Of a stretch of DNA of 64,000 bases, positions 1 to 64,000 are shown piece after piece; the stretch's first letter is position 1; each line of letters begins with the position of its first letter. The notes under the pieces were generated by a model that did no database searches, had not been told where the DNA came from, and worked only from the letters and a program-made list of their open reading frames with translations. The stretch comes from Flagellimonas aurea. Lineage in GTDB: Bacteria > Bacteroidota > Bacteroidia > Flavobacteriales > Flavobacteriaceae. Location of the stretch: positions 62,001-126,000 of the forward strand of contig NZ_JAFLNL010000007.1 of the NCBI RefSeq assembly GCF_017313785.1. Reading direction: 5' to 3'. A program made the position numbers and the translations under genes.

Positions 1-335
1 GTCCGTTGATATCCGTGTTTGCCAAGGTCAACGATGTTATCAATGTTCCTGATGGGAGCTTGACCCAGGTTCAGATTGCAATGGGCGATGGAGAGCAAAC
101 CACGCTGGTACCCGAGTCGGCACTTTTAGAAGATTATGGGAATTACTCGGTAGTTCTGCAACTCGGTGGCGAAAGTTTTGAAAGACGACCCATAACCATC
201 GGGAAGCGCAACGGTAAAAACGTGGAAGTCTTAAAAGGCTTGAAAGTTGGCGATGTGGTAGTCACTACAGGAGCCTATCAGGTAAAAATGGCATCAATGT
301 CCGGTACCACACCGGCACACGGACACGACCACTAA
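1..335 (+). CDS. RND efflux periplasmic adaptor subunit (CusB/CzcB-like), C-terminal part
   Basis: This is the 3' end of a gene that begins left of the window; the frame is open from the first bases (codons from position 3). The roughly 110 visible residues resemble the last beta-barrel and membrane-proximal domain of HlyD/CusB adaptors: a VPESALLED-type strand, then RRPITIGKRNGKNVEVLKGL and GDVVVTTGAYQ, which is the usual adaptor ending. A His-rich tail (HGHDH) could bind metal. The RND pump starts 11 bp downstream after a strong AAGGAG site, so the two are cotranscribed. In the complex the adaptor would join the pump to an outer-membrane channel. Family assignment is secure; the metal substrate is not shown. 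Confidence 0.85.
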   Translation, partial: PLISVFAKVNDVINVPDGSLTQVQIAMGDGEQTTLVPESALLEDYGNYSVVLQLGGESFERRPITIGKRNGKNVEVLKGLKVGDVVVTTGAYQVKMASMSGTTPAHGHDH

Positions 336-346
336 AAAGGAGAATT

Positions 347-3300
347 ATGTTAACAAAAATATTAAAATTTTCCCTACATAATCGTTTGATGATTTTGTTG
401 GGAGCAGTGGTACTGAGCGTATTGGGAATTTACTACGCCAAAACAATGAACGTAGATGTGTTCCCAGACTTGACAGCACCAACCGTAACCATTTTGACCG
501 AAGCCCACGGGATGGAATCGGAAGAAGTGGAAAAATTGGTCACCTACCAATTGGAAACCGCTATGAACGGTTCGCCCAATGTGAGGCGTATCCGTTCGTC
601 ATCGGCAGCGGGAATTTCCATTGTCTGGGTTGAATTTGAATGGGGAACGGACATCTACAGAGCTCGCCAGATTGTGAGTGAGCGCATCCCAATGGTACGT
701 GAAAACCTGCCCGAAGGTATTGGTGCGCCCACAATGGCACCTATTTCATCCATTATGGGAGAGATTATGCTATTGGGCGTAACGTCCGATAGTCTGTCGC
801 CTATGGAACTGCGAACACTGTCCGATTGGATTATCCGCCCTCGCATCAAAGCCATTGGTGGCATTGCCAACGTGGTGGTCATAGGTGGCGACTACAAACA
901 GTATCAGGTATTTGCCAATCCTGAAAAATTGAAGCACTACAACGTGAGCTTGCAAGAATTGGTAGAGCGCGTAAAGGAAGCCAATGTAAACGCACCAGGT
1001 GGTATTGTGAACCAATACGGAAATCAATACATCATTAAAGGAAGCGGTAGGGCCTACGTTTTGGAAGATTTACAGGAAGCCGTGGTAAAACAAATCAATG
1101 GGCAGACCATCAAAGTCAAGGATGTGGCGACGGTTCAAATCGGTGCGTCCGATAAAATCGGCGATGGTTCTCTAAACGGCAATAAATCAGTTATCCTTAC
1201 AATTTCCAAACAGCCCGATGTCAACACCCTCAAATTGACCGAAGATTTGGACATCGCCATTGCCGATTTAGAAAAGACCTTACCGGAAACTGTAGAAATC
1301 AAAAGTCAAATCTTCAGGTCGTCGGATTTCATCAATGCGTCCATCAGCAACTTGAATTGGACACTAATGGAAGGGGCATTCTTTGTCGTAATAGTCTTGT
1401 TTATCTTTTTGATGAACTGGCGCACCACGGTCATTTCGTTATTGGCCATTCCCATATCCCTGTTGGTCTCTATAATTATCTTACAATGGCTGGGCTATAC
1501 CATCAACACGATGAGCTTAGGCGGGATGGCGATTGCCATAGGTGCTTTGGTGGACGATGCCATTATCGATGTAGAAAATGTCTATAAACGCTTGCGCGAA
1601 AACAGCCGACTGCCAAAAGCAGAGCGCAAATCGATGATTACGGTCGTGCGCGATGCTTCGGTGGAAATCCGGAGTTCCATCATTATTGCGACATTAATCA
1701 TCATTGTGTCTTTTGTTCCTTTGTTCTTTTTAAGCGGAATGGAAGGTCGATTGTTGCAACCTCTCGGGATTGCCTTTGTAACCTCTGTATTGACCTCATT
1801 GGTCGTGGCCGTGACGGTAACACCCGTATTGTGCTCGTATTTATTGAACAAGGAAAAACTGCTCAAAAAACAAGCCGAAGGCACCAAAGTAGAACAATGG
1901 TTGCAAAAACACTATGCTTCCACTTTGGATAGGGTTATTAAAATACCAAAAACAGTGATTGCGGTAACGGTCGTTGCATTCCTGTTAAGTTTGGTCGTGG
2001 CAACCCAATTGGGACGAAGTTTTTTACCCGAATTCAATGAAGGTTCGCTGGTGATAGCCGTGGTTGGACCACCAGGAATGTCGTTGGAAGAGAGCAATAA
2101 GGCAGGCAAGCAAATAGAAAATCTACTGCTGGAGATGCCTGAAGTCAATGTGGTAACCCGAAGAACGGGACGAGCCGAATTGGACGAACACGCCCAAGGC
2201 GTAAACGCAGCCGAAATCGATGTACCGTTTACTTTGGAAGACAAATCAAAAGAAGAATTTTTTGAGGAAGTCCGAACCAAGTTGAGCGTCGTTCCTGGCG
2301 TAAATATCACGCTTGGCCAACCCATCGCGCACCGCATTGACCATATGTTATCCGGAACACGAGCCAATATCGCCATCAAGATTTTTGGTTCGGATTTACA
2401 ACGATTGTTCGAGTTGGGGAAACAGGTAGAACAGAACATCAAATCCATCGATGGATTGGCAGATGTGGCAGTTGACCAACAAATTGAAGTCCCACAAATC
2501 CGCATCAAACCCAAGCGTCCCATTTTGTCAGCGTATGGTATGACTGTTGGCGACTTAATGGAACAGGTAGATATTGCGTTTGCAGGTGAAGAAGCAGGCG
2601 AAATTTATGAAGGACAGCGCTATTTTGATTTGGTGGTACGCTACGAAAAACCCTTTCGTGACAACGTGGAAAACTTTAAAAACGCCTTGATTAGCCTGCC
2701 AAATGGTGGGCAGACCGTTTTGGGCGAACTTGCGATGATTCAATCGGTGAGTAGTCCAAATACCATAAGCCGTGAAGATGTACAACGAAAGATTGTGGTG
2801 GCGGCAAATGTTCAGGGTAGGGATTTACGTAGTGCCGTCAACGAAATTGAGGAAGTGGTAAATTCCACCATCGATTTTCCCGAGGGTTACCGTGTGCAAT
2901 ACGGTGGACAGTTTGAAAGTGAGTCCAAAGCCTCACAACTGTTGTTGATTACCGCTATTTTGGCAATCGGTGTCATATTCTTGCTATTGTACTATGAATT
3001 CAAAAATGTAAAACTGGCCTTTGTCGTGCTCATTAATCTACCCTTGGCATTGATTGGTGGTATTCTCATTGTGTATTTCACATCAGGAATCGTAAGCATT
3101 GCGGCAACCATAGGATTTATCAGTCTCTTTGGTATCGCCACCAGAAATGGTATCCTTTTGGTTTCTCGTTACGAAGATTTACGAGAGGAAGGTAAGACAG
3201 GCATCGAACTGATTAAAGCTGGTGCCTTGGATAGATTGAATCCAATTCTGATGACCGCCTTTACCACAGGATTGGCATTGATTCCGCTTGCGCTAAAAGG

Positions 3301-3445
3301 CGGGCAGCCGGGAAGTGAAATTCAAAGCCCGATGGCGGTGGTCATTTTGGGTGGGTTGCTTTCTGCAACCATTTTGAATTTGATTGTTATTCCGTGCGTG
3401 TATCAATTGGTAGTTCGCAAAACGGATGCTACCGGCAGAATTTAA
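347..3445 (+). CDS. CusA/CzcA-family heavy-metal efflux RND transporter
   Basis: This 1032-residue protein is full length for an RND inner-membrane pump, which drives proton-coupled export of metal ions through a tripartite complex. It has the expected plan: TM1 at about residues 10-30 followed by the VDVFPDLTAPTVTI porter start, a TM2-6 bundle at about 335-500, a second porter loop and a TM8-12 bundle at about 870-1020. The TM4 motif GALVDDAIIDVENVY (about 397-411) carries the acidic residues of the proton relay. An AAGGAG ribosome site precedes the ATG. It follows the adaptor gene and precedes an MFS exporter, forming ICE cargo. CusA and CzcA cannot be told apart here, so the metal is left open. 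Confidence 0.93.
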   Translation: MLTKILKFSLHNRLMILLGAVVLSVLGIYYAKTMNVDVFPDLTAPTVTILTEAHGMESEEVEKLVTYQLETAMNGSPNVRRIRSSSAAGISIVWVEFEWGTDIYRARQIVSERIPMVRENLPEGIGAPTMAPISSIMGEIMLLGVTSDSLSPMELRTLSDWIIRPRIKAIGGIANVVVIGGDYKQYQVFANPEKLKHYNVSLQELVERVKEANVNAPGGIVNQYGNQYIIKGSGRAYVLEDLQEAVVKQINGQTIKVKDVATVQIGASDKIGDGSLNGNKSVILTISKQPDVNTLKLTEDLDIAIADLEKTLPETVEIKSQIFRSSDFINASISNLNWTLMEGAFFVVIVLFIFLMNWRTTVISLLAIPISLLVSIIILQWLGYTINTMSLGGMAIAIGALVDDAIIDVENVYKRLRENSRLPKAERKSMITVVRDASVEIRSSIIIATLIIIVSFVPLFFLSGMEGRLLQPLGIAFVTSVLTSLVVAVTVTPVLCSYLLNKEKLLKKQAEGTKVEQWLQKHYASTLDRVIKIPKTVIAVTVVAFLLSLVVATQLGRSFLPEFNEGSLVIAVVGPPGMSLEESNKAGKQIENLLLEMPEVNVVTRRTGRAELDEHAQGVNAAEIDVPFTLEDKSKEEFFEEVRTKLSVVPGVNITLGQPIAHRIDHMLSGTRANIAIKIFGSDLQRLFELGKQVEQNIKSIDGLADVAVDQQIEVPQIRIKPKRPILSAYGMTVGDLMEQVDIAFAGEEAGEIYEGQRYFDLVVRYEKPFRDNVENFKNALISLPNGGQTVLGELAMIQSVSSPNTISREDVQRKIVVAANVQGRDLRSAVNEIEEVVNSTIDFPEGYRVQYGGQFESESKASQLLLITAILAIGVIFLLLYYEFKNVKLAFVVLINLPLALIGGILIVYFTSGIVSIAATIGFISLFGIATRNGILLVSRYEDLREEGKTGIELIKAGALDRLNPILMTAFTTGLALIPLALKGGQPGSEIQSPMAVVILGGLLSATILNLIVIPCVYQLVVRKTDATGRI

Positions 3446-3457
3446 TTTATTATTGAA

Positions 3458-4687
3458 ATGAACTTGACAAATCTGATAGAACCCTTCCAGGCACTTCGCA
3501 ATAAAGTTTTTACAAAACTATATGTGGCGCAGACCATCAGTTTATTGGGTGATGCTATTACTTGGGTGGGCTTAGCATTATTGGCATATCAGTTTGGAGA
3601 GGAAAGGGCTGCGGCTATATTGGCCACGGCCCTTACTTTACGTGTAACAGCATTTATAATTTTTTCACCTTTTGCTGGCGTATTGGCAGACAGGATAGCT
3701 CGAAAGAAAATATTGTATGTAACCCATTTTATAAGGATGGCGCTTGTTGGTGTGTTACCCTTCATAAACGCCGAATGGCAAATTTATGTGCTGGTGTTCC
3801 TGATGAATGTTTTTAATGCCTTTTTCAGTCCTACATACCGTTCCGTAATTCCACAAGTGGTGGATAAAAAATTGTACCGGCAAGCCATCGGCTTATCGGC
3901 TGCCACGTATCAGGTATTGGGTGTTTTGGGGCCAGGTTTGGCAGGGATTTTAGCGGTATGGTTTGGAGCCCGTGAAATATTCTTTGTCGATGCGGTTACA
4001 TTTATCATCGCTGGTATTATGCTCGTGACCTTACCAAAGAGCTTTTCAAGGCGTAATCAAACCGATGTACGGAAAAAGCACCCTTTTAAATGGCAGGACG
4101 TTACTAAGGGCATAAAACTTTTGTTTCAAAACAAATATGTACGTTTCGCTCTTTTTATAGAACTCGTATCGGCGATGGCAGGAGCTTTCATTTTAGTGAA
4201 CACCATTGTTCTCATTAAGAGCGGTTTGAACCTGACCGATAAGGAATATGGCTGGGTTATGGCGGCGTTTGGTGTAGGTGCCGCCATTGCGGCATTCGTA
4301 TCCGGAGCTTTGGATAAGACCAAATCCAGGCAAGTATCCTTAATGTTAGGCGCTTTAGTACTTGGGCTTGCGATAAGTGCTGCCAATTATCTGTCTTTTC
4401 CGTTGCTATTGATGTTTTGGGTATTTGCAGGTTTAGGACAAAGTCTGGCAGAAATACCCTCAGAAACACTCATAGGTGAGAACATTCCCGATGAGGAACA
4501 GGGAAAGGTGTACGGGTCTCATTTTGCATTTTCACATTTATGGTGGGCGTTTGCTTACCCGGTGGCAGGTTATTTGGGAACCGCTTTTCCAAACAAATAC
4601 TTCCTCTATGGGGGAATCCTAACCCTGTTATTGTTAGCGGTTGTCTTTTTGTTCTTGAGACCGAAAAAAAGAAATGGAATAGTGTAA
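3458..4687 (+). CDS. MFS transporter (EntS/MFS_3-like)
   Basis: The 409-residue polytopic membrane protein has about twelve hydrophobic segments. The loop between TM2 and TM3 reads GVLADRIARKKILY, matching the MFS signature G-x-x-x-D-R-x-G-R-R/K. Its opening (FTKLYVAQTISLLGDAITWVGLALLAYQ) is typical of the MFS_3 branch that includes the enterobactin exporter EntS and macrolide-type exporters. It starts 12 bp after the RND pump and so probably belongs to the same cargo operon. A role in exporting a metal chelate or drug is possible but not shown by the sequence. Confidence 0.85.
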   Translation: MNLTNLIEPFQALRNKVFTKLYVAQTISLLGDAITWVGLALLAYQFGEERAAAILATALTLRVTAFIIFSPFAGVLADRIARKKILYVTHFIRMALVGVLPFINAEWQIYVLVFLMNVFNAFFSPTYRSVIPQVVDKKLYRQAIGLSAATYQVLGVLGPGLAGILAVWFGAREIFFVDAVTFIIAGIMLVTLPKSFSRRNQTDVRKKHPFKWQDVTKGIKLLFQNKYVRFALFIELVSAMAGAFILVNTIVLIKSGLNLTDKEYGWVMAAFGVGAAIAAFVSGALDKTKSRQVSLMLGALVLGLAISAANYLSFPLLLMFWVFAGLGQSLAEIPSETLIGENIPDEEQGKVYGSHFAFSHLWWAFAYPVAGYLGTAFPNKYFLYGGILTLLLLAVVFLFLRPKKRNGIV

Positions 4688-4745
4688 ACGTGGTGGGCAT
4701 AATATTCAATTTTTACGTGCCGTGAATAGCAGAGCCGATAAAAAA

Positions 4746-4856
4746 ATTAAAAGCCCAATGACCGTTGTGATTCTGTGTGGTTTACTTTAGGCAACCATTC
4801 TGAATTTGATTGTGATTCCTTGTGTGTAGCAATTGTTAATACAAAAACGAGAGTAA
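4746..4856 (+). pseudogene. Remnant of a second RND pump 3' end
   Basis: Translated in one frame, this stretch reads IKSPMTVVILCGLL, stop, ATILNLIVIPCV, stop, QLLIQKRE, stop. It matches the C-terminal tail of the pump encoded at 347-3445 (QSPMAVVILGGLLSATILNLIVIPCVY and so on) nearly residue for residue, with two in-frame stops replacing serine and tyrosine codons. About 110 bp survive and no upstream RND sequence is seen before the MFS gene, so this is the relic of a duplicated or deleted efflux gene. Confidence 0.85.
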
Positions 4857-4879
4857 TCCTTTAATGGTTCTGACGTATA

Positions 4880-4911
4880 AAGCCTTCTTATTTTTAGGAA
4901 GGCTTTTTTTA
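4880..4911 (+). terminator. Intrinsic terminator after the efflux cargo
   Basis: AAGCCTTC (4880-4887) pairs with GAAGGCTT (4898-4905) and is followed by a T tract. It lies just past the RND remnant and would end the transcript of the efflux block. Confidence 0.8.
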
Positions 4912-5620
4912 TTAGACCACTCAGCCCATTCCCCTACATTCCACGGTTTCCTGCTGAAAAAGCAAGAAACCACTACATTCCGGGAAAAGCGCTTCACTAC
5001 AAATATCTTGGACACAATCCCCAATTTCAGCTTTCCATTCCGTTAACCCTTCCCGCTTCTCTGGGAAGGAACACTTCATTCCCGAGCCAAAATTGTGAAT
5101 TAAGTCCGCTTCCACAACGGAAAGCCATCGCTTCGGTTTTCTTAACGGAATTTTCGGCAAGAACTTCTTGAGCCCTCACTCGAAAATGCCTAAAAACCCA
5201 ACCGTTGTCTTACACATTTTAAGGGGTTTATAATGGATACAGCCTCTATTGTTTTTCGGGTCGTCGAAAAACAGGCACGGCAAAACCAATTCTAATGTAA
5301 ACCCAGCCACTCATTTCGCTTAACTGTCGGTACGCTCAAATCGCAACTGGCTTTAAAAGAATTGCTAACGCCCTTATGGAACTTGTCAAGACTGTACAAA
5401 GTTTTAGTGAAAAATAAGGTTTCTACATCCTTGAAAATCCAAGGATGTTTCTACGTCGCAAACACACCTGATTTTACCCTAAAAGTCTTGACAAAACCCA
5501 CTCTATCCATTGTGCGGTGCACGAAAGAAAAGAACAAACACCCCTTAAAATTTAATCACAGTTGAATTGAAAAGGGAAATATTAATCAAGCCTATAAAGG
5601 GCATTTAAAACCATTTAGTT
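4912..5620. other. Gene-free hairpin-rich stretch upstream of ssb
   Basis: No convincing gene is present. Several perfect inverted repeats stand out: CCTTCCC/GGGAAGG at 5048-5069; TGTTTTTCG/CGAAAAACA at 5250-5273; ACATCCTTG/CAAGGATGT at 5425-5448; and TTGTCAAGACT at 5383-5393 pairing with AGTCTTGACAA at 5484-5494, which encloses the previous hairpin. The position next to ssb and the candidate oriT suggests a single-strand-active regulatory region, but that is inference. Confidence 0.5.
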
Positions 5621-5965
5621 ATGAGTACTATTAGAAATCACGTACAATTGATTGGAAACGTTGGTCAAGAGCCAACCATTACGAACCTTGAAAGCGGAAA
5701 GAAAGTAGCCCGCTTCTCACTCGCCACAAACGAGTATTACAAAGACAGCAAAGGCGAAAAGCAAACGGACACCAACTGGCATACCGTTGTGGCTTGGGGC
5801 AAGACCGCTGAAATCGTTGAGAAATATGTTGAAAAAGGCAAAGAAGTAGGAATTACGGGAAAACTAAAGACCCGAACCTACACCACGGACGACGGAAACC
5901 AACGCTATGTTACCGAAGTGGTAGCGGATGAAATCCTATTACTTGGAAGCAAAAATGACAAGTAG
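5621..5965 (+). CDS. ssb: Single-stranded DNA-binding protein
   Basis: The 114-residue protein is a compact SSB made of one OB-fold. The N-terminus runs through the canonical strand VQLIGNVGQEPTI, the middle has ARFSLATNE and NWHTVVAWGKTAEI, and the end has GKLKTRTYTTDDGNQRY and TEVVADEILLLG. It lacks the long disordered tail and the acidic tip of housekeeping SSBs, as is usual for plasmid and ICE copies. It would coat single-stranded ICE DNA during or after transfer. It leads a block of small genes transcribed toward the candidate oriT and has its own terminator directly after it. Confidence 0.95.
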   Translation: MSTIRNHVQLIGNVGQEPTITNLESGKKVARFSLATNEYYKDSKGEKQTDTNWHTVVAWGKTAEIVEKYVEKGKEVGITGKLKTRTYTTDDGNQRYVTEVVADEILLLGSKNDK

Positions 5966-5977
5966 AACTTAAAATTA

Positions 5978-6014
5978 AAGAGGGCGTTCCTCTCGAAAGA
6001 TGCGCCCTCTTTTC
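5978..6014 (+). terminator. Intrinsic terminator after ssb
   Basis: AGAGGGCG (5979-5986) pairs with CGCCCTCT (6003-6010), followed by TTT. It lies 14 bp past the ssb stop codon. Confidence 0.8.
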
Positions 6015-6042
6015 ATTATTCAAATCTTAAAAATTTTAAACA

Positions 6043-6423
6043 ATGAAAGCACAAGTTAACGATATTAAGGAGCGGTTGCAATATTTTTCTGGAACAGAAA
6101 TGTTCTATTCCCTACCTCTAATTAAAACCAGATTTACCGACGGATTGAAATATCTATCGGAAGTAGCAGAATGTTTTTGGCTCATTACGGATGCTTCGGT
6201 AATCGCTAAGAGTCTGATTAACCGAAGTGAATTTATTACGATTGACTTCAAAAGAATGTCAGAAGAAAAACAGGATTATACAGGGTATGAAGCTGAAATT
6301 ATTTACAGCGATGGTAACGACAATATATTAGAAACACATCGTTACAATGCTACCGATTTCCCACTGGATGAATTGCGGTTATTCTTTGTGAACGATACGC
6401 TGATGTTACCAAGCGAATACTAA
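6043..6423 (+). CDS. DUF6876-like hypothetical protein
   Basis: This 126-residue soluble protein has the pattern of small ICE proteins grouped as DUF6876: an opening of the type LQYFSGTEMFYSLPL, then TDGLKYLSEVAECFWLITDA, and a C-terminal LFFVNDTLMLPSEY. The function of the family is not known. It has no signal peptide and no obvious catalytic motif. It lies between ssb and the candidate oriT in the same orientation, which is where conjugative elements often keep genes expressed early in the recipient. The family name comes from pattern memory and would need a profile search to confirm. Confidence 0.6.
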   Translation: MKAQVNDIKERLQYFSGTEMFYSLPLIKTRFTDGLKYLSEVAECFWLITDASVIAKSLINRSEFITIDFKRMSEEKQDYTGYEAEIIYSDGNDNILETHRYNATDFPLDELRLFFVNDTLMLPSEY

Positions 6424-6435
6424 AATCGGGAAGCT

Positions 6436-6633
6436 ATGATTTATCTAAATTTTACCGATTTAAGCGAGGAAGCCCAAGAGCGATTGCTTACCAATTCTAA
6501 GGAAGATATCAAGAAAAAATATGGCAAGGATTTGATGGACTATGCCACCAAGCATCACACCAATTTGGACAAAATGCTTGACGAGGAAGCGTTACGGAAT
6601 TTATATTCCTATACCTATGTATTTAATATCTGA
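6436..6633 (+). CDS. Small conserved-type ICE protein, unknown function
   Basis: This 65-residue acidic to neutral protein starts 12 bp after the preceding gene and is probably cotranscribed with it. It is predicted to be mostly helical (LSEEAQERLLTNSKEDIKKKYG). No signal peptide, membrane segment or known motif was seen. Its place in the ssb block suggests a role around transfer, but no function can be assigned. Confidence 0.55.
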   Translation: MIYLNFTDLSEEAQERLLTNSKEDIKKKYGKDLMDYATKHHTNLDKMLDEEALRNLYSYTYVFNI

Positions 6634-6872
6634 ATGATGTTTTTTGAAAGAAATGCACCTCTGAAATTTCAGGGGTGTTTTCATTTTTAGTGCATTCATA
6701 ATCACGAAAAAATCGTATCTTTATTTTGCTGAAATACAGCACACAATTTAATGTAGGGTTATCCACTTTTTTGACTTTCGCCGATACCCTTACACATCGA
6801 AAAACAACATATCGGAAATTTTATTTCCTCGAAAATGGCAATCAGCTTTTGAGCTAGATTGTATGGATTTTT

Positions 6873-6943
6873 GTCCCGCGAGCGGGACGAAAAGGAATAG
6901 CAAGAGGGTAACACGCTGCGCGATGTTACGGATTCCTTTTCGT
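6873..6943. other. Candidate origin of transfer (nested inverted repeats)
   Basis: In the 431-bp gap 6634-7064, upstream of the mobilization genes, three inverted repeats are nested. GTCCCG/CGGGAC forms a hairpin at 6873-6888. ACGAAAAGGAAT at 6887-6898 pairs with ATTCCTTTTCGT at 6932-6943. GTAACA/TGTTAC at 6908-6929 lies inside the larger repeat. oriT sites commonly sit just upstream of the accessory mobilization gene and carry such repeats. The rest of the gap is AT-rich and shows nothing else I can support. No nick-site match to a known oriT was recognised. Confidence 0.5.
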
Positions 6944-7064
6944 TTTCAAATCATTGATAGTCAAGTGTTTAAAATTTTTTTAATCTTTTGATTTTCAGCA
7001 ATTTGCGACAAATGCCCTCAAAACGCTCATTTTTCGGGAAAGATTTGCGACAAATCGGCGAAAT

Positions 7065-7445
7065 ATGGACACATTTATTGGCATCAGGTTCAAGAAGGAA
7101 ACTGCAAAGCGTTTTCAACAGTTTTCCAGAACCCATTTCAAAACGCATACCGAGGCAATGAAAGCCATCCTCGATTTTTTCTTCTACAACGAGATTTCAC
7201 CCAAGGAAAATTTAGGGCCGACTGGACGCACCATTGAAGCTAAATTATTGAAACGCATTAATGCTGTCATAGCTATTATGCGTGATGTAGAAAAGACCCA
7301 GACCAAACCTACCGTCGCAATGTTGCAATCCCTTTTTGAAATGGATGAACCCAAAAAGAAACCCTTGATTTTGGAAAAGAAATATACAGAAGAAAAGAAG
7401 GAAGTCAAGTTTCAAGAAAAGCGAAATAACCAGAATCAACTTTAA
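7065..7445 (+). CDS. BfmA/BtgA-like mobilization accessory protein
   Basis: This 126-residue basic protein opens with FIGIRFKKETAKRFQQFSRTHFKTHTEAMKAILDFF, a ribbon-helix-helix-like layout seen in the BfmA/BtgA mobilization proteins of Bacteroidetes. Such proteins bind oriT and help the relaxase form the relaxosome. The C-terminal third is strongly Lys/Glu rich and probably disordered. The gene is 11 bp upstream of the relaxase gene and just downstream of the inverted repeats at 6873-6943, supporting an oriT-binding role. Confidence 0.8.
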   Translation: MDTFIGIRFKKETAKRFQQFSRTHFKTHTEAMKAILDFFFYNEISPKENLGPTGRTIEAKLLKRINAVIAIMRDVEKTQTKPTVAMLQSLFEMDEPKKKPLILEKKYTEEKKEVKFQEKRNNQNQL

Positions 7446-7456
7446 AATTCTAACCT

Positions 7457-8491
7457 ATGTATATCAACATTACAGCACAAAAATTAGGAACGAATTACTC
7501 GCAGAGTTCAGCCGATTTTGTGGACTATTTGGAAAAAGAAAATGAGGGTTTAATGAAGGAAGATATGGAACACTTTTTCAATCAATATGGTGATGAGATT
7601 TCTGCTAAAGAAGTGGTAAAAGAAATTGACGGAAACACCGCAAAGCTGAAAAAGAAAGAACCTAAATTCTATTCCATAATGGTCAGTCCATCAAAATACG
7701 AACTGCGAAAACTCGAAAACAGCAGTGCTGATTTAAAACGATACACTCGCGAGCTGATGAAAGATTATGCCGCCAGTTTCAAAGGGCGTGAAATTGATGG
7801 TCGACCTATTTCTGTAGATGACATTAAATACTTCGCCAAAATCGAGCATCAGAGAACGTTTAAAGGAACAGACAAACAGGTAAAAGAAAACCAGCCTTTT
7901 GCCACCAAGATTCTTGAACTGAAAAATGAGATACCTAAAATTGAACATGGTAATGCGACCGGAAATATAGAACGACTAAAACTGAAGATAGGAAAACTGG
8001 AACGGGATGCCCCACACCAACAGAATGGTATTCGGATTGTACAGGGTATGCCCAAGGAAGGTAATCAAAGCCACATCCATATCATAATCAGCAGGAAAGA
8101 CGCGTCCAACAGGTTCAGCCTTTCCCCTGGCAGCAAGTATAAAGCATCTGAAGTTGAGATGCACGGCAAAAAGGTAAAACGTGGTTTTGATAGGGATGCT
8201 TTTTTCGCTAAAGCAGAAATAACCTTTGATAAAACATTCGGCTACAATCGTAATTATGCAGAGACTTATAAAGCTAAAAAGGATTTCATCAAAAGCCCCA
8301 AACTCTACTTTACCGCTTTGATGAAGCTACCTGCAAATGAAAAAGCAATAGCCTTTAAAATTATGGGTAAGTCGGGCATTCCATTAATCCCAAATATTCC
8401 GACCAGCAAAGCACAATTGGCACTTCGGGTTTTTAAACGGTTACGAAAAGGTGCTGAAATTGCTGTTAAATCAAGTTCTATTGGGATATGA
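7457..8491 (+). CDS. Relaxase (MobB/DUF5712-type mobilization protein)
   Basis: This 344-residue protein has the layout of Bacteroidetes MobB/DUF5712 relaxases. A SHIHIIISRKD motif at about residues 204-214 provides the histidine pair (H-x-H) of an HUH nickase. The N-terminus (NITAQKLGTNYSQSSADFVDYLEKEN) matches this family, which is shorter than classical MobA. It would nick one strand at oriT and pilot it into the recipient. A candidate catalytic tyrosine is not obvious from the sequence alone. The 3' end overlaps the coupling-protein start by 4 bp, so translation of the two is probably coupled. Confidence 0.82.
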   Translation: MYINITAQKLGTNYSQSSADFVDYLEKENEGLMKEDMEHFFNQYGDEISAKEVVKEIDGNTAKLKKKEPKFYSIMVSPSKYELRKLENSSADLKRYTRELMKDYAASFKGREIDGRPISVDDIKYFAKIEHQRTFKGTDKQVKENQPFATKILELKNEIPKIEHGNATGNIERLKLKIGKLERDAPHQQNGIRIVQGMPKEGNQSHIHIIISRKDASNRFSLSPGSKYKASEVEMHGKKVKRGFDRDAFFAKAEITFDKTFGYNRNYAETYKAKKDFIKSPKLYFTALMKLPANEKAIAFKIMGKSGIPLIPNIPTSKAQLALRVFKRLRKGAEIAVKSSSIGI

Positions 8492-9930
8492 ATTGGTCAT
8501 TGGTAGAAATAATGATTTATGTCGTTGTGCCTGTTCTTTTGGTGGCCATATTTCTCTATGCTTTTTACGATAGTGAACCAACGGAAAAAATAGATAAACG
8601 GTATCAAGTAAAATTCTTAACCAAATCGGGAACATTTAAAATCGACAATGTAAAACGCGGCGCATCCGTCATCGGATCCGCAGGAAGCGGGAAAACCGAA
8701 AGTGTGGTCTATGGATTCCTAAAGCACTTTCGTGATAACGGTTTTTGTGGTGTCATACACGACTACAAGGATTTTGAACTGACGGAAATGGCCTATCCGC
8801 TTTTTGCTAATAGTGAAATTCCTATGAAGGTTATCTCATTTGACAGGATTATCCATCGGGTGAATCCCATTGCACCGCGGTATTTAGAGAATGAAGAAAG
8901 TGTGAATGAAGTTTCGCGGGTATTGATTGAAAACCTTTTGGAACAACGTGAATCAGGAACCACCGGAACGACTAAATTCTTTAACGATGCTGCTGAAGGT
9001 CTGATTGGTGGATTGATTTGGAAGCTGAAAACAGACTACCCTCAATTCTGTACTTTGCCCCATTTGATTGCCATTTATCAAATGCTCGATACCGATAGCC
9101 TGGTCCAATTTCTTGAAACTAACACCACATCGAGGGCAATGGCAGATGCTTTCATAAGTGGAAAAAATTCTGACAGGCAAACAGCTGGTGTAAAAAGTAC
9201 ATTGGCCAATGCGTTAAAACGTATCAGTACGCAACGGATTTTTATGGCATTATCCGCAGATGAAGTGGCGTTGAATATCAATAGCACAGAAAATCCAGCG
9301 GTCATTTCGGTAGTGAACAATCCCAAATTTGAGACTTCTTATTCGCCAGTCATCGCAACCATAATTCACACCATTACCAAACAGATGAGTGTGCGCAATT
9401 CCAAGCCTTCATTTCTGCTGATGGAAGAAGCACCAACCATTCGTTTACTCAATATGCACCGCATTCCAGCCACGCTACGAAGCTATGATATCGCCACCAT
9501 TTATGTGATGCAGGATAAGATTCAAAATGATATGATGTATGGGAATAAGGCCAGTAAAGCGATACTCAGCAATTTATCCTACCAGTTCTTTGGCAAGGTC
9601 AATGACCCGGACACCGCCAAGTACTATGAACGCTTTTTTGAAATCATAAAGAATCCAACTAAAAGTGTGAGTAAGGCCGCCAATATTTTTAAAACCGATA
9701 CCCGAATCACTAAAGGCGAAAGAGAGGTTTCCAAAAGAAGAGCTGATATTTTCTTTAGACTTAAGCAAGGCGAGTTTGTGACTTTTGCCGATGGGAAGGA
9801 TAAGAAAGTCCGGTTCAGGTTACCCAAGATTCAGAGGCAGCTTCCGCAGGAAACAAAGCGATATTCCGATGCGGATTTAAAAGCAAATTTTGAGAGGATT
9901 TATGATGAGGTGAGGTCGATATTCAAGTAG
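8488..9930 (+). CDS. Type IV coupling protein (VirD4/TraG-like, MobC)
   Basis: This 480-residue protein has one N-terminal membrane segment (about residues 6-25), a Walker A motif GSAGSGKT at about 62-69 and a Walker B-like LLMEEAPT at about 309-316. The late segment SNLSYQFFGKVNDPDTAKYYERFF is typical of TraM-recognition/TraG-D ATPases. Coupling proteins bring the relaxase-DNA complex to the type IV secretion channel. It overlaps the relaxase gene by 4 bp and completes a mobilization operon of accessory protein, relaxase and coupling protein. It is shorter than VirD4 but normal for this Bacteroidetes branch. Confidence 0.9.
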   Translation: MNWSLVEIMIYVVVPVLLVAIFLYAFYDSEPTEKIDKRYQVKFLTKSGTFKIDNVKRGASVIGSAGSGKTESVVYGFLKHFRDNGFCGVIHDYKDFELTEMAYPLFANSEIPMKVISFDRIIHRVNPIAPRYLENEESVNEVSRVLIENLLEQRESGTTGTTKFFNDAAEGLIGGLIWKLKTDYPQFCTLPHLIAIYQMLDTDSLVQFLETNTTSRAMADAFISGKNSDRQTAGVKSTLANALKRISTQRIFMALSADEVALNINSTENPAVISVVNNPKFETSYSPVIATIIHTITKQMSVRNSKPSFLLMEEAPTIRLLNMHRIPATLRSYDIATIYVMQDKIQNDMMYGNKASKAILSNLSYQFFGKVNDPDTAKYYERFFEIIKNPTKSVSKAANIFKTDTRITKGEREVSKRRADIFFRLKQGEFVTFADGKDKKVRFRLPKIQRQLPQETKRYSDADLKANFERIYDEVRSIFK

Positions 9931-10021
9931 TATCTCTAAATGTTAAAAATAAATTAAAAATCTCTTGTCCAAAATTTAAAATAATTGCATCATTATAGTC
10001 CCATCAAAATCAGGCTTTAAT

Positions 10022-12679
10022 ATGACCAAAGGTGCAAAATTTTTCAGGGCAGATTTACATATACACTCGTATGGTGAGTTTGGTTCTTATGACGTAAAAG
10101 ATTCGACAATGACACCAGAAGCCATTGTCGATACAGCTATAGATAAGGGAATAAAAATTATTAGTATTACTGACCACAACGAGATATTTAACTCAAATAC
10201 GGCGATTCAGTATGCAGCTGATAAGGATATATTGGTTATTCCAGGAATTGAAGTAACCACTACACAAGGACATTTACTGCTGTATTTCGACACCTTCCAA
10301 AATTTAAGGTCATTCGCGGGTAAATTAACGATTAGTGACGACAAGAAAACGACATCACAAGGCATTGTAGAGTGCTTAGACTTTGCCAATCAGTTAAGCG
10401 GTATAGGCGTCCTTGCACACATAGAACTTGATTCTGGATTTGAAAGGACAATTGGGCGTTTTGGTCCACCAATAGAAGAAGTTTTTTGCCACCATAACTT
10501 ATTAGGGCTTGAAATATCGAAGAAAGAGAATTTCCAACTTTATACCGATTCCGATGATGATGCAAACAGAAAAAGACTTCTGGGGTTAAGACGTACAGAC
10601 CTGCTATTGGAAGATGATGAAATACTGCCAAAACTGATGGGGTCTGACTCGCATACTCTAAACAAATTAGGTACAAATGCTGAAGGAAAAGATAAGTTGA
10701 CCAGAATTAAAATGGATGAACTTAATTTTCACGCATTTAAAGTTGCGTTGATGAGCCACGAATCAAGAATTCGGTTAGAGGATTTAATTCCTGAACAAAG
10801 ACCAGTATTTAACAGTGTAATTTTAGAAGGTGGCTTACTGGATAAAATGAAGATTGACTTAAACCCTAATTTGACCTGTATAATCGGTAGTAGAGGTGCG
10901 GGTAAATCCACTCTTTTAGAGACTATTCGTGAAACTTCTGGTAACAACTCAACTTCAAAAGTTGTGGATTCCGAAGTATGGCCTCAAAAAATTACTCTTC
11001 GATATACCGATGAAGCTGGACAGGTCATTGAATTTGCAAGAGAAAAAAACAATGGCACACAAAACCTTACAGACCCTATCAATGGTATTTCAAAGGTAGA
11101 AATCGAAAGTTACGGACAAGGTGAAACTGCCGATACAATCCAGCACAGTGATGAGAACCCAACGGTGCTAATAGATTTTCTCGACGGATTTTTAGACCTA
11201 AATACACTAATAATAGAAGACAAAGAGCTTATTGCTGAGTTGTTGAGCAATCAAAGTGAATCAAGAAAACTAAGGCTGGAACTGCTCAGTCTCGACGAAA
11301 CAAAAAAGGCGCTAAAAAATGAACAGAAAAAGTTAGAAAATCTAAAAAAGCAAAAAGCGGGGGAACTGGTCAAGTATCAAAATGCACTTATTAAGGAGAG
11401 ACAAATTCGGAAAGATTTGATAGCAGATTTAAGACAGCTCATTCAAACCTATAGAGATATACTTAATGACGAAGAAACATTTGACAATTTTGAAAAGTTG
11501 ACAGATGAAGAAATTGTAGTGGGCAAGGATTATTTTCAAAAAGTAAAGGACATAGTCGGGGATTTTTCGGCTATTGTTAAAGCCAAAGCGGGCGAACTTA
11601 ATGAAGCACTTGGAACAAAGGTTGAAGAACTTAGAACAGAGCTTAAAAATTGGGCATCTAAAGAAAAAGCAATTCAAGCTAAAATGGATGTCAAAAAACA
11701 AGAACTGGAAGCTCAAGGAATTCCTTTTGATTTGGGCAAAATCAACCAAATTTCTAAGGATATTCTTGATTTAGGCAACCGGGTTAAAAAACTTGAAAAC
11801 AGTAAGAAATTATTGGACGAGCTTCAGAAAGAACGTAAAGAAATTTTAACTAAGAGAAAGGATAACAAACAAAGGGTGTACTTTCTTAGAAATGCTTTTG
11901 CACAGACTATCAATGAAAACCTAAAGAATACCCTCGATGGTTTATTCATCAACGTTAAATACGACCAAGGCAATTATTCGGATGAATTTGAACAGCTTTT
12001 AAAGGCAACTATGGATTGGCGCACGTCTCAGGTTCCAAGAGCACTCCTAATTTCCAAACAGCTATCGCCATTTGAGTTTGTTGAAATATGCAACCGAAAA
12101 GATACCGATGCTTTGCAAGATTTGAAGGATGCAGAAGGAAAGAGATTTATAGGAAGCTATGAGGCGCAGACCATTGTAGAAAAACTTTTGAAAGACCACA
12201 CGTTTGAGGATTTTGAAGCTCTACCTTTTGAGGATAGACCTTCTATTTCTGTAACGAGATTGTACAAAGATGAACAAACAGGAAAAACCTTAAGAAACAC
12301 TAAGTCCATATCTCAACTGTCATTAGGTCAACAGCAATCAGTTTTGCTTGGAATTTTAATGCTTTCGAAAAGTACTACACCGCTAATAATTGACCAGCCA
12401 GAAGATAACTTAGATAGCGAGTTTATCTTTAAAACAATTGTCAAAAATTTAAGGAAAATCAAAGAATCAAGACAAGTAATTATTGTTACTCACAACCCTA
12501 ATATAGCTGTGCTTGGGGATGCTGAATTGATAATTCCTTTAAAGAGTACAAGCGTTAAGTCTCACGTTTTAGAAGCAGGTTCAATTGACCGTGAAGGAAC
12601 AAGAGAGATAAGTTGTGAAATCCTTGAAGGTGGGAAATCTGCTTTTAAACAGCGACAGTTAATATATGGGATAAAATAG
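10022..12679 (+). CDS. TrlF-like PHP-domain/SMC-type ATPase, putative defence protein
   Basis: This 885-residue protein fuses two domains. The N-terminal PHP phosphoesterase (about 8-240) keeps metal-ligand motifs: DLHIHSYGE, SITDHNE, PGIEVTT, LAHIELD and GSDSHTLNKLG. It is followed by an SMC/RecN-like ATPase with Walker A GSRGAGKST (about 289-297), a long coiled coil (about 400-640), an ABC signature LSLGQQQSV (about 765) and Walker B PLIIDQPEDNLD (about 788). This matches the TrlF family, known from defence-island surveys. A metal-dependent nuclease or phosphodiesterase gated by ATP is the likely activity; the target is unknown. It sits as cargo between the mob and tra operons, 91 bp after the coupling protein. 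Confidence 0.8.
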   Translation: MTKGAKFFRADLHIHSYGEFGSYDVKDSTMTPEAIVDTAIDKGIKIISITDHNEIFNSNTAIQYAADKDILVIPGIEVTTTQGHLLLYFDTFQNLRSFAGKLTISDDKKTTSQGIVECLDFANQLSGIGVLAHIELDSGFERTIGRFGPPIEEVFCHHNLLGLEISKKENFQLYTDSDDDANRKRLLGLRRTDLLLEDDEILPKLMGSDSHTLNKLGTNAEGKDKLTRIKMDELNFHAFKVALMSHESRIRLEDLIPEQRPVFNSVILEGGLLDKMKIDLNPNLTCIIGSRGAGKSTLLETIRETSGNNSTSKVVDSEVWPQKITLRYTDEAGQVIEFAREKNNGTQNLTDPINGISKVEIESYGQGETADTIQHSDENPTVLIDFLDGFLDLNTLIIEDKELIAELLSNQSESRKLRLELLSLDETKKALKNEQKKLENLKKQKAGELVKYQNALIKERQIRKDLIADLRQLIQTYRDILNDEETFDNFEKLTDEEIVVGKDYFQKVKDIVGDFSAIVKAKAGELNEALGTKVEELRTELKNWASKEKAIQAKMDVKKQELEAQGIPFDLGKINQISKDILDLGNRVKKLENSKKLLDELQKERKEILTKRKDNKQRVYFLRNAFAQTINENLKNTLDGLFINVKYDQGNYSDEFEQLLKATMDWRTSQVPRALLISKQLSPFEFVEICNRKDTDALQDLKDAEGKRFIGSYEAQTIVEKLLKDHTFEDFEALPFEDRPSISVTRLYKDEQTGKTLRNTKSISQLSLGQQQSVLLGILMLSKSTTPLIIDQPEDNLDSEFIFKTIVKNLRKIKESRQVIIVTHNPNIAVLGDAELIIPLKSTSVKSHVLEAGSIDREGTREISCEILEGGKSAFKQRQLIYGIK

Positions 12680-12776
12680 ATGATATACTATGGTAATCAG
12701 TTCTGAGAGTTCCATTGCGCCGAAGTAAATCTGCAATTTAATATCACTATCTTTATCCTCTAATTTACCTTAATGA

Positions 12777-14147
12777 ATGCCAGAAACCAACCGTATAGAA
12801 TACAAACGAGAACTGACCGATGGGCTTGAAAAAGAAGTCATTGCTTTTTTGAACTATCGCGAGGGTGGCATTCTCTATATCGGTATTGACAAAAATGAAA
12901 ATGTTTATGGTCTGGCAGATCCGGATGGCGACCAGTTAAAGATTAAGGACAGGCTTAAAAACAACATCCGACCTTCCGCATTGGGGCTGTTTGACATTGT
13001 GAGTGAGGAACGGGATAGCAAGGACATCCTTAAAATTATTGTGGCAAGTGGTCCTGAAAAACCCTATCATCTCAAAAAGTATGGGATGAGCGAAAAGGGA
13101 TGTTTTATACGTATTGGTTCTTCTGCAGAGCCGATGCCACAGAAAGTGATAGATGAGCTCTTTGCAAAACGTACCCGAAATTCCATCAGTAAGATTAAAG
13201 CTGGTCGGCAAGATCTAAGCTTTGGCCAGTTGAAAATCTACTACGAAGAAGCTGGCTATAATCTGGGCAAAGCCTTTGCAAAGAATCTGGAACTGCTTAC
13301 CGAAGACGGCGCATTCAATTACGCGGGCTATCTTTTGGCCGATAAGAACAATACCTCTATTAAAGTGGCCAAGTATTCAGGCAAGACCCGAACAGACCTT
13401 ATTGAAAGCAACGAATATGGTCACGAAAGTTTGGTAAAAGCGACCAAGCAGGTTATCGATAAGATTGCGGTCGAAAATAGAACCAACACAAAAATAACTG
13501 CCAAAGAACGGCAACAGACCAATCTTTGGAATCCCATCGCCTTACGGGAAGCCATCATCAACGCCTTTGTGCATAACGATTATACCAACGAAATAACACC
13601 TAAGTTTGAAATATTTGCCGACAGGATTGAAATTACATCAGCTGGTGGACTTCCAGAAGGTTTGAGCAAGCAAGAGTTTTTTGAGGGCTTCTCTGTACCG
13701 CGCAATAAAGAATTGATGCGAATTTTCAAGGACTTAGAACTGGTAGAGCAATTGGGTTCGGGCATTCCTCGTATTTTGGAACACTATGGCAAAGAGAGCT
13801 TTAGCTTTTCGGACAACTTTCTTAGAATGACATTTATGGCCAAAGAAACTACTATTGAAGATGGTGGTGCAAAAGGTGGTCAAATAGGTGGTGTAACAGG
13901 TGGTGTAAGAGGTGGTGTAACAGATGCTGCAATTGATGCCGCAACTACACTTACCAAAAGACAAAAAGAAGTAGTTAAACTTATAGCTGCAAATTCTTCT
14001 ATAACTTACAATGAAATAGCAGACGTTTTAGGTATCAATGAATCTGCTGTTGGGAAACATATAACAGCTATCAAGAACAAAGGTGTTTTGGTACGTCAAG
14101 GTGGCACACAGGGCTATTGGGAAATCAATCTCGATAAAAATAAATAA
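12777..14147 (+). CDS. AlbA_2/Schlafen-domain ATP-binding regulator (RecG-C-like) with winged helix
   Basis: This 456-residue protein has an N-terminal AlbA_2 (Schlafen-like) domain, IEYKRELTDGLEKEVIAFLNYREGGILYIGID, then at about 240-350 the HATPase_c_4-type segment seen in putative regulators annotated as RecG-like (NPIALREAIINAFVHNDYTN, FADRIEITSAGGLP, LVEQLGSGIPRI). A Gly-rich linker with repeated GGV units (about 361-382) leads to a C-terminal winged helix (about 385-456, TKRQKEVVKLIAANSSITYNEIADVLGI). It starts 97 bp after the TrlF-like gene and may have its own promoter. It could be a transcription regulator or a partner in a defence unit; neither is proven. Confidence 0.78.
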   Translation: MPETNRIEYKRELTDGLEKEVIAFLNYREGGILYIGIDKNENVYGLADPDGDQLKIKDRLKNNIRPSALGLFDIVSEERDSKDILKIIVASGPEKPYHLKKYGMSEKGCFIRIGSSAEPMPQKVIDELFAKRTRNSISKIKAGRQDLSFGQLKIYYEEAGYNLGKAFAKNLELLTEDGAFNYAGYLLADKNNTSIKVAKYSGKTRTDLIESNEYGHESLVKATKQVIDKIAVENRTNTKITAKERQQTNLWNPIALREAIINAFVHNDYTNEITPKFEIFADRIEITSAGGLPEGLSKQEFFEGFSVPRNKELMRIFKDLELVEQLGSGIPRILEHYGKESFSFSDNFLRMTFMAKETTIEDGGAKGGQIGGVTGGVRGGVTDAAIDAATTLTKRQKEVVKLIAANSSITYNEIADVLGINESAVGKHITAIKNKGVLVRQGGTQGYWEINLDKNK

Positions 14148-14156
14148 ATACGCTTT

Positions 14157-14528
14157 TCAAAAAGGCGATTTATCTTTTGAACCTCTAACATCTGCCAACC
14201 ATTTGCCATCCTGTTTGACCAGTTTAAAAATACCAGGTGTTTTATCGTAAGCTGTGGTATATTTTACCCAAGCCACGTCGCCCATAATGGTGTCCTGCAA
14301 AACAGTAAAATTGGAATCATCTTTTGGTGTAGCGTTGAACATATTTATGGTATTCATATAGTTTGAATAGGCCTGTGGTGTTGAGTTAGCTTTTAAGGTT
14401 TCTTCATCCTTTTCATAAAAGCTTTCGATAACAACTTGGGCTGTAGCACTTGGTCCCGAAACTTTAGTTGTGGAATCAGCACACGAAAGGAACAGCAGTA
14501 CGAGTAATAAAACAACAATATTTTTCAT
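14157..14528 (-). CDS. Lipoprotein, DUF4878/NTF2-like, end of tra operon
   Basis: The 123-residue protein has a lipoprotein signal (MKNIVVLLLVLLFLSC, lipid attachment at Cys16). The mature part resembles small NTF2-like lipoproteins (DUF4878 type): AQVVIESFYEKDEETLKANS, then DVAWVKYTTAYDKTPGIFKLVKQDGKWLADV. It lies 7 bp downstream of traN and closes the tra operon, in the position where CTnDOT carries traO-Q. Envelope support of the mating channel, or surface exclusion, are possibilities only. Confidence 0.65.
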   Translation of the reverse strand: MKNIVVLLLVLLFLSCADSTTKVSGPSATAQVVIESFYEKDEETLKANSTPQAYSNYMNTINMFNATPKDDSNFTVLQDTIMGDVAWVKYTTAYDKTPGIFKLVKQDGKWLADVRGSKDKSPF

Positions 14529-14535
14529 AATGACT

Positions 14536-15375
14536 TTAATTTGGGTTATTGATATATCTGTGTGATAGTTTCATTTCAATATTTCGTTCGCCATCCTTTT
14601 CATTCAATTCCAAAATTGCCCTACGGTCATCCGATAGTGAAAATTTGGGCAACACATAAACAAATCGAGCCATTTCATTTTTCTTAATCTTAGACGGCAA
14701 ATTATGTTTATAAATCGGTTCTTGATACAGACGTTGTAACGATTTTCTTTTTCCTTTTTGTCGCGTTTCAATCGAAAGGTTCAAGAAATTCAAATCGTAA
14801 TCCAATGTGGAATTATTCTCAATCTGGATGACGAAGTACAGTTCTTCTTTATCGAAAACAATATTCTCAACACTTAAAACAATGCCTTCATTTCGCTTTT
14901 TGATTCGTCCAATGCGCTGTTTCCTATTGAGAAGGTATGCGCAGAATTTTTGGTAATGGTATGTTCTGTTATCTACACGCTCTTCAGAAGATTCAGCAAG
15001 AATTGAATCGGTAAGAATCGGTTTTTCATTCCCGATACTACTCGATATCGGAATAAAATAATTGAGCTTAGAAAGCTGTTTTTTATATCTTACAATATAC
15101 GAAAAAATCGAGCCATTTCGGTTGACTACCAGCAAATTACTTTCCTTTCCAGGCTTGGCTTGCAACAGGCCGAAATACTGTTCTTTCTCACGATTGTAGG
15201 TAAAGACAAAATTATCTGAACCGGTTATGCCCTGCCGAATAGGTTCTGGGAAGAATAGTGCCACATTTTTAGTGTCGTTCGCATAAATGGTATCAAGTAA
15301 GTGAGTGGTTTGTGCGTTCGCTTTCGCGAAAGCGGAACCAATAATGAATGCTGTTAAAATGATATGTTTTTTCAT
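14536..15375 (-). CDS. traN: Conjugative transposon protein TraN (DUF4138)
   Basis: TraN is the outer-membrane-associated, VirB9-like subunit of the Bacteroidetes mating channel. I chose the ATG at 15375 because it gives a clean signal peptide (MKKHIILTAFIIGSAFAKANAQ); an in-frame ATG at 15399 would add eight residues and falls inside an intercistronic hairpin. The mature protein (about 258 residues) begins TTHLLDTIYANDTKNVALFFPEPI and is beta-rich, including KNEMARFVYVLPKFSLSDDRRAI near the end. It follows traM by 32 bp. The signal-peptide codons contain a 16-bp perfect palindrome (15319-15334). Confidence 0.88.
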   Translation of the reverse strand: MKKHIILTAFIIGSAFAKANAQTTHLLDTIYANDTKNVALFFPEPIRQGITGSDNFVFTYNREKEQYFGLLQAKPGKESNLLVVNRNGSIFSYIVRYKKQLSKLNYFIPISSSIGNEKPILTDSILAESSEERVDNRTYHYQKFCAYLLNRKQRIGRIKKRNEGIVLSVENIVFDKEELYFVIQIENNSTLDYDLNFLNLSIETRQKGKRKSLQRLYQEPIYKHNLPSKIKKNEMARFVYVLPKFSLSDDRRAILELNEKDGERNIEMKLSHRYINNPN

Positions 15376-15393
15376 AAGAATATGTTTTAAAAT

Positions 15394-15406
15394 GCCCATT
15401 ATGGGC
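15394..15406 (-). repeat. Intercistronic hairpin between traM and traN
   Basis: GCCCATTATGGGC is a 6+1+6 palindrome lying just past the traM stop codon. A similar sequence occurs at the traK/traM junction (16355-16367). Confidence 0.6.
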
Positions 15407-15407
15407 T

Positions 15408-16337
15408 TTATAGCTTTGGTTTTAGGATTAATCTGTAATTGTTCAGGACGGTTACTTTTACCCTTCGATTTGAACGCCTGAATACCTGTGTAAGTCCGCC
15501 TACTTGTGGTACGCTGGGAATATTTATATCACTAATGACATCGTCAAGCACCTCTCTTGTAGCTTCTTCCCTAAAGTTGTTCTCGACATAGATGCCCTCG
15601 CTGCCGTCTTGCAAATCGAAGGCTTTTAGCTTGGTGGGATGGTGTTTGATATTCTCAATTTCAATTAATGCACGATTAGGCTGAAAACTGATAAAGCCGA
15701 AAACCGGTGTGTTCTTCGGCATCAGTTTACCATTGATAGTAGCGGATTTCGTCAGGCGCATCCGTAACCGTGTATTTGCTTGAACAATTTGGTCACCATC
15801 CACGACTACGTAAATCGTTTCGTCTGTATTGCCGATGATTGAAAGCTCATTGGGTTTTGGCGAAGCGGCAAAGAACAGTTGATGTTCCAGCCCCAATTCC
15901 TTGGCTTCAATTTTTTGTTCTCTTTTAACTTCAGCAGAATCCACCTTTGGTGCTGTTTGTTGTACAACTCGCTTTTGTCCTAAATTTTGATACCGCTTTT
16001 GGGAATACTTAATCTTGCCAGCATCATAGATACTGTCAACAATGCGTTCTTTTTCACGTTCCGGCAAATCCGGGTCGTAAAAACCCAAGGAATCAATCAG
16101 CTTTTCATCATAGATGCTGGGCGCGTTGGTTTCACGCACTTCCTTTAGGTCATTGATGGCATCGAGCTTGGACTCATATTCTTTCTGGTTTTCTTCCAAA
16201 TCAGGAACCAAGGTCTGTTGTAGGCTTTCGTTCTCGCTATCGTCATCACCCATTACCATTACGGAATAGGAAATAAGGAATAGGAAAATCACGGCCAATA
16301 CCGCTGCGAATACTATTTTGTTCTTTTCTACTTTCAT
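15408..16337 (-). CDS. traM: Conjugative transposon protein TraM (VirB10-like)
   Basis: The 309-residue protein has one N-terminal membrane anchor (about 8-29), a long polar, partly coiled region with many Glu and Lys residues (about 35-165), and a C-terminal beta domain (about 175-309). The C-terminal segment LRMRLTKSATINGKLMPKNTPVFGFIS resembles the VirB10/TrbI beta-barrel domain as found in the TraM family. It would span the periplasm and link inner- and outer-membrane parts of the channel. It starts 30 bp after traK. No traL gene lies between traK and traM, unlike CTnDOT. Confidence 0.88.
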   Translation of the reverse strand: MKVEKNKIVFAAVLAVIFLFLISYSVMVMGDDDSENESLQQTLVPDLEENQKEYESKLDAINDLKEVRETNAPSIYDEKLIDSLGFYDPDLPEREKERIVDSIYDAGKIKYSQKRYQNLGQKRVVQQTAPKVDSAEVKREQKIEAKELGLEHQLFFAASPKPNELSIIGNTDETIYVVVDGDQIVQANTRLRMRLTKSATINGKLMPKNTPVFGFISFQPNRALIEIENIKHHPTKLKAFDLQDGSEGIYVENNFREEATREVLDDVISDINIPSVPQVGGLTQVFRRSNRRVKVTVLNNYRLILKPKL

Positions 16338-16354
16338 AATCGTGGTTTTTAAAT

Positions 16355-16367
16355 GCCGATTATTGGC
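16355..16367 (-). repeat. Intercistronic hairpin between traK and traM
   Basis: GCCGATTATTGGC, with GCC/GGC ends around a symmetric ATTAT core, abuts the traK stop codon. It resembles the stronger hairpin at 15394-15406, and both are followed on the minus strand by a TTTAAAA tract before the next start. Confidence 0.5.
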
Positions 16368-16982
16368 TCAACTTTCATCGTTTAATTTTTTAAGGGTATT
16401 CTCGAAATAATTGGTAATCAGCAAGCCGTGCGGATTGTTGGGAAAGTTTCTGTCCACCGTAATAAGATTCCCGGTGGAAACCAGTTCGTAAGTGTCGATG
16501 ATAGAACCTCTATTGATTTCAAAAATAGTCGTCGTTGTAAAATTGTAAGTGCCATCACTTTCTGAAATTTTTGTATCGATACTCAATACTTTTTGTACCA
16601 ATGAATACTGTAACAATCTGTTATAAACACCATCAGCCTTTTTCTGACGGTAGAGATTATCCACTGAGCTATTAGCTAACCAAAGCGCTTTTTCCAGATT
16701 GCGTTCATAATTACTTGCATCGATATTGTAGAAATAGGTGTGGAACAGTTCTAAATGCGCCAAGGCTTCCACTCTAAAATTCTCTTTTTGGGTAACCAGC
16801 TTCAGCGGAATAATGCTACCGTCTGTATTGATGGCAAAAGCGCTGTTCAGCGCATCTTTTTTTGTTTTGAACGCCATCCAAATGGAAAAGCTACTGGACA
16901 GCATCGAGCATACCACCACGGCCATCACGATAAAGCGGTTCAACATTAGGACTTTGTAAATATTCTTGTACGGTGTTTTCAT
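16368..16982 (-). CDS. traK: Conjugative transposon protein TraK (VirB8-like)
   Basis: This 204-residue inner-membrane protein has one N-terminal membrane segment (about 14-36) followed by a periplasmic domain of NTF2/VirB8 type. FRVEALAHLELFHTYFYNID and ALWLANSSVDNLYRQKKADGVYNRLL are characteristic of Bacteroidetes TraK. It serves as an assembly platform of the type IV secretion system. It begins 2 bp after traJ ends, so translation is likely coupled. Confidence 0.9.
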   Translation of the reverse strand: MKTPYKNIYKVLMLNRFIVMAVVVCSMLSSSFSIWMAFKTKKDALNSAFAINTDGSIIPLKLVTQKENFRVEALAHLELFHTYFYNIDASNYERNLEKALWLANSSVDNLYRQKKADGVYNRLLQYSLVQKVLSIDTKISESDGTYNFTTTTIFEINRGSIIDTYELVSTGNLITVDRNFPNNPHGLLITNYFENTLKKLNDES

Positions 16983-16984
16983 AA

Positions 16985-17827
16985 TCAGTTGGTAAATAAT
17001 CTTAGGGTGAAAGAGGTAGCACGTCTGTACAATTTGAATTTCAGGAACACGATAAACCCTACTGAGCCTAACTGGACCACAGGTGCAAAGAAGCCCTGGC
17101 CTGTATCGGTTCCAAACAGGTTTACCCAGAAATTGGTGTTGATTTCGGTATAAATGGCATTGACAAATACATTGACCAGAAAAAATGCTGGCACGAGCAT
17201 ATAAACGGCAGCGTACAATTTAAAGAAGGTATATGCGAGCGAGCGAAACTTTTCAAATACGGCAAGGCTAATGACCAAAGGAAAAAAGGCTTGCATTATT
17301 CCCAATAGGAAAAAACGCTCTGCTAAGAATAGCGGATAGATAAACAAATCCAATATCCAGAGTATGGTACTTAATATAAAGGCCAAAATTTTGAATCCAA
17401 ACAATGGCGTCACCAACGCCTCGTACAAAAGTGTCATTGCCGAACTTGCCGCATCAAAAAGACTTACATCTTCCTCTAATGGTATATCCTGCATCTGTAA
17501 CGGTAGTAATGCAGGTGCGGTTCCTCGATACTGTCCTTCGATGGCCACTAAAATCCCATCAAAAAACCCTAATACCTGCGTTGAGAATATGACCAAAAGC
17601 ACAATGGCAAAATTCTTGGACAATTCGCCCGGACTCAAACCCCAAGTATAGCCGTCTTTATCAGCAACGCCTTCGTTGTATTTTTTAAGAATATTGATCA
17701 AGAAAAATAGGACAGCGAGCGTTTTCATTCCGGCAATGGTATATTGCGAAAAGTCGCTGGCCTGTATGGTCTGGAACACCGTATCGATGTATTCCAACCC
17801 AATCCCTAAAATGATGGTCGCGGTCAT
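16985..17827 (-). CDS. traJ: Conjugative transposon protein TraJ (VirB6-like)
   Basis: The 280-residue polytopic membrane protein has about seven hydrophobic segments, including TLAVLFFLINILKKY, FAIVLLVIFSTQVLGFF and LAFILSTILWILDLFIYPLF. This fits TraJ, the VirB6-like inner-membrane channel component of Bacteroidetes conjugation systems. It lies 2 bp after traI and 2 bp before traK, in a tight operon. The C-terminus (LYRRATSFTLRLFTN) is basic and probably cytoplasmic. Confidence 0.9.
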   Translation of the reverse strand: MTATIILGIGLEYIDTVFQTIQASDFSQYTIAGMKTLAVLFFLINILKKYNEGVADKDGYTWGLSPGELSKNFAIVLLVIFSTQVLGFFDGILVAIEGQYRGTAPALLPLQMQDIPLEEDVSLFDAASSAMTLLYEALVTPLFGFKILAFILSTILWILDLFIYPLFLAERFFLLGIMQAFFPLVISLAVFEKFRSLAYTFFKLYAAVYMLVPAFFLVNVFVNAIYTEINTNFWVNLFGTDTGQGFFAPVVQLGSVGFIVFLKFKLYRRATSFTLRLFTN

Positions 17828-17829
17828 TT

Positions 17830-18405
17830 TTAATATCCTGTTTCTCGATTATTGACTTTATCCTGCATTTTTCTGAAAGAAATAATGTCTCGATAGCGTT
17901 TCGTTTTTGTAGTGATGTTTGCAACCATTTGCTTTGATTCCAGTTCTTTTGCTTTCAGTATTTCTGCACGTTCGGCATCGCTCATTTTTAGATAATCACT
18001 TGATAGGACTTCGTCTATAAAATCCACCGTGTCCAATGAATTTTGTACAATGGTTTCGAAAGAGCCCATAACCCTGTCAATTTCCTCGGGTTTGATATAG
18101 GGCGAATTGAGAATATCCTGAAGGTCATTCTGCATTACATTGATGAGGCGTTGATTATTCTCTGCGATTTCCTCAACTGCTCTTAACTGTTGGACAACGC
18201 TCGATACTTTCTCAATAGCTTCTTTGGCATCCTTCAAGAACTTTACGGATTTAATCATTTCTGCCGTCTGTTTACCCGATTCCAAGAGCTGTTTTACCAA
18301 GCTAATGAAGTTGGTGTTGTCATATACAGGCATTCCCTGGCACGCAGCGCGTGCAGGCAGTAAAAAGATGAATGCCGTTGCTATAATTAAAAGTTTTGTC
18401 TTCAT
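17830..18405 (-). CDS. traI: Conjugative transposon protein TraI (DUF4141, VirB5-like)
   Basis: The 191-residue protein has a signal peptide (MKTKLLIIATAFIFLLPARAACQG) and a mostly helical mature region with heptad-like stretches (DAKEAIEKVSSVVQQLRAVEEIAENNQRLINVMQ). This matches the DUF4141/TraI family, which resembles VirB5 minor pilus or periplasmic subunits. It starts 4 bp after the traG stop and ends 2 bp before traJ. Its exact role in mating-pair formation is inferred from operon position. Confidence 0.87.
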   Translation of the reverse strand: MKTKLLIIATAFIFLLPARAACQGMPVYDNTNFISLVKQLLESGKQTAEMIKSVKFLKDAKEAIEKVSSVVQQLRAVEEIAENNQRLINVMQNDLQDILNSPYIKPEEIDRVMGSFETIVQNSLDTVDFIDEVLSSDYLKMSDAERAEILKAKELESKQMVANITTKTKRYRDIISFRKMQDKVNNRETGY

Positions 18406-18409
18406 AACA

Positions 18410-20812
18410 TTATGTTTTAGATGTGAATTGAATGATTGCTTTTTCCATATCCTGATGCTCGTCGTAGAGCTTCATTATTTTCTCGTTTTCCAATCCATCG
18501 GTCAGATAAGCCGCATAGACTTCTTTTGGAACTTCCAAGCGGAAGATGTTACTTTCCTTCCCGATTTTGATAAACATTTCGGTGTACTTCCGTGGTCCAG
18601 AAAGATTGTTCTTGATGGATTTTAGTTGGTTTAGGTCGTGGCTCGAAAGGTTGAGCCTTTTGACCAGTTCATCGTAACCTTTTTCATTGTTCAGGCTGTA
18701 GATGACCTGCGTGTTCTCAAGAATACTTGCCGATGTGGAATTGTTGGGTAGTTGATTGATGGATTGTAGAATAATACCAATCGCACCATTTTGTTTACGA
18801 ATGGCTTGATAATAGAATTCCACACTTTCCAATACATTATCAAACTTCAATTGTTTGGCAAACTCATCAAACAGGATTATTCCTTTTTCGGCTCGATTTC
18901 GCCAAATGGTCCTTTGGATAGCGGTCTTGATGAGCTTGAGCATTACGGACAAAATTTCCTTGTTGTCCTTTACTTCATCGAGTTCAAAGACAATCAAACG
19001 CTTGTCTTCGATTTTATAGGTCTGGTCTTCGCTCACTTCAAAAAGGAAGCTGTATAGACCATCGCCGACATACTCTGACATTACGTGCAAAAAGCTCGTA
19101 ACATTGAAGTAGTCGGGATGGATTTTTAGGGTATTCAAAAGGTCTTTTTGATGCCCTTCTATAAAGTTGTAGAAACCATCCAAAGAATGGTTTTCAGTTG
19201 TGCTATCGTAGTAATGGCGCAATATTTTTTTCACCGATACCGATTGTGCCTTGGTCACTTTTAAATCCGAAGCGAACAGTTCGAACAAGAACACCGATAG
19301 GTCTTCCAATCGTTCGGGCGTAAGGTCATTGGTATCGCTGATATAAAATGGATTGATACCGAGGTTCTTTCCACTCTCATAGCGAAGCACGGTGTATTTT
19401 TCGGGATAGAGCTTGGCAAATTTTGTGTAGGATCCACCGAGGTCGATAATGACCAGACGAACACCACTTTCAAAATACTGACGAAGAATATTATTAGCCA
19501 GAAAAGACTTGCCTTCCCCGGTCGGGGCGAAAATGGCAAAGTTCCTTGCCTTGATGCGTTTCTTGCGTTCATCCCATACATCTTTCAATACGGGAACGTT
19601 GTGTTCCCTATCATTAAAGATGATTCCGGTAGCGTCAGATTTGTAATTTGTATTGTTGATGAGCAGGCATAGCGCGTGCTTCAAATCGGTAACGTATAAA
19701 TCGTTGTTTGAAAAATTAGAGGAAAAACAACAGTAACTATTCAGTATGTAATTCTTTCGTTCTTCACCTCTGGGATAGTAAGGGATGATGTCCAGTTCCT
19801 TAAACTCGGTCTTTATTTTAGAACCTATTCGGCTCAGGTTTTCCGGGTTCTTGTCCCAATACACGATGTTTAAATGGCCACGGATAATGCGCGCATTGTC
19901 GTCTGCATTGATTTGGTCAAGAATGTGCTGAATTTTTCCAAGTACGACTTTGTTTTGTGAACCGAAGTTTGAACTCTTATTGAGTTCTTCGATTTTCTTA
20001 TCGAGTAGTTTTCGCCATTTCTGTTTGTCATCTAAATACAAGATTTGATTGACGATATGATTCTCGTTAAGCGTCAGCCCAAGGCCATCAATAAACCCTT
20101 GATGAAATACAAAATCGTCAGAAGTGAATTTCTCATTGGTCTTGCTCGTCTGTACACTTTCGCCAAAGCACAGCTCGCTGTTGACGGCCAGGGCATCAAA
20201 ATGGTTTTCGCCAATGTTGACGCTTTTTTTATCTAATATGATATCCGTATCAAACCCTTCGTTGTAGCCATTGAAATAGCCATTGGTCAACCGTTCTATC
20301 CCTTTCGCTTTAAGCGAAACAAAATGCATCTTACGGCTGTTATTGATAAATGAAATGGAATCACCTACCGAGCCGATAAAACGCTGCACATTGTCATCCA
20401 ACTGCTGGACAATTCCTTTAGAAACCTTACGGAAGGGATTTACATATTTTGAGTTATTCAGGGCTTTGTTCTTGGTAAGCGTAAAGAACAAAAAGCAACG
20501 ATGTTCCATATACTGGCGCCCCTTGAAATGCTCGTGCGTTGCTTTCTCTAAAAATGTAGTATTCGGAAGTTGTTCAGATGAATACGTTTTCTTTAGGTAA
20601 ATGTCCTGTTTGTGAACTACGGTGCCAACGGGTAATGATTTTAATGCCTGGAACCAAGCACCGTGGATATCTTCAAAATCCTTTTGGGATAGCGAATAAA
20701 TTTCTGGCAGATTACCTTGATAGCACAACACCACGTTACCGTTATTGGCAAATATGATATTGTCTTGAATATCTGTGATAGGTCGGTATGCTGAAAGGTT
20801 AATCTTGTTCAT
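18410..20812 (-). CDS. traG: Conjugative transposon ATPase TraG (VirB4-like)
   Basis: The 800-residue ATPase powers assembly of the type IV secretion channel. The N-terminal half matches VirB4 CagE/TrbE-type domains (ITDIQDNIIFANNGNVVLCYQG). The C-terminal half holds Walker A APTGEGKS at about 425-432 and a Walker B region KGIILFDEFAKQL. The C-terminal helicase-like portion includes GAIGIILQSINQL. Its 5' end overlaps traF by 14 bp, indicating coupled translation. Length and motifs are normal for the family. Confidence 0.95.
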   Translation of the reverse strand: MNKINLSAYRPITDIQDNIIFANNGNVVLCYQGNLPEIYSLSQKDFEDIHGAWFQALKSLPVGTVVHKQDIYLKKTYSSEQLPNTTFLEKATHEHFKGRQYMEHRCFLFFTLTKNKALNNSKYVNPFRKVSKGIVQQLDDNVQRFIGSVGDSISFINNSRKMHFVSLKAKGIERLTNGYFNGYNEGFDTDIILDKKSVNIGENHFDALAVNSELCFGESVQTSKTNEKFTSDDFVFHQGFIDGLGLTLNENHIVNQILYLDDKQKWRKLLDKKIEELNKSSNFGSQNKVVLGKIQHILDQINADDNARIIRGHLNIVYWDKNPENLSRIGSKIKTEFKELDIIPYYPRGEERKNYILNSYCCFSSNFSNNDLYVTDLKHALCLLINNTNYKSDATGIIFNDREHNVPVLKDVWDERKKRIKARNFAIFAPTGEGKSFLANNILRQYFESGVRLVIIDLGGSYTKFAKLYPEKYTVLRYESGKNLGINPFYISDTNDLTPERLEDLSVFLFELFASDLKVTKAQSVSVKKILRHYYDSTTENHSLDGFYNFIEGHQKDLLNTLKIHPDYFNVTSFLHVMSEYVGDGLYSFLFEVSEDQTYKIEDKRLIVFELDEVKDNKEILSVMLKLIKTAIQRTIWRNRAEKGIILFDEFAKQLKFDNVLESVEFYYQAIRKQNGAIGIILQSINQLPNNSTSASILENTQVIYSLNNEKGYDELVKRLNLSSHDLNQLKSIKNNLSGPRKYTEMFIKIGKESNIFRLEVPKEVYAAYLTDGLENEKIMKLYDEHQDMEKAIIQFTSKT

Positions 20813-21083
20813 AGTCGAAGCCAGAGTTTCTTTTATTGCTAATCATACGCGGGAAGACTTTCGCCATTTGAAAAATTTGCGGGTTATGAGTCAGTCTTAT
20901 CAATGCCACGTACAGAGTAGCGTTGAATGCAAGTATTCCTATAATTATCCCGAAGCTGAAAGAGAAAATTATGATGAGTAAGGATGCAAGAATGGACACC
21001 ATCATCAATGCAAACAGGGAAATGGGCAGACCAAAAATGACCGCCCGTTTCCTAATGTTTTTGTAGACCTCGTAGCGTTTCAT
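20799..21083 (-). CDS. traF: Conjugative transposon protein TraF (DUF4133, VirB3-like)
   Basis: This 94-residue membrane protein has two adjacent hydrophobic segments (about 17-60) flanked by basic residues, followed by the soluble tail MAKVFPRMISNKR. This is the DUF4133 layout of Bacteroidetes TraF, a VirB3-like partner of the VirB4 ATPase. The 14-bp overlap with traG fits that partnership; in some systems the two are fused. It directly abuts traE. Confidence 0.9.
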   Translation of the reverse strand: MKRYEVYKNIRKRAVIFGLPISLFALMMVSILASLLIIIFSFSFGIIIGILAFNATLYVALIRLTHNPQIFQMAKVFPRMISNKRNSGFDYEQD

Positions 21084-21371
21084 TTATACTACGATTCCGA
21101 TTAGGTAAGTGAAGATGCCGACCACTGCGCCAGCAATCAATACAAAGACAAGCACTCTGGTGATCCCTTTCTTAAGGTCTGCGTTCTCACCAAAAAAGTG
21201 ACCCGCGTTGAACAGGAAACCAATAAGGAAGATGACACCTAAAATGATGGGGAATATGGTACGGATTGTATCGGAAACATCGTTTACCGAATCTTCAATA
21301 CCACCAATTTGTGCAAAAAGCGATGTGGATAAGAGCGAAAGAAAGCCCGCCAAATAATATGTTTTTTTCAT
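21084..21371 (-). CDS. traE: Conjugative transposon protein TraE (DUF4134, VirB2-like)
   Basis: The 95-residue protein has a signal peptide (MKKTYYLAGFLSLLSTSLFAQ) and two further hydrophobic segments (about 38-60 and 70-94), the plan of VirB2-like pilin subunits. The family is DUF4134. It is the first gene of the minus-strand tra operon; the 169-bp gap to the divergent amidase gene should contain the operon promoter. That gap is very AT-rich and I could not single out one promoter. Confidence 0.9.
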   Translation of the reverse strand: MKKTYYLAGFLSLLSTSLFAQIGGIEDSVNDVSDTIRTIFPIILGVIFLIGFLFNAGHFFGENADLKKGITRVLVFVLIAGAVVGIFTYLIGIVV

Positions 21372-21540
21372 AACGAATGGGTTTAAAATTTTGGTTCATT
21401 TTCCGTTGTTTGAAATTTACATATATTTAAACATAAATAATTGAAAATCAAATATTTGTGAATAAAATATTATTTGATATGGTTTGGTTTTCGTTGTTAT
21501 TATTTAGCATCAAATTTTATGGAATTTTGAAACCCAACTG

Positions 21541-22203
21541 TTGAAAACCCAAAAATTGAAAATAAAAAAGTGGCTCAAAAACGTCAGTTTTTTGATTTTG
21601 CTTCTAAAAACGTGCTTCATTTTTGGACAAGAAACGAGTGCTCAAAAACGAATAATTATTGATGTTGGACACGGTGGAAAAGATGCTGGTGCAATTGGTA
21701 TAAATGGCATCCAAGAAAAGGATGTTGTTTTGGATATTGCAAACGAGATTTTAAGGTTAAATAACGACTTAGAAAAGCCACTCGATATATATTTAACGAG
21801 GTATAGTGATACGCTCATTTCACTTTCAGATAGAACCAAGCTGGCTAAAGTATTAAAGGCGGATTTATTTATGTCCTTGCATTGCAATAATTCTGATAAT
21901 CTGGATGCGAGAGGGATAGAGGTTTATGCTTCAAGAAAACAAAAGGAATTCTCAAAAGCATCGGTTTTTATAGGCTATCAAATTGAACGAGCCCTTTGTG
22001 AAGCCATTGGTTATGAAAGTCGAGGTATAAAGTTTGCCAATTTTAAGGTGCTTCGGGAAACGATTGGGTTTATGCCTTCGGTACTTTTGGAATTGGGCTT
22101 TTTGTCCAATCAGGATGAAGGCAGCTACATTTCGGATAAGAATAATATTGAACGCATTGCACTATCAATATTATTATCCATTCAAAAATCAATAGAATTA
22201 TGA
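21541..22203 (+). CDS. N-acetylmuramoyl-L-alanine amidase (Amidase_3)
   Basis: The 220-residue protein starts with TTG, the only start in frame that keeps the signal peptide (about 30 residues ending FIFGQ). Zinc-ligand motifs of Amidase_3 are present: DVGHGGKDAGA (His about 44), a Glu in EKDVVLDIA, SLHCNN (about 111-116) and the catalytic Glu in LLELGFLSN (about 182-190). It cuts the bond between muramic acid and the stem peptide. Encoded divergently from traE, it probably opens the cell wall locally for the conjugation channel. Its stop codon overlaps the start of a 32-residue ORF. Confidence 0.9.
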   Translation: MKTQKLKIKKWLKNVSFLILLLKTCFIFGQETSAQKRIIIDVGHGGKDAGAIGINGIQEKDVVLDIANEILRLNNDLEKPLDIYLTRYSDTLISLSDRTKLAKVLKADLFMSLHCNNSDNLDARGIEVYASRKQKEFSKASVFIGYQIERALCEAIGYESRGIKFANFKVLRETIGFMPSVLLELGFLSNQDEGSYISDKNNIERIALSILLSIQKSIEL

Positions 22204-22298
22204 AAGATATATTTTTAGAGTTAACAAAGAGTTTGAAGGACATTGTACTTCAATTTGTTTCAGAAGTCATATTATTATACAAATCCTTTAGAAGTTGA
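22200..22298 (+). CDS. Possible 32-residue peptide coupled to the amidase gene
   Basis: The ATG overlaps the amidase stop as ATGA, and the ORF encodes MKDIFLELTKSLKDIVLQ followed by 14 further, mostly hydrophobic residues ending FRS. The peptide is amphipathic to hydrophobic. The ORF ends exactly where the convergent DnaC-like gene ends (22299). The ATGA arrangement is the typical signature of translational coupling, but the ORF is very short and no homology can be judged by eye. Confidence 0.35.
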   Translation: MKDIFLELTKSLKDIVLQFVSEVILLYKSFRS

Positions 22299-22961
22299 TT
22301 ATTTACGCTTATCCCCAGCCTTCGTATCAAAAGCAATCAAATTAAAAAGTTCTCGCATCCGACTACGGACGCGGTTGCCGTAGCGCTCTTCGAGTTCTTC
22401 GGCATTAAGGTTGGTGGTGGCGTGGGTCTTTATTTTTCTTTTGGTGCTTAAATAGAGTTCGTATCGTGAGAGCAGTACTTCGCCCATTACATTCAAATCC
22501 TTACCATAAAAACGACCAGCAGGTTCAACGCCTAAATCGTCAAAGCAATAGAACTTAGTGTTGCCGTATTCCTCAACCGTTTTAAACCCCAAATGGTTGA
22601 AACTAAAAGTAACATTTCGGCAGGGAATCATTTCATAAGGGCGTTGCAAAGGCACGATATGGCGCAACAGCTTCATCAAGCTGGTTTTGCCACAGCCAAC
22701 AGGCCCGGAAAGCAGGATACCTTTGTCGATATCAATTTCATATTTTTCGCAGTTTTCTTTGTCGCGGATAAAATATGAACAGAGCTTTAGCAGAATACCT
22801 TTGTCTTCATCATAAATCCTGAATCTTTTGCCAAATAACAGCTTGCCCTTTGCATTCAGGTAAATCAGGATTTTAGGGAAATCGTACAGTACGCTTTTAC
22901 CGTCAAATTTGCCGAGCGAATATTCCACGCCACCTTCGATGATTTTAGAGGGGTTGTCCAT
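22299..22961 (-). CDS. DnaC-like AAA+ ATPase, probable helicase loader
   Basis: I chose the ATG at 22961 (MDNPSKII); the longer form from 23039 would overlap the upstream gene by 95 bp. The 220-residue protein holds Walker A SGPVGCGKTS (about 85-94), Walker B FYCFDDLG and a sensor-1-like THATTNLNAEELEERYG. This is the DnaC/IstB-type AAA+ fold. DnaC-like proteins load the replicative helicase at an origin. It follows the putative initiator gene with a 17-bp overlap, an O/P-like pair as in lambdoid replication. IstB-like roles in transposition are unlikely since no IstA is present. Confidence 0.8.
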   Translation of the reverse strand: MDNPSKIIEGGVEYSLGKFDGKSVLYDFPKILIYLNAKGKLLFGKRFRIYDEDKGILLKLCSYFIRDKENCEKYEIDIDKGILLSGPVGCGKTSLMKLLRHIVPLQRPYEMIPCRNVTFSFNHLGFKTVEEYGNTKFYCFDDLGVEPAGRFYGKDLNVMGEVLLSRYELYLSTKRKIKTHATTNLNAEELEERYGNRVRSRMRELFNLIAFDTKAGDKRK

Positions 22962-23697
22962 AGTCTTTCGATTTAGTGGTTCGTAGGTTGTCCTTGATTT
23001 GGGACGGTTGTTTTTTCTTTGGCTTATTTTCTGACTCAAATAACTCGGTTCTGTCCATCCAGTTTATGGCTACCGAACGCCAATCGCGAATCGGTTCACC
23101 ATCGCCTGTTTGCCAATCTCGGTCAGCGTAGTGCTGGTAGAACTTTTCAGCTTCAGCTTTATCAAAATTCTTTTCTTCAAAAAAATCAACGACAGCCAGA
23201 CAGTCCTTTGGCTGTTTTATATAGTTTTCTTGTTTGATATTGTTTGTATTAGATACCAATGCTTGTCCATTGGTGGGACGGTGTTTGTACACCACCTGTC
23301 CATTTTTGGGATGGTGGTGTCCCTCAAGCGGTACACCTCTGGGATAGTACTGTTCCTCAAGCTGTTCCAATATGGGATGGTACTGTCCCGAAACTGGTTC
23401 ATCACTTGTGCCTAAAATGGACATCTTGATTTTACTGCCCTTATACGGATTGTTGGACGGGAAATAGGATAGGTATTCCCAAGTGTGAAGCTCGGTTATG
23501 CATCTATGGTAGGTAGATTTTGAACCAATCTTTGCCACACGCATCAATTCCCTGCGGTTTACGTAGAACTCATCCATAAAACGGCAACTGTTCCATTCTT
23601 GGAACAGGGCCATATACAGACTGATATGGGTAGGATTTAGGCGGTCATCAAAATAGAACGTTTCAAAAGCCGCGTTGAGTAGCTTTATGTAGTTCAT
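22945..23697 (-). CDS. Putative ICE replication initiator with internal repeats
   Basis: This 250-residue protein has an N-terminal winged-helix-like region (about 1-85: FYVNRRELMRVAKIGSKSTYHRCITELHTWEYL), a middle segment of four 11-residue repeats each ending with a Tyr/His-rich triplet and Pro (about 98-141), and a C-terminal DnaD/replisome-organiser-like segment (FYQHYADRDWQTGDGEPIRDWRSVAINWM). The order winged helix, repeat region and DWRS motif resembles phage replisome organisers. The helicase-loader gene overlaps its 3' end and an excisionase-like gene lies 4 bp upstream. The function is inferred; no direct family match is certain. Confidence 0.6.
   Translation of the reverse strand: MNYIKLLNAAFETFYFDDRLNPTHISLYMALFQEWNSCRFMDEFYVNRRELMRVAKIGSKSTYHRCITELHTWEYLSYFPSNNPYKGSKIKMSILGTSDEPVSGQYHPILEQLEEQYYPRGVPLEGHHHPKNGQVVYKHRPTNGQALVSNTNNIKQENYIKQPKDCLAVVDFFEEKNFDKAEAEKFYQHYADRDWQTGDGEPIRDWRSVAINWMDRTELFESENKPKKKQPSQIKDNLRTTKSKDYGQPL
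23274..23405. repeat. Four iteron-like 33-bp tandem repeats inside the initiator gene
   Basis: Copies start at 23274, 23307, 23340 and 23373, spaced exactly 33 bp. The conserved first 17 bases read TGGGATGGTACTGTCCC in the last copy with a few changes in the others. They encode the four 11-residue repeats of the initiator. Confidence 0.8.
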
Positions 23698-23701
23698 AGC
23701 A

Positions 23702-23986
23702 TCAGGAATTTAACCCGTGGTGCACACGGTTGGCATCCATTACCTTTTGAATTTCCTCGGCATCATAATAGATGATTCCGCCTACCTTAGTGTATGGCAA
23801 GGTGCCATTGATGCGAAGGTTCTGAAGCGTTCCCGGACTCACTTGAAGCAAATCCATTACTTCGGAAGATTTAAGGTATTTCTTGATTTTTCCAGATGCT
23901 TGTCTGGCCAAAAGACTTTTGATGTCATCGAGCAATTCCATCTTGAATTCCCGAAGGTCGTCTGTGGTGATGATACTTGTCGGCAT
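23702..23986 (-). CDS. Helix-turn-helix (AlpA/excisionase-like) DNA-binding protein
   Basis: The 94-residue protein carries an HTH_17/MerR-like domain in its second half: KYLKSSEVMDLLQVSPGTLQNLRINGTLPYTKVGGIIYYDAEEIQKVM. The N-terminal 35 residues form a helix (LREFKMELLDDIKSLLARQ). Proteins of this kind act as excisionases or regulators in Bacteroidetes ICEs. It is the first gene of the operon with the initiator and helicase loader, 4 bp upstream of the initiator. Xis versus transcription regulator cannot be decided by sequence. Confidence 0.85.
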   Translation of the reverse strand: MPTSIITTDDLREFKMELLDDIKSLLARQASGKIKKYLKSSEVMDLLQVSPGTLQNLRINGTLPYTKVGGIIYYDAEEIQKVMDANRVHHGLNS

Positions 23987-24107
23987 AATAGAACGGTTTA
24001 AAAGAAAGGGACTATCGCATTGCTTTCAACTAATTTGATAGCCCCTGACCTGATTTGACTTTCGTTCTACAAATTTGATATGGATTATCGGATTTTCTTC
24101 CCCAGTA

Positions 24108-24261
24108 CGACCGTACTAAGGTGAAAATTTAACATCTTGAAATTTGGGGTGTTTTGACGGTATTTGAGAGTGCGACTGCGAAATTCTATCTATAAAATGA
24201 TTCATATTATATGAGCAATAGGCTGAAAACCAAAACACCGTAGGTCAACCGTACTACGGTG
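24108..24261. repeat. Pair of 16-bp direct repeats in the rteC/HTH intergenic region
   Basis: CGACCGTACTAAGGTG (24108-24123) and CAACCGTACTACGGTG (24246-24261) agree at 14 of 16 positions, 138 bp apart. They lie in the 321-bp gene-free gap 23987-24307, upstream of the HTH gene. The first copy overlaps the small hairpin AGTAC/GTACT; the second is part of a terminator. Apart from these and the terminator I see nothing else in the gap. Confidence 0.5.
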
Positions 24262-24268
24262 TTTTTTT
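24232..24268. terminator. Bidirectional-looking intrinsic terminator
   Basis: AAAACACCGTAG (24232-24243) pairs perfectly over 12 bp with CTACGGTGTTTT (24254-24265), followed by more T on the plus strand and A-rich on the other side. On the minus strand it lies just past the rteC stop codon and would end that transcript. Confidence 0.8.
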
Positions 24269-24307
24269 AACATTTTGATTTGACGGATAAACGGCTGCTA
24301 TAGGCGA

Positions 24308-25135
24308 TTATTTCTCACTTTTATCCATTTCAGAAAGAAGGGAAGTGGACAGCTCATCGAGGAAAAGCGTTCGGCTTTTTTTCCTGTATTTGATGTCTTG
24401 ATAGGTTTTGTAGATGTCTTTCGGCTCAACATCGAATATCTGGCTCAAATAATCTGAAATTTTAACAATGCTAAGATTGTTTTTAGCACCGAGACCCTTC
24501 GAGTGAAGCGCATAGATGAGTTCCACAAAATCCGTATTGCTGAAGGGCCAATGCAATCGTTTAATGGGATGCCTTTTCCCATTTAGTGATTTCTTTAGTT
24601 GAAAACGTCTTTCATCTAAATATTTCAACAGTTTTTGATAAGCTTTATACTTACCTAAAAGCATATCCCGGGGAGTGCAAAATTCAGGGTCTTGGAAGTA
24701 GAATTTTGAAGTGGTGATATGATAACTATCCAGGTAGTCCCGTGTAAAATATTCCTTATCAAAATGAGTGTGGCCTGCATCAATATAACGTCCGAAATCA
24801 AGGTTATACAGAAAAAACCGATTGATTTTGTTGACTTTCTTTCTGATGGTTTTCAGCTGGCTATGTTTGTCAGCTTTGGGAAATTGGAGTTCAAAAGAAT
24901 GAATCTCAGAAAAATGAATAAGTTCAATAAGCGGTACCTGTTTCGTATGTTTGAAAAATCTTATTTCTTTTGCCATCGTATCAAAGCCCTCTCTAAGAAC
25001 CTGTTTTTTGAGTTTGCTTAAAAGGTTACGGCACACCTCGATGGAACGATATGCCCTCTCCAATCTTGAGTTATTTTCAAAGGCTATTTCATTCAGTTGT
25101 GTTGTTAAGCTTTCCGATAGTATTTCGAGTTTCAT
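24308..25135 (-). CDS. rteC: RteC family regulator of ICE excision
   Basis: The start is taken at ATG 25135; the two codons upstream begin with TTG. The 275-residue protein matches RteC: an N-terminal helical region, the middle segment INRFFLYNLDFGRYIDAGHTHFDKEYFTRDY, and the C-terminal FSNTDFVELIYALHSKGLGAKNNLSIVKISDYLSQIFDVE. In CTnDOT, RteC activates transcription of the excision genes. It sits between the replication/HTH operon and the LuxR/GNAT pair. The RteA/RteB two-component genes of CTnDOT were not found here. Confidence 0.92.
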   Translation of the reverse strand: MKLEILSESLTTQLNEIAFENNSRLERAYRSIEVCRNLLSKLKKQVLREGFDTMAKEIRFFKHTKQVPLIELIHFSEIHSFELQFPKADKHSQLKTIRKKVNKINRFFLYNLDFGRYIDAGHTHFDKEYFTRDYLDSYHITTSKFYFQDPEFCTPRDMLLGKYKAYQKLLKYLDERRFQLKKSLNGKRHPIKRLHWPFSNTDFVELIYALHSKGLGAKNNLSIVKISDYLSQIFDVEPKDIYKTYQDIKYRKKSRTLFLDELSTSLLSEMDKSEK

Positions 25136-25382
25136 CAGCAACCGCCTTGGAGTGAGACAACATAATTCGAGATTCTAGTGGGTTGGTAATTGTTGTTGAA
25201 GTCCCTTAACAATCAGTTGCGTGATGCTTAAAAGACTTGAACGAATACCAAAAGCATTCAAAATCCAGTAAAATTAACGAAAAGGGGTAGCTTTCTAAGC
25301 TTTAAAAGCCGTATTTCATTACGGATTAATCCATATTTTAATACGGATATTACTTTATCTTAGAATGTCATAGTAAAGAGCA

Positions 25383-26330
25383 TTATTTCCTCTTCCCTTT
25401 GAAGCGTCGTACAAATTCGCGTCTGTTTTGTACCTCCGCTTTTTTGAAGATGTTTGAAGCGTGTTTAGAAACTGTACCTTCAGCAATAAACAGATAGCTT
25501 CCTATATGCTTGTACGATTTGCCATCGAGTATGAGGTTGGCTACCTCAATTTCTCTTTTAGATAAATCGAGGTTAGAAAAATATTTTAAGATAACAATAT
25601 TTTTTGCTTCTCTAGCATCATCGGTATATCCTAACCTGTGTAAGAATTGTTCTATTTTTAAATCTTGATATATGTTAATACGGATGAGTGCCACGGCAAG
25701 AACAAAGTAGCCAGCATTTACAATCAATTGTTCCACTACCTGAAAATCCCCGAGCGCAACTATAATAGGCATAAGCACTATAGATAATAAAGTAAGATAA
25801 CCAGTGGCAATCCTATCTCTATAAAACCTATTTGTAGCACCCCCTTTTTCCTTATAAAGCTCAATTAACGGTGCGCTAATTTTAACGAGAAATGCAATTG
25901 CGACTGCAACAGGAATAAAAATAAATGAATATTTAGCGATACCAATATCTTGCCAGATGATTAGCGGAAGGACAAAAAAGAAAATAAATGCGGAAATGAG
26001 AATTATCATTAAATGGCGTAGGGTAAAGAATTTTAAATGACCAATGTCAAATTCAGAATACACATAATATACATAGTACAAGGCGGTGTAGATACCTACG
26101 CCGTAAGCCACGATATATTGAATGGTTAGCGGTATAGGAATATTTGTATCTGGGAAAATTCCCGAAAAAAAATTATACGCTATCAACGAGATTGTGAACC
26201 ATATGAAGCGGTTGGTCGACTTACTGTCTCGTTTCTTTAATGAAATAATAACAAAATTCGTAAGCAGTATTAATTGAACCGCTATGATAAAGAAAGTGAC
26301 GATATGCATTTCAGAGCCAAATACCGTCAT
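25383..26330 (-). CDS. Membrane-bound LuxR-type transcription regulator
   Basis: The 315-residue protein has about seven membrane segments in its first 215 residues and a C-terminal LuxR/GerE helix-turn-helix at about 250-310 (LSKREIEVANLILDGKSYKHIGSYLFIAEGTVSKHASNIFKK). This is a 7TM-type sensor joined to a DNA-binding domain, common in Bacteroidetes but of unknown ligand. Its start codon overlaps the stop of the upstream GNAT gene (TGATG), so the two are translated together. An ATG at 26309 is a possible alternative start. The 247-bp gap downstream (25136-25382) contains a repeated ATTACGGATT/ATACGGATA pattern near 25318-25350 but no gene. Confidence 0.8.
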   Translation of the reverse strand: MTVFGSEMHIVTFFIIAVQLILLTNFVIISLKKRDSKSTNRFIWFTISLIAYNFFSGIFPDTNIPIPLTIQYIVAYGVGIYTALYYVYYVYSEFDIGHLKFFTLRHLMIILISAFIFFFVLPLIIWQDIGIAKYSFIFIPVAVAIAFLVKISAPLIELYKEKGGATNRFYRDRIATGYLTLLSIVLMPIIVALGDFQVVEQLIVNAGYFVLAVALIRINIYQDLKIEQFLHRLGYTDDAREAKNIVILKYFSNLDLSKREIEVANLILDGKSYKHIGSYLFIAEGTVSKHASNIFKKAEVQNRREFVRRFKGKRK

Positions 26331-26914
26331 CAGATTGTGGGTTTAGCCCTTCTTCTGAAAAGCATCAGTCGATAGGGTAAACCGGTATCAATATTAGCAA
26401 AGTTTTCGAAGCCATGATTTTCGTAAAAGTCTATATTCCTTTTGGTCGAAGTTTCCAGATGGATATCCTGCCCTTTCTTATCGGCAAATTCAATTATTTC
26501 TTCAAGGAGCTTACCCCCATAACCTTTTCCGGAGTCAACAGGATTTACTCCGATATACCATAAGTGGATAAATGGATCATTTGGATGATGCTTTTTAATT
26601 AAGGATTCTCGTTTAAGAATAGTCGGCACCCTTCTTAGACCAACAACATTTATGGCCAACTTTAAGTCTTTATAAAAGGACTTGAAACTGAATTTTTTCT
26701 TTCGTGGAAAAAGTATTAGCCCAACAGCCTTTCTATTTTCAGAAATAAAAATTTTACCAGTAAGTTCGGCCATTTCGTAGCTGTAGCTCATTAGTGCGGG
26801 GATTTTTTCATTATCACCCCCAACTACCAGGTTCACGGATTTGTTCTCTTTGAAGGAACTGGAAAGTATATCAATGACTAAATCCTTATCGTTAAAAATT
26901 TCTGTTCTTGGCAT
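26330..26914 (-). CDS. GNAT family N-acetyltransferase
   Basis: The 194-residue protein has the GNAT core in its C-terminal half: the strand LWYIGVNP, the acetyl-CoA pyrophosphate loop DSGKGYGGKLLEEI (about 127-140), then HLETSTKRNIDFYENHGFE, which is motif B. The substrate is not predictable. It is encoded upstream of, and overlapping by one base with, a membrane LuxR regulator, an unusual pairing that suggests a small sensory unit carried by the ICE. Confidence 0.85.
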   Translation of the reverse strand: MPRTEIFNDKDLVIDILSSSFKENKSVNLVVGGDNEKIPALMSYSYEMAELTGKIFISENRKAVGLILFPRKKKFSFKSFYKDLKLAINVVGLRRVPTILKRESLIKKHHPNDPFIHLWYIGVNPVDSGKGYGGKLLEEIIEFADKKGQDIHLETSTKRNIDFYENHGFENFANIDTGLPYRLMLFRRRAKPTI

Positions 26915-27322
26915 TATATTTTTGGCACTTTAAGATTACCCTGGCTTTTTATGTAATTGACACTTTATCCTTAGAAAAAGCTTTTTCAATGATTTAATGA
27001 GAGGAAACATTAGCGGATTCGATAAATTTTATAATCCACTTTTTTGAATCAATTTTTGGGTTTTCATAATTCAAGCCTTCAGAGGTATCTTCGCTTACAA
27101 GAATATGATTCGTTATGTTAAGTTCAATATTTTTTTAGATTTTTCATTAAATCAAACGTTTGTGTATAACCCCTTTCAGAACAAAAAAGTATAATAGAAG
27201 AATGGTAATAACCAGAAGAATAGATAAAAAATCAACTTCTCTTTGCCGCTACGTGTTATTTGAATCCCTGCTGGTTTTTGATCTTTTCTTTATCGGGTTC
27301 TTCTTGCACTCGCTTGATGCTG
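26915..27322. other. Gene-free AT-rich stretch
   Basis: No gene with coding character was found over about 400 bp between the GNAT gene and the PepSY-like gene. Short ORFs here lack ribosome sites and family features. A promoter for the GNAT/LuxR pair must lie near its right side of the GNAT start, but none was convincing. Confidence 0.5.
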
Positions 27323-27628
27323 CTAGTTTTCAGAGGCTATAATCTTTCCTTGTTTGTCGAAGTAGATTTCCAGGTGTTTATCGTCCGGGCTCTCCAGTTC
27401 TAATTCATATAAAGTTCCCTTGTCGGTTTCAACTTTTTCTACTTCTTCTATTTCCCAGTCCTTGTATTCTGAGCTCTCAAAGGCGGTCTGTACAGACGCC
27501 GGTAAGTCAGCATATTCAATTTCCTCTTCGCTGATTTCTTTAAAATTGTGGTTCTTGTTTTCACAGCATACTGTTACAGCCACGAATAACAAACAAGCTA
27601 TTACAAAGCATACATTTTTAAATCGCAT
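27323..27628 (-). CDS. PepSY-like secreted lipoprotein (paralogue 1)
   Basis: The 101-residue protein has an N-terminal hydrophobic signal ending VTVCCENK that fits a lipobox. The mature part is one PepSY-like domain: LPASVQTAFESSEYKDWEIEEVEKVETDKGTLYELELES. It is closely related to the product of 33938-34282, sharing the core EIEEVEKVETDKGT. PepSY-like domains are thought to modulate periplasmic sensors or proteases. It carries the promoter box shared with the nearby two-component regulator gene (box at 27664-27691), so it is probably a target of that system. Confidence 0.8.
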   Translation of the reverse strand: MRFKNVCFVIACLLFVAVTVCCENKNHNFKEISEEEIEYADLPASVQTAFESSEYKDWEIEEVEKVETDKGTLYELELESPDDKHLEIYFDKQGKIIASEN

Positions 27629-27663
27629 AATAATCTTTTTTTATTTCTTACTAAAACCCAATT

Positions 27664-27691
27664 CAATGATACAAACAGATTCTGTAGAAAT
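27664..27691 (-). promoter_or_regulatory. Shared regulatory box and -7 element upstream of PepSY gene 1
   Basis: On the minus strand the core ATTTCTACAGA (27691-27681) is followed at fixed distance by a -7-like TATCATTG (27671-27664), with 53 bp from the core edge to the ATG. The same core precedes three other minus-strand genes. Confidence 0.7.
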
Positions 27692-27815
27692 TCGGGATTA
27701 CAAGGAGAAGATTTATTGTCTCATCTGTGTTGCAAACTTACTTGAATTAACTATTTCAAATAAAATCAATTACCTACATTGTATCACATTAAACAGGTAT
27801 CTGGTAGTTTTCTTT

Positions 27816-29969
27816 TTAAATCACAAATCTCCATATCAGTTTGCCCAAAATAGTTGTTCTTTCAAGTGTCCAGCTATTTCCCGAAGTGTCGTAAGCTTGG
27901 TTGACGATGAAAAAGAAATCAGCTCCGATAATTGGGATCCATTGCAAACGGAAATTCAGTAGTACTTCTTCATCTTCACTGTTCCACTGGGAAAACAGGG
28001 AGCCGAATAGATTCGGGTTTACGGCATACTCTATACGGTTACCGATCAGGTCTGTATCAAAGCTTCCTTCCGGCAAGTCAATCCAGTTTTTTTCGTAGTT
28101 AGCACTGATTCTTAAATACCGACTCGCTCTCCATGAGAGCGCAAAAGTAGTTTCGGTACTCTTTCCTGTAAAAAAATTCCCCCAGTTAAAATACGTATCT
28201 AGCGCAAGGTTACGACCGCTGAAAGTAGCGGCTTGTATTTCCAAACGATTGTACCAATACTCTCCTTCAGGAATGACAATTCCTTCCCTTATCTCAAATG
28301 GTTCACGCAGCCCTTCGGCTCTCCTTTGAATGTTAAACTCAAAAAATTCCCCGCTGCGTGTTTCAAAGCCTAATGGCCTGATTTCGTAGAAAAATGATTG
28401 CAAATCACCTGTATCGTCAAAAATGAAGTAATTCATATCCAGTCCTTTAAAACTGAACTGTCGTATCCATTTCATATGGTTTGTAGGTCGGGGCTTCCAT
28501 TCAAGCTCCGCATAAAACTCCTGGAAATTTTCCCTGCGCAGAAAACCCACTTCCGGATTGAAGGGGGCAGCACTTCTTTGCCAAGCCATATCAAACTCAA
28601 CTTTATCGTTGGGATAGCTCAGGTAAATACGGTGAGCATTGGCCCTTGCATCAAAATCATCAGAGTTAATGTTTTGTGTGAATGATGCACCAATATTCAG
28701 GTTTTTGCCACCAAATAATTCAGACGTACTGTAAAGCCCATATCCTCCGGTTGTGCTATGCCATCGTCCATTTTCGTATTTATTGGCAGATATAATACCT
28801 ATGGAAGATTGTTTCAAAACATCCTGCCTCCAGCTTACAACTGTATAATTGGTAGAGGGTATGCTGTCCCTACTGGCTGTCTGCATGGACAAAGCACCCA
28901 ACGTAGTATTTCCCATTTTACCCAAAATCCTGGCCCCTGCGATTATTGGAACCGTAGAACGATCTTCGGCTAATCCGATCCGCCTGCTATAAAAAGGGAT
29001 TATGCGGTTTCCCATACCCATATCAAAATAGTCTTGTCCTTCAAGGAAAAATTCCCGCTGTTCGGGGAAGAACAAAGGAAATCGAGTAAGATTGATCTGC
29101 TGCCTATCAGCTTCTACCTGAGCAAAATCTGTATTAATGGTCAGATTCATACGTAGGGTAGGTGTGATAAGGTAATTGATATCGCCACCAGCGTTAAGCT
29201 GTCCCTCAGACTTTTCTGGTGTTAATTCCGCACCCCCGATTGAATAAGGCTTGATTTCAATAAAAGTTTTACTTTTGATATTGTCGAGATCGGTCAAAGT
29301 ACCAGCCCTGTTCAGCAGCTCTAGTTCGGAATCACGAGACCAGCCCTGCCATAGTAATTGTTCCCTTTTTCTGCGAATATTGCGCTCAAAATTGATACCC
29401 CAGACCTGCTGATCTAAATTCGTTTTAAACTTCAGGGTAGAAAAAGGAATGGCTATTTCCGCGAACCAACCTTCGTTCGTTATCGCTGTTCTGGTATCCC
29501 ATACACCATTCCAAAATTTGTTAAAAGACCTACCGTTGTTTAAAATCTGCGCATCGGCACGGGCACCATTGGGATTGATCACAAATAGAAATCCGTTTCT
29601 GTCGTCATCGTAAGTGTCTATGATGACCTCAAAGTTGTCTTCTACACCCCAGTTGAAATCCCGTTTCATTTCGCGGGCTACAAGATTATCCGGCTCCCTA
29701 TCGAAACCCCAAAATCCGATGTATAGGGTATTGGCCGTATAGACAATGGCCACTTCCGTTTTTTCTGTTGCCGGCTCCCCAACATTCAGTTCGCGTTGGG
29801 TAAAATTGCTTATGCGAACGGCATTTTCCCAAACAGGTTCATCTAATCTTCCATCAAGCTGAATTGCATCATCTGTATACTTTGCATAAATCGTGTTTGG
29901 TAAACTTACCTGGGCCATGCTACATTCTACAATCATCAGTAAACCTATGACAAAGAATAGTCCTTTCAT
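27816..29969 (-). CDS. DUF5916 outer-membrane protein with CBM9-like N-terminus
   Basis: The 717-residue protein has a signal peptide (about 1-19, ending CSMAQ) and a CBM9-like beta-sandwich at about 25-215 (IQLDGRLDEPVWENAVRISNF, FVINPNGARADAQ). The rest, about 230-717, is the DUF5916 beta-barrel, with FPEQREFFLEGQDYF as a typical segment. Family function is unknown; homologues are outer-membrane proteins in Bacteroidetes. It has its own copy of the two-component box only 24 bp from the ATG. It follows chrA in the same direction with 59 bp between. Confidence 0.85.
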   Translation of the reverse strand: MKGLFFVIGLLMIVECSMAQVSLPNTIYAKYTDDAIQLDGRLDEPVWENAVRISNFTQRELNVGEPATEKTEVAIVYTANTLYIGFWGFDREPDNLVAREMKRDFNWGVEDNFEVIIDTYDDDRNGFLFVINPNGARADAQILNNGRSFNKFWNGVWDTRTAITNEGWFAEIAIPFSTLKFKTNLDQQVWGINFERNIRRKREQLLWQGWSRDSELELLNRAGTLTDLDNIKSKTFIEIKPYSIGGAELTPEKSEGQLNAGGDINYLITPTLRMNLTINTDFAQVEADRQQINLTRFPLFFPEQREFFLEGQDYFDMGMGNRIIPFYSRRIGLAEDRSTVPIIAGARILGKMGNTTLGALSMQTASRDSIPSTNYTVVSWRQDVLKQSSIGIISANKYENGRWHSTTGGYGLYSTSELFGGKNLNIGASFTQNINSDDFDARANAHRIYLSYPNDKVEFDMAWQRSAAPFNPEVGFLRRENFQEFYAELEWKPRPTNHMKWIRQFSFKGLDMNYFIFDDTGDLQSFFYEIRPLGFETRSGEFFEFNIQRRAEGLREPFEIREGIVIPEGEYWYNRLEIQAATFSGRNLALDTYFNWGNFFTGKSTETTFALSWRASRYLRISANYEKNWIDLPEGSFDTDLIGNRIEYAVNPNLFGSLFSQWNSEDEEVLLNFRLQWIPIIGADFFFIVNQAYDTSGNSWTLERTTILGKLIWRFVI

Positions 29970-29975
29970 ATTTTC

Positions 29976-30003
29976 CTAAAATAGAAACCGATTCTGTAGA
30001 AAT
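29976..30003 (-). promoter_or_regulatory. Shared regulatory box and -7 element upstream of the DUF5916 gene
   Basis: Core ATTTCTACAGA (30003-29993) with TATTTTAG (29983-29976) at the same 10-bp offset as in the other copies. The ATG follows 24 bp from the core edge, so a transcript from this promoter would be nearly leaderless. Confidence 0.7.
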
Positions 30004-30028
30004 GCGGGAAAAGAAATACAACCCTGCA

Positions 30029-31396
30029 CTAAAAAACGAAATAATAGACAATACCGCACAAAACGCTGATAAGTATGGTCTTTAGCATATCCCATTTTAG
30101 GATGAAGTAGACAAATGCTGCAATAAGTCCGATTATCAATGAAGGAATGTTAATCGTTTCCCATTCCGGAATTAACCATCTTAACCCAAATGAACGGCTT
30201 TCATGCACCTTCCCAAAAAGTGTATAAATGGAAAACCAGACGCCAAGGTTTAGTACGACTCCCACCACGGCCGCGGTAATTCCCGACAAGGCAGTTGTCA
30301 GGTTTTTATTCCCTCGGAGATACTCAATGTATGGCGCTCCCGTAAATATGAACAGAAAGCAAGGGACAAAAGTGGTCCAGGTTACCAGCAGGGATGCAAA
30401 AATCCCGGCCAGAAGTGGATCCATTGTCCCCGCAAAGCGGTAGGCTCCCATAAATCCCACGAATTGTACAACCTGTATGAGCGGCCCAGGGGTGGTTTCC
30501 GCCATACCCAAACCATCAAGCATTTCCCCGCTTCTCAACCAACCATAGTCTTCCACGGCCTTTTGGGCTATATAGGCAAGAACGGAGTAGGCCCCTCCAA
30601 AAGTTACCACTGCCGTTTTGCTAAAAAATACGCCTTCTGCAAAAAAGATGGAATCAACTCCCATCCATAAGGCGACCATTACCAATGGCAACGCCCAAAA
30701 AGAAAGATACAACAGAACCGTCTTAAGGGTATTTTTGAATGATGGTTTGACCTGCTGGATATGGCTGTCAACCAAATACTCTTTTTCCTTTGCTGAGCCA
30801 TCCCCATGTCCCTTTATAACGTGAAATTTCTCCTCCCAAAACTTGCCTCCAATGAATCCCGTTAGGCCAGCGGCAAGAACAATGTATGGAAAGTCTACTT
30901 CAAAAAAGAAGATGGCAACAAATGCCAATGCAGCCATTAAAACCATTACTTCATTCTTAAGTGCTCTCTTGCCGATTTTTATAACCGCACCGATAACAAT
31001 GGCCAGCACTGCTGGCTTGATTCCAAAAAATATGGCGTCCACAATACCCACATCCCGATAGGCGGCATAAAGAATACTCAGGACCAGTATGGATATAAAT
31101 CCTGGCAGTATAAACAGTAATCCGGCGACCAATCCACCTTTTGTCTTGTGCAGGAGCCAACCAATATATGTGGCCAGTTGCTGAGCTTCAGGGCCTGGTA
31201 ATAGCATGCAATAATTCAGCGCATGCAAAAAACGGTTTTCACTGATCCATTTCTTTTCCTCAACCAGAATTTTGTGCATAACAGCGATTTGTCCTGCCGG
31301 ACCGCCAAAACTATGAATGGCCACTTTTACCCAAACTTTCAGAGCCTCTCTGAAGGGTAACTCTCTTTTTTTATTTGGATTGAATTCACCTGGCAT
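30029..31396 (-). CDS. chrA: Chromate transporter ChrA
   Basis: The 455-residue, long-chain CHR protein consists of two homologous membrane halves. Motifs in the first half are FGGPAGQIAVM and LLPGPEAQQLATYIGW; in the second TFGGAYSVLAYIAQ and ETTPGPLIQVVQF. ChrA exports chromate from the cytoplasm. It lies 23 bp downstream of a superoxide dismutase gene and after a DUF1259 gene; a ChrA-SOD neighbourhood is known from chromate-resistance clusters (chrA-chrC). It is ICE cargo together with the RND pump, giving the element a metal-stress profile. Confidence 0.93.
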   Translation of the reverse strand: MPGEFNPNKKRELPFREALKVWVKVAIHSFGGPAGQIAVMHKILVEEKKWISENRFLHALNYCMLLPGPEAQQLATYIGWLLHKTKGGLVAGLLFILPGFISILVLSILYAAYRDVGIVDAIFFGIKPAVLAIVIGAVIKIGKRALKNEVMVLMAALAFVAIFFFEVDFPYIVLAAGLTGFIGGKFWEEKFHVIKGHGDGSAKEKEYLVDSHIQQVKPSFKNTLKTVLLYLSFWALPLVMVALWMGVDSIFFAEGVFFSKTAVVTFGGAYSVLAYIAQKAVEDYGWLRSGEMLDGLGMAETTPGPLIQVVQFVGFMGAYRFAGTMDPLLAGIFASLLVTWTTFVPCFLFIFTGAPYIEYLRGNKNLTTALSGITAAVVGVVLNLGVWFSIYTLFGKVHESRSFGLRWLIPEWETINIPSLIIGLIAAFVYFILKWDMLKTILISVLCGIVYYFVF

Positions 31397-31419
31397 TATG
31401 GTCGGATAATATTATTACC

Positions 31420-32142
31420 TCAATTAATTTTTTTTGCATTTGCAAAACGTTGTGCTACGTTATCCCAGTTTATGATTTCCATTATAGTATCAACAAAATC
31501 TCCTCTCTTGTTTTTATGCTTTAAATAATAGGCATGTTCCCATACATCAATGACCAAAATTGGTATGACCCCCCATTGCGTAAGCTTTTGATGATTTTCA
31601 CATTGCAATAATGTAAGAGATTGTGAAAACGGTTGGTACCCAAGAATTCCCCAACCACTGCCTTCAACGCTTTTTGAAACTTTAGCTATGTAGGACTTCA
31701 GTTTATCGAATGAACCGAAATCCTTTTCTATCTGCCTCAAAAGTTCTGCTTTAGGCTCATTTTTCTTGTTCGTGAGGTTTGTCCAGAAAATCGTATGCAG
31801 AACATGGCTTGAAAAATGATAGGACAATTTCCTGGTCCACAAATCGACACTATCCATTTCACCGGAGTCGAGATTTTTCTTGATATTTCCCAAATCCTTA
31901 TTGGCACCTTTGACTGCACCACCGTGGTGAAATTCATAATGTAAGTGCAAGGTCTCTTCGTCCATATAAGGCTCTAAAAAGGTCTTGCTATATGGTAATG
32001 GCTTTTGGATAAAGTTTCCGTTGCTGTCTACCAGTTTGTCAATACTAGCTTCATTAACGCTTTGGGAAAAAACATTGTTGATAGGAAGAATGGTTGCTCC
32101 TCCGAGAATTGCTGAATTTTTTATAAATTCTTTTCTGTCCAT
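31420..32142 (-). CDS. Fe/Mn superoxide dismutase with export-type leader
   Basis: The 240-residue protein carries an N-terminal leader (MDRKEFIKNSAILGGATIL, similar to Tat/exported leaders, with RK rather than RR) and a full Fe/Mn SOD domain. Metal ligands are visible in LHLHYEFHHGG, SYHFSSHVLH and LVIDVWEHAYY. SWGILGYQ-like (GSGWGILGYQ) and QWGVIPIL segments are typical. It converts superoxide to peroxide and oxygen, relieving oxidative stress created during chromate reduction, as proposed for ChrC. It lies between the DUF1259 gene and chrA on one likely transcript. Confidence 0.92.
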   Translation of the reverse strand: MDRKEFIKNSAILGGATILPINNVFSQSVNEASIDKLVDSNGNFIQKPLPYSKTFLEPYMDEETLHLHYEFHHGGAVKGANKDLGNIKKNLDSGEMDSVDLWTRKLSYHFSSHVLHTIFWTNLTNKKNEPKAELLRQIEKDFGSFDKLKSYIAKVSKSVEGSGWGILGYQPFSQSLTLLQCENHQKLTQWGVIPILVIDVWEHAYYLKHKNKRGDFVDTIMEIINWDNVAQRFANAKKIN

Positions 32143-32229
32143 TTTTCTGATTTTTATTATTATAACTCGTTACTTTCAATTGTAAGATGCCGAATAAGAA
32201 AGGCAAATGAAACCGATGCCGGTGTAAAT

Positions 32230-33180
32230 TTATTCCGCATTATTTACTCCCGTTTTGTCCAAAGCCTCTCTTAATCCTATTGCCAAGTTTTCAGCGGGTC
32301 CGATTCCCCAATAATGAAGAAAGAAAATTCTTGGATCCTCGTGCACCATGTGATTGTGTACCGCTACCACTTCAATGTCATTCTCAATAAGTGCTTTGAT
32401 AACCGGAGCTACTTCATCTGCCAGCATAGTAAAATCACCGGCCACTGCTGCTTTTTCAGGGGTGCCTTGCCAGCTCGCCCAGGTGTTGAAGCCCATGAAT
32501 GTACTTACAGGTGCTCTGTGTTCCGTCAACTTCACATCGGGTCGGCCGATGGTGATTTTATACACCCCATTGGTCATAGTCCCGCGATGCCCTAAGATGC
32601 TGTCAATCCTTTTGGTGTCCAGCGTGTTCTCCACCGACGGCATTTCTACGGCAGACGGGTCTGCTCCCCTAACTTCTGTTACTTTATCAAAAATGGCTTT
32701 TACACTTTTTGCCAATTTTTCTTCACTGCCCATACCACCGATATGCATGTACATCACATCAGGCTCATTCCTTACAAAATGGTTGTGGATTGCCGTAACC
32801 TTCAATCCCTGTTGGATTATTTCCTGTTGTACCGGTTTCAGGTCTTTTTCCGTAACCACTATATCGCCCATTACCATAGGTTGTGCCGAGGTCGGTGCAA
32901 AAGCAGCCCAACTGCCCAATCCCATCGGTGGAATAATTCTAAAACCATCGACCATTACGTTTAGGTCGTTTTGCGGAACGGTAACCTTGAATTGCCCATC
33001 TTCTTCCTTCCCTTCCATCCCAAGTTCGGATTTTAAGGTTCCAATATCCATCGCCTTTAATTCCTTATTATCATTCAAGGGTTTTTCGGCCGGTTCTTTT
33101 GAATCATCTTTCTTGGTGGATTGCTCGCAACTCAAGGAAATCAGTGAAAACATTACTGCATAAATCCATACTTTCTTCAT
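32230..33180 (-). CDS. DUF1259 lipoprotein (LppY/LpqO-like), two tandem repeats
   Basis: The 316-residue protein has a lipoprotein signal (Cys18 in SLISLSCEQ), a short polar linker, and two DUF1259-type repeats of about 130 residues. The first contains LKVTAIHNHFVRNEPDVMYMHI and the second IEVVAVHNHMVHEDPRIFFLHYWG. The paired HNH(F/M)V motifs look like metal-binding residues. Biochemical function is unknown. It is probably the first gene of the DUF1259-SOD-chrA transcript, 87 bp upstream of SOD. A weakly similar copy of the two-component box (CTATAGAAT core) lies at about 33219-33231 but is not convincing. Confidence 0.85.
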   Translation of the reverse strand: MKKVWIYAVMFSLISLSCEQSTKKDDSKEPAEKPLNDNKELKAMDIGTLKSELGMEGKEEDGQFKVTVPQNDLNVMVDGFRIIPPMGLGSWAAFAPTSAQPMVMGDIVVTEKDLKPVQQEIIQQGLKVTAIHNHFVRNEPDVMYMHIGGMGSEEKLAKSVKAIFDKVTEVRGADPSAVEMPSVENTLDTKRIDSILGHRGTMTNGVYKITIGRPDVKLTEHRAPVSTFMGFNTWASWQGTPEKAAVAGDFTMLADEVAPVIKALIENDIEVVAVHNHMVHEDPRIFFLHYWGIGPAENLAIGLREALDKTGVNNAE

Positions 33181-33229
33181 AATTCATTTTTTGTTAATTG
33201 TGTATTCGGTTATACTTAATTCTATAGTT

Positions 33230-33805
33230 TCAAAATAAAATGCCAAATTGAAATGCAAATGTTACCGATGTAGGCAATTCGTTACCAAAACGGATAGGTA
33301 TAGGCGTGGCCAGAAAATAGTTCACTTTATCCCTTTTGACTATCGGCCTGTTGATAACGGCTGTTATACCGTATCTCCCATTCGTATTATAGGCGAGTCT
33401 CGTCAAGAAATTAAACCCGGCAATATTTCGGTAGATTACCCCGGGATGAAAAAGCAAACCACTTACCTTGGATGTGCCGTCCTCGGCACTAATAAAAGGA
33501 ACGAACTCAAGGCTAAAGGCCACTTTTTCACTTTGCAAAAAATTGATGCCCGTTGGGAATCCAACTGTATAACCGCTATCGAAATTGAAGTTCCGACCGC
33601 TGTCGGAAAACGTGACAATGGGGTGAACTATACTGAAATACGTTTTGGTTATAGGAAAACCATTTTCTGATACGGTCTGTGGAGTTTTCGGGTTTTCTGT
33701 AGCCAGTTTGGATTGCGCATTGCAATCCACATTGCAATAGCATATCGCGAGAATGCCGATTAGAACGTTCAGTTTACAAATATTCTTCGTTATGTCTTTG
33801 ATCAT
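33230..33805 (-). CDS. Putative small outer-membrane beta-barrel protein
   Basis: The 191-residue protein has a signal-like N-terminus (about 10-30, ending DCNAQ) and then alternating polar and hydrophobic strands (NFDSGYTVGFPTGINFLQSEKVAFSLEFVPFI). The last residues, FQFGILF, end in Phe as is usual for BAM-inserted barrels. No specific family was recognised. It lies downstream of the PepSY gene 2 and its terminator hairpin, and upstream of the DUF1259 gene on the same strand. Confidence 0.65.
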   Translation of the reverse strand: MIKDITKNICKLNVLIGILAICYCNVDCNAQSKLATENPKTPQTVSENGFPITKTYFSIVHPIVTFSDSGRNFNFDSGYTVGFPTGINFLQSEKVAFSLEFVPFISAEDGTSKVSGLLFHPGVIYRNIAGFNFLTRLAYNTNGRYGITAVINRPIVKRDKVNYFLATPIPIRFGNELPTSVTFAFQFGILF

Positions 33806-33842
33806 ACGCTAGTTAGGCCCCGTATTAAAGCTTGGGGTAATT

Positions 33843-33896
33843 AAAAGCTGGGAAATGTAAAAGCCATCAATCACTCTTTCCAACATTTCCCAGCTT
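33843..33896 (-). terminator. Long-stem terminator after PepSY gene 2
   Basis: A perfect 14-bp stem, AAGCTGGGAAATGT (33845-33858) with ACATTTCCCAGCTT (33883-33896), encloses a 24-nt loop. On the minus strand the stem is followed by TTTT, so it probably terminates the PepSY transcript ahead of the barrel-protein gene. Confidence 0.65.
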
Positions 33897-33937
33897 ATAT
33901 CAATTATTAAAATAATTAGACTTTCATCATCGCAATA

Positions 33938-34282
33938 TTATCGATGATCGTCATCGCCTTCCGAGTGGCTTTCCTCCCTTTTGAGCACCAGTTCTCCTTT
34001 GGGGCTAAAATAGAGTTCAAAATAGGACTCATCCTCGTTCTCGACCTCAAGTTCGTACATGGTACCCTTATCGGTCTCGACCTTTTCCACCTCCTCGATT
34101 TCCCAATCGGCGTATTCCGAATTCCCAAAGGCATCCTGTACGGCCTGTGGCAGATCGGAGAACTCAATGGCCTCCTCACTTAGCTCCTTGATATCGGATT
34201 GCGCCATCAAAGTAAACATGCCCCCTCCCAGAAATAGCAGGGATAGTAGAGCGATACGAAAAAACTTCTTACCAGTGTTCAT
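33938..34282 (-). CDS. PepSY-like secreted protein (paralogue 2)
   Basis: The 114-residue protein has a signal peptide (about 1-28, ending TLMAQ), one PepSY-like domain (LPQAVQDAFGNSEYADWEIEEVEKVETDKGTMYELEVEN) and an acidic, His-ending tail (SHSEGDDDHR). It is a clear paralogue of 27323-27628. It is encoded just downstream of the histidine kinase but has its own promoter with the shared box (34319-34346). A feedback role on the adjacent kinase, as proposed for other PepSY proteins near sensors, is plausible but inferred. Confidence 0.82.
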   Translation of the reverse strand: MNTGKKFFRIALLSLLFLGGGMFTLMAQSDIKELSEEAIEFSDLPQAVQDAFGNSEYADWEIEEVEKVETDKGTMYELEVENEDESYFELYFSPKGELVLKREESHSEGDDDHR

Positions 34283-34318
34283 AGTTTTAAAATTTAAGGA
34301 TTAACATTCAACTTTCAT

Positions 34319-34346
34319 CAAATGTAAACATGGATTCTGTAGAAAT
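34319..34346 (-). promoter_or_regulatory. Shared regulatory box and -7 element upstream of PepSY gene 2
   Basis: Core ATTTCTACAGA (34346-34336) followed by a perfect Bacteroidetes -7 element TACATTTG (34326-34319). Distance from core edge to ATG is 54 bp, almost equal to PepSY gene 1. Confidence 0.78.
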
Positions 34347-34355
34347 TTAGGATGG

Positions 34356-35630
34356 TCAGAAATGAACGGTGAAAGTGTGTTGGGCATTTTTGTGACTGTA
34401 TGTCAGCTCCCAATTGCCCTTATCGGCAATTTTATATGCAATAGCCAAGCCCAGACCCCACGAATCGGGATTGTTCGACGATTTATAGAACCGTTGGAAC
34501 AATTTTTCCTTGTCTATCCCCTTTTCACTCCCGGTATTGGTAACCTCCAATCGTTTCCCGTCCAGTTTTATGCTCACTTTTCCATCCTTCACGTTGTGCA
34601 AAAAGGCGTTTTTGAGCAAGTTCTGGATGAGAATCTCTATAAGCAAACTGTTTCCCCGGACAGTTGCCCCATTCCTGATATCGATCTCGGTCCTAATGTT
34701 CAAGGTCTCTTTCTGCTCCTCATAAAATTCCAGCGACCTGCCGATTATCCCGTCAAGATTTACCTCTTCCGTTGTCAGGTACTGGTCATTGTCTATTTTG
34801 GCCAGCAACAACAGGGTTTTGTTCAGTTTTTTGAGCCTTTGTGTGGAACCGATGATACCTTCTAGGATGTCAGACTGCTTTTCGGAAAGTTGTGTTTGGC
34901 CTATAAGTGCTTCCAGTTTTGACTGGATTATGGACAAGGGAGTCTGCATTTCGTGGGAAGCATCCCCGATAAACTGTTTTTGGTTATCGAAGACCTCCTT
35001 GTTTTTTAAGGTCAACTCGGTCAGGGCAACATTGAGCAATTGAAATTCCTTGATCTTGGAATTGGGAAATTTGGGCAACCTTTCTTTGTCAACGCGATAA
35101 TCTTCAAGTTTATCCAGCATTTCATGGAAAGGGAGCCATATTCTTTTTGAAAGCATTTTGTTTGAAAGGTAGACACAGATCGCGAGACCAAAAAACAACC
35201 CGCTCAACGTAACGGCAATCGTATTGATGACTTCGTTCGCCTCAAGATGGGGCTTTACCACCTCCAGCTCGTAGTAACCACCATTTAAAGCTACATAGGA
35301 GGTCAGTTTTCGATACTCGTCCAGTTCGGCATCCGTCGGTTCATAGATAAGTGTGTCGGTATATAGTTCCAGGTTTTGCGCATTTTTTTCATACAAAGCT
35401 TTGCTCACGGGATGTAGGATAAAATCATCAAGAGGGTTATCCTGTTCTATAATCGTTTCAGGGTGTTCCCCAAGATATGCCAACAAGTTCATCTTGCGGT
35501 TATATAGAACTTCATCCACGTTTTGCCTTATGTTCCATCTAAGCACCAAGTAAAACAGTCCCGAAAAAACCCCGAACAGCAGCAGGAAAATCAATAACTG
35601 GGTACGAGAGGTGTAGGAAAGGAGTTTCAT
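34356..35630 (-). CDS. Two-component sensor histidine kinase
   Basis: The 424-residue kinase has TM segments at about 12-30 and 132-155 with a periplasmic sensor domain of about 100 residues between them. The H-box FIGDASHEMQTPLSII (His about 228), N-box LIQNLLKNAFLHN and G-box WGLGLAIAYKIADKG are intact. It lacks an obvious HAMP motif but has a linker of similar length. Its start overlaps the response regulator stop by 4 bp (ATGA). The stimulus is not known; neighbours suggest metal or envelope stress. Confidence 0.92.
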   Translation of the reverse strand: MKLLSYTSRTQLLIFLLLFGVFSGLFYLVLRWNIRQNVDEVLYNRKMNLLAYLGEHPETIIEQDNPLDDFILHPVSKALYEKNAQNLELYTDTLIYEPTDAELDEYRKLTSYVALNGGYYELEVVKPHLEANEVINTIAVTLSGLFFGLAICVYLSNKMLSKRIWLPFHEMLDKLEDYRVDKERLPKFPNSKIKEFQLLNVALTELTLKNKEVFDNQKQFIGDASHEMQTPLSIIQSKLEALIGQTQLSEKQSDILEGIIGSTQRLKKLNKTLLLLAKIDNDQYLTTEEVNLDGIIGRSLEFYEEQKETLNIRTEIDIRNGATVRGNSLLIEILIQNLLKNAFLHNVKDGKVSIKLDGKRLEVTNTGSEKGIDKEKLFQRFYKSSNNPDSWGLGLAIAYKIADKGNWELTYSHKNAQHTFTVHF

Positions 35631-36310
35631 ATGGATTTAATTTGATAACCTACCCCATAAATATTCTTGATTTCCACCTGGGCACCGGCATCCCTTAATT
35701 TGCGTTTCAGGTTTCTTATTTGAGAGAATAAAAAATCAAAACTTTGGGCCTCATCCACGTAATCGCCCCAGATGTATTCCGCCAACGCAACTTTGGTAAG
35801 TACCCGCTTGTGGTTGTTGATCAAATGGGTGAGGATGGCATACTCTTTTTTGGTCAGCGAAAGCGTATTTCCGCGTTCATTGACCCCGATGGCGTACTGA
35901 TCTGGTTCTATTACCAGGTTCGAGTAATGGAAAATTTTATTTGTTTTGAATTGCTTCCTCCGGATAATCGCCTTTATACGGGCATTCAACTCGGAGAAGT
36001 AAAATGGCTTGGCCAGGTAGTCATCCGCCCCCAACCCCAGTCCCTTTAATTTATCCTCAAGGGAATTGCGCGCGGAAAGGACGATTACCCCATCGGACTT
36101 ATCATCCTTATGGAGAGTTTCGAGCAAATCGAACCCACTGCCATCAGGAAGGTTAATGTCCAAAATTATACAGTCATAATCATAAAGACCGATGCGCTCC
36201 AGACCTTCCGAGAGATTACAGGCCACATCACAAATATACCCCTCTTCCGCGGCGAATTCTTCGAGGCTTTGTAGCATTTCAGGTTCGTCTTCCAAAATGA
36301 GCAGTTTCAT
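35627..36310 (-). CDS. OmpR/PhoB-family response regulator
   Basis: The 227-residue protein has a receiver domain (LLILEDEPEMLQSLEEF; phospho-acceptor Asp in CIILDINLPDGSGF at about residue 51; conserved Lys in YLAKPFYF) and a C-terminal winged-helix DNA-binding domain (SLTKKEYAILTHLINN, YIWGDYVDEAQSFDFLFSQIRNLKRKL). It precedes the kinase with a 4-bp overlap. Its promoter contains the same box as the two PepSY genes and the DUF5916 gene, so it probably controls them and itself. Confidence 0.94.
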   Translation of the reverse strand: MKLLILEDEPEMLQSLEEFAAEEGYICDVACNLSEGLERIGLYDYDCIILDINLPDGSGFDLLETLHKDDKSDGVIVLSARNSLEDKLKGLGLGADDYLAKPFYFSELNARIKAIIRRKQFKTNKIFHYSNLVIEPDQYAIGVNERGNTLSLTKKEYAILTHLINNHKRVLTKVALAEYIWGDYVDEAQSFDFLFSQIRNLKRKLRDAGAQVEIKNIYGVGYQIKSI

Positions 36311-36315
36311 GTTTT

Positions 36316-36343
36316 CAAAATACGGAATTAAATCTGTAGAAAT
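36316..36343 (-). promoter_or_regulatory. Shared regulatory box upstream of the response regulator
   Basis: Core ATTTCTACAGA (36343-36333) with GTATTTTG at 36323-36316, the same offset as the -7 elements of the other copies, though its TA is not in place. The ATG is 23 bp from the core edge. Supports autoregulation. The remaining gene-free sequence up to 36531 is AT-rich without further signals. Confidence 0.65.
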
Positions 36344-36531
36344 TTTGTATTATGTTTTAACTGACAACTACGATAAATAGTAAAATTATTAAATCTGTTT
36401 TTTGCTTTTTACCAGTACATTTTTCGAATTGATTGGGAAAACCTTAAAAAATTTGTGATTAATATTAACCCTAAAATAATTTTTAATAATTAGATTCAAC
36501 TCGAAGATTTTTAAGGGTCAATCAATTTATT

Positions 36532-37746
36532 TTAAAAATTCACTACACTTTCAAGAGCGTCATCAGCATCTTTATGAATGAAATTAGCTTGATAGTTGAT
36601 GGTGGTCTTTAAATCCGTATGACGATATAATTTTTGAAGCATTAGTGGATGAATGTTGTCGCCTGCAATATTGCCAAAAGAATGTCGAGCAATGTGCATC
36701 GTAACTTTTTTCTGGATGCCTGCTCTTTTTGCAATTTTTTTAAGGTGGTCATTGAATTTTTTGTTTGCTACTTTTTTCTTTCGATATATGTCTTTCGCAT
36801 CAGATAAGTTGGCTTTTTTCATTTCGGGGAAAACAAAGTCATCATCATTTACTCTGTCCTCGATGTACTGTAGCAGGATTTTTTCAACCTTAGCTGGAAT
36901 TTTAAGGGACAGTAACTTTGAGTTTTTGCCCATCCTGTAATGCAATCGACCATCATAAATTTGAGACCACCTTATGAATAAGACGTCTGAAACACGCATT
37001 CCCGCAAAATAGAAACTGAACAACCAAACGTTCAATGAGTGTCTTTCCATATCAGTTAGTTCAGTAACACTTTCCAGGGCTTTTATTTCTTTACCTGAAA
37101 GTCCTGTTTTTGTGGTTTCGGGAAATTTGATTTTAAACTTACCTTTGCCAAAGGGGTATATTTCCTTGCTAACAACCTTATCCCGAACGGCTCTATTGAA
37201 CAGTAACCTTATCAAGACCATTACATTCATTGCAGTAGTTTCAGTTAATGAACAAAAACCTTTTAAATGAATCTTGAATTTTTTGAGAAAGCGTTCATCA
37301 ATTTCTTGAAAAGTCAGATGTCGGCCAAAGCAATATTTTTCTATATAACTCACCCAAGCTGAATCTGTAGAATGGCGATTGATTTTCTTTTCAGCCTCTA
37401 AGGCTTCAAGATGCTCGTCAGCAAAATCAAAAAATGTTAAGCTCAAAGTTGGCTTATATATTTCTTTTTTGATTTGTCGAGCAGTAGCGGCTTTATTATC
37501 CGTCTGTAGTGCAATAAGCCCTTTTCTGGCTTCGGATAGTTTGGAAGCTATCAAATTGTTCAGGCTTTCAGCTTCAGAATGCGATTTTTTTACCTTTAGG
37601 TTTTTAGAGTCCCAATCCTCTAATTCAATATAATGACCTATATGTTTGTAAGTTGAACGACGGTCTTTGGTTATCCTAATTGCAAGCGGATAGAGCCCTT
37701 TTGAATTAGGCTTTTTGCGAAGTATTATTTTTGCACTTGTTGACAT
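36532..37746 (-). CDS. Tyrosine-type integrase of the ICE
   Basis: The 404-residue recombinase has an N-terminal arm-binding domain (AKIILRKKPNSKGLYPLAIRITKDRRSTYKHIG), a SAM-like core-binding domain (about 105-200) and a catalytic domain. Catalytic residues are visible: Arg in AGMRVSDVLF (about 250), His and Arg in MHIARHSFGN (about 345-350), and Tyr in TTINYQANF (about 384). It catalyses integration and excision at the tRNA-Leu 3' end that lies 210 bp away. Directly upstream of its start are three GGTACAACA repeats, likely arm-type sites. Length is normal for the CTnDOT-like family. Confidence 0.95.
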   Translation of the reverse strand: MSTSAKIILRKKPNSKGLYPLAIRITKDRRSTYKHIGHYIELEDWDSKNLKVKKSHSEAESLNNLIASKLSEARKGLIALQTDNKAATARQIKKEIYKPTLSLTFFDFADEHLEALEAEKKINRHSTDSAWVSYIEKYCFGRHLTFQEIDERFLKKFKIHLKGFCSLTETTAMNVMVLIRLLFNRAVRDKVVSKEIYPFGKGKFKIKFPETTKTGLSGKEIKALESVTELTDMERHSLNVWLFSFYFAGMRVSDVLFIRWSQIYDGRLHYRMGKNSKLLSLKIPAKVEKILLQYIEDRVNDDDFVFPEMKKANLSDAKDIYRKKKVANKKFNDHLKKIAKRAGIQKKVTMHIARHSFGNIAGDNIHPLMLQKLYRHTDLKTTINYQANFIHKDADDALESVVNF

Positions 37747-37779
37747 TTTGAACCTGTTTTGAGTACGAAAGTCAAATCA

Positions 37780-37855
37780 GGTACAACATTTTGTCAAAAA
37801 TTCACTCTAAAGATACGTCTTTATTAGGAATTTTGGGTACAACATAGGTACAACA
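37780..37855. repeat. Three GGTACAACA repeats, probable integrase arm-type sites
   Basis: Identical 9-mers lie at 37780-37788, 37836-37844 and 37847-37855. The last two are 11 bp apart, one helical turn, as for paired binding sites. They lie between the integrase start and the tRNA fragment. Confidence 0.65.
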
Positions 37856-37901
37856 AATGTTGAAATCAACTGATATTAATTGACTCTAAATAAAATGAAT
37901 A

Positions 37902-37939
37902 AAAACATAAGTCATTGAAAACGAGTGATTTTATGTTTT
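37902..37939. repeat. Imperfect inverted repeat next to the attachment site
   Basis: AAAACATAAGTCA (37902-37914) pairs imperfectly with TGATTTTATGTTTT (37926-37939) across an 11-nt loop. It lies just inside the ICE end and may be a terminator for transcripts arriving from the chromosome, or a recombination-related structure. Confidence 0.45.
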
Positions 37940-37954
37940 ATTGGTGCAATATAT

Positions 37955-38010
37955 ACCAGACTTAGGATCTAGTGCCGCAAGGCGTGGGGGTTCGACTCCC
38001 TTCACCCGCA
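37955..38010 (+). other. attR: 3' fragment of tRNA-Leu(TAG)
   Basis: The sequence contains the anticodon loop CTTAGGA (anticodon TAG), the long variable arm TGCCGCAAGGCGT, a T arm GGGGGTTCGACTCCCTT and the acceptor 3' strand CACCCGCA. The matching 5' acceptor strand GCGGGTG and D arm are absent upstream, so this is not a working tRNA. One anticodon-stem pair is also mismatched on the 5' side, which places the recombination border near the start of the anticodon stem. It marks the right junction of the ICE. Confidence 0.88.
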
Positions 38011-38013
38011 CGA

Positions 38014-38045
38014 AAAGCTCTTCAGGTACTGAGGGGCTTTTTTTA
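38014..38045 (+). terminator. Former tRNA-Leu terminator
   Basis: AAGCTCTTCA (38015-38024) pairs with TGAGGGGCTT (38030-38039), with two G-U pairs, followed by a T tract. It directly follows the tRNA 3' end and is the expected native terminator, which supports the chromosome resuming here. Confidence 0.8.
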
Positions 38046-38055
38046 TTTATAACCT

Positions 38056-39186
38056 TTATCGGTCCAGGTATAAATATCCTTGGTATTCCAAACCAAGGTC
38101 GTTCATCACAACCAAATAAAAATAAACCCCTTGGGGAAGGCCATTGCTTCGGTTGAGCACTACATCGCCCTTATTGGCATAACCCCTAAATTCGTTGGTG
38201 TAATTGTATTTTTCAAAAACCAGCATTCCGTTTCGGTCATAGATTCGTAACCAATTGTTGTTTGAAAGTGCCAGTTCATCAATATGTAAAAAATCATTAA
38301 TGCCGTCACCGTTGGGAGTTAGCAGGTAGTTGGCCAAATCTGGGATTTCTGTGGTAATATCAACAATCCCAAAGGTAAGTGCTTCATAATCATCAGGGAC
38401 AAATGGAGAGGAAAGAGCAAATCCATCGGAAAGGTTGCCAATAGACCCAGCTCCCAAATTTTCCCACTGATTGTTGGCTTTGCTCCATCCGACCACAACA
38501 ATTTCGTCTACATTTTTTGCCATGGATGCCATTTGACTGCGCTCGTTCCAAGAAATTTGAATGGTTGAGGGGACGGAACCTTCCAATCGCCAAAATTCGT
38601 GTCTACTTATTTGTTGAAGGGTGTTTTCCCTGTTTAGGCTGTTGAATGATGGAAAGTCATTCGGATTCAAAAAAAAATATGCACAATGGGCCACTGGGTT
38701 TACAGATTCCGAATGTAGGGCCAGAGCTCGCAATTGTTGGGCGTCACCCACCGGAAAAGTAAATTGCTGTTTGTTTTGGATACTGGCATAGCCATCCACT
38801 TTGCTCATATTGTTGGTTCCTGTGTAAAAGGATTCGGATAAAAATTGAAGTGAAGTGAACGAATCGGTTCTCGGGGTTAGTATATCACCTTGAACAAAAT
38901 TGGCATTGTTTTCCACTTTCATAGAAACGACCAATTGCAATCCTTGTTCTGTAATGAATTCGGTATCGTTGAATATAGTAGGAAACAGACCGGAAATCAT
39001 AATGGACCGGTCGCTATAAAAACCTACAAGCCCTTGGTTGTCGTTAAAAACCCCGTCGTTCACTAAATTTCCGTGGAAGCCCAAATTACCTTGGTCATGA
39101 ACTTTTATCATTCCCAAACTTCGGGTGCCTTCTTGGGCAGGTAGGTTCAAGGACAAAAAAAGAAGAATACCATAAATCGCTTTCAT
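38056..39186 (-). CDS. Secreted protein with T9SS type B sorting domain
   Basis: The 376-residue protein has a signal peptide (about 1-17, ending LNLPAQ) and a C-terminal gliding-motility-associated (type B) sorting domain: LLTPNGDGINDFLHIDEL, WLRIYDRNGMLVFEKYNY, LPQGVYFYLVV, ending YQGYLYLDR. Such domains send proteins through the type IX secretion system to the cell surface. The middle region (LGMIKVHDQGNLGFHGNLVNDG) is repeated in similar Bacteroidetes surface proteins. It is the last of four tandem secreted-protein genes and starts 2 bp after its neighbour. Confidence 0.85.
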   Translation of the reverse strand: MKAIYGILLFLSLNLPAQEGTRSLGMIKVHDQGNLGFHGNLVNDGVFNDNQGLVGFYSDRSIMISGLFPTIFNDTEFITEQGLQLVVSMKVENNANFVQGDILTPRTDSFTSLQFLSESFYTGTNNMSKVDGYASIQNKQQFTFPVGDAQQLRALALHSESVNPVAHCAYFFLNPNDFPSFNSLNRENTLQQISRHEFWRLEGSVPSTIQISWNERSQMASMAKNVDEIVVVGWSKANNQWENLGAGSIGNLSDGFALSSPFVPDDYEALTFGIVDITTEIPDLANYLLTPNGDGINDFLHIDELALSNNNWLRIYDRNGMLVFEKYNYTNEFRGYANKGDVVLNRSNGLPQGVYFYLVVMNDLGLEYQGYLYLDR

Positions 39187-39188
39187 GG

Positions 39189-40130
39189 CTATCTTAATTT
39201 GTTGATGATAAAACTTGAATTGCCACTTCCATCCATTAAAACAGAACCTGAATTAGCATCTCTATAGGATAATATTGATATTACGTCGTTCGCGTCCAGC
39301 TCTAATATTTCGTTACTATGTACGCTAGAGTGATTGTGGCCATTAACAAATCTAATAATTCCGGAGGCACCCCATGATCCAACGGCAGTACCATTAATGG
39401 CAATTCTAATATTGACGTTGGTATCAAATTCATTGGAGTTTAGGATACTATCGTCTATTCCGATTAAGGAAATATTGGCCCTGATATCATATCGGCCGGC
39501 TTCTTTTACAATCAAAGTGTTTCCACTTACCTCGTATAAACTGGTGCCATCGTCTACGTAATCAGCCGTTCCAAAAATTGGCACTTGCGTGTCGTTTACG
39601 TTTAGGTTGGTTGAGGTGTTGGTATTGGTCCATCTTCCTCCATAATTCACCTTGGAAGAGTGCAACACTCCATTGGAATCTGCTTTTAAGAGAAGATCAT
39701 TGTTGGCTGCCTGATCTAAAGTGCGGACCCTCAAGCGTCCGTTTACATCTATGGACTCCGTAGGCGATGCTGTTCCAATACCCAGCCTATTATTGGTTTC
39801 GTCCCAGAAAAATTGGTAGTTTTCCTGTTCCGGAGTGCCATCGAAGGCTGCAAAGAAGATTGACCCTGGTGTGCCTGTGAAGGTCATTTCCTGCCAACTT
39901 GAACCGTTCCAAATGTTTACTGTTTGATGCTCGCTCTCTGAGGTATCGAACCAAATATCGTTCAATATCGGAGACGTTGGCGCCACTGTTCCTGAAGTAA
40001 CGGAAGTGTTCCGAACAATCGTAGTGGTACCCTTGTTGTCCACCACACGTATTTCCTGTGATGAGATGAAATGCCCCAATCCCATAAAGAGTACTGGTAA
40101 AATAGTAGATTGTAAGCGGTACAGGAGCAT
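39189..40130 (-). CDS. Secreted surface protein with C1q/TNF-like C-terminus
   Basis: The 313-residue protein has a hydrophobic leader (about 5-25) and the segment FFWDETNNRLGIGTASPTESIDVNGRLRVR, a pattern common in Bacteroidetes tail-fibre-like and surface proteins. The C-terminal 140 residues (YEVSGNTLIVKEAGRYDIRANISLIG, ILELDANDVISILSYRDANSG) look like a C1q/TNF-like jelly roll. Its N-terminal IRVVDNKGTTTI resembles IRVIDNRGTIKYI in the upstream gene product. Adhesive or structural function is likely but unproven. Confidence 0.65.
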   Translation of the reverse strand: MLLYRLQSTILPVLFMGLGHFISSQEIRVVDNKGTTTIVRNTSVTSGTVAPTSPILNDIWFDTSESEHQTVNIWNGSSWQEMTFTGTPGSIFFAAFDGTPEQENYQFFWDETNNRLGIGTASPTESIDVNGRLRVRTLDQAANNDLLLKADSNGVLHSSKVNYGGRWTNTNTSTNLNVNDTQVPIFGTADYVDDGTSLYEVSGNTLIVKEAGRYDIRANISLIGIDDSILNSNEFDTNVNIRIAINGTAVGSWGASGIIRFVNGHNHSSVHSNEILELDANDVISILSYRDANSGSVLMDGSGNSSFIINKLR

Positions 40131-40159
40131 TAGGACTGTTTAGAAATTAATGGTCAATT

Positions 40160-40861
40160 CTATCTCACATACTGAACTTCAATTACATCACCGGCATAAA
40201 CGGCCCAGTCATTTGGAGCTACGGCACTCGGTACCAAGGTTACTGTTGATGATGCAATGGTATAATCTACATTGGCAATTAGCTTGACTCCGTTTCTATA
40301 TACCCAAACTTGGCTATAGGCGGGTAATTCTGGGCTTCCAGTGAGCGGATAAGCTGTTTGACCTGCTGTTGCGGTAAAACTTTCTTGTCCACTTTGCACC
40401 AAGTCAAGGTCAGAAGCCAACAATTTTTTTACAGCACCTGTTGCTTCATCACGAACCAGAATGGTGTATCCGGTGCCAGTTCCATGATCGGATTCTGTTG
40501 TGGCATCGGTGGAGGCTGTTTCCGTTGAGATCAATTCAATGCCATCCAAGCCGAACACGTTTCCGTCTACATCAATAAAAGTATCGTTGGTCAGGGTTCC
40601 TCCCAGTTGAAAGGTTGTGGTTGTTACATCGTTTGTAGTATTGGATAGTATGGTAACACCATTCTGTGTTTGGATATACTTAATGGTACCTCTGTTGTCG
40701 ATTACCCGGATGGCCCCGCCCGTAGTCGTAGTTCCGGGAACAATATCAGATGCTTTGGTGACATCGCCAGTAGTTTGTTGGGCCCTCATTGTCCCAAAGG
40801 ATAGCATTCCTATTACAAGGAAAGCAAAGTTTATAGTTTTAAAAAGGATTGAAGTTTTCAT
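40160..40861 (-). CDS. Secreted tail-fibre-like surface protein
   Basis: The 233-residue protein has a signal peptide (about 1-27, ending TMRAQ), low-complexity Thr/Gly/Asp-rich stretches and a C-terminal module FTATAGQTAYPL, VWVYRNGVKLIANVDYTI, YAGDVIEVQYV. That module resembles repeats in phage tail fibres and bacterial adhesins. The upstream neighbour ends in a related VYRNGVKI module. It is the second gene of the four-gene cluster. Confidence 0.65.
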   Translation of the reverse strand: MKTSILFKTINFAFLVIGMLSFGTMRAQQTTGDVTKASDIVPGTTTTGGAIRVIDNRGTIKYIQTQNGVTILSNTTNDVTTTTFQLGGTLTNDTFIDVDGNVFGLDGIELISTETASTDATTESDHGTGTGYTILVRDEATGAVKKLLASDLDLVQSGQESFTATAGQTAYPLTGSPELPAYSQVWVYRNGVKLIANVDYTIASSTVTLVPSAVAPNDWAVYAGDVIEVQYVR

Positions 40862-40895
40862 GTAAAAAGTGTTTAGTTAATGCGATTTATGTTGA

Positions 40896-41585
40896 TTATT
40901 GAATTTGTACGATTCTGATCTCATCGTTGTCAAAGCAGATAATATTTGATTGAAGCTCTATTAAGTTAGGTCCGACCGCAGAAAAATTGATTTTCACACC
41001 GTTTCGGTATACGTCTATATTATTAATGTTGGTTATGGTTTGCGGGGTCGTGAACTGGTTTTGGCCATCGGAAGCTATGATTACAGATTCGTCTTTTTGT
41101 ATGAGCGAGCTTCTGGTTATTTGGGTTATTGTGTTATTGCTGTCCAAGACCAAAAACATTGGGTCAATGTCGTTTGTTGTTTGTATTCCGTTTAGGCTCA
41201 AGGTATTGGTTGCATCGGTTTGGATTGTTGTAGGCCGTATAAGCTGTCCGCCCAATTGAACACTGTTTCCATTGATCAAGGAAAGTCCATTGTTTGCTAT
41301 GGCATTGATGTTGTTGGTTTCACATAAGTTTCTCCATGAATCCCCGGAATACATAAATATGCATTCGGCATCCGTATTGTAGACCAATGCGCCATTTAAA
41401 GGAGTTATGGCGCTCATTTGGTTTTCGTTTACTCGGGTAAGCACGAGTGCACGAGTACTGCTTTCCAATTCTAAAAGGGATGATGAGTCTATCAATTGCA
41501 AGTTATCTCCAATTTTTACTTGGGAGTTTCCAAAATATATGCCTGCAAAAAGCATAATAAGGGTATATCTGCATAAGACTCTCAT
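40896..41585 (-). CDS. Secreted surface protein, first gene of four-gene cluster
   Basis: The 229-residue protein has a signal peptide (about 1-21, ending FGNSQ) and an N-terminal module often seen in Bacteroidetes surface proteins: SSLLELESSTRALVLTRVNENQMSAI, ALVYNTDAECIFMYSGDSWRNLC. The C-terminus carries DVYRNGVKINF followed by a short strand-rich tail. It leads the cluster, and the 196-bp AT-rich gap upstream (41586-41781) presumably holds the promoter, though I could not define it. Confidence 0.68.
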   Translation of the reverse strand: MRVLCRYTLIMLFAGIYFGNSQVKIGDNLQLIDSSSLLELESSTRALVLTRVNENQMSAITPLNGALVYNTDAECIFMYSGDSWRNLCETNNINAIANNGLSLINGNSVQLGGQLIRPTTIQTDATNTLSLNGIQTTNDIDPMFLVLDSNNTITQITRSSLIQKDESVIIASDGQNQFTTPQTITNINNIDVYRNGVKINFSAVGPNLIELQSNIICFDNDEIRIVQIQ

Positions 41586-41781
41586 TTTTTACATTTTATG
41601 TAAGTAAAATACTACTTATTCGAAAATATAAAAAGTCCTATCGCTATAGTTTTTTTTGTTGTGTAATAAGTTAAAAGAAGTGTAAAACCTTAAAATTTAA
41701 GTATTTATGTTTTTTTAAAGTAACTTTTAAGGCTTTAAAAGATTAAAGGAAGAATCTAGATGTTGTTAGATAGAATAGCTT

Positions 41782-43359
41782 TTATTGTACTATAAAGCGT
41801 TCTTTTAGAGAAACCGGAACACCATTTTTTGTAAATCCCTCCAAGGACACCTCGAAAGTTCCTTTAATGTCGGAACTGTAAAAGGATACGTTTTCCTCTG
41901 TACCCTTGAATTTGAATTTTGGCAGCCAGAGTAGTTGATATCTAAAATCGGGAAGTCGTTTATACTTTTCTTTTAGGTCGCCTTCATAGGATTGTTGGAA
42001 ATATTGTTTACCTCCGTTGGGTTTAAAAAGCTCATGTGTTTTTATGTTTGGCGAATAGTAGTAAGTATAATAGTCTGATTTAAAAGTGGATACGTCCACA
42101 ACGCCTTGGAAGGTTTTGTTGCCATAAAAATGTTTGTTCCGGGAAATGGAGATGGACTCTACCCTTGCTGCAGGTAGGTCCAACAGTTTTTGAGCGTCCT
42201 GTACCAATATTCCATCAATAAAAATCAAGGGCAATTCTCCAGAATCCAAGTTTGGTGGTAAAGGTCTTACATGGAACTCTGGTTCGTCATTCGAGTTATT
42301 TTGTATCCAAACATGTTCTACTACCTCAACGATAGTTTCTTTAATAGTGGAAAACCTGGTGTAGTCATCAAGAGGATAGATCATCGTGGCCGCACCATAG
42401 AAGCGGGCATTTCTATTTTCAATTAGGATGGTGTCCGGTTTACTGCTGTAATAAGCATTTTCGATTTGATTGTAGATGCTTCGTTCTTTGATTATCGCTT
42501 CCATCTCCTTGTCCAGTTTAAAGCTTTTGAATTGTAATTGCTCCACATCAATTTCTTCCTCGTTCTCGATGTTAATGCCATAGTCTGCATTGTTTTTTGA
42601 AATGACCTGAAGAAATAGATCATCCGAACTATAATCTTCATCCACATTGATGTAGAAAATGCCATTGTTATCTGGAGTGGCGGTTTTAAAAAGGTAGTTT
42701 TCTCCTGGGAACGAAGCTCCTATAATTGTTGGGCCATTGCCCATATCAACGCTATCGGGTACTGAGAATTTCCCTTTTAATAATTCACCTCTAAGTTCTG
42801 GTAGTATTTGCTGTTTAAGGGATTGCTTTTTTGGATAGGACTTGCTAAAATCCAAAGCAGTTCTATTTACCTTTTCCTCCAGATTCTCTACTTTTTTAAC
42901 GGAGATGGAATAGGTTCCTGCACTTTCTTGTCCAGGATAGGGCTCAATTTTCAAAGAAACTTGTTCGCGCGTCCCATATTGGGATTGATTTAAGGATATG
43001 GCCAAAGAGGGTCGGATGGAGTGCTCATTGAGGTCTTGTTGTACTTTTTCGGGAACCGTGTCAGTTGCTTGAGGGCGAAAAACAGCTTGATCGCTGGTGT
43101 AGGGGTTGAGGATGGTTATATCTTTGGAGTAAAAGTAATTTCTCCCGTTGTTCAACATCCATTGTGTATATGCCGGCAATTTATAATTACCCGAAGGTAT
43201 GCTCGAAGGAATAAAAAAATTGCTGTCCCCGATACCATTTTCCAAATTGATAGGTGCTGTTAAAACTCGCTTTAACTGAAAAGTCAGGTCCCAGGAAGTA
43301 CCTTGCGGACAAGCGAATTTCTGGCCCGCCGTAGGTTTCCACAATTTCGTTGTTATCAT
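41782..43359 (-). pseudogene. MG2/TonB-plug domain protein, 5'-truncated by deletion
   Basis: The ORF has 525 codons, but the first about 36 (to about 43250) are an out-of-frame reading of the TonB receptor gene. The authentic part starts near INLENGIGDSNFFIP, which corresponds to roughly residue 110 in full-length relatives (alpha-2-macroglobulin-like start NYKLPAYTQWMLNNG). A plug-like segment follows at about 370-450 (LPLIFIDGILVQDAQKLLDLPAARVESISI, GNKTFQGVVDVSTF). Signal peptide and first domain are missing, so the protein is unlikely to be exported. Translation of the ORF as listed is doubtful. Confidence 0.75.
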
Positions 43360-45229
43360 AGGAAACGGTCTCTACCAAGGTTTCCTCGTTCTTTGGCATG
43401 TTTTCTTCGTAGATTCTTGCTTCGGTGCTTCCCAAGGCAGCAAATACAGAGTATCTAATACCGGCATCGATTAAAAGTTTGTCGTTTACCGTAAAATTAT
43501 CGGATAGATAAACCGCGCCCTCGAGTGCCTTTTCCTTCGCAATGTTAACTGGGGTAACTATGGAATTGCTTCCTTTGGGCTCAAAATTCCCGGGCTGAAC
43601 ATTGTACAATTTTGCCGAAAGCCCATAGTCAAATTTGTGTGCTTTGCTATAAAGGTAGGTGAACTTGAATTTGGCTTCGGTTTCATCCACCACAAAGCCA
43701 AGGTCAAAATTGTTGTTCGAGTTGCCCTCGTACGCGATGTTGAATTTGTAATTACTGTTCGCAAGTATGAGGCTACCTGTGTTTTTTTCATTGAATTGAT
43801 GGTCCCATTGCAACGAAAACAGCCTGTTATTGTATCCGTAAATGGAATCGGAGGTAATGCTAAAGGCATCATTACTGTAATAGCCCATAGCCTTTACGGT
43901 ATTTTTTTCGTTGAACTTGTGGGTATATTTGGCTATGGCATCGTAAAAGGAGGCTTCACTATTTTGCAATGATTCTTCTTCCAACGACCGAAGAATCCAA
44001 CCGGAATAAGTTCCCCTACCGCCAATAAGCAGTCCTGATTTACCTTTTACCACAGGAATTTCCAAGGCAACATTACTGGTTACAGGTCCAATGGCAGCTT
44101 CACCAGCAATTTTTTCTGTATTCGCATCCTTGGAGGTTATATCGAATACAGAAGATAATCGTCCTCCATATTCTGCGGGAATACCACCTTTAAGAATCTT
44201 TACATCTTTGGTGGTAAAAGGGTTCAATGCCTGAAAAATGCCAAAAAAGTGGGATGGATTATAGATTACGGCATTGTCCAACAGCATAAGGTTTTGGTCG
44301 GTACTACCGCCCCGCACGTTAAAACCTGCCGCTCCTTCACCAGCTGTGGATATTCCAGGTAACGTAGCAGCGACCTTTAGAACATCTCTTTCCCCAAGTA
44401 CCAAAGGAATGTTTTTGGTTTCTTCCACTACAAGTTCTGTACTTCCGGATATAGCTTCCTCGACATTTTTGGATGCATCTGCCTCCACAATGACTTCATC
44501 CAGAAATTCAACACTCTCATTAAGTTGAAAGTTGAGCTCGCCATCGTTGAATACGATTACTCTAGTGGTGCTGGGCTCTATGCCTAAAGAACTGGTTTTG
44601 ATGATGCTGGTGCCTGCCGGCACTTCCAGTTCATAATAGCCTGCATTGTTTGTTGCGGTTCCTGTGCTCTTTCCATTGAGCACAATGGAAAGGTCGGGAA
44701 TTGGCTGGTTTTGCTCTACCGTGGTCGCATAACCGCTAATTTTGAAAGTGGTTCTATTGTCCGATACGTTTTCCTTGCCTATTCTTACGGTTCGCGTTAC
44801 CGTGTTTGCCTTTGTAGCCTCGATATTTGAAAAAACAGGATTGCTGTACACTTTAATATCGGTTCTTTCTTCTATTGTGTCCGTTTGTTCTTTTCCGAAA
44901 AAACCTTCGGGCAAACTATCATATACAATACTGTTTTGGTTCAAAATGATTTTATCATCGCTTAACCTAAAAAAGTTGATGCTGGTTTCTGCCAAAATAG
45001 AGGTGAGGATATCCGACAAAGGTTTGTTGGCGAACGAGCCCGAAACGGTTGCTCCTGAAAGCCAATTCTCATCGTAATAAAAAAGCACATTGGCATCAGA
45101 TTCAATGGTGTTCAGGGCTTCGGTCAAACTTACATTATCAAAATCAAAACTAAATTTTGGATTTTTTTCTTGGGCAGCTAGCATGGTTCCGAAGAGCAGG
45201 ACCAATAAGATTAGAGGTTTTTTGATCAT
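43187..45229 (-). CDS. STN-domain TonB-dependent receptor, 3'-truncated by deletion
   Basis: The ORF encodes 680 residues: signal peptide (about 1-20, MLAAQ end), STN domain (about 25-100, VSLTEALNTIESDANVLFYYDENWL), a carboxypeptidase-like beta domain (about 165-245), plug (about 260-370, GAAGFNVRGGSTDQNLMLLDNAVIYNPSHFFG) and the first part of the barrel. After KASFNSTYQ the sequence switches to an unrelated reading of the next gene, and about 200 or more barrel residues with the C-terminal strand are missing. Without a closed barrel it is probably non-functional. Its ATG overlaps the true stop of the upstream frameshifted gene. Confidence 0.82.
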   Translation of the reverse strand: MIKKPLILLVLLFGTMLAAQEKNPKFSFDFDNVSLTEALNTIESDANVLFYYDENWLSGATVSGSFANKPLSDILTSILAETSINFFRLSDDKIILNQNSIVYDSLPEGFFGKEQTDTIEERTDIKVYSNPVFSNIEATKANTVTRTVRIGKENVSDNRTTFKISGYATTVEQNQPIPDLSIVLNGKSTGTATNNAGYYELEVPAGTSIIKTSSLGIEPSTTRVIVFNDGELNFQLNESVEFLDEVIVEADASKNVEEAISGSTELVVEETKNIPLVLGERDVLKVAATLPGISTAGEGAAGFNVRGGSTDQNLMLLDNAVIYNPSHFFGIFQALNPFTTKDVKILKGGIPAEYGGRLSSVFDITSKDANTEKIAGEAAIGPVTSNVALEIPVVKGKSGLLIGGRGTYSGWILRSLEEESLQNSEASFYDAIAKYTHKFNEKNTVKAMGYYSNDAFSITSDSIYGYNNRLFSLQWDHQFNEKNTGSLILANSNYKFNIAYEGNSNNNFDLGFVVDETEAKFKFTYLYSKAHKFDYGLSAKLYNVQPGNFEPKGSNSIVTPVNIAKEKALEGAVYLSDNFTVNDKLLIDAGIRYSVFAALGSTEARIYEENMPKNEETLVETVSYDNNEIVETYGGPEIRLSARYFLGPDFSVKASFNSTYQFGKWYRGQQFFYSFEHTFG

Positions 45230-45961
45230 TCTTTCCCGATGTTTTGTGTATTAAAAGAATCGGATAACTTAGAAAAGAAGCTTGTCCAAAAATCATCCTC
45301 ATTGATTTTCCTTAACGCCGGGTTATAATTCTCATTAATGAAATCCCTTTTGTTGGGCCATATTCTAATGACATCCTTTTTTCTGGCGATGTTATAATAG
45401 GAATCACCGTAGTCGATTACATAATTGTTTTCCGGTAAAAATTCGTAGTAAATGGTACTTCCCTTAATCCTCTTGAACCTTTTTTTACTGTTCTTTAAGA
45501 AGTCTTACAGAATCATTGGCTACCAATACTTGATAAAAACCTTCCATTTCGGTTTCATCTGATTTGTTCTCAATATGAACAAAATGGCTCTCTCCAATTC
45601 TAAAACCTTCTACCTTGGATTTAAGAAGAATCAATGTTGGGAATTTATAATTGTATCCAATGTTTAGAAGTAATTGGTCGGTGTCCAAATTATATTTTAG
45701 GGGAGTTTGGTCGTAAAATTGCCCATTGTATACCACTGACCCCAGCTGAAACTTACTTTTCTCAAAAAACTTATGCTTTTCATTAATGGTCCTATATTGT
45801 TCTGTGTATTGGATGCCATTAAAAAGGCCTGTATTGTAGCGCTGGACTTTACTGTCGAACCAATTGTAATAGGCAGGTTCGTTGGGCATGTTTTGACTAA
45901 TTAAAGAGCCAGAACAAATAATAGTTGCCCATAAGGAAAGAACTATTGTTTTGGTTTTCAT
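45226..45961 (-). pseudogene. Frameshifted secreted protein gene upstream of the TonB receptor
   Basis: The first 158 codons (45961-45485) encode a protein with a signal peptide (ICSGSLISQ) and a beta-rich domain, stopping after LLKEQ. One base further on, the frame AAA AAA AGG continues for 86 residues: KRFKRIKGSTIYYEF, KKDVIRIWPNKRDFINENYN, DDFWTSFFSKLSDSF, and ends with a TGA overlapping the receptor ATG as ATGA. That ending is the typical C-terminus of this family, so a +1 base change near 45487, next to an A7 run, split one original gene of about 244 codons. Confidence 0.8.
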
Positions 45962-46491
45962 GAGGTTGGTATTCCCACTAAAAATAGAAAAAAGAGTTGA
46001 AAATGAAATTATTTATACCATAAGAAGCAAAATTTTGTGGATTGAATAGAATTTTATGGACATAATTATGTATTAGGTCGATTCTAAACTACAATGTTGA
46101 CATTTTATAAGTAGGATGGGTGCTTGCAAATAAAAATGTATGGACATTAAAGGCACGTATTTTATTCAGTATTGTTTTTGAAATTACATAAAGCTACTTT
46201 GTAATTTATCTATATAACGTGGCCATATCGGTCTCAAAAATTGGTTGATACCTTTTACATAAATAGAGGGAAAGAATACAAAGCCTTGAATAAATCAAGG
46301 GATTTAAAAATCTAGGTGAGATTTTGTTAAAATACGAGAATAATTGTAAATTTAAGACAATCAGGTGTTTGGGATAGTATTGGATCCAATGGGATTAATA
46401 AGAATCTTTTAATTTCTTGATTCAATGCACGAGGGGGATATTTTTATTTGTAATAAAACATTATTATTGGAGTTCTATTAGATGGAAATTA
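45962..46491. other. Gene-free AT-rich stretch before the receiver gene
   Basis: No coding sequence was supported over about 530 bp. The left part should hold the promoter of the frameshifted operon and the right part that of the receiver gene. Apart from the palindrome at 46492-46505 no definite signals were recognised. Confidence 0.5.
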
Positions 46492-46505
46492 TTGATATTT
46501 GTCAA
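46492..46505. promoter_or_regulatory. FNR-like palindrome upstream of the receiver gene
   Basis: TTGATATTTGTCAA fits the FNR consensus TTGAT-N4-ATCAA with one change. The centre lies 57.5 bp from the ATG at 46556, but the usual position for a -7 element (46528-46535) reads CAGAAACC, so activation from here is less certain than at the other boxes. Confidence 0.4.
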
Positions 46506-46555
46506 TTTTTTTCAAAATAAAACCAAACAGAAACCAACTAAATAGGCCAAAAGCT

Positions 46556-46945
46556 ATGTACAAGGAAATATACTTGGTCGATGACGAAGACCTGGTGAAT
46601 ACTGTAAATGCTATTCACTTTAGAAGAATGGGAATGGAAGATAGGGTGAAGAGTTTCACTAATCCCGAATTAGCCCTAGACGATTTGAGGTATAGAGATA
46701 ACCCCGGGGTAAAAACACTTATTTTATTGGATATAAATATGCCGGAAATGAGCGGGTTTGAATTTTTGGAATTCATGATGCTCGAAGACTTTCCAGAAAC
46801 CAATGAAGTGCTTCTGGTAACCTCTTCTGAGGCTGAGGCAGATAAAGCCGAGGCTGAGAAATACCGTAAATTTGTAAAGAAGTTTATCACTAAACCATTG
46901 CGTATCGAGCATTTGGAAGATTATTTGCAAGGAGCTAATAAATAA
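46556..46945 (+). CDS. Stand-alone receiver-domain response regulator
   Basis: The start is taken at ATG 46556; an upstream in-frame TTG would add 19 unrelated residues. The 129-residue protein is a single receiver domain: YLVDDEDLVNTVNAIHF, phospho-acceptor Asp in LILLDINMPEMSGFEF (about residue 58), Thr/Ser in LLVTSSE and Lys in FITKPLRIEHL. It has no output domain and would act through protein contacts. The PAS kinase encoded 81 bp downstream is the likely partner. An FNR-like palindrome precedes it. Confidence 0.9.
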   Translation: MYKEIYLVDDEDLVNTVNAIHFRRMGMEDRVKSFTNPELALDDLRYRDNPGVKTLILLDINMPEMSGFEFLEFMMLEDFPETNEVLLVTSSEAEADKAEAEKYRKFVKKFITKPLRIEHLEDYLQGANK

Positions 46946-47026
46946 TAGTTCATATATTTAGAAGTAAAACCATTGATCGTTCCCCCTATAGGTGACATTG
47001 TTTTATTCTTAAATTAAATTTTAACC

Positions 47027-48490
47027 GTGAAGCATAAACATATCTTAATTGATAACAAGGTTGAAATCGTTGAGGATAGGGATGATGCCGTATGGGCCAT
47101 GAATGTAGATTATAAGTTGACTGCTTTTAATGCATCTTTTGGAGACCGTCTAAGCAAAGCCGGTTGGGGAAAGCCTGAACGAGGTATGGATTTACGGCCC
47201 GTTTATCAGTCTGCAAACTTCTTTAATCCCTGTAGTAAGGGTTGTGCCCAGGCACTTGATCGTTATCCAACAACATCCAAACATTCCTTTGAGGAAAATG
47301 GGGAATTGACGGTGCACGAGTTCTCCTTTCAACCTTTTATGGACAACTCCGGTGAAGTGATAGGGTGCTGTATTTGGCAAAAGGACATTTCCCAAGCCGT
47401 AAAAAATATACATAAGCTACAAGAAAGCGAACGTAGGTATAGAGAAGCTCAGGAAATAACTGTCTTTGGCCATTGGAACTGGGACATCCGTGAGGATAAA
47501 ATTAGTTGGTCCAACCAATTGTTCAGAATTTTTGAGCAAGAGCCCGGAAAATTTGAGGCAACCTTTGATGCCTTGATGAAGATTATTCACCCTGAAGATA
47601 GGGATGGATTCGTTGAGGACGTTCAAGATAGCATCAAAAAAAACAGGATGCACGATGTGATACATAGGATTGTTTTGGAAAACGGAAAGACACGATATGT
47701 GCATCAAAAAGGGAGGCCGTTCTATGACGAGAACGGAAAGCCGTACCGGATGGCCGGCACCACCCAAGATGTTACCAAAGATGTACTGGCCAATCAACAA
47801 ATCGTAGAGCAGAACCATGAGCTTCAGAACTTTGTTCGGATCATATCGCATAATCTACGCGGACCTATTTCCAATGTTTTAATGTTGTCCAAAATATATG
47901 AGTGGGGGAAGAACCCCATGAACGACGATATTGTAAAGAAAATAGAGCACACAACCGAGGCCTTAGATCAAACAATAAAGGACCTTCACCTTTCCTTATC
48001 GTTAAAATCCGCGGACAGGGAGAAATTCAGAGAAGTTCACCTAAAGGATGTCATGAAGGATGTAGATGGCCTTTTATCTGAAGAGATTACAAAACATAAG
48101 GCTACGATTCATACAGATTTCACAAAGGTGGATTTGGTTTTTGGAGCCAAGAGCTATGTGGTCAATATCTTTTACAATCTTATTTTGAATGCGATCAATT
48201 ATGCCAAAGAAGGTATACCCGCCATTATTTCCATAAACACCGAGGAACTGGTCGATTCAATTTTAATAAGGTTCACAGATAACGGAATAGGTATGGAGCT
48301 GACACCCGAAAAAGAACGTAAGATTTTTGATATGTACGGCAGGTTGAGTGGCACCACGGAAGGCAAAGGATTTGGACTCTATTTGGTGAAAACTCAAGTT
48401 GAGGCCATGGACGGAAAAATAGAAGTACAAAGTGAAAAGGATGTAGGAACCACCTTTACTCTGATTTTTCCCAAAAATCATATTATTTAA
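47027..48490 (+). CDS. PAS-domain sensor histidine kinase
   Basis: The 487-residue soluble kinase starts at GTG 47027. It has an N-terminal PAS-like domain (about 18-125, DDAVWAMNVDYKLTAFN), a second PAS/PAC domain (about 140-255, YREAQEITVFGHWNWDIREDK, PYRMAGTTQDVTKD) and a kinase core with H-box IISHNLRGPISN (His about 275), N-box NLILNAINYA and G-box GKGFGLYLVKTQVEAM. It lacks membrane segments. It probably pairs with the receiver encoded just upstream. Its last 8 bp overlap the convergent dehydratase gene. Confidence 0.9.
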   Translation: MKHKHILIDNKVEIVEDRDDAVWAMNVDYKLTAFNASFGDRLSKAGWGKPERGMDLRPVYQSANFFNPCSKGCAQALDRYPTTSKHSFEENGELTVHEFSFQPFMDNSGEVIGCCIWQKDISQAVKNIHKLQESERRYREAQEITVFGHWNWDIREDKISWSNQLFRIFEQEPGKFEATFDALMKIIHPEDRDGFVEDVQDSIKKNRMHDVIHRIVLENGKTRYVHQKGRPFYDENGKPYRMAGTTQDVTKDVLANQQIVEQNHELQNFVRIISHNLRGPISNVLMLSKIYEWGKNPMNDDIVKKIEHTTEALDQTIKDLHLSLSLKSADREKFREVHLKDVMKDVDGLLSEEITKHKATIHTDFTKVDLVFGAKSYVVNIFYNLILNAINYAKEGIPAIISINTEELVDSILIRFTDNGIGMELTPEKERKIFDMYGRLSGTTEGKGFGLYLVKTQVEAMDGKIEVQSEKDVGTTFTLIFPKNHII

Positions 48491-49421
48491 AGGGTAGGTT
48501 ACTAATATCAACGTTTCCCCCAGAAATTATAACCCCTATTTTTTTTCCGTTCAAATCGTTCTTTTTCTTAAATACAGCTGCCAAAGCTACAGCACTGGAT
48601 GGTTCGCACACAATTTTAAGACGCTCCCAAATTAGGCGCATGGCCACAACTATATCTGCTTCGGTCACCCTCACAATTTCTTCTACATGTTTTTGAATAA
48701 TAGGAAAGTTTCTGTCGCCCAATTGGGTTTTTAGTCCATCGGCAATGGTGTTTGTAGAAGTGTTCGTCTCTATTTTTCCACTTTTCAGGGATCTATAAGC
48801 GTCATCAACTTCAAAAGGTTCCCCTCCAACGGTTTTACAACTAGATCCAAAATAATGGGTAGAGAGAGCCGTGCCGGCAATTAAACCACCGCCACCAACT
48901 GGAGTAAAAATATAGTCAAGATTTGGTTGTTCCTCCAACAGTTCCTTGCAGGCGGTGCCCTGTCCTAAAATCACATGGTCATCATTTGATGGATGTATAA
49001 AAGTGGCGCCATATTTTTTCACAATTTCTTGGGATGCAAATTCTCTGGCGGCTAGATTGGGTTCACATTCTACCAAAATCCCTCCATATCCCTTAACGGC
49101 ATCTTTTTTGACCTCAGGAGCCGTGCTGGGCATCACAATATAGGCTTTGACACCCAAGCTTTTGGCAGAAAGAGACAGCGCTTGAGCAAAATTTCCCGAT
49201 GAATGGGTGACCACGCCATTCTGTTTTTGTTCATCCGTAAGTTGCATAATGGCGTTGGCAGCCCCACGCATTTTAAATGCGCCCATCCGCTGGAAGTTTT
49301 CACATTTAAAATACAACTGAGCGCCCACCGTCTTGTCTATGAGGCGGGAAGTAAGAACAGGCGTATTATGGATAAAAGGTTTTATCCGATTGTGGCAATC
49401 GATAAGGCTTTGCTTGTCCAT
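48483..49421 (-). CDS. PLP-dependent serine/threonine dehydratase or racemase
   Basis: The start is ATG 49421; a TTG five codons upstream is less likely. The 312-residue protein has the fold-type II PLP layout: FKCENFQRMGAFKMRGA with the Schiff-base Lys, the substrate loop SSGNFAQALS, and the phosphate-binding loop PVGGGGLIAGTA. Length, without a C-terminal ACT domain, fits catabolic threonine dehydratase or serine racemase. It would deaminate threonine to 2-oxobutanoate, or serine to pyruvate. Substrate choice cannot be fixed by eye. It converges with the PAS kinase gene. Confidence 0.87.
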   Translation of the reverse strand: MDKQSLIDCHNRIKPFIHNTPVLTSRLIDKTVGAQLYFKCENFQRMGAFKMRGAANAIMQLTDEQKQNGVVTHSSGNFAQALSLSAKSLGVKAYIVMPSTAPEVKKDAVKGYGGILVECEPNLAAREFASQEIVKKYGATFIHPSNDDHVILGQGTACKELLEEQPNLDYIFTPVGGGGLIAGTALSTHYFGSSCKTVGGEPFEVDDAYRSLKSGKIETNTSTNTIADGLKTQLGDRNFPIIQKHVEEIVRVTEADIVVAMRLIWERLKIVCEPSSAVALAAVFKKKNDLNGKKIGVIISGGNVDISNLPFK

Positions 49422-49469
49422 GAATCTTTGTACCAATTTTATATATGGTATAAAGATAATACGGGATTA

Positions 49470-50375
49470 TCAACCTTCAGCTTCTACTTTTTGTTCTTCT
49501 TTAGATTTTATGGAAACACCTTCCATGCCCAATTCTGGAATCACCAATAAAGGTATTTGCGTGTGAAATGCGGTTCGCTTTATTATCGGTTCACGGGTCA
49601 TCTTTTCCATGTAGCTGTGCTGATAGTTCAGCATGGCCAATAAGTGGATGCCTAGTTCTTTGGAGAAAGTTTCCAAGGTGTGGGAAACTGAATTAAGTTC
49701 CGAAACCGTATGCACATAATGCTCCACATCGTTCAGATAGCGGCGAAGCATGTTCAGGTTGAACTGCTGAAGCTCTGTGAGGGCTTTAATGCCATATTGT
49801 ACGTGTACAATACGAATGGTCGCTTTGAACATTTTGGCCAGATCCAAGAGAGGTTCCAATTCAGAAGTAGTATAAAAACGGTTGAAATCTGTAGCAAAAG
49901 CAATTTCAGTTGGTGTAACGTATTCAAAATGGTAAGGAATGGCCAAAACAGGACATTTTCTCACACTTTTGATTATGCGTACGGTATTGCTTCCCATAAA
50001 TACTTCATCCACACCAGAAGCCCCTTTAGTACCGGTTACCACCAGGTTAATGCCGAAAGTTTCAACAATATCTTTTACTTCCTCTACCAAAAGATTAAAG
50101 GAAGAAATGGTCTCAAAGCTGTGATTGGGATTGCCGTATTTGGTCTGGATACGCCTGACGGTCTTGTTCAGCCCCTGTTCAGAATTCTCTCTAACCGCAT
50201 CTACAATGCGTACTCCATCAATCATTTTGGCCATAAATCGGCTGCTCGGGATAACCGGGGTATAGGTGTTGAGCAAGTAAAATGTACAACGCCTGTTGCG
50301 GAACAATTGCATGGCATAATCAATGGCATTCCATGCGTTTTCCGAAAAATCCGTAGGTATTAATATCTTTTGCAT
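49470..50375 (-). CDS. Universal stress protein with two UspA domains
   Basis: The 301-residue protein has two UspA-like halves. The first (about 1-150) keeps the nucleotide-binding motif VVTGTKGASGVDEVFMGSNTVRIIK; the second (about 155-280) lacks it. USPs are cytoplasmic ATP-binding proteins induced under stress such as low oxygen. The promoter carries an FNR-type palindrome (50428-50441) with a -7 element at the same distance as in the cco promoters. It is followed by the dehydratase gene and lies next to fnr. Confidence 0.9.
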   Translation of the reverse strand: MQKILIPTDFSENAWNAIDYAMQLFRNRRCTFYLLNTYTPVIPSSRFMAKMIDGVRIVDAVRENSEQGLNKTVRRIQTKYGNPNHSFETISSFNLLVEEVKDIVETFGINLVVTGTKGASGVDEVFMGSNTVRIIKSVRKCPVLAIPYHFEYVTPTEIAFATDFNRFYTTSELEPLLDLAKMFKATIRIVHVQYGIKALTELQQFNLNMLRRYLNDVEHYVHTVSELNSVSHTLETFSKELGIHLLAMLNYQHSYMEKMTREPIIKRTAFHTQIPLLVIPELGMEGVSIKSKEEQKVEAEG

Positions 50376-50397
50376 CGGACTAAGATTTACGATGCGA

Positions 50398-50441
50398 TAA
50401 AATTAGAACCAAGGGGTAGGGGATACTATGACAATTGTCAG
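50398..50441 (-). promoter_or_regulatory. FNR-type box and -7 element of the universal stress gene
   Basis: TGACAATTGTCA is a perfect palindrome (50429-50440). On the minus strand TAATTTTA (50405-50398), a 7/8 match to TAnnTTTG, begins 29.5 bp from its centre. The ATG is 59.5 bp from the centre. Confidence 0.75.
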
Positions 50442-50456
50442 GTTTTGGAAAATAGA

Positions 50457-51146
50457 CTAAAAGCCTTCGACCATTTCAAGGAGTTTGCGCTCGTCCTTAA
50501 TGCCGATTTTCTTGCCCGAAGTTTGGATTAACCCCTTCTTTTTAAATTCGGAAATAATTCGAATAGCGGATTCTGTAGCGGTTCCAACCACATTGGAAAT
50601 ATCTTCTCTGGATAGGGTAAGTGCCAAGTAACCTTCAGCATCCTCCCCGAAATTGTTTTGAAGATATAAGAAGGCTTCGGCCATTCTTTGCTTTACGGTC
50701 TTTTGGGAAATATTTACGATTACATCATCGGCCTCCTTAAGATCATGGGCCATATGCCGCAATACCTCCAAAGTAAAGTTTGGGTTTTTTTGAAGCGTAT
50801 TGTTGATGCTTTCCTTGGGAATAAAGCACACCTCCATATCATTGATTGCAATGGCGGAAAGGTTGGTGCTTTCTTGGGATATTACGGAACGTTGCCCTAA
50901 AACTTCGCCCTTGCTGGCCAATTTTACGATTTGGTCTTTGCCATTGGCACTAAGCTTGGAAAGCTTGGACACTCCGTTTCGTACACAGTAGACGCCGTTG
51001 AGTTTATCCCCTTCTTCAAAAATGGGCTCACCTTTTTTAATGGTGCGTGTGGTTTTGGAGTCGGAAACCTGTTTTAATTCCTCCTTGCTCATCGCGCGAA
51101 GGGAGTTGAACTGCCTGATGATACAATTTTCACACCTGCTTTCCAT
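50457..51146 (-). CDS. Crp/Fnr-family transcription regulator
   Basis: The start is ATG 51146; the longer frame would start with TTG and run over the promoter. The 229-residue protein has an N-terminal CENCIIRQFNSL cysteine cluster, a cyclic-nucleotide-like beta roll (about 25-135, KKGEPIFEEGDKLNGVYCVRNGV), a dimer helix and a C-terminal HTH (DISNVVGTATESAIRIISEFKKKGLI). Bacteroidetes FNR-like regulators of this type control microaerobic genes. The gene is divergent from ccoI with one shared palindrome halfway between them, consistent with autoregulation. Whether it binds an iron-sulfur cluster cannot be judged from the few Cys seen. Confidence 0.92.
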   Translation of the reverse strand: MESRCENCIIRQFNSLRAMSKEELKQVSDSKTTRTIKKGEPIFEEGDKLNGVYCVRNGVSKLSKLSANGKDQIVKLASKGEVLGQRSVISQESTNLSAIAINDMEVCFIPKESINNTLQKNPNFTLEVLRHMAHDLKEADDVIVNISQKTVKQRMAEAFLYLQNNFGEDAEGYLALTLSREDISNVVGTATESAIRIISEFKKKGLIQTSGKKIGIKDERKLLEMVEGF

Positions 51147-51169
51147 AATGATTAGTTTACCTGAGAGAA

Positions 51170-51243
51170 CAAATTTAAGGGACAAGGAATTATTGGTAAC
51201 TGATAAATATCATATTTTTAGGAAGAAGAGTATTACAAATTTG
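51170..51243. promoter_or_regulatory. Divergent fnr/ccoI promoters with shared FNR box
   Basis: CTGATAAATATCAT (51200-51213) lies midway between the start codons (59.5 and 60.5 bp). TAAATTTG (51177-51170, minus strand) and CAAATTTG (51236-51243, plus strand) are -7 elements, each beginning 29.5 bp from the box centre. Confidence 0.85.
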
Positions 51244-51265
51244 CACTAGGTAAAGCAAATGTGAA

Positions 51266-53650
51266 ATGGCAGATTCGACCTGTTATCATTGTGGAGACGA
51301 ATGCGGTGGCCGCAGCGTTCAATTTGATGATAAGGATTTTTGTTGCAACGGTTGTAAGACCGTCTACGAAATCTTTACATCCAATGGCCTGTCCACCTTC
51401 TACGAAATAGAGGGAAAGGCAGGTACTACCCCGAACGAAATTCGTCAGAAATACGATTTTTTGGACAACCAGGAAATCGCGCAACAACTCTTGGAATTTA
51501 ATGAAGATGGCGTGCAAGTGGTCAGTTTGAGCATTCCTACCATTCATTGCAGTTCCTGTATCTGGGTTTTGGAAAACTTGAACAAACTGCATTCGGCCAT
51601 AAAAGTTTCTCAGGTCGATTTTCCCAAAAAGACCATACGGGTCACTTATAAAACAGAAGACTTTTCCCTTAAAGCCTTGGTGCTCTTATTGGGAAGTATC
51701 GGGTACGCGCCCTATATCTCCTTGGAGGAATACAACAAAAAAGGAAAAAAGGTCGACCGTTCCTTAATTTACAAATTGGGCGTGGCAGGATTTGCCTTCG
51801 GGAACGTAATGCTGTTCTCGTTTCCAGAATATTTTGAGGTAGAAGAATTTTGGTTGGATCAGTACAAGCACGCTTTTCGGTGGTTGATGTTCGCCTTTTC
51901 CTTGCCCGTAGTATTTTATGCGTCACAAGATTATTTCATTTCCGCTTACAAAGGTATCCGCTCCAAATTATTGAATATTGATGTGCCCATCGCACTGGGA
52001 ATTTTGGTGCTCTTTTTAAGAAGCTCGATTGATATCATATTTGACTTGGGCTCTGGATTTTTTGACAGCCTCACGGGCTTGGTGTTCTTTCTATTGTTGG
52101 GCAAGTTCTTTCAGCAGAAGACCTATGCCTACCTATCATTTGAGAGGGATTACAAGTCATATTTTCCCATAGCCGTAACCCGTCTGAAGAAAAACGGGGA
52201 AGAGGAAAACATCCAGATTTACAATATTGAAGTAGGGGATAGAGTCCTGATCCGTAGCCACGAGATTATTCCTGTGGATTGTATCCTCATCAAAGGAACG
52301 GCCGAAATTGATTATAGTTTTGTAACGGGTGAGTCCGATGCCGTATTCAAGGAATCGGGAGAAAAACTGTTTGCAGGCGGAAAGCAACTTTCGGGAGTCT
52401 TGGAAGTTGAGGTGCTAAAATCCGTTTCCCAAAGTTACTTGACCCAACTCTGGGGCAATTCCATATTTTCCAAAGACAAGGCGAGCCAATTCCAAACCCT
52501 TACCGATAGCATAGGCAAACGATTTACCATTGCCGTGTTGAGCATTGCTACGGCTGCCACTATTTTTTGGTTGATTTTTGACCCAAGCTTGGCCCTCAAT
52601 GTGTTCACTTCTGTACTCATTATAGCCTGTCCCTGTGCCATTGCTTTGGCAGCTCCGTTTACCTTGGGCAATATGCTCCGAATTTTTGGAAAATATAAGT
52701 TCTACTTGAAGAACACTAATGTAATCGAACGTTTGGCCAAAATCGATACCGCCATTTTTGATAAAACGGGTACGCTCACCACCAATCAAAAGGATACCAT
52801 CCATTATGAAGGTATGGAGCTTACAGAAGAAGAAACCGCACTTCTAAAAACGACCTTGAGGGCTTCCAACCACCCCTTGAGCCGCTCACTTTACGATATT
52901 TTACAATCCAATTCCATAATGACCTTGGAAGAGTTTCAAGAGCATACGGGAAAGGGTATCGAAGGAAAATATAACCATCATTCCATAAAAGTGGGGTCGG
53001 CATCCTACGTGGGGGAAAGCAAATCCAACTCCATTGCGAACACGGCGGTTTATGTAAGTGCCGATGAAGATGTAAAAGGAAGATTTGTGTTCAAGAATAC
53101 CTATAGGGAGGGGATGAGCCAAATTTTTGATGAACTCTCGAATGATTTGGAACTCGGCATTCTTTCGGGCGATAACGATGGGGAAAAAACCCAATTGCAA
53201 AAAGTGCTTCCAGAAAAGACAAAGATGCTATTTGACCAAAAGCCCGAGGATAAGTTGGACTACATCAAACAGCTACAGGAAAAACACAAGGTTTTGATGG
53301 TGGGCGATGGATTGAACGATGCAGGAGCTTTGGCCCAAAGCGATGTGGGATTGGCAGTTTCGGAGAACATCAATGTGTTTTCGCCCGCTTGTGATGGAAT
53401 TTTGGATGCCAGCAAGTTGAAAATGCTGCCAAAGTTCATAAAACTGTCCAAACGGTCCATGCGCATCATAAAAATGAGCTTTTTGTTGTCGCTCTGCTAC
53501 AATGTGGTGGGACTGTATTTTGCCGTGACAGGCCAGTTGCAGCCCGTGATTGCCGCTATTTTGATGCCTCTGAGTTCCATTAGTATAGTGGTGTTTACCA
53601 CCTTGGCAACAAATTATTTGGGAAAAGAATTAAAAAATTTAGAAAGCTGA
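51266..53650 (+). CDS. ccoI: Copper-transporting P-type ATPase CcoI
   Basis: The 794-residue P1B ATPase has an N-terminal Cys-rich domain (CYHCGDECGG, DFCCNGCKTVYEIF), an HMA-like domain with HCSSCIWV, the transport motif CPC in LIIACPCAIALAAP, the phosphorylation site DKTGTLT and hinge GDGLNDAGAL. This is the CcoI/FixI layout, which supplies copper for assembly of cbb3 oxidase. It is the first gene of the cco cluster and reads divergently from fnr through a shared FNR box. A second FNR box overlaps its stop codon and drives ccoS onward. Confidence 0.94.
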   Translation: MADSTCYHCGDECGGRSVQFDDKDFCCNGCKTVYEIFTSNGLSTFYEIEGKAGTTPNEIRQKYDFLDNQEIAQQLLEFNEDGVQVVSLSIPTIHCSSCIWVLENLNKLHSAIKVSQVDFPKKTIRVTYKTEDFSLKALVLLLGSIGYAPYISLEEYNKKGKKVDRSLIYKLGVAGFAFGNVMLFSFPEYFEVEEFWLDQYKHAFRWLMFAFSLPVVFYASQDYFISAYKGIRSKLLNIDVPIALGILVLFLRSSIDIIFDLGSGFFDSLTGLVFFLLLGKFFQQKTYAYLSFERDYKSYFPIAVTRLKKNGEEENIQIYNIEVGDRVLIRSHEIIPVDCILIKGTAEIDYSFVTGESDAVFKESGEKLFAGGKQLSGVLEVEVLKSVSQSYLTQLWGNSIFSKDKASQFQTLTDSIGKRFTIAVLSIATAATIFWLIFDPSLALNVFTSVLIIACPCAIALAAPFTLGNMLRIFGKYKFYLKNTNVIERLAKIDTAIFDKTGTLTTNQKDTIHYEGMELTEEETALLKTTLRASNHPLSRSLYDILQSNSIMTLEEFQEHTGKGIEGKYNHHSIKVGSASYVGESKSNSIANTAVYVSADEDVKGRFVFKNTYREGMSQIFDELSNDLELGILSGDNDGEKTQLQKVLPEKTKMLFDQKPEDKLDYIKQLQEKHKVLMVGDGLNDAGALAQSDVGLAVSENINVFSPACDGILDASKLKMLPKFIKLSKRSMRIIKMSFLLSLCYNVVGLYFAVTGQLQPVIAAILMPLSSISIVVFTTLATNYLGKELKNLES

Positions 53651-53690
53651 TATATGTCATTTTTTGAGGAAAACCATCAGAGTAGTTTTA
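53647..53690 (+). promoter_or_regulatory. FNR-type box and -7 element upstream of ccoS
   Basis: CTGATATATGTCAT (53647-53660) overlaps the ccoI stop codon. TAGTTTTA (53683-53690), 7/8 of TAnnTTTG, begins 29.5 bp from the box centre; the ccoS ATG is 56.5 bp away. Confidence 0.78.
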
Positions 53691-53709
53691 CACCTAAATT
53701 CAGGCAGGT

Positions 53710-53919
53710 ATGAGTGTTATTTATGTGTTGTTGGCCATAAGCATAACGGTGGCCATAGTCTTTTTTATAGCCTTTGTTTTTTCGGTAAAAAGCGGACAAT
53801 ACGATGATACCTATACCCCATCGGTAAGAATGTTGTTTGAAGATGAGGTGGTCAAGGACAAGGATAAATCAAACCTAAATAAAAAGGAAATCGAACAAAC
53901 TAAAAGCACAAACCAATAA
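53710..53919 (+). CDS. ccoS: cbb3 oxidase assembly protein CcoS
   Basis: The 69-residue protein has one N-terminal membrane helix (MSVIYVLLAISITVAIVFFIAFVF) followed by SGQYDDTYTPSVRMLFEDE, the standard CcoS signature (short helix then Q-[FY]-D-D). It is needed to load cofactors into CcoN. It starts 60 bp after ccoI and ends 2 bp before ccoNO. Confidence 0.94.
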   Translation: MSVIYVLLAISITVAIVFFIAFVFSVKSGQYDDTYTPSVRMLFEDEVVKDKDKSNLNKKEIEQTKSTNQ

Positions 53920-53921
53920 AT

Positions 53922-56123
53922 ATGGAAATACAACAGTTCCGTTACGATAACAAAATCGTACAAAAGTTCTTATACGCCACCATTCTATGGGGCGTAGTGG
54001 GTATGGCAGTAGGTCTCTTGTTGGCCTTTATGTTTTTGTTTCCCAATGTCACCGAAGGTATCTCTTGGTTGAGTTTTGGGCGTTTGCGTCCATTGCATAC
54101 CAATGCCGTGATCTTCGCATTTGTGGGGAACGCCATTTTTGCAGGGGTGTATTACTCGCTGCAACGCTTGCTAAAAGCAAGAATGTTCAGTGATATCCTT
54201 AGCAACATCAACTTCTGGGGGTGGCAATTGATCATTGTGGCTGCAGCGTTGACCTTGCCCTTGGGGTACACCACATCCAAAGAATACGCCGAATTGGAGT
54301 GGCCGATAGATTTGGCCATTGCGGTAGTTTGGGTAATTTTTGGTTGGAACATGATCGGTACCATCTTAAAAAGAAGACAAAGGCACCTCTATGTGGCGAT
54401 TTGGTTCTATCTGGCCACATTTGTAACCGTAGCAGTGCTGCACATCTTCAATAGCTTGGAATTGCCAGTAACGGCCTTGAAGAGTTACTCCGTTTACGCT
54501 GGTGTGCAAGATGCCTTGGTGCAATGGTGGTATGGTCACAATGCGGTGGCATTCTTTTTGACCACACCTTTCTTAGGTTTGATGTACTACTTTGTTCCCA
54601 AAGCGGCCAACCGTCCCATTTATTCCTATAGACTGTCCATTGTCCACTTCTGGTCATTGATATTTATTTATATCTGGGCTGGCCCCCACCATTTGTTGTA
54701 TTCTGCATTGCCTGATTGGGCACAGAACCTCGGTGTGGTATTCTCCATCATGTTGATTGCTCCATCTTGGGGTGGTATGATCAACGGATTGTTGACCCTT
54801 CGCGGTGTATGGGACAAGGTGCGCACCGATGCTACATTAAAATTTATGGTGGTTGCTATCACAGGTTATGGTATGGCCACTTTTGAAGGCCCCATGCTTT
54901 CTTTGAAAAACGTAAACGCCATTGCCCACTTTAGTGACTGGATCATTGCCCACGTTCACGTTGGTGCCTTGGCTTGGAACGGATTCTTGACCTTTGGTAT
55001 GATTTATTGGTTGGTGCCCCGAATGTTCAAAACGGAACTCCACTCCAAAGGATTGGCAAACTTCCACTTCTGGATCGGAACTTTGGGTATTGTATTGTAT
55101 GCCCTGCCCATGTACGTAGCTGGATTCACCCAAGCCTTGATGTGGAAGGAATTCAACCCAGATGGCACCTTGGTCTACGGTAACTTCTTGGAAACCGTTA
55201 CCCAAATTATCCCCATGTACTGGATGAGGGCCATTGGAGGTTCCTTGTACATCTTGGGTATGTTCGTACTGCTGTACAATGTGGTAAGAACAATTAGGTC
55301 GGGCAGTAAGGTCGAAGATGAAGCAGCAGAAGCTCCAGCTTTGGAACGCGTTGCGAAAAGAAGAGTAGCGGGCGAAACCTTCCACAATTGGTTGGAAAGA
55401 AAACCCGTCCAATTGACCATCTTGGCCACCATCGCCATCTTGATTGGTGGTATCATTCAGATTGTACCGACCATTTTGGTGAAATCCAATATTCCTACGA
55501 TTACCAGTGTTAAACCCTATACACCATTAGAGTTGGAAGGGAGGGACCTTTATATTAGAGAAGGCTGTGTGAGCTGTCACTCGCAAATGATTCGTCCGTT
55601 CCGTAGTGAAGTGGAGCGTTATGGCGAATATGCCAAGGCAGGGGAGTTTGTTTACGACCACCCGTTCTTGTGGGGTAGTAAACGTACAGGTCCTGACTTG
55701 CTTCGAGTAGGTGGAAAATATTCCGATAGCTGGCACTTGAACCATATGTACGATCCACAGAGTACGTCCGCAGGTTCCATTATGCCATCGTACGAATGGC
55801 TGGTGACAGATGAGCACGATCGTAGCGATATTCAGGCCAAAATGGAAACCATGGTAAAACTTGGAGTACCTTATACAGAAGAAGATATTGCCAATGCACC
55901 AGAATCCATGGCAGAGCAAGCAGCGTCAATTGAAAAGAGTCTTTACGCAGACCCAGAATTTGAGAGAACGTACGAAGCGGATAAAAAGTACGCACAGGAA
56001 AATGGATTGGATTTTGTGGAAATGCGAGATCGTGAAATCGTAGCCTTGATTGCCTATCTACAGCGATTGGGTACCGATATCAAAATTGAAGGAACAGAAG
56101 AAACTATATCTCAAAACAAATAA
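53922..56123 (+). CDS. ccoNO: cbb3 cytochrome oxidase, fused CcoN-CcoO
   Basis: The 733-residue protein joins the catalytic subunit CcoN (about 1-480) and the cytochrome c subunit CcoO (about 490-733). CcoN shows the heme and copper ligands in GRLRPLHTNAVIF, WYGHNAVAF, AGPHHLLYSALP and IIAHVHVGALAWNG. CcoO has a membrane anchor and one heme c site CVSCH (about 548-552) with a distal Met in SIMPSYEW. It reduces oxygen at very low concentrations and pumps protons. The fusion is usual in Bacteroidetes. It follows ccoS by 2 bp and precedes ccoQ by 2 bp. Confidence 0.96.
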   Translation: MEIQQFRYDNKIVQKFLYATILWGVVGMAVGLLLAFMFLFPNVTEGISWLSFGRLRPLHTNAVIFAFVGNAIFAGVYYSLQRLLKARMFSDILSNINFWGWQLIIVAAALTLPLGYTTSKEYAELEWPIDLAIAVVWVIFGWNMIGTILKRRQRHLYVAIWFYLATFVTVAVLHIFNSLELPVTALKSYSVYAGVQDALVQWWYGHNAVAFFLTTPFLGLMYYFVPKAANRPIYSYRLSIVHFWSLIFIYIWAGPHHLLYSALPDWAQNLGVVFSIMLIAPSWGGMINGLLTLRGVWDKVRTDATLKFMVVAITGYGMATFEGPMLSLKNVNAIAHFSDWIIAHVHVGALAWNGFLTFGMIYWLVPRMFKTELHSKGLANFHFWIGTLGIVLYALPMYVAGFTQALMWKEFNPDGTLVYGNFLETVTQIIPMYWMRAIGGSLYILGMFVLLYNVVRTIRSGSKVEDEAAEAPALERVAKRRVAGETFHNWLERKPVQLTILATIAILIGGIIQIVPTILVKSNIPTITSVKPYTPLELEGRDLYIREGCVSCHSQMIRPFRSEVERYGEYAKAGEFVYDHPFLWGSKRTGPDLLRVGGKYSDSWHLNHMYDPQSTSAGSIMPSYEWLVTDEHDRSDIQAKMETMVKLGVPYTEEDIANAPESMAEQAASIEKSLYADPEFERTYEADKKYAQENGLDFVEMRDREIVALIAYLQRLGTDIKIEGTEETISQNK

Positions 56124-56125
56124 CC

Positions 56126-56314
56126 ATGTTGAAATTTGTAAAAGAACATATGGAAACCATCGACGGGATAGCCAACTATCCCATGGTTTCCCTGCTTATC
56201 TTCTTTGTGTTTTTTGTGTTATTGTTCTGGTGGGTTTTCACCGCCACCAAGGAACACATAAGGGAGATGTCCGAACTGCCTTTGGATAACGATGATCAAC
56301 AAAACAAACTATAA
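56126..56314 (+). CDS. ccoQ: cbb3 oxidase small subunit CcoQ
   Basis: The 62-residue protein has a single membrane helix (YPMVSLLIFFVFFVLLFWWVF, about 17-37) and a polar tail ending EMSELPLDND, the usual CcoQ form. It stabilises the oxidase. It lies 2 bp after ccoNO and 4 bp before the chosen start of ccoP. Confidence 0.88.
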   Translation: MLKFVKEHMETIDGIANYPMVSLLIFFVFFVLLFWWVFTATKEHIREMSELPLDNDDQQNKL

Positions 56315-56318
56315 CATT

Positions 56319-57278
56319 ATGAGCACAAAAACACCTTGGTGGATACGAGTCCCCGTTCTATTCTTTTTGATCTTCGGATTGATGGAATTCTTTATAGACT
56401 CTGGTGATAAACCTGCAATTATCGAATATCCGATCACACAGTTTTTCCTGCTGTTGGTTTTAATGATTCTTATTGCCATAGAACTGATATTGGCTTCTAT
56501 AGAGAACATAATGTTCCAAACCCTTTCAGAAGAAGGCAAGGAGCGCTACTTAGAGGCCAAAAGCAAAAAGTACGAATGGACATGGGCCAAAAATCTCATG
56601 AAAAATTTGACCAAGAGCCGCTCCATTGAGCGCGAAGGGGAAATTGTCCTCGATCACAATTACGATGGTATTCGTGAGTTGGACAACGTATTGCCTCCTT
56701 GGTGGGTATACCTCTTTTATGGCACCATAATTTTCTCGGTAGTGTACTTGGTGCGTTTTCATGTTATTGGGGATTATGATCAAGCACAGGAATACGAACA
56801 AGAAGTTGCTGCTGCACAGCAGGCCATAGAAGAATATAAAAGGACCGCAAAGGATTTGGTGGATGCCAGTACGGTAGAGTTCCTATCGAATGAATCGGAC
56901 TTGGCCGCTGGGGAGAAAATTTTCCAGACCAATTGTGTTGCATGTCATACACAAGATGGAGGTGGGTCCATTGGGCCTAACCTAACCGATAAGTATTGGA
57001 TATTGGGCGGAGGCATCAAAAATGTCTTCACCACAATTTCCGAAGGTGGACGTGACGGTAAAGGGATGATTGCATGGAAGCAAAGCTTAAAGCCTGCGGA
57101 AATAGCCCAGGTGGCCAGTTATGTCATCTCATTGGGCGGAACCACACCCGCCAATCCAAAGGAACCTGAAGGTGAAATTTGGGTGGACCCAAATGCTCCA
57201 GAAGATACCAATGGAACCGAATCTGAAACCCCGCCGACAGAGCAGGTTTCGGACTCAACTGAAGTAGCCATGCAGTAG
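56319..57278 (+). CDS. ccoP: cbb3 oxidase cytochrome c subunit CcoP
   Basis: The start ATG 56319 lies just after the ccoQ stop; an earlier in-frame ATG at 56292 would overlap ccoQ by 23 bp. The 319-residue protein has three membrane helices: two N-terminal (about 10-25 and 37-55) and one at about 127-147. The periplasmic heme c domain carries CVACH with a later GMIAWKQ Met ligand. Only one CxxCH site is present, compared with two in proteobacterial CcoP. The Pro/Glu-rich tail (ETPPTEQVSDS) is probably disordered. It passes electrons from cytochrome c to the oxidase core. Confidence 0.92.
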   Translation: MSTKTPWWIRVPVLFFLIFGLMEFFIDSGDKPAIIEYPITQFFLLLVLMILIAIELILASIENIMFQTLSEEGKERYLEAKSKKYEWTWAKNLMKNLTKSRSIEREGEIVLDHNYDGIRELDNVLPPWWVYLFYGTIIFSVVYLVRFHVIGDYDQAQEYEQEVAAAQQAIEEYKRTAKDLVDASTVEFLSNESDLAAGEKIFQTNCVACHTQDGGGSIGPNLTDKYWILGGGIKNVFTTISEGGRDGKGMIAWKQSLKPAEIAQVASYVISLGGTTPANPKEPEGEIWVDPNAPEDTNGTESETPPTEQVSDSTEVAMQ

Positions 57279-57328
57279 CCTTTTAGGGCCGTCTATGGTA
57301 GTATATGAATCGATAAATCACAAATTCG

Positions 57329-58738
57329 ATGGAAGAGAATTTTAGGGATTCCATAGGCACAATCACAGAAGAAGGAAAAAGGAATTGGATCTTTCCAAAG
57401 AAACCCAGTGGACGGTATTACGATTACCGAAAGTACGTAAGTTACTTTCTGCTGATTTTCTTGATAGCAGCCCCCTTTGTCAAGATCAACGGGCACCAGT
57501 TTTTGTTGTTCAATGTGCTGGATAGGCGCTTCAATATATTCGGGGTTCCATTTTGGCCGCAGGATTTTCACTTGGTGGTGGTGTCCATGATCATTGGAGT
57601 GATTTTCATCGCACTGTTCACAGTGGCCTACGGGCGTATTTTTTGTGGATGGATGTGCCCCCAGACCATTTTTTTGGAAATGGTGTTCCGCCGTATCGAA
57701 TATTGGATAGATGGTGACCGAGGTGCGCAAATGCGATTGGCCAAAGCACCTTGGACGGGCAAGAAGATTCGGAAAAGAGTATTGAAGTGGATCATATTCT
57801 TCATTATCTCCTTTTTAATTGCCAATGTTTTCTTGGCGTACTTGATTGGCAGTGATCAATTGATTTCCTATATCACGGACGGTCCAATGGAGCACCTTGG
57901 CACCATGGTTCCGTTGCTGATTTTCACTGGAGTGTTCTACTTCATCTTCGCGTGGTTCAGGGAGCAGGTGTGCATCATTGCTTGCCCTTATGGAAGATTG
58001 CAAGGGGTATTGCTTGATAATAAATCCATTGTGGTGGCCTATGATCATAAACGGGGCGAAGGTGAAAATGGGCGCAAAAAGTTCAGAAAAAATGAAGACA
58101 GGGAAGCGCTCGGACATGGCGATTGTATTGATTGCCTACAATGTGTAAATGTCTGTCCTACGGGAATAGACATCCGTAACGGGACACAGTTGGAATGTGT
58201 GAACTGTACCGCCTGTATCGATGAGTGCGATCACATTATGGAGAGCATCGATAAGCCCAAAGGGTTGATCAGATACGCCAGTGAAGACGAGATTACCCAT
58301 AAGAACAAGTTCAAGTTTACACCTCGGATGAAGGGGTACACCGCGGTACTTGTTGTTTTGATAGGGGTTTTGATCGGAATGTTGTTTATGCGGAACGAGG
58401 TCGAAGCAAATATTTTACGTTTGCCAGGGCAACTGTACGAGCGAAAAGAGAACAATATCATCAGTAACGTTTACACCTATAAATTGATGAACAAGACCAC
58501 CAAGGATATCGAAAATGTGTCTTTTGAACTGATGTCGCACAATGGAGAAATCAAAATGGTTTCACAAGATAAGTTTACCGTTCCTGCAGAGGAGCTTACG
58601 GAAGGAACGTTGTTCATCGAAATAAACGCTTCGGCATTGAACGGTGATAAGGACAAATTGAAGATTGGTGTATATAGTGGAGAGAAACTCATAGAAACCA
58701 CGGTGACGCAGTTTTTGGCACCAAGGAGTTATAATTAA
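57329..58738 (+). CDS. ccoG: cbb3 oxidase accessory protein CcoG (FixG/RdxA-like)
   Basis: The 469-residue membrane ferredoxin has about five membrane helices, the CGWMCPQTIFLEMVFRRIE and IACPYGRLQGVL motifs, and two 4Fe-4S clusters in GHGDCIDCLQCVNVCPTGI and ECVNCTACIDECD (about 265-305). A C-terminal Ig-like domain follows the last helix. CcoG reduces Cu(II) for delivery to cbb3 oxidase. It starts 50 bp after ccoP and is followed 11 bp later by ccoH. Confidence 0.94.
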   Translation: MEENFRDSIGTITEEGKRNWIFPKKPSGRYYDYRKYVSYFLLIFLIAAPFVKINGHQFLLFNVLDRRFNIFGVPFWPQDFHLVVVSMIIGVIFIALFTVAYGRIFCGWMCPQTIFLEMVFRRIEYWIDGDRGAQMRLAKAPWTGKKIRKRVLKWIIFFIISFLIANVFLAYLIGSDQLISYITDGPMEHLGTMVPLLIFTGVFYFIFAWFREQVCIIACPYGRLQGVLLDNKSIVVAYDHKRGEGENGRKKFRKNEDREALGHGDCIDCLQCVNVCPTGIDIRNGTQLECVNCTACIDECDHIMESIDKPKGLIRYASEDEITHKNKFKFTPRMKGYTAVLVVLIGVLIGMLFMRNEVEANILRLPGQLYERKENNIISNVYTYKLMNKTTKDIENVSFELMSHNGEIKMVSQDKFTVPAEELTEGTLFIEINASALNGDKDKLKIGVYSGEKLIETTVTQFLAPRSYN

Positions 58739-58749
58739 AAAAGAAAATA

Positions 58750-59196
58750 ATGAAAATTAATTGGGGAACAGGAATCGTATTGGCATTTATAGGCTTCATA
58801 AGCTTTATCCTATACTTTGTGGTTAGGATGAGCACGGATGACAGTGCCAACCACGATTTGGTAACGGAGGAATATTATAAGAAAGAATTGGCCTATCAAC
58901 AGCAGATAGATGCATCAAAAACCGCTATGGAAATGAATGCCAACCTTACCGTTGAAAAAACGGCCGAAGGCTTGATGATTTATTTTCCAGAGCGTTTCAA
59001 CCCGAATAAGATAAGTGGAACAGTGTCCCTATACAGACCGTCTAACAAGCATTTGGATACAAACTTTCCTATAAGTTTGTCCAAAACACATTTGCTCATA
59101 CCTGACAATCGCTTGGTGGACGGTCGCTGGGACATTTCCATAAACTGGGAATACGAAGGTAATTCCTTTTTACATAAACAAAAATTGGTGTACTGA
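58750..59196 (+). CDS. ccoH: FixH/CcoH family protein
   Basis: The 148-residue protein has one N-terminal membrane helix (about 5-25, WGTGIVLAFIGFISFILYFVV) followed by the typical DLVTEEYYKKELAYQQQIDA and a beta domain (ISGTVSLYRPSNKHLD, GRWDISINWEYEGNSFLHK). FixH/CcoH proteins assist cbb3 assembly together with CcoG and CcoI. It is 2 bp upstream of the next membrane gene, in one operon. Confidence 0.92.
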   Translation: MKINWGTGIVLAFIGFISFILYFVVRMSTDDSANHDLVTEEYYKKELAYQQQIDASKTAMEMNANLTVEKTAEGLMIYFPERFNPNKISGTVSLYRPSNKHLDTNFPISLSKTHLLIPDNRLVDGRWDISINWEYEGNSFLHKQKLVY

Positions 59197-59198
59197 TC

Positions 59199-59909
59199 AT
59201 GTTGACCTCTGCTTTGGTTCTGGGATTGTTGGGAAGTTTGCACTGCTTGGGCATGTGCGGGCCAATAGCCTTTATGTTGCCATTGGAGCAGAACAACAAT
59301 GTAAAAAAGACGGTACAACTGTCCATTTACCACTTCGGGAGGTTATTGGCCTACGGAATCATTGGATTGCTTTTCGGACTTTTGGGCAAGGGTTTGTCCC
59401 TGTTCGGTATCCAACAGAAGCTTTCCATCGGTATTGGTGCCTTAATGATCATTTTGGTGCTCATTCCTGGAAAATACTTTAACGGGCATAAGCTTTTATC
59501 ACCCGTTTACTCAATTATTGGCAAGGTAAAATCCAAACTTGGGGCCGAACTCAAAAAAAAGACACCCGATACCTTTTTGACCATAGGATTTTTGAACGGC
59601 TTTTTACCCTGTGGTCTGGTATATATGGCGCTTTTGGGGGCCATGGCCATGGGAAACCCTTTGGAAGGTGGGCTCTACATGATGATTTTTGGTTTGGGCA
59701 CCGTACCTTTAATGTCCTTGGTGGTCTATTCCAAAGGAATGTTCAGTACCTCGATAAAATCTAGAATACAGAAATTGATACCGGTATTTGTGGTCATCAT
59801 TGGTGTTTTGTTTATTGTGCGCGGGCTTGGATTGGGAATACCCTATGTTTCCCCAAAGGCAGCCCCGGCCGACACCGTATCGGCGACCATAGAATGCCAT
59901 CAACCCTAA
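59199..59909 (+). CDS. TauE/UreH-like six-helix membrane protein of the cco operon
   Basis: The 236-residue membrane protein opens with LGLLGSLHCLGMCGPIAF, the Cys/His-containing motif of UreH_2/DsbD-like (TauE/SafE-annotated) transporters, and has a matching second motif FLNGFLPCGLVYMALLGAMA. Proteins of this type in cco operons are thought to handle copper or thiol chemistry during oxidase assembly. It follows ccoH by 2 bp. The 3' end overlaps the frame of the next gene only if that gene started upstream of its chosen ATG. Confidence 0.85.
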   Translation: MLTSALVLGLLGSLHCLGMCGPIAFMLPLEQNNNVKKTVQLSIYHFGRLLAYGIIGLLFGLLGKGLSLFGIQQKLSIGIGALMIILVLIPGKYFNGHKLLSPVYSIIGKVKSKLGAELKKKTPDTFLTIGFLNGFLPCGLVYMALLGAMAMGNPLEGGLYMMIFGLGTVPLMSLVVYSKGMFSTSIKSRIQKLIPVFVVIIGVLFIVRGLGLGIPYVSPKAAPADTVSATIECHQP

Positions 59910-59923
59910 AAATCGAATCCAGA

Positions 59924-61192
59924 ATGAAAATAACATCAGCGGAAGAAGCGGTAGGAATTGTAAAATCAGGCGACCGGGTCTTTTTCCAAGGAGCGGCTAT
60001 GACCCCCAACGAATTGATAAATGCACTTTGTGAGCGTCACCATGAGCTGAAGGATGTTGAGATAATTTCTATCCACACCGAAGGAGATGCAAAGTATACC
60101 AGGGCTCCTTATTGCGAAGCGTTTACCTTAAACGCCTGTTTTGTGGGCGGTAATGTTAGGACTTTTGTAAATACCTATATGGGGGACTATATCCCTGTTT
60201 TTTTAAGTGAGATACCTTGGTTGTTTGCCGACGAATATTTGCCTTTGGATGTGGCCTTTGTGCAGGTTTCACCTCCGGACAAACATGGTTATTGTTCTTT
60301 GGGAGTTTCAGTCGATGTGGCTTTGCCCGCGGTAAGGACTGCAAAAAAGATAGTGGCACAGATAAATCCCAAAGTGCCACGTACCCATGGTACGGGGATT
60401 GTCCATATTGACGAAATAGAGTTTGCTATAGAGATCGATCGTCCCATTCACCAGCATGACCCAACTCAGCCATCGGAAGTGGAACAAGAGATTGGTCGGC
60501 ATGTAGCATCTTTGATTGATGACGGGGCTACTTTGCAAATGGGAATAGGAAACATACCAAATGCCGTGCTTTCCAACTTGGGCAACCATAAAAACCTTGG
60601 AATCCATACAGAGATGTTCTCGGATGGAGTTTTGCCTTTATTGGAAAGTGGTGTGATCAATGGGAAAGAAAAAGCAGTGAAAAGAGGTAAAATAGTGAGC
60701 TGTTTTGCCGTGGGCTCCCAAAAACTGTACGACTTTATAGACGATAATCCAATATGTGACTTCAGGGATTCCGGTTATACCAATGATACGGCAAGAATCC
60801 GTAGAAACCCCAAAGCAACTGCAATAAACAGTGCCATAGAAATTGATCTTACAGGACAGGTCTGTGCGGATACCATTGGAGGATACCAGTTCTCTGGTGT
60901 AGGAGGGCAAATGGACTTTATGCGCGGGGCATCCCTTTCAAAAGGAGGTAAGCCTATTATTGCTATGTCCGCCACTACCAAAAAAGGAGTTTCCAAGATA
61001 ACACCATTTTTAAAGCAAGGTGCAGGGGTTACCACAACTCGCGCCCATATGCATTATGTGGCCACTGAGTTCGGTGTCGTTAACTTATTTGGAAAGAATT
61101 TGCAGCAACGTGCCAAAGCACTTATTTCCATTGCGCACCCTGATCATAGGGAAGGTTTGGAAAAGGCGGCATACGATAGGTTTCACGGATGA
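59924..61192 (+). CDS. Acetyl-CoA hydrolase/CoA-transferase family protein
   Basis: The start ATG 59924 comes 14 bp after the preceding stop; an in-frame ATG at 59894 would overlap it. The 422-residue protein has both halves of the acetyl-CoA hydrolase/transferase fold: N-terminal DRVFFQGAAMTPNELINAL and IGNIPNAVLSNL, catalytic Glu in IHTEMFSDG, and C-terminal GVGGQMDFMRGASLSKGGK. Such enzymes move CoA between acetate, succinate or 4-hydroxybutyrate; the exact substrate is open. Placement at the end of the cco operon suggests a role in acetate handling under low oxygen. Confidence 0.88.
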   Translation: MKITSAEEAVGIVKSGDRVFFQGAAMTPNELINALCERHHELKDVEIISIHTEGDAKYTRAPYCEAFTLNACFVGGNVRTFVNTYMGDYIPVFLSEIPWLFADEYLPLDVAFVQVSPPDKHGYCSLGVSVDVALPAVRTAKKIVAQINPKVPRTHGTGIVHIDEIEFAIEIDRPIHQHDPTQPSEVEQEIGRHVASLIDDGATLQMGIGNIPNAVLSNLGNHKNLGIHTEMFSDGVLPLLESGVINGKEKAVKRGKIVSCFAVGSQKLYDFIDDNPICDFRDSGYTNDTARIRRNPKATAINSAIEIDLTGQVCADTIGGYQFSGVGGQMDFMRGASLSKGGKPIIAMSATTKKGVSKITPFLKQGAGVTTTRAHMHYVATEFGVVNLFGKNLQQRAKALISIAHPDHREGLEKAAYDRFHG

Positions 61193-61213
61193 CCTTGGTA
61201 GAAGCAAAGCACT

Positions 61214-61249
61214 AAAAAAAGGGGCAATCTTAAGATTGCCCCTTTTTTT
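61214..61249. terminator. Bidirectional terminator between convergent genes
   Basis: GGGGCAATCTTAAGATTGCCCC (61221-61242, a 22-bp perfect palindrome shown here in its 11-bp halves GGGGCAATCTT and AAGATTGCCCC) is preceded by seven A and followed by seven T. It serves both the CoA-transferase gene and the convergent stress-protein gene. Confidence 0.92.
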
Positions 61250-61282
61250 GAATTACATGAAACCAATCAAAAATGTAATCCT

Positions 61283-62107
61283 TTAAATTTTAAAGGTGAT
61301 TACCGGAGCTTCTGAATGGTTGGCGATATCTTCGCCAATACTGCCCATAAAGAAATGGGATAGACCCCTTCTACCGTGGGTTGGAATGCCTATAAGGTCG
61401 GCTCCAATCTTTTTGCTAAAGTTTATCACTCCTTTTTCCACCGTGTAGTCGTTAAAGATTTCAACCTCCATGCCTACATTGGCCTCGTCCAGGAACTTGG
61501 ATATCTTGGCATAGGCATCGTTGGTGCTCATAAACTCGTCTCCTGGCGTATTAATGTACACCAAATGCAGTTTTGAGCCCAAAAGCTCGGCCATTTTTTT
61601 TGCCTTTTTAAGGGCGGGTACACTTTCTTCCTCAAAATCACTGGCGAAGACGAAGTTTTTTGGGTTAAAATTGTCCACTTCGTTCCCTTTGATGACCAAT
61701 ACAGGTACATCAGAGGTTCTTACTACTCTTTCTGTGTTGGAACCGATGAAGATTTCTTGAAGGCCATCTGCTCCATTGGAACCCATTACAATAAGGTCTG
61801 CTTTGTGTTTTTCGGCGACTTCGGCGACTTCACTGAACACTTTATAGTGTTTGATAACCGGGGTAACCGTGATATCTTTTAGATAAGGCTTGTCCAAAAA
61901 ATCGGAAAAACGTTTCTCACCAAGCTTGATTAGGTGTACCACCTGTTCTTGGGAAATATATCCAGATTCACCCATAATGGCTGGCGAAAGCTCCAACATA
62001 TGTAGGACAAATAGCTCTGCATTTTGTTCCTTGGCCAATGAGGCGGCCACTTTTAGGGCCTTTTCTGATTGATTTGAAAAATCAACGGGTACGATTATAC
62101 TTTTCAT
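61283..62107 (-). CDS. Universal stress protein with two UspA domains (second copy)
   Basis: The 274-residue protein has two complete UspA domains: the first with VMGSNGADGLQEIFIGSNTERVV, the second with GIPTHGRRGLSHFFMGSIGEDIA. Both keep the G-x2-G-x9-G-(S/T) ATP-binding pattern. It lies 17 bp downstream of hemN on the same strand, so it is probably transcribed from the FNR-controlled hemN promoter. It is a paralogue of the stress protein at 49470-50375, which has a degenerate second domain. Confidence 0.92.
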   Translation of the reverse strand: MKSIIVPVDFSNQSEKALKVAASLAKEQNAELFVLHMLELSPAIMGESGYISQEQVVHLIKLGEKRFSDFLDKPYLKDITVTPVIKHYKVFSEVAEVAEKHKADLIVMGSNGADGLQEIFIGSNTERVVRTSDVPVLVIKGNEVDNFNPKNFVFASDFEEESVPALKKAKKMAELLGSKLHLVYINTPGDEFMSTNDAYAKISKFLDEANVGMEVEIFNDYTVEKGVINFSKKIGADLIGIPTHGRRGLSHFFMGSIGEDIANHSEAPVITFKI

Positions 62108-62124
62108 TTTTTTGCTTTTTTAGG

Positions 62125-63492
62125 TTAAACGGTCATGGAAAATATTCGGGTATTCGGTTTTTTACGGTGCATTTTAAGGTCAAAAGCCATGCTGATATTT
62201 CTGACAAAAGGCCTGCCTTTGTCCGTCACCTTTATGGTTTTGTCCTCTATTTTAACAAGGCCATCTGCTTCCAGTTCGGATAGGTTGGCCAGAATGTTCT
62301 CAAAATCAACGACTTCTTTTTCTTCAGGTTTCCAATTTGTCTCAAATCGACACATAATATTGAGGATATGTCTTCTCAAAATTTGGTCTTCCTCATTTAA
62401 AATGTGTCCTCTAAAAATAGGGATTACACCATGTGAAACCAAATTCTGGTATTCTTCCACATTCTTTACATTTTGGGCAAACCCGTACCAGCTATCACTG
62501 ATGCTGGAGGCTCCCAAACCAATCATCAGTTTGGTTTTGGAGGGGGTGTAGCCCATAAAATTTCGGTGTAGGGTTCCATTTTCCAAGGCTTGGTATAGAC
62601 TGTCCGTGGGAAGGGCAAAATGGTCCATGCCAACATCTTTATAGCCAAACTCTGCAAGCATTCTTTTGCCCATTTCGTACTGTGCTTTTTTCTCTATGGA
62701 AGAGGGAAGGTCCTCTTCTTTATACCCGCGCTGACCATTTCCCTTGAGCCACGGCACATGTGCATAGCTGTAGAAGGCTATTCGGTCCGGTTTTATGGCA
62801 TTGGTCTTCATTATGGTCTGCTCCACATCACTGCAATCTTGAAAAGGAAGACCGTAAATAATATCGTGCCCAACCGAGGTGTACCCTGTCTCACGGGCCC
62901 ACTCGGTAACATTTTTTACATTTTCAAACGGCTGAATCCTGTTGATGGCCCGTTGAACGGTAAGGTTGTAATCTTGTACGCCAAAACATACTCTCCTAAA
63001 TCCTACACCGTAAAGGACCTGTAAATGTTCTTTGGTGGTGTTGTTGGGGTGCCCTTCAAAACTAAATTCAATGGTATCCGCCTTTTTACTAAGTCGTGTA
63101 ATACCGTTGATCAACATTTTTAAGTTCTCAGGCGAAAAGAAGGTCGGTGTTCCACCACCAAGGTGAAGTTCTTTGATTACAGGTCTAGACCCCATCAATT
63201 CCACATAAAGTTCCCATTCCTTTAAAACAGCTGTGATATAAGGAGATTCCACTTCGTGCCTTTTAGTGATGCGCTTATGGCAACCACAAAAGGTGCACAT
63301 GCTCTCGCAAAAGGGCAGATGTATATAAATGCTGATTCCTTCCTCGGGGTTTTCCTCGAAAGCTTGGATTACGCTTGACTTCCATTTTTTTCCTGAAAAA
63401 GTTTCCATGTCCCAATAGGGAACAGTAGGATAACTCGTGTATCGAGGACCTGGAACATTATATTTTTGAATTAATTCGCACATAAGCTGCAT
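62125..63492 (-). CDS. hemN: Oxygen-independent coproporphyrinogen III oxidase HemN
   Basis: The 455-residue radical SAM enzyme makes protoporphyrinogen IX without oxygen, supplying heme for the cbb3 oxidase. The opening YNVPGPRYTSYPTVPYW and the cluster motif CESMCTFCGC (about 62-71) are diagnostic; LHLGGGTPTFFSPENL and RVCFGVQDYNLTVQRAINR follow. An alternative ATG lies at 63483 (MCELIQKYN). The promoter has an FNR-type box with a perfect -7 element. The second universal stress gene follows 17 bp downstream. Confidence 0.95.
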   Translation of the reverse strand: MQLMCELIQKYNVPGPRYTSYPTVPYWDMETFSGKKWKSSVIQAFEENPEEGISIYIHLPFCESMCTFCGCHKRITKRHEVESPYITAVLKEWELYVELMGSRPVIKELHLGGGTPTFFSPENLKMLINGITRLSKKADTIEFSFEGHPNNTTKEHLQVLYGVGFRRVCFGVQDYNLTVQRAINRIQPFENVKNVTEWARETGYTSVGHDIIYGLPFQDCSDVEQTIMKTNAIKPDRIAFYSYAHVPWLKGNGQRGYKEEDLPSSIEKKAQYEMGKRMLAEFGYKDVGMDHFALPTDSLYQALENGTLHRNFMGYTPSKTKLMIGLGASSISDSWYGFAQNVKNVEEYQNLVSHGVIPIFRGHILNEEDQILRRHILNIMCRFETNWKPEEKEVVDFENILANLSELEADGLVKIEDKTIKVTDKGRPFVRNISMAFDLKMHRKKPNTRIFSMTV

Positions 63493-63509
63493 ACCATTAC
63501 ATTATAGGT

Positions 63510-63553
63510 CAAATGTACTTTTGATGGTTTGCAAAAAACATGATAAATGTCAG
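63510..63553 (-). promoter_or_regulatory. FNR-type box and -7 element of hemN
   Basis: TGATAAATGTCA (63541-63552) with TACATTTG (63517-63510 on the minus strand), an 8/8 match to TAnnTTTG, beginning 29.5 bp from the box centre. The ATG at 63492 is 54.5 bp from the centre. Confidence 0.85.
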
Positions 63554-63637
63554 TATTGCCATATTGAAGGTCCTGAGGAACAATGAATAGCGCTATGTAA
63601 TGATCCAGAACCATGGCAAAACCTCATGTTTACTGCA

Positions 63638-63668
63638 TAAAAATGGCCCAAGCAAATTCACTTGGACC
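63638..63668 (-). terminator. Terminator after the TonB-like gene
   Basis: On the minus strand GGTCCAAG (63668-63661) pairs with CTTGGGCC (63652-63645), one G-U pair, followed by a T-rich tract. It lies 25 bp past the TonB stop codon. Confidence 0.7.
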
Positions 63669-63692
63669 TCTTTTTGGGCTATGTTCGGTGAT

Positions 63693-64000
63693 TTAATTTT
63701 GCATGATAAAGTTTATTGGTATACTGTATTTAACGCTTACGGGCTTACCTCTTTGTTCACCGGGTTTTACCTTGGGCAGTGCAGCGATGATTCTCGCGGC
63801 CTCTTGTTCCAATAGTTTGTCCGGTCCTCTTTTTTCTATGCCTACGACCCGTCCGTTGGTATCAATTACAAATTGTACGTAAACCCTACCTGTAATCCCC
63901 ATTTCTAGAGCGGATTTCGGATAGCTGAAATTTGCCTTGATGTGCTCCTGAACCTTTTCATTAAAACAGGCTTTGCGTTCCGCTTGGGTCTGTAGGCCCT
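63693..64000 (-). CDS. tonB: Energy transducer TonB, C-terminal part
   Basis: The gene enters from the right edge; the visible frame is open from position 64000 and encodes about 102 C-terminal residues. It reads CFNEKVQEHIKANFSYP, ALEMGITGRVYVQFVID, GRVVGIEKRGPDKLLEQEA and KVKPGEQRGKPVSVKYSIPINF, which is the TonB_C domain. TonB passes proton-motive force to outer-membrane receptors. The membrane anchor and proline-rich part lie outside the window. Confidence 0.92.
   Translation of the reverse strand, partial: GLQTQAERKACFNEKVQEHIKANFSYPKSALEMGITGRVYVQFVIDTNGRVVGIEKRGPDKLLEQEAARIIAALPKVKPGEQRGKPVSVKYSIPINFIMQN

Follow-up and report, generated by a model that had tools for sequence, protein, structure and literature searches.

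A candidate FNR-type regulon with a fixed operator-to-promoter spacing in Flagellimonas aurea

The locus investigated here raises the question of whether a CRP/FNR-type regulator, encoded amid genes for a cbb3 oxidase, heme synthesis and stress proteins, controls these genes through palindromes located ahead of them. The original prediction had named four TGAY-N4-RTCA palindromes, preceding usp, fnr and ccoI (one shared box), ccoS and hemN. All four were found at the predicted coordinates in the window, i.e., the whole stretch of 64,000 nucleotides that was analyzed. In all five directions, a -7 element matching TAnnTTTG at 7/8 or 8/8 positions was observed. Its first base lies 29.5 bp from the palindrome center because the gap between box and element is 23 bp. 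The start codons are located 54.5 to 60.5 bp from the box centers (56.5 bp for the ccoS ATG at 53710). The features are as follows.

50429..50440, no strand assigned: usp box TGACAATTGTCA, an FNR-type palindrome
50398..50405, minus strand: usp -7 element TAATTTTA, gap 23
49470..50375, minus strand: usp, universal stress protein (PF00582), predicted target
51201..51212, no strand assigned: box TGATAAATATCA, common to fnr and ccoI
51170..51177, minus strand: fnr -7 element TAAATTTG, gap 23
51236..51243, plus strand: ccoI -7 element CAAATTTG, gap 23
50457..51146, minus strand: fnr, CRP/FNR regulator of 229 aa with C5, C8, C54 and C107 and the recognition helix GTATESAIR
51266..53650, plus strand: gene for a ccoI-type heavy-metal P-type ATPase, predicted target
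53648..53659, no strand assigned: ccoS box TGATATATGTCA
53683..53690, plus strand: ccoS -7 element TAGTTTTA, gap 23
53710..53919, plus strand: ccoS (FixS, PF03597), first gene ahead of the cbb3 oxidase genes
53922..56123, plus strand: ccoNO fusion, cbb3 oxidase subunits I/II, 3' of ccoS and presumably cotranscribed with it
56292..57278, plus strand: gene for a ccoP-like cytochrome c subunit (score of 117 bits against TIGR00782, its best NCBIfam match, short of the cut-off of 180)
63541..63552, no strand assigned: hemN box TGATAAATGTCA
63510..63517, minus strand: hemN -7 element TACATTTG, gap 23
62125..63492, minus strand: hemN, oxygen-independent coproporphyrinogen III oxidase, predicted target (TIGR00538, 431 bits, cut-off 325)
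61283..62107, minus strand: second usp, 3' of hemN in the same orientation and presumably cotranscribed

Spacing between box and -7 element in the window and the genome

The 12-mer palindrome alone was not enriched in the 64-kb window (6 observed versus 4.52 +/- 2.05 expected); with a count at chance level, palindrome enrichment was rejected as evidence. Pairing of a box with a -7 element at gap 23 was found for 5 of the 12 box directions in the window, corresponding to a binomial P value of 5.4e-8, or 2.2e-6 once corrected for 40 gaps. Two extra palindromes (26038-26049 and 46493-46504) showed no -7 element at the 23-bp gap in the window scan. Therefore, the list of exact window palindromes with the full geometry given in the original prediction was complete. 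The palindrome at 46493-46504 lies 57.5 bp 5' of a response-regulator ATG at 46556; it was considered as a further regulon member and rejected, since it lacks the -7 element at 23 bp.

A genome-wide scan for the box plus the -7 element, which had been proposed as a check, revealed a spacing peak at gap 23. The exact pattern box-N{8,38}-TANNTTTG, which permitted 31 gaps, had 22 matches in the whole genome, 14 of them at this gap, and the reversed-pattern control had 8. Allowing up to one mismatch at gap 23 resulted in 47 directions (42 distinct boxes) compared to 5 for the reversed pattern, and from this control about 5 of the 47 are expected by chance. A possible start codon 50 to 70 bp from the box center was read by eye for about 30 of the 47 directions, a few of them in weak frames, while several matches fall within open frames or have no start codon nearby. 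The first genes behind the genome sites include those for cytochrome c, OmpW, several Usp proteins, a ribosome-hibernation-type protein and an Rrf2 regulator; bd oxidase subunit I is less certain, its box being located about 320 bp upstream. These results confirm the pairing of box and -7 element and extend it beyond the window.

In Flavobacterium psychrophilum, mapped transcription starts place TAnnTTTG at -12 to -5, and cbb3 and heme genes are upregulated under oxygen limitation (PMC9723704). Since the first base of the element is -12 in these promoters, a distance of 29.5 bp would center the boxes at -41.5, the position of class II activation. The constant distance and the F. psychrophilum starts, on which the assignment rests, support the class II geometry that had been proposed for this locus. 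Rigid spacing to the -7 element would also be expected if the box, instead of being an activator site, belonged to an extended sequence recognized by a sigma factor. We regard this as very improbable, as the palindrome has symmetric AAAA/TTTT flanks, a single box faces both fnr and ccoI, and the sigma-motif text available for F. psychrophilum mentions no such element (PMC9723704).

Conservation of the elements in relatives

Conservation at orthologous promoters had been anticipated, and its lack in close relatives was looked for as a refutation. An element at gap 23 was found ahead of ccoS in 69/69, ccoI in 71/75 and usp in 44/49 orthologous loci, and ahead of hemN in 27/30 loci, this genome included. 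The denominators are the loci, out of 80, that contained the gene together with 60 bp or more of upstream sequence (fnr 80, ccoI 75, ccoS 69, usp 49) and, for hemN, the 30 top-scoring of the 42 strong matches from 60 genomes. Conservation held for these four promoters, whereas the predicted autoregulation of fnr varies: a gap-23 class II element was observed in only 31 of 80 cases. The fnr promoters comprised 28 with gap 23 only, 24 with gap 9 only, 3 with both and 25 with neither; a box at gap 9 would overlie the promoter.

Across the 80 named loci, with a -7 element accepted at 5 or more of its 6 specified bases, the number of box/-7 pairs was 241 at gap 23 versus 30 at gap 9, and it did not exceed 14 at any of the 38 remaining gaps (range 5-44). 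Every one of the 80 loci carried at least one gap-23 pair. The box and the -7 element were kept in orthologous promoters and the spacer between them was not; the extended box consensus is AAAAnnTGAYnnnnRTCAtnTTTT. The genomes of 41 family members contained 348 exact elements at gap 23 versus 15 at gap 19 (one arbitrary control gap) and 8 for the reversed pattern; these counts and the group assignments were compiled by hand, and the genomes are related, so the counts are not independent. Family f25 was used as a negative control: its 86 genomes had no Fnr match better than 4e-11, and the elements, counted by eye, numbered 8 at gap 23 versus 9 at gap 19. A variable-gap search of 21 relatives was left out of all counts. 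Chance co-occurrence would agree with the chance-level count of the palindrome alone in the window; it is refuted by the spacing peak in the genome, the 41 family genomes and the 80 named loci, and its probability is negligible. Due to the fixed geometry, the sequence of a family member can reveal its candidate regulon.

Fnr and a second candidate reader of the boxes

Fnr scored over the cut-offs of PF00027, PF13545 and PF00325 and displayed a CRP/FNR fold in structure comparison, so the domains and fold expected of the predicted FNR were found. The cluster cysteines of canonical FNR are C20, C23, C29 and C122. In the alignment, C5, C8 and C107 correspond to three of these, whereas N14 occupies the C29 position, which leaves one of the four classical positions without a cysteine, and the score against the NCBIfam Fnr subfamily model PRK11161 was 113 bits compared to a cut-off of 228. 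The fourth invariant cysteine is C54, located in a beta strand that we take to be a neighbor of the C107 strand in the CRP/FNR fold. Because of this score and of N14 and C54, we call the protein an FNR variant; judged by its sequence, it is not a canonical FNR. All four cysteines were invariant, occurring in every orthologue, whether named (80/80) or from the family (30/30), and they were present in 13 of the 15 distant homologues that do not belong to family f5; in the remaining two, C54 alone is absent and the N terminus carries an additional cysteine. Among solved structures, the AlphaFold model (mean pLDDT 79, pTM 0.67) was closest to 2gau, a Crp/Fnr-family protein of Porphyromonas gingivalis (Z 25.5, rmsd 2.8, 217 aligned residues); many CRP/FNR proteins matched, and the structure comparison did not separate FNR from CRP. 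At the targets and at orthologous promoters, the operator type TGAY-N4-RTCA was present at the sequence level. We infer that Fnr senses oxygen; its binding to DNA, its Fe-S cluster, its response to oxygen and the direction in which it regulates are likewise predictions from sequence.

The regulator could instead be a carbon-responsive CRP/MalR-like protein. A CRP/FNR homologue from Flavobacteriales of a reactor microbiome was placed near MalR, by prediction, in PMC8510549, and 2gau outscores the FNR structures (Z 20-21). The four invariant cysteines, three of them aligned with FNR cluster ligands, and the conserved targets, cbb3 oxidase and oxygen-independent heme synthesis, argue against a carbon regulator, which we consider quite improbable.

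The Fnr homologue of family f5 belongs to the same protein family and keeps the helix GTATESAIR, whereas all four cysteine positions are empty (5 sequences aligned, all 8 read); in 4 of the 8, a cysteine is found one column ahead of 107. The 8 genomes contain 36 gap-23 elements, and none of the 30 that were annotated lies ahead of hemN, cco or usp (read by eye). These matches mostly carry a TCATAAA flank and have other targets. Therefore, they probably represent another CRP-type regulon, and reading an oxygen function from f5 genomes was rejected.

A second protein probably uses the boxes. The REC-CRP response regulator (G000:C22:432435-433478, 348 aa) comprises a receiver fused to a FixK-like activator, and its gene adjoins that of a FixL/DosP-like PAS kinase. 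Its recognition helix, GIATESLIR, matches GTATESAIR of Fnr, and thus the two proteins probably share the boxes. A third protein over the HTH_Crp_2 cut-off (C1:21534) was rejected as a box reader because its helix, TSRVVVSR, differs.

Seven family genomes with REC-CRP had no Fnr match better than 1.9e-37; in the remaining 34, the match was at 4.2e-63 or below. These seven carried 47 exact elements versus 2 at gap 19, and in five of them the A1 Fnr profile found REC-CRP only. Three of these five keep hemN and cco boxes, and a fourth keeps a usp box. Target annotation covered 30 of the 47 elements; within these, elements were located at hemN and the stretch before ccoN in G072, G374 and G386, at ccoN in G331 and at usp in G072, G374 and G253, while none lay ahead of hemN, ccoN or usp in G149 (3/3 annotated) and G107 (5/9 annotated). 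Since genomes without a close Fnr still carry gap-23 elements, some of them at core genes, Fnr is not the sole reader, and an explanation of all boxes by Fnr alone was rejected.

REC-CRP might even be the main reader, with Fnr accessory or competing for sites. The matching helix and the core-gene elements in G072, G374, G386, G331 and G253 point in this direction, as do 3.3 exact elements per Mb in genomes with both regulators versus 1.6 in those with Fnr only, a contrast that is confounded by descent, as many Fnr-only genomes belong to one genus, g10. However, in 24 of the 41 family genomes Fnr occurs without any REC-CRP bearing an E(S/T)xIR helix, and these genomes nevertheless carry 169 exact elements versus 10 at gap 19. 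The annotated elements of G149 and G107 also speak against a leading role of REC-CRP, and fnr itself is located inside the locus. We therefore consider such a role unlikely.

The first PAS domain of the kinase had 15 PDB sequence matches, 13 of which were FixL, DosP, yddU or heme PAS sensors (best E value, 2.7e-11); the other two were a multi-sensor kinase and a CTR1-like protein. A histidine aligned with the FixL proximal histidine was present here and in 7/7 genomes without a close Fnr. The position aligned with the FixL arginine, presumably the distal residue, is L here. Among ten genomes with both regulators, the FixL-type histidine was found in 4 kinases, 3 were LOV-like and 3 were neither.

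Taken together, we propose, with a probability of roughly 0.83, that the boxes are operators of CRP/FNR-family activators in the class II position, with Fnr as the main regulator and REC-CRP probably as a second activator. The respiration, heme and stress genes of the original prediction thus stand as a set, and the regulator encoded at the center of the locus probably shares their boxes with another protein. The activators would bind palindromes 23 bp 5' of the sigma-A -7 element TAnnTTTG. Fnr would carry an oxygen-labile [4Fe-4S] cluster with C5, C8, C54 and C107 as ligands. Under oxygen limitation, it would occupy the boxes and recruit RNA polymerase, which would activate the promoters of fnr, ccoI, ccoS-NOP, hemN and usp, with about 40 directions genome-wide; REC-CRP, encoded beside the PAS kinase, would probably act on the same boxes. 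Several results weigh against this proposal, namely, the PRK11161 score below its cut-off, the class II element at only 31 of 80 fnr promoters, the gap-23 elements of genomes without a close Fnr, the genome matches that are expected by chance or poorly placed, and the gap-23 elements of f5, whose Fnr homologue has none of the four cysteines.

A wider reading is offered tentatively, at somewhat below even odds. One flavobacterial low-oxygen regulon would have two independent sensors on one operator, namely, an FNR variant with a relocated fourth [4Fe-4S] ligand (C54, beta strand) and a FixL/DosP-like heme-PAS kinase phosphorylating REC-CRP, which would in effect be a single-chain union of FixJ and FixK. 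In some lineages, evolution would have lost Fnr yet kept the core targets under REC-CRP, one family would have lost the cluster cysteines, some would have swapped the heme-like PAS for a LOV-like domain, and the fnr box would have switched between activating and blocking positions. If true, the LOV-like exchange would bring light input to an oxygen regulon.

Relation to known oxygen-responsive systems

No paper describing an FNR regulon in Flavobacteriaceae was found in the literature searched, a collection that most subscription papers lie outside. The system resembles FNR of E. coli and Aliivibrio fischeri and ANR of Pseudomonas in the CRP/FNR fold (A. fischeri FNR structures, Z ~20-21), three aligned cysteines, the TGAT...ATCA palindrome core and the class II position. 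FNR and ANR also control cbb3 oxidase and usp genes. In contrast to FNR, the fourth of the invariant cysteines, C54, sits in a beta strand and not at the C29 position, the recognition helix reads E-S-A-I-R instead of E-T-I-S-R (A. fischeri FNR), and the protein stays below the NCBIfam Fnr cut-off; compared to FNR/ANR, the outer half-site positions are loose and the -7 element is the TAnnTTTG of Bacteroidota. Judged by its cysteines, this variant of a textbook oxygen sensor is predicted to hold its cluster by a different set of ligands. In Pseudomonas, hemN and the terminal oxidase gene cioA belong to the Anr core (PMC6588701).

The matching helix of REC-CRP predicts dual control by an Fe-S sensor and a two-component sensor. 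In the rhizobial hFixL-FxkR-FixK system with FnrN, several oxygen sensors converge on fixNOQP, as described in PMC7888657. Similarly, two inputs, an Fe-S-type FNR and the pathway of a FixL-like kinase, appear to meet here on one operator type at cbb3 genes, whereas the receiver and the FixK-like activator are fused in REC-CRP and the heme in the kinase is putative.

Spacing of box and promoter element

Six TGAY-N4-RTCA palindromes (boxes) lie in the window, a number at chance level (4.5 expected), and four of them flank the cbb3 oxidase locus and hemN. A TAnnTTTG-type -7 element starting 29.5 bp from the palindrome centre (a gap of 23 bp between box and element) was found in five directions, all at these four palindromes. 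At a probability of 0.0094 per position, 5 of 12 box directions carried the element (P = 5e-8; 2e-6 once corrected for 40 gaps), so the spacing, unlike the palindrome alone, is beyond chance. Searched at the same spacing, the remaining two palindromes lacked a -7 element; one of these, TGATATTTGTCA (window 46493-46504), lies 57.5 bp upstream of a response-regulator ATG (46556).

Scanning the whole genome with 31 gaps permitted placed 14 of 22 exact box/-7 pairs at gap 23, so that the spacing first noticed at five promoters recurred genome-wide. When up to one mismatch was allowed, 47 directions (42 boxes) were obtained at this gap, compared to 5 with the reversed pattern. A set of 41 genomes of the host's family held 348 exact gap-23 elements, compared to 15 at gap 19 (an arbitrary control) and 8 with the reversed pattern, and 40 of them had at least two. 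Across 395 genomes of the phylum, the gap-23 element was present in 162 and the gap-19 control in 85. Family f25 (86 genomes) showed no gap-23 excess (8 versus 9 for the control, tallied by eye), and its best Fnr match was no better than 4e-11. The highest counts among the 395 genomes, 28 and 30 exact elements, were those of G290 and G325 (family f54), which encode a four-cysteine Fnr with 41% identity.

Relative to mapped transcription starts of Flavobacterium psychrophilum, the sigma-A box TAnnTTTG spans -12 to -5 (PMC9723704), which places the box centre at -41.5, the class II position. The class II geometry of the original prediction is supported in window, genome and family. According to the same source, the cbb3 oxidase and heme synthesis enzymes of F. 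psychrophilum are strongly induced under oxygen limitation; the words Fnr and Crp are absent from its main text.

Orthologous promoters and predicted targets

In 80 named loci from relatives, 241 box/-7 pairs were counted at gap 23, compared to 30 at gap 9 and no more than 14 at any of the remaining 38 gaps tested. Box-anchored alignment revealed conservation of AAAAnnTGAYnnnnRTCAtnTTTT and TAnnTTTG, with an unconserved spacer between box and -7 element. The gap-23 element was found at 69/69 orthologous ccoS, 71/75 ccoI, 44/49 usp and 27/30 hemN promoters; the predicted regulon content holds, in keeping with a conserved class II regulon. Conservation did not extend in the same way to fnr itself, with the element at only 31/80 promoters. 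Nearly all of the gap-9 peak came from fnr promoters (27/80): 28 had gap 23 only, 24 gap 9 only (including L134, L136, L138, L143 and L169-L173), 3 both and 25 neither. With the -7 element taken at -12, the box centre at gap 9 would fall at -27.5 and thus overlap the promoter. The sign of fnr autoregulation may therefore switch between genera, some activating and others repressing their own fnr.

Candidate targets were taken as the first genes behind the 47 directions (gap 23, at most one mismatch). They include fnr, ccoI, ccoS and hemN, as well as several universal stress proteins, a cytochrome c with a divergent Rrf2 regulator, OmpW, the neighbouring YceI and pyruvate phosphate dikinase, a ribosome-hibernation-type protein (PF02482), DnaJ, a thioredoxin-like protein, a malate dehydrogenase-like enzyme and a pyridine-nucleotide oxidoreductase with weak sulfide:quinone reductase likeness (60 bits against a cut-off of 525). 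Membership of bd oxidase subunit I is less certain because its one-mismatch box lies about 320 bp upstream. A possible start codon is located 50-70 bp from the box centre in about 30 of the 47 directions, and some matches, inside open frames, are probably background. Another one-mismatch site (G000:C23:503019-503061) precedes a 600-aa protein (L043:694-2493, minus strand) that had no match in Pfam or NCBIfam.

A receiver-CRP protein as possible second reader

Three Crp-type HTH proteins of this genome (G000) scored over the cut-off. One of them, a response regulator (REC-CRP), has a recognition helix matching the one in Fnr.

C22:432435-433478, REC-CRP, fusion of a receiver domain and a CRP protein (348 aa), helix GIATESLIR
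L039:7432-9952 (G000:C22:432432-434952), pair of PAS-PAS histidine kinase and REC-CRP

The REC-CRP gene overlaps the 3' end of the kinase gene. A box 57.5 bp upstream of an ATG, with a -7 element matching 7/8, belongs to the kinase; usp, dnaJ and other box-bearing genes are neighbours. Among 24 REC-CRP proteins read, the helix was of the E(S/T)xIR type in 17 and ETVSR in 7. The ETVSR proteins, in six genomes of genus g10 and G229 of family f5 (L216-L222), form a separate group, and in 6/7 (not L216) their kinase PAS is closely FixL-like, having the histidine together with an IIGxxR stretch.

Of 41 genomes of the host's family, 24 encode Fnr without an E(S/T)xIR REC-CRP (169 exact elements), 7 REC-CRP without a close Fnr (47 elements) and 10 both (132 elements). 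An Fnr profile search of the seven found nothing but the REC-CRP in five; what persists in G107 and G331 is a diverged protein resembling Fnr and a weak match. Among the 30 of their 47 elements that were annotated, hemN was found behind elements in G072, G374 and G386, usp in G072, G374 and G253, and ccoN in G072, G374, G386 and G331, its distance of 250-284 bp downstream resembling that in the window; none of these genes stood behind the annotated elements of G149 (3/3) or G107 (5/9).

The kinase's first PAS domain best matched FixL (E = 2.7e-11), followed by DosP, a similarity that is no proof of heme. In all seven kinases of genomes without a close Fnr, a histidine stood at the position of the FixL heme ligand in the alignment. 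The ten genomes with both regulators had this histidine in 4, a LOV-like NCRFLQ instead in 3 (L202, L206 and L208, from G122, G245 and G217) and neither in 3. The LOV-like motif suggests a light input into the same REC-CRP regulator.

Cysteines of Fnr and relation to known FNR proteins

Fnr is a CRP/FNR protein of 229 aa, and the closest named Fnr shares 94% identity with it. Aligned to the solved A. fischeri FNR, C5, C8 and C107 match three cysteines, with N14 at the fourth classical position. C5, C8, C54 and C107 were invariant in 30/30 family and 80/80 named orthologues. All four were also present in 13 of 20 more distant homologues; two others (G107 and G331) are without C54 and carry an additional N-terminal cysteine (C-x2-C-x4-C), and five, from family f5, have none of the four and retain the helix GTATESAIR, with slightly different first helix residues in G350. 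The set was missing in 8/8 f5 genomes (three of the eight read without new alignment), of which four have a cysteine one column ahead of 107. Because the four cysteines are present jointly and lost jointly, we suggest a single metal site for a putative cluster, with C54 as its fourth ligand.

Most gap-23 boxes of family f5 (L309-L338) are flanked by TCATAAA and have other target genes, and some lie near small CRP paralogues; they probably constitute a separate CRP-type regulon.

No description of an FNR-type regulon for Flavobacteriaceae was found in the literature searched; for a Flavobacteriales CRP/FNR homologue, a carbon-sensing role has been predicted (PMC8510549). The regulon should be FNR-like in how it works, and by membership its regulator is an FNR variant, since it departs from FNR at one defining cysteine position and from the curated Fnr model.
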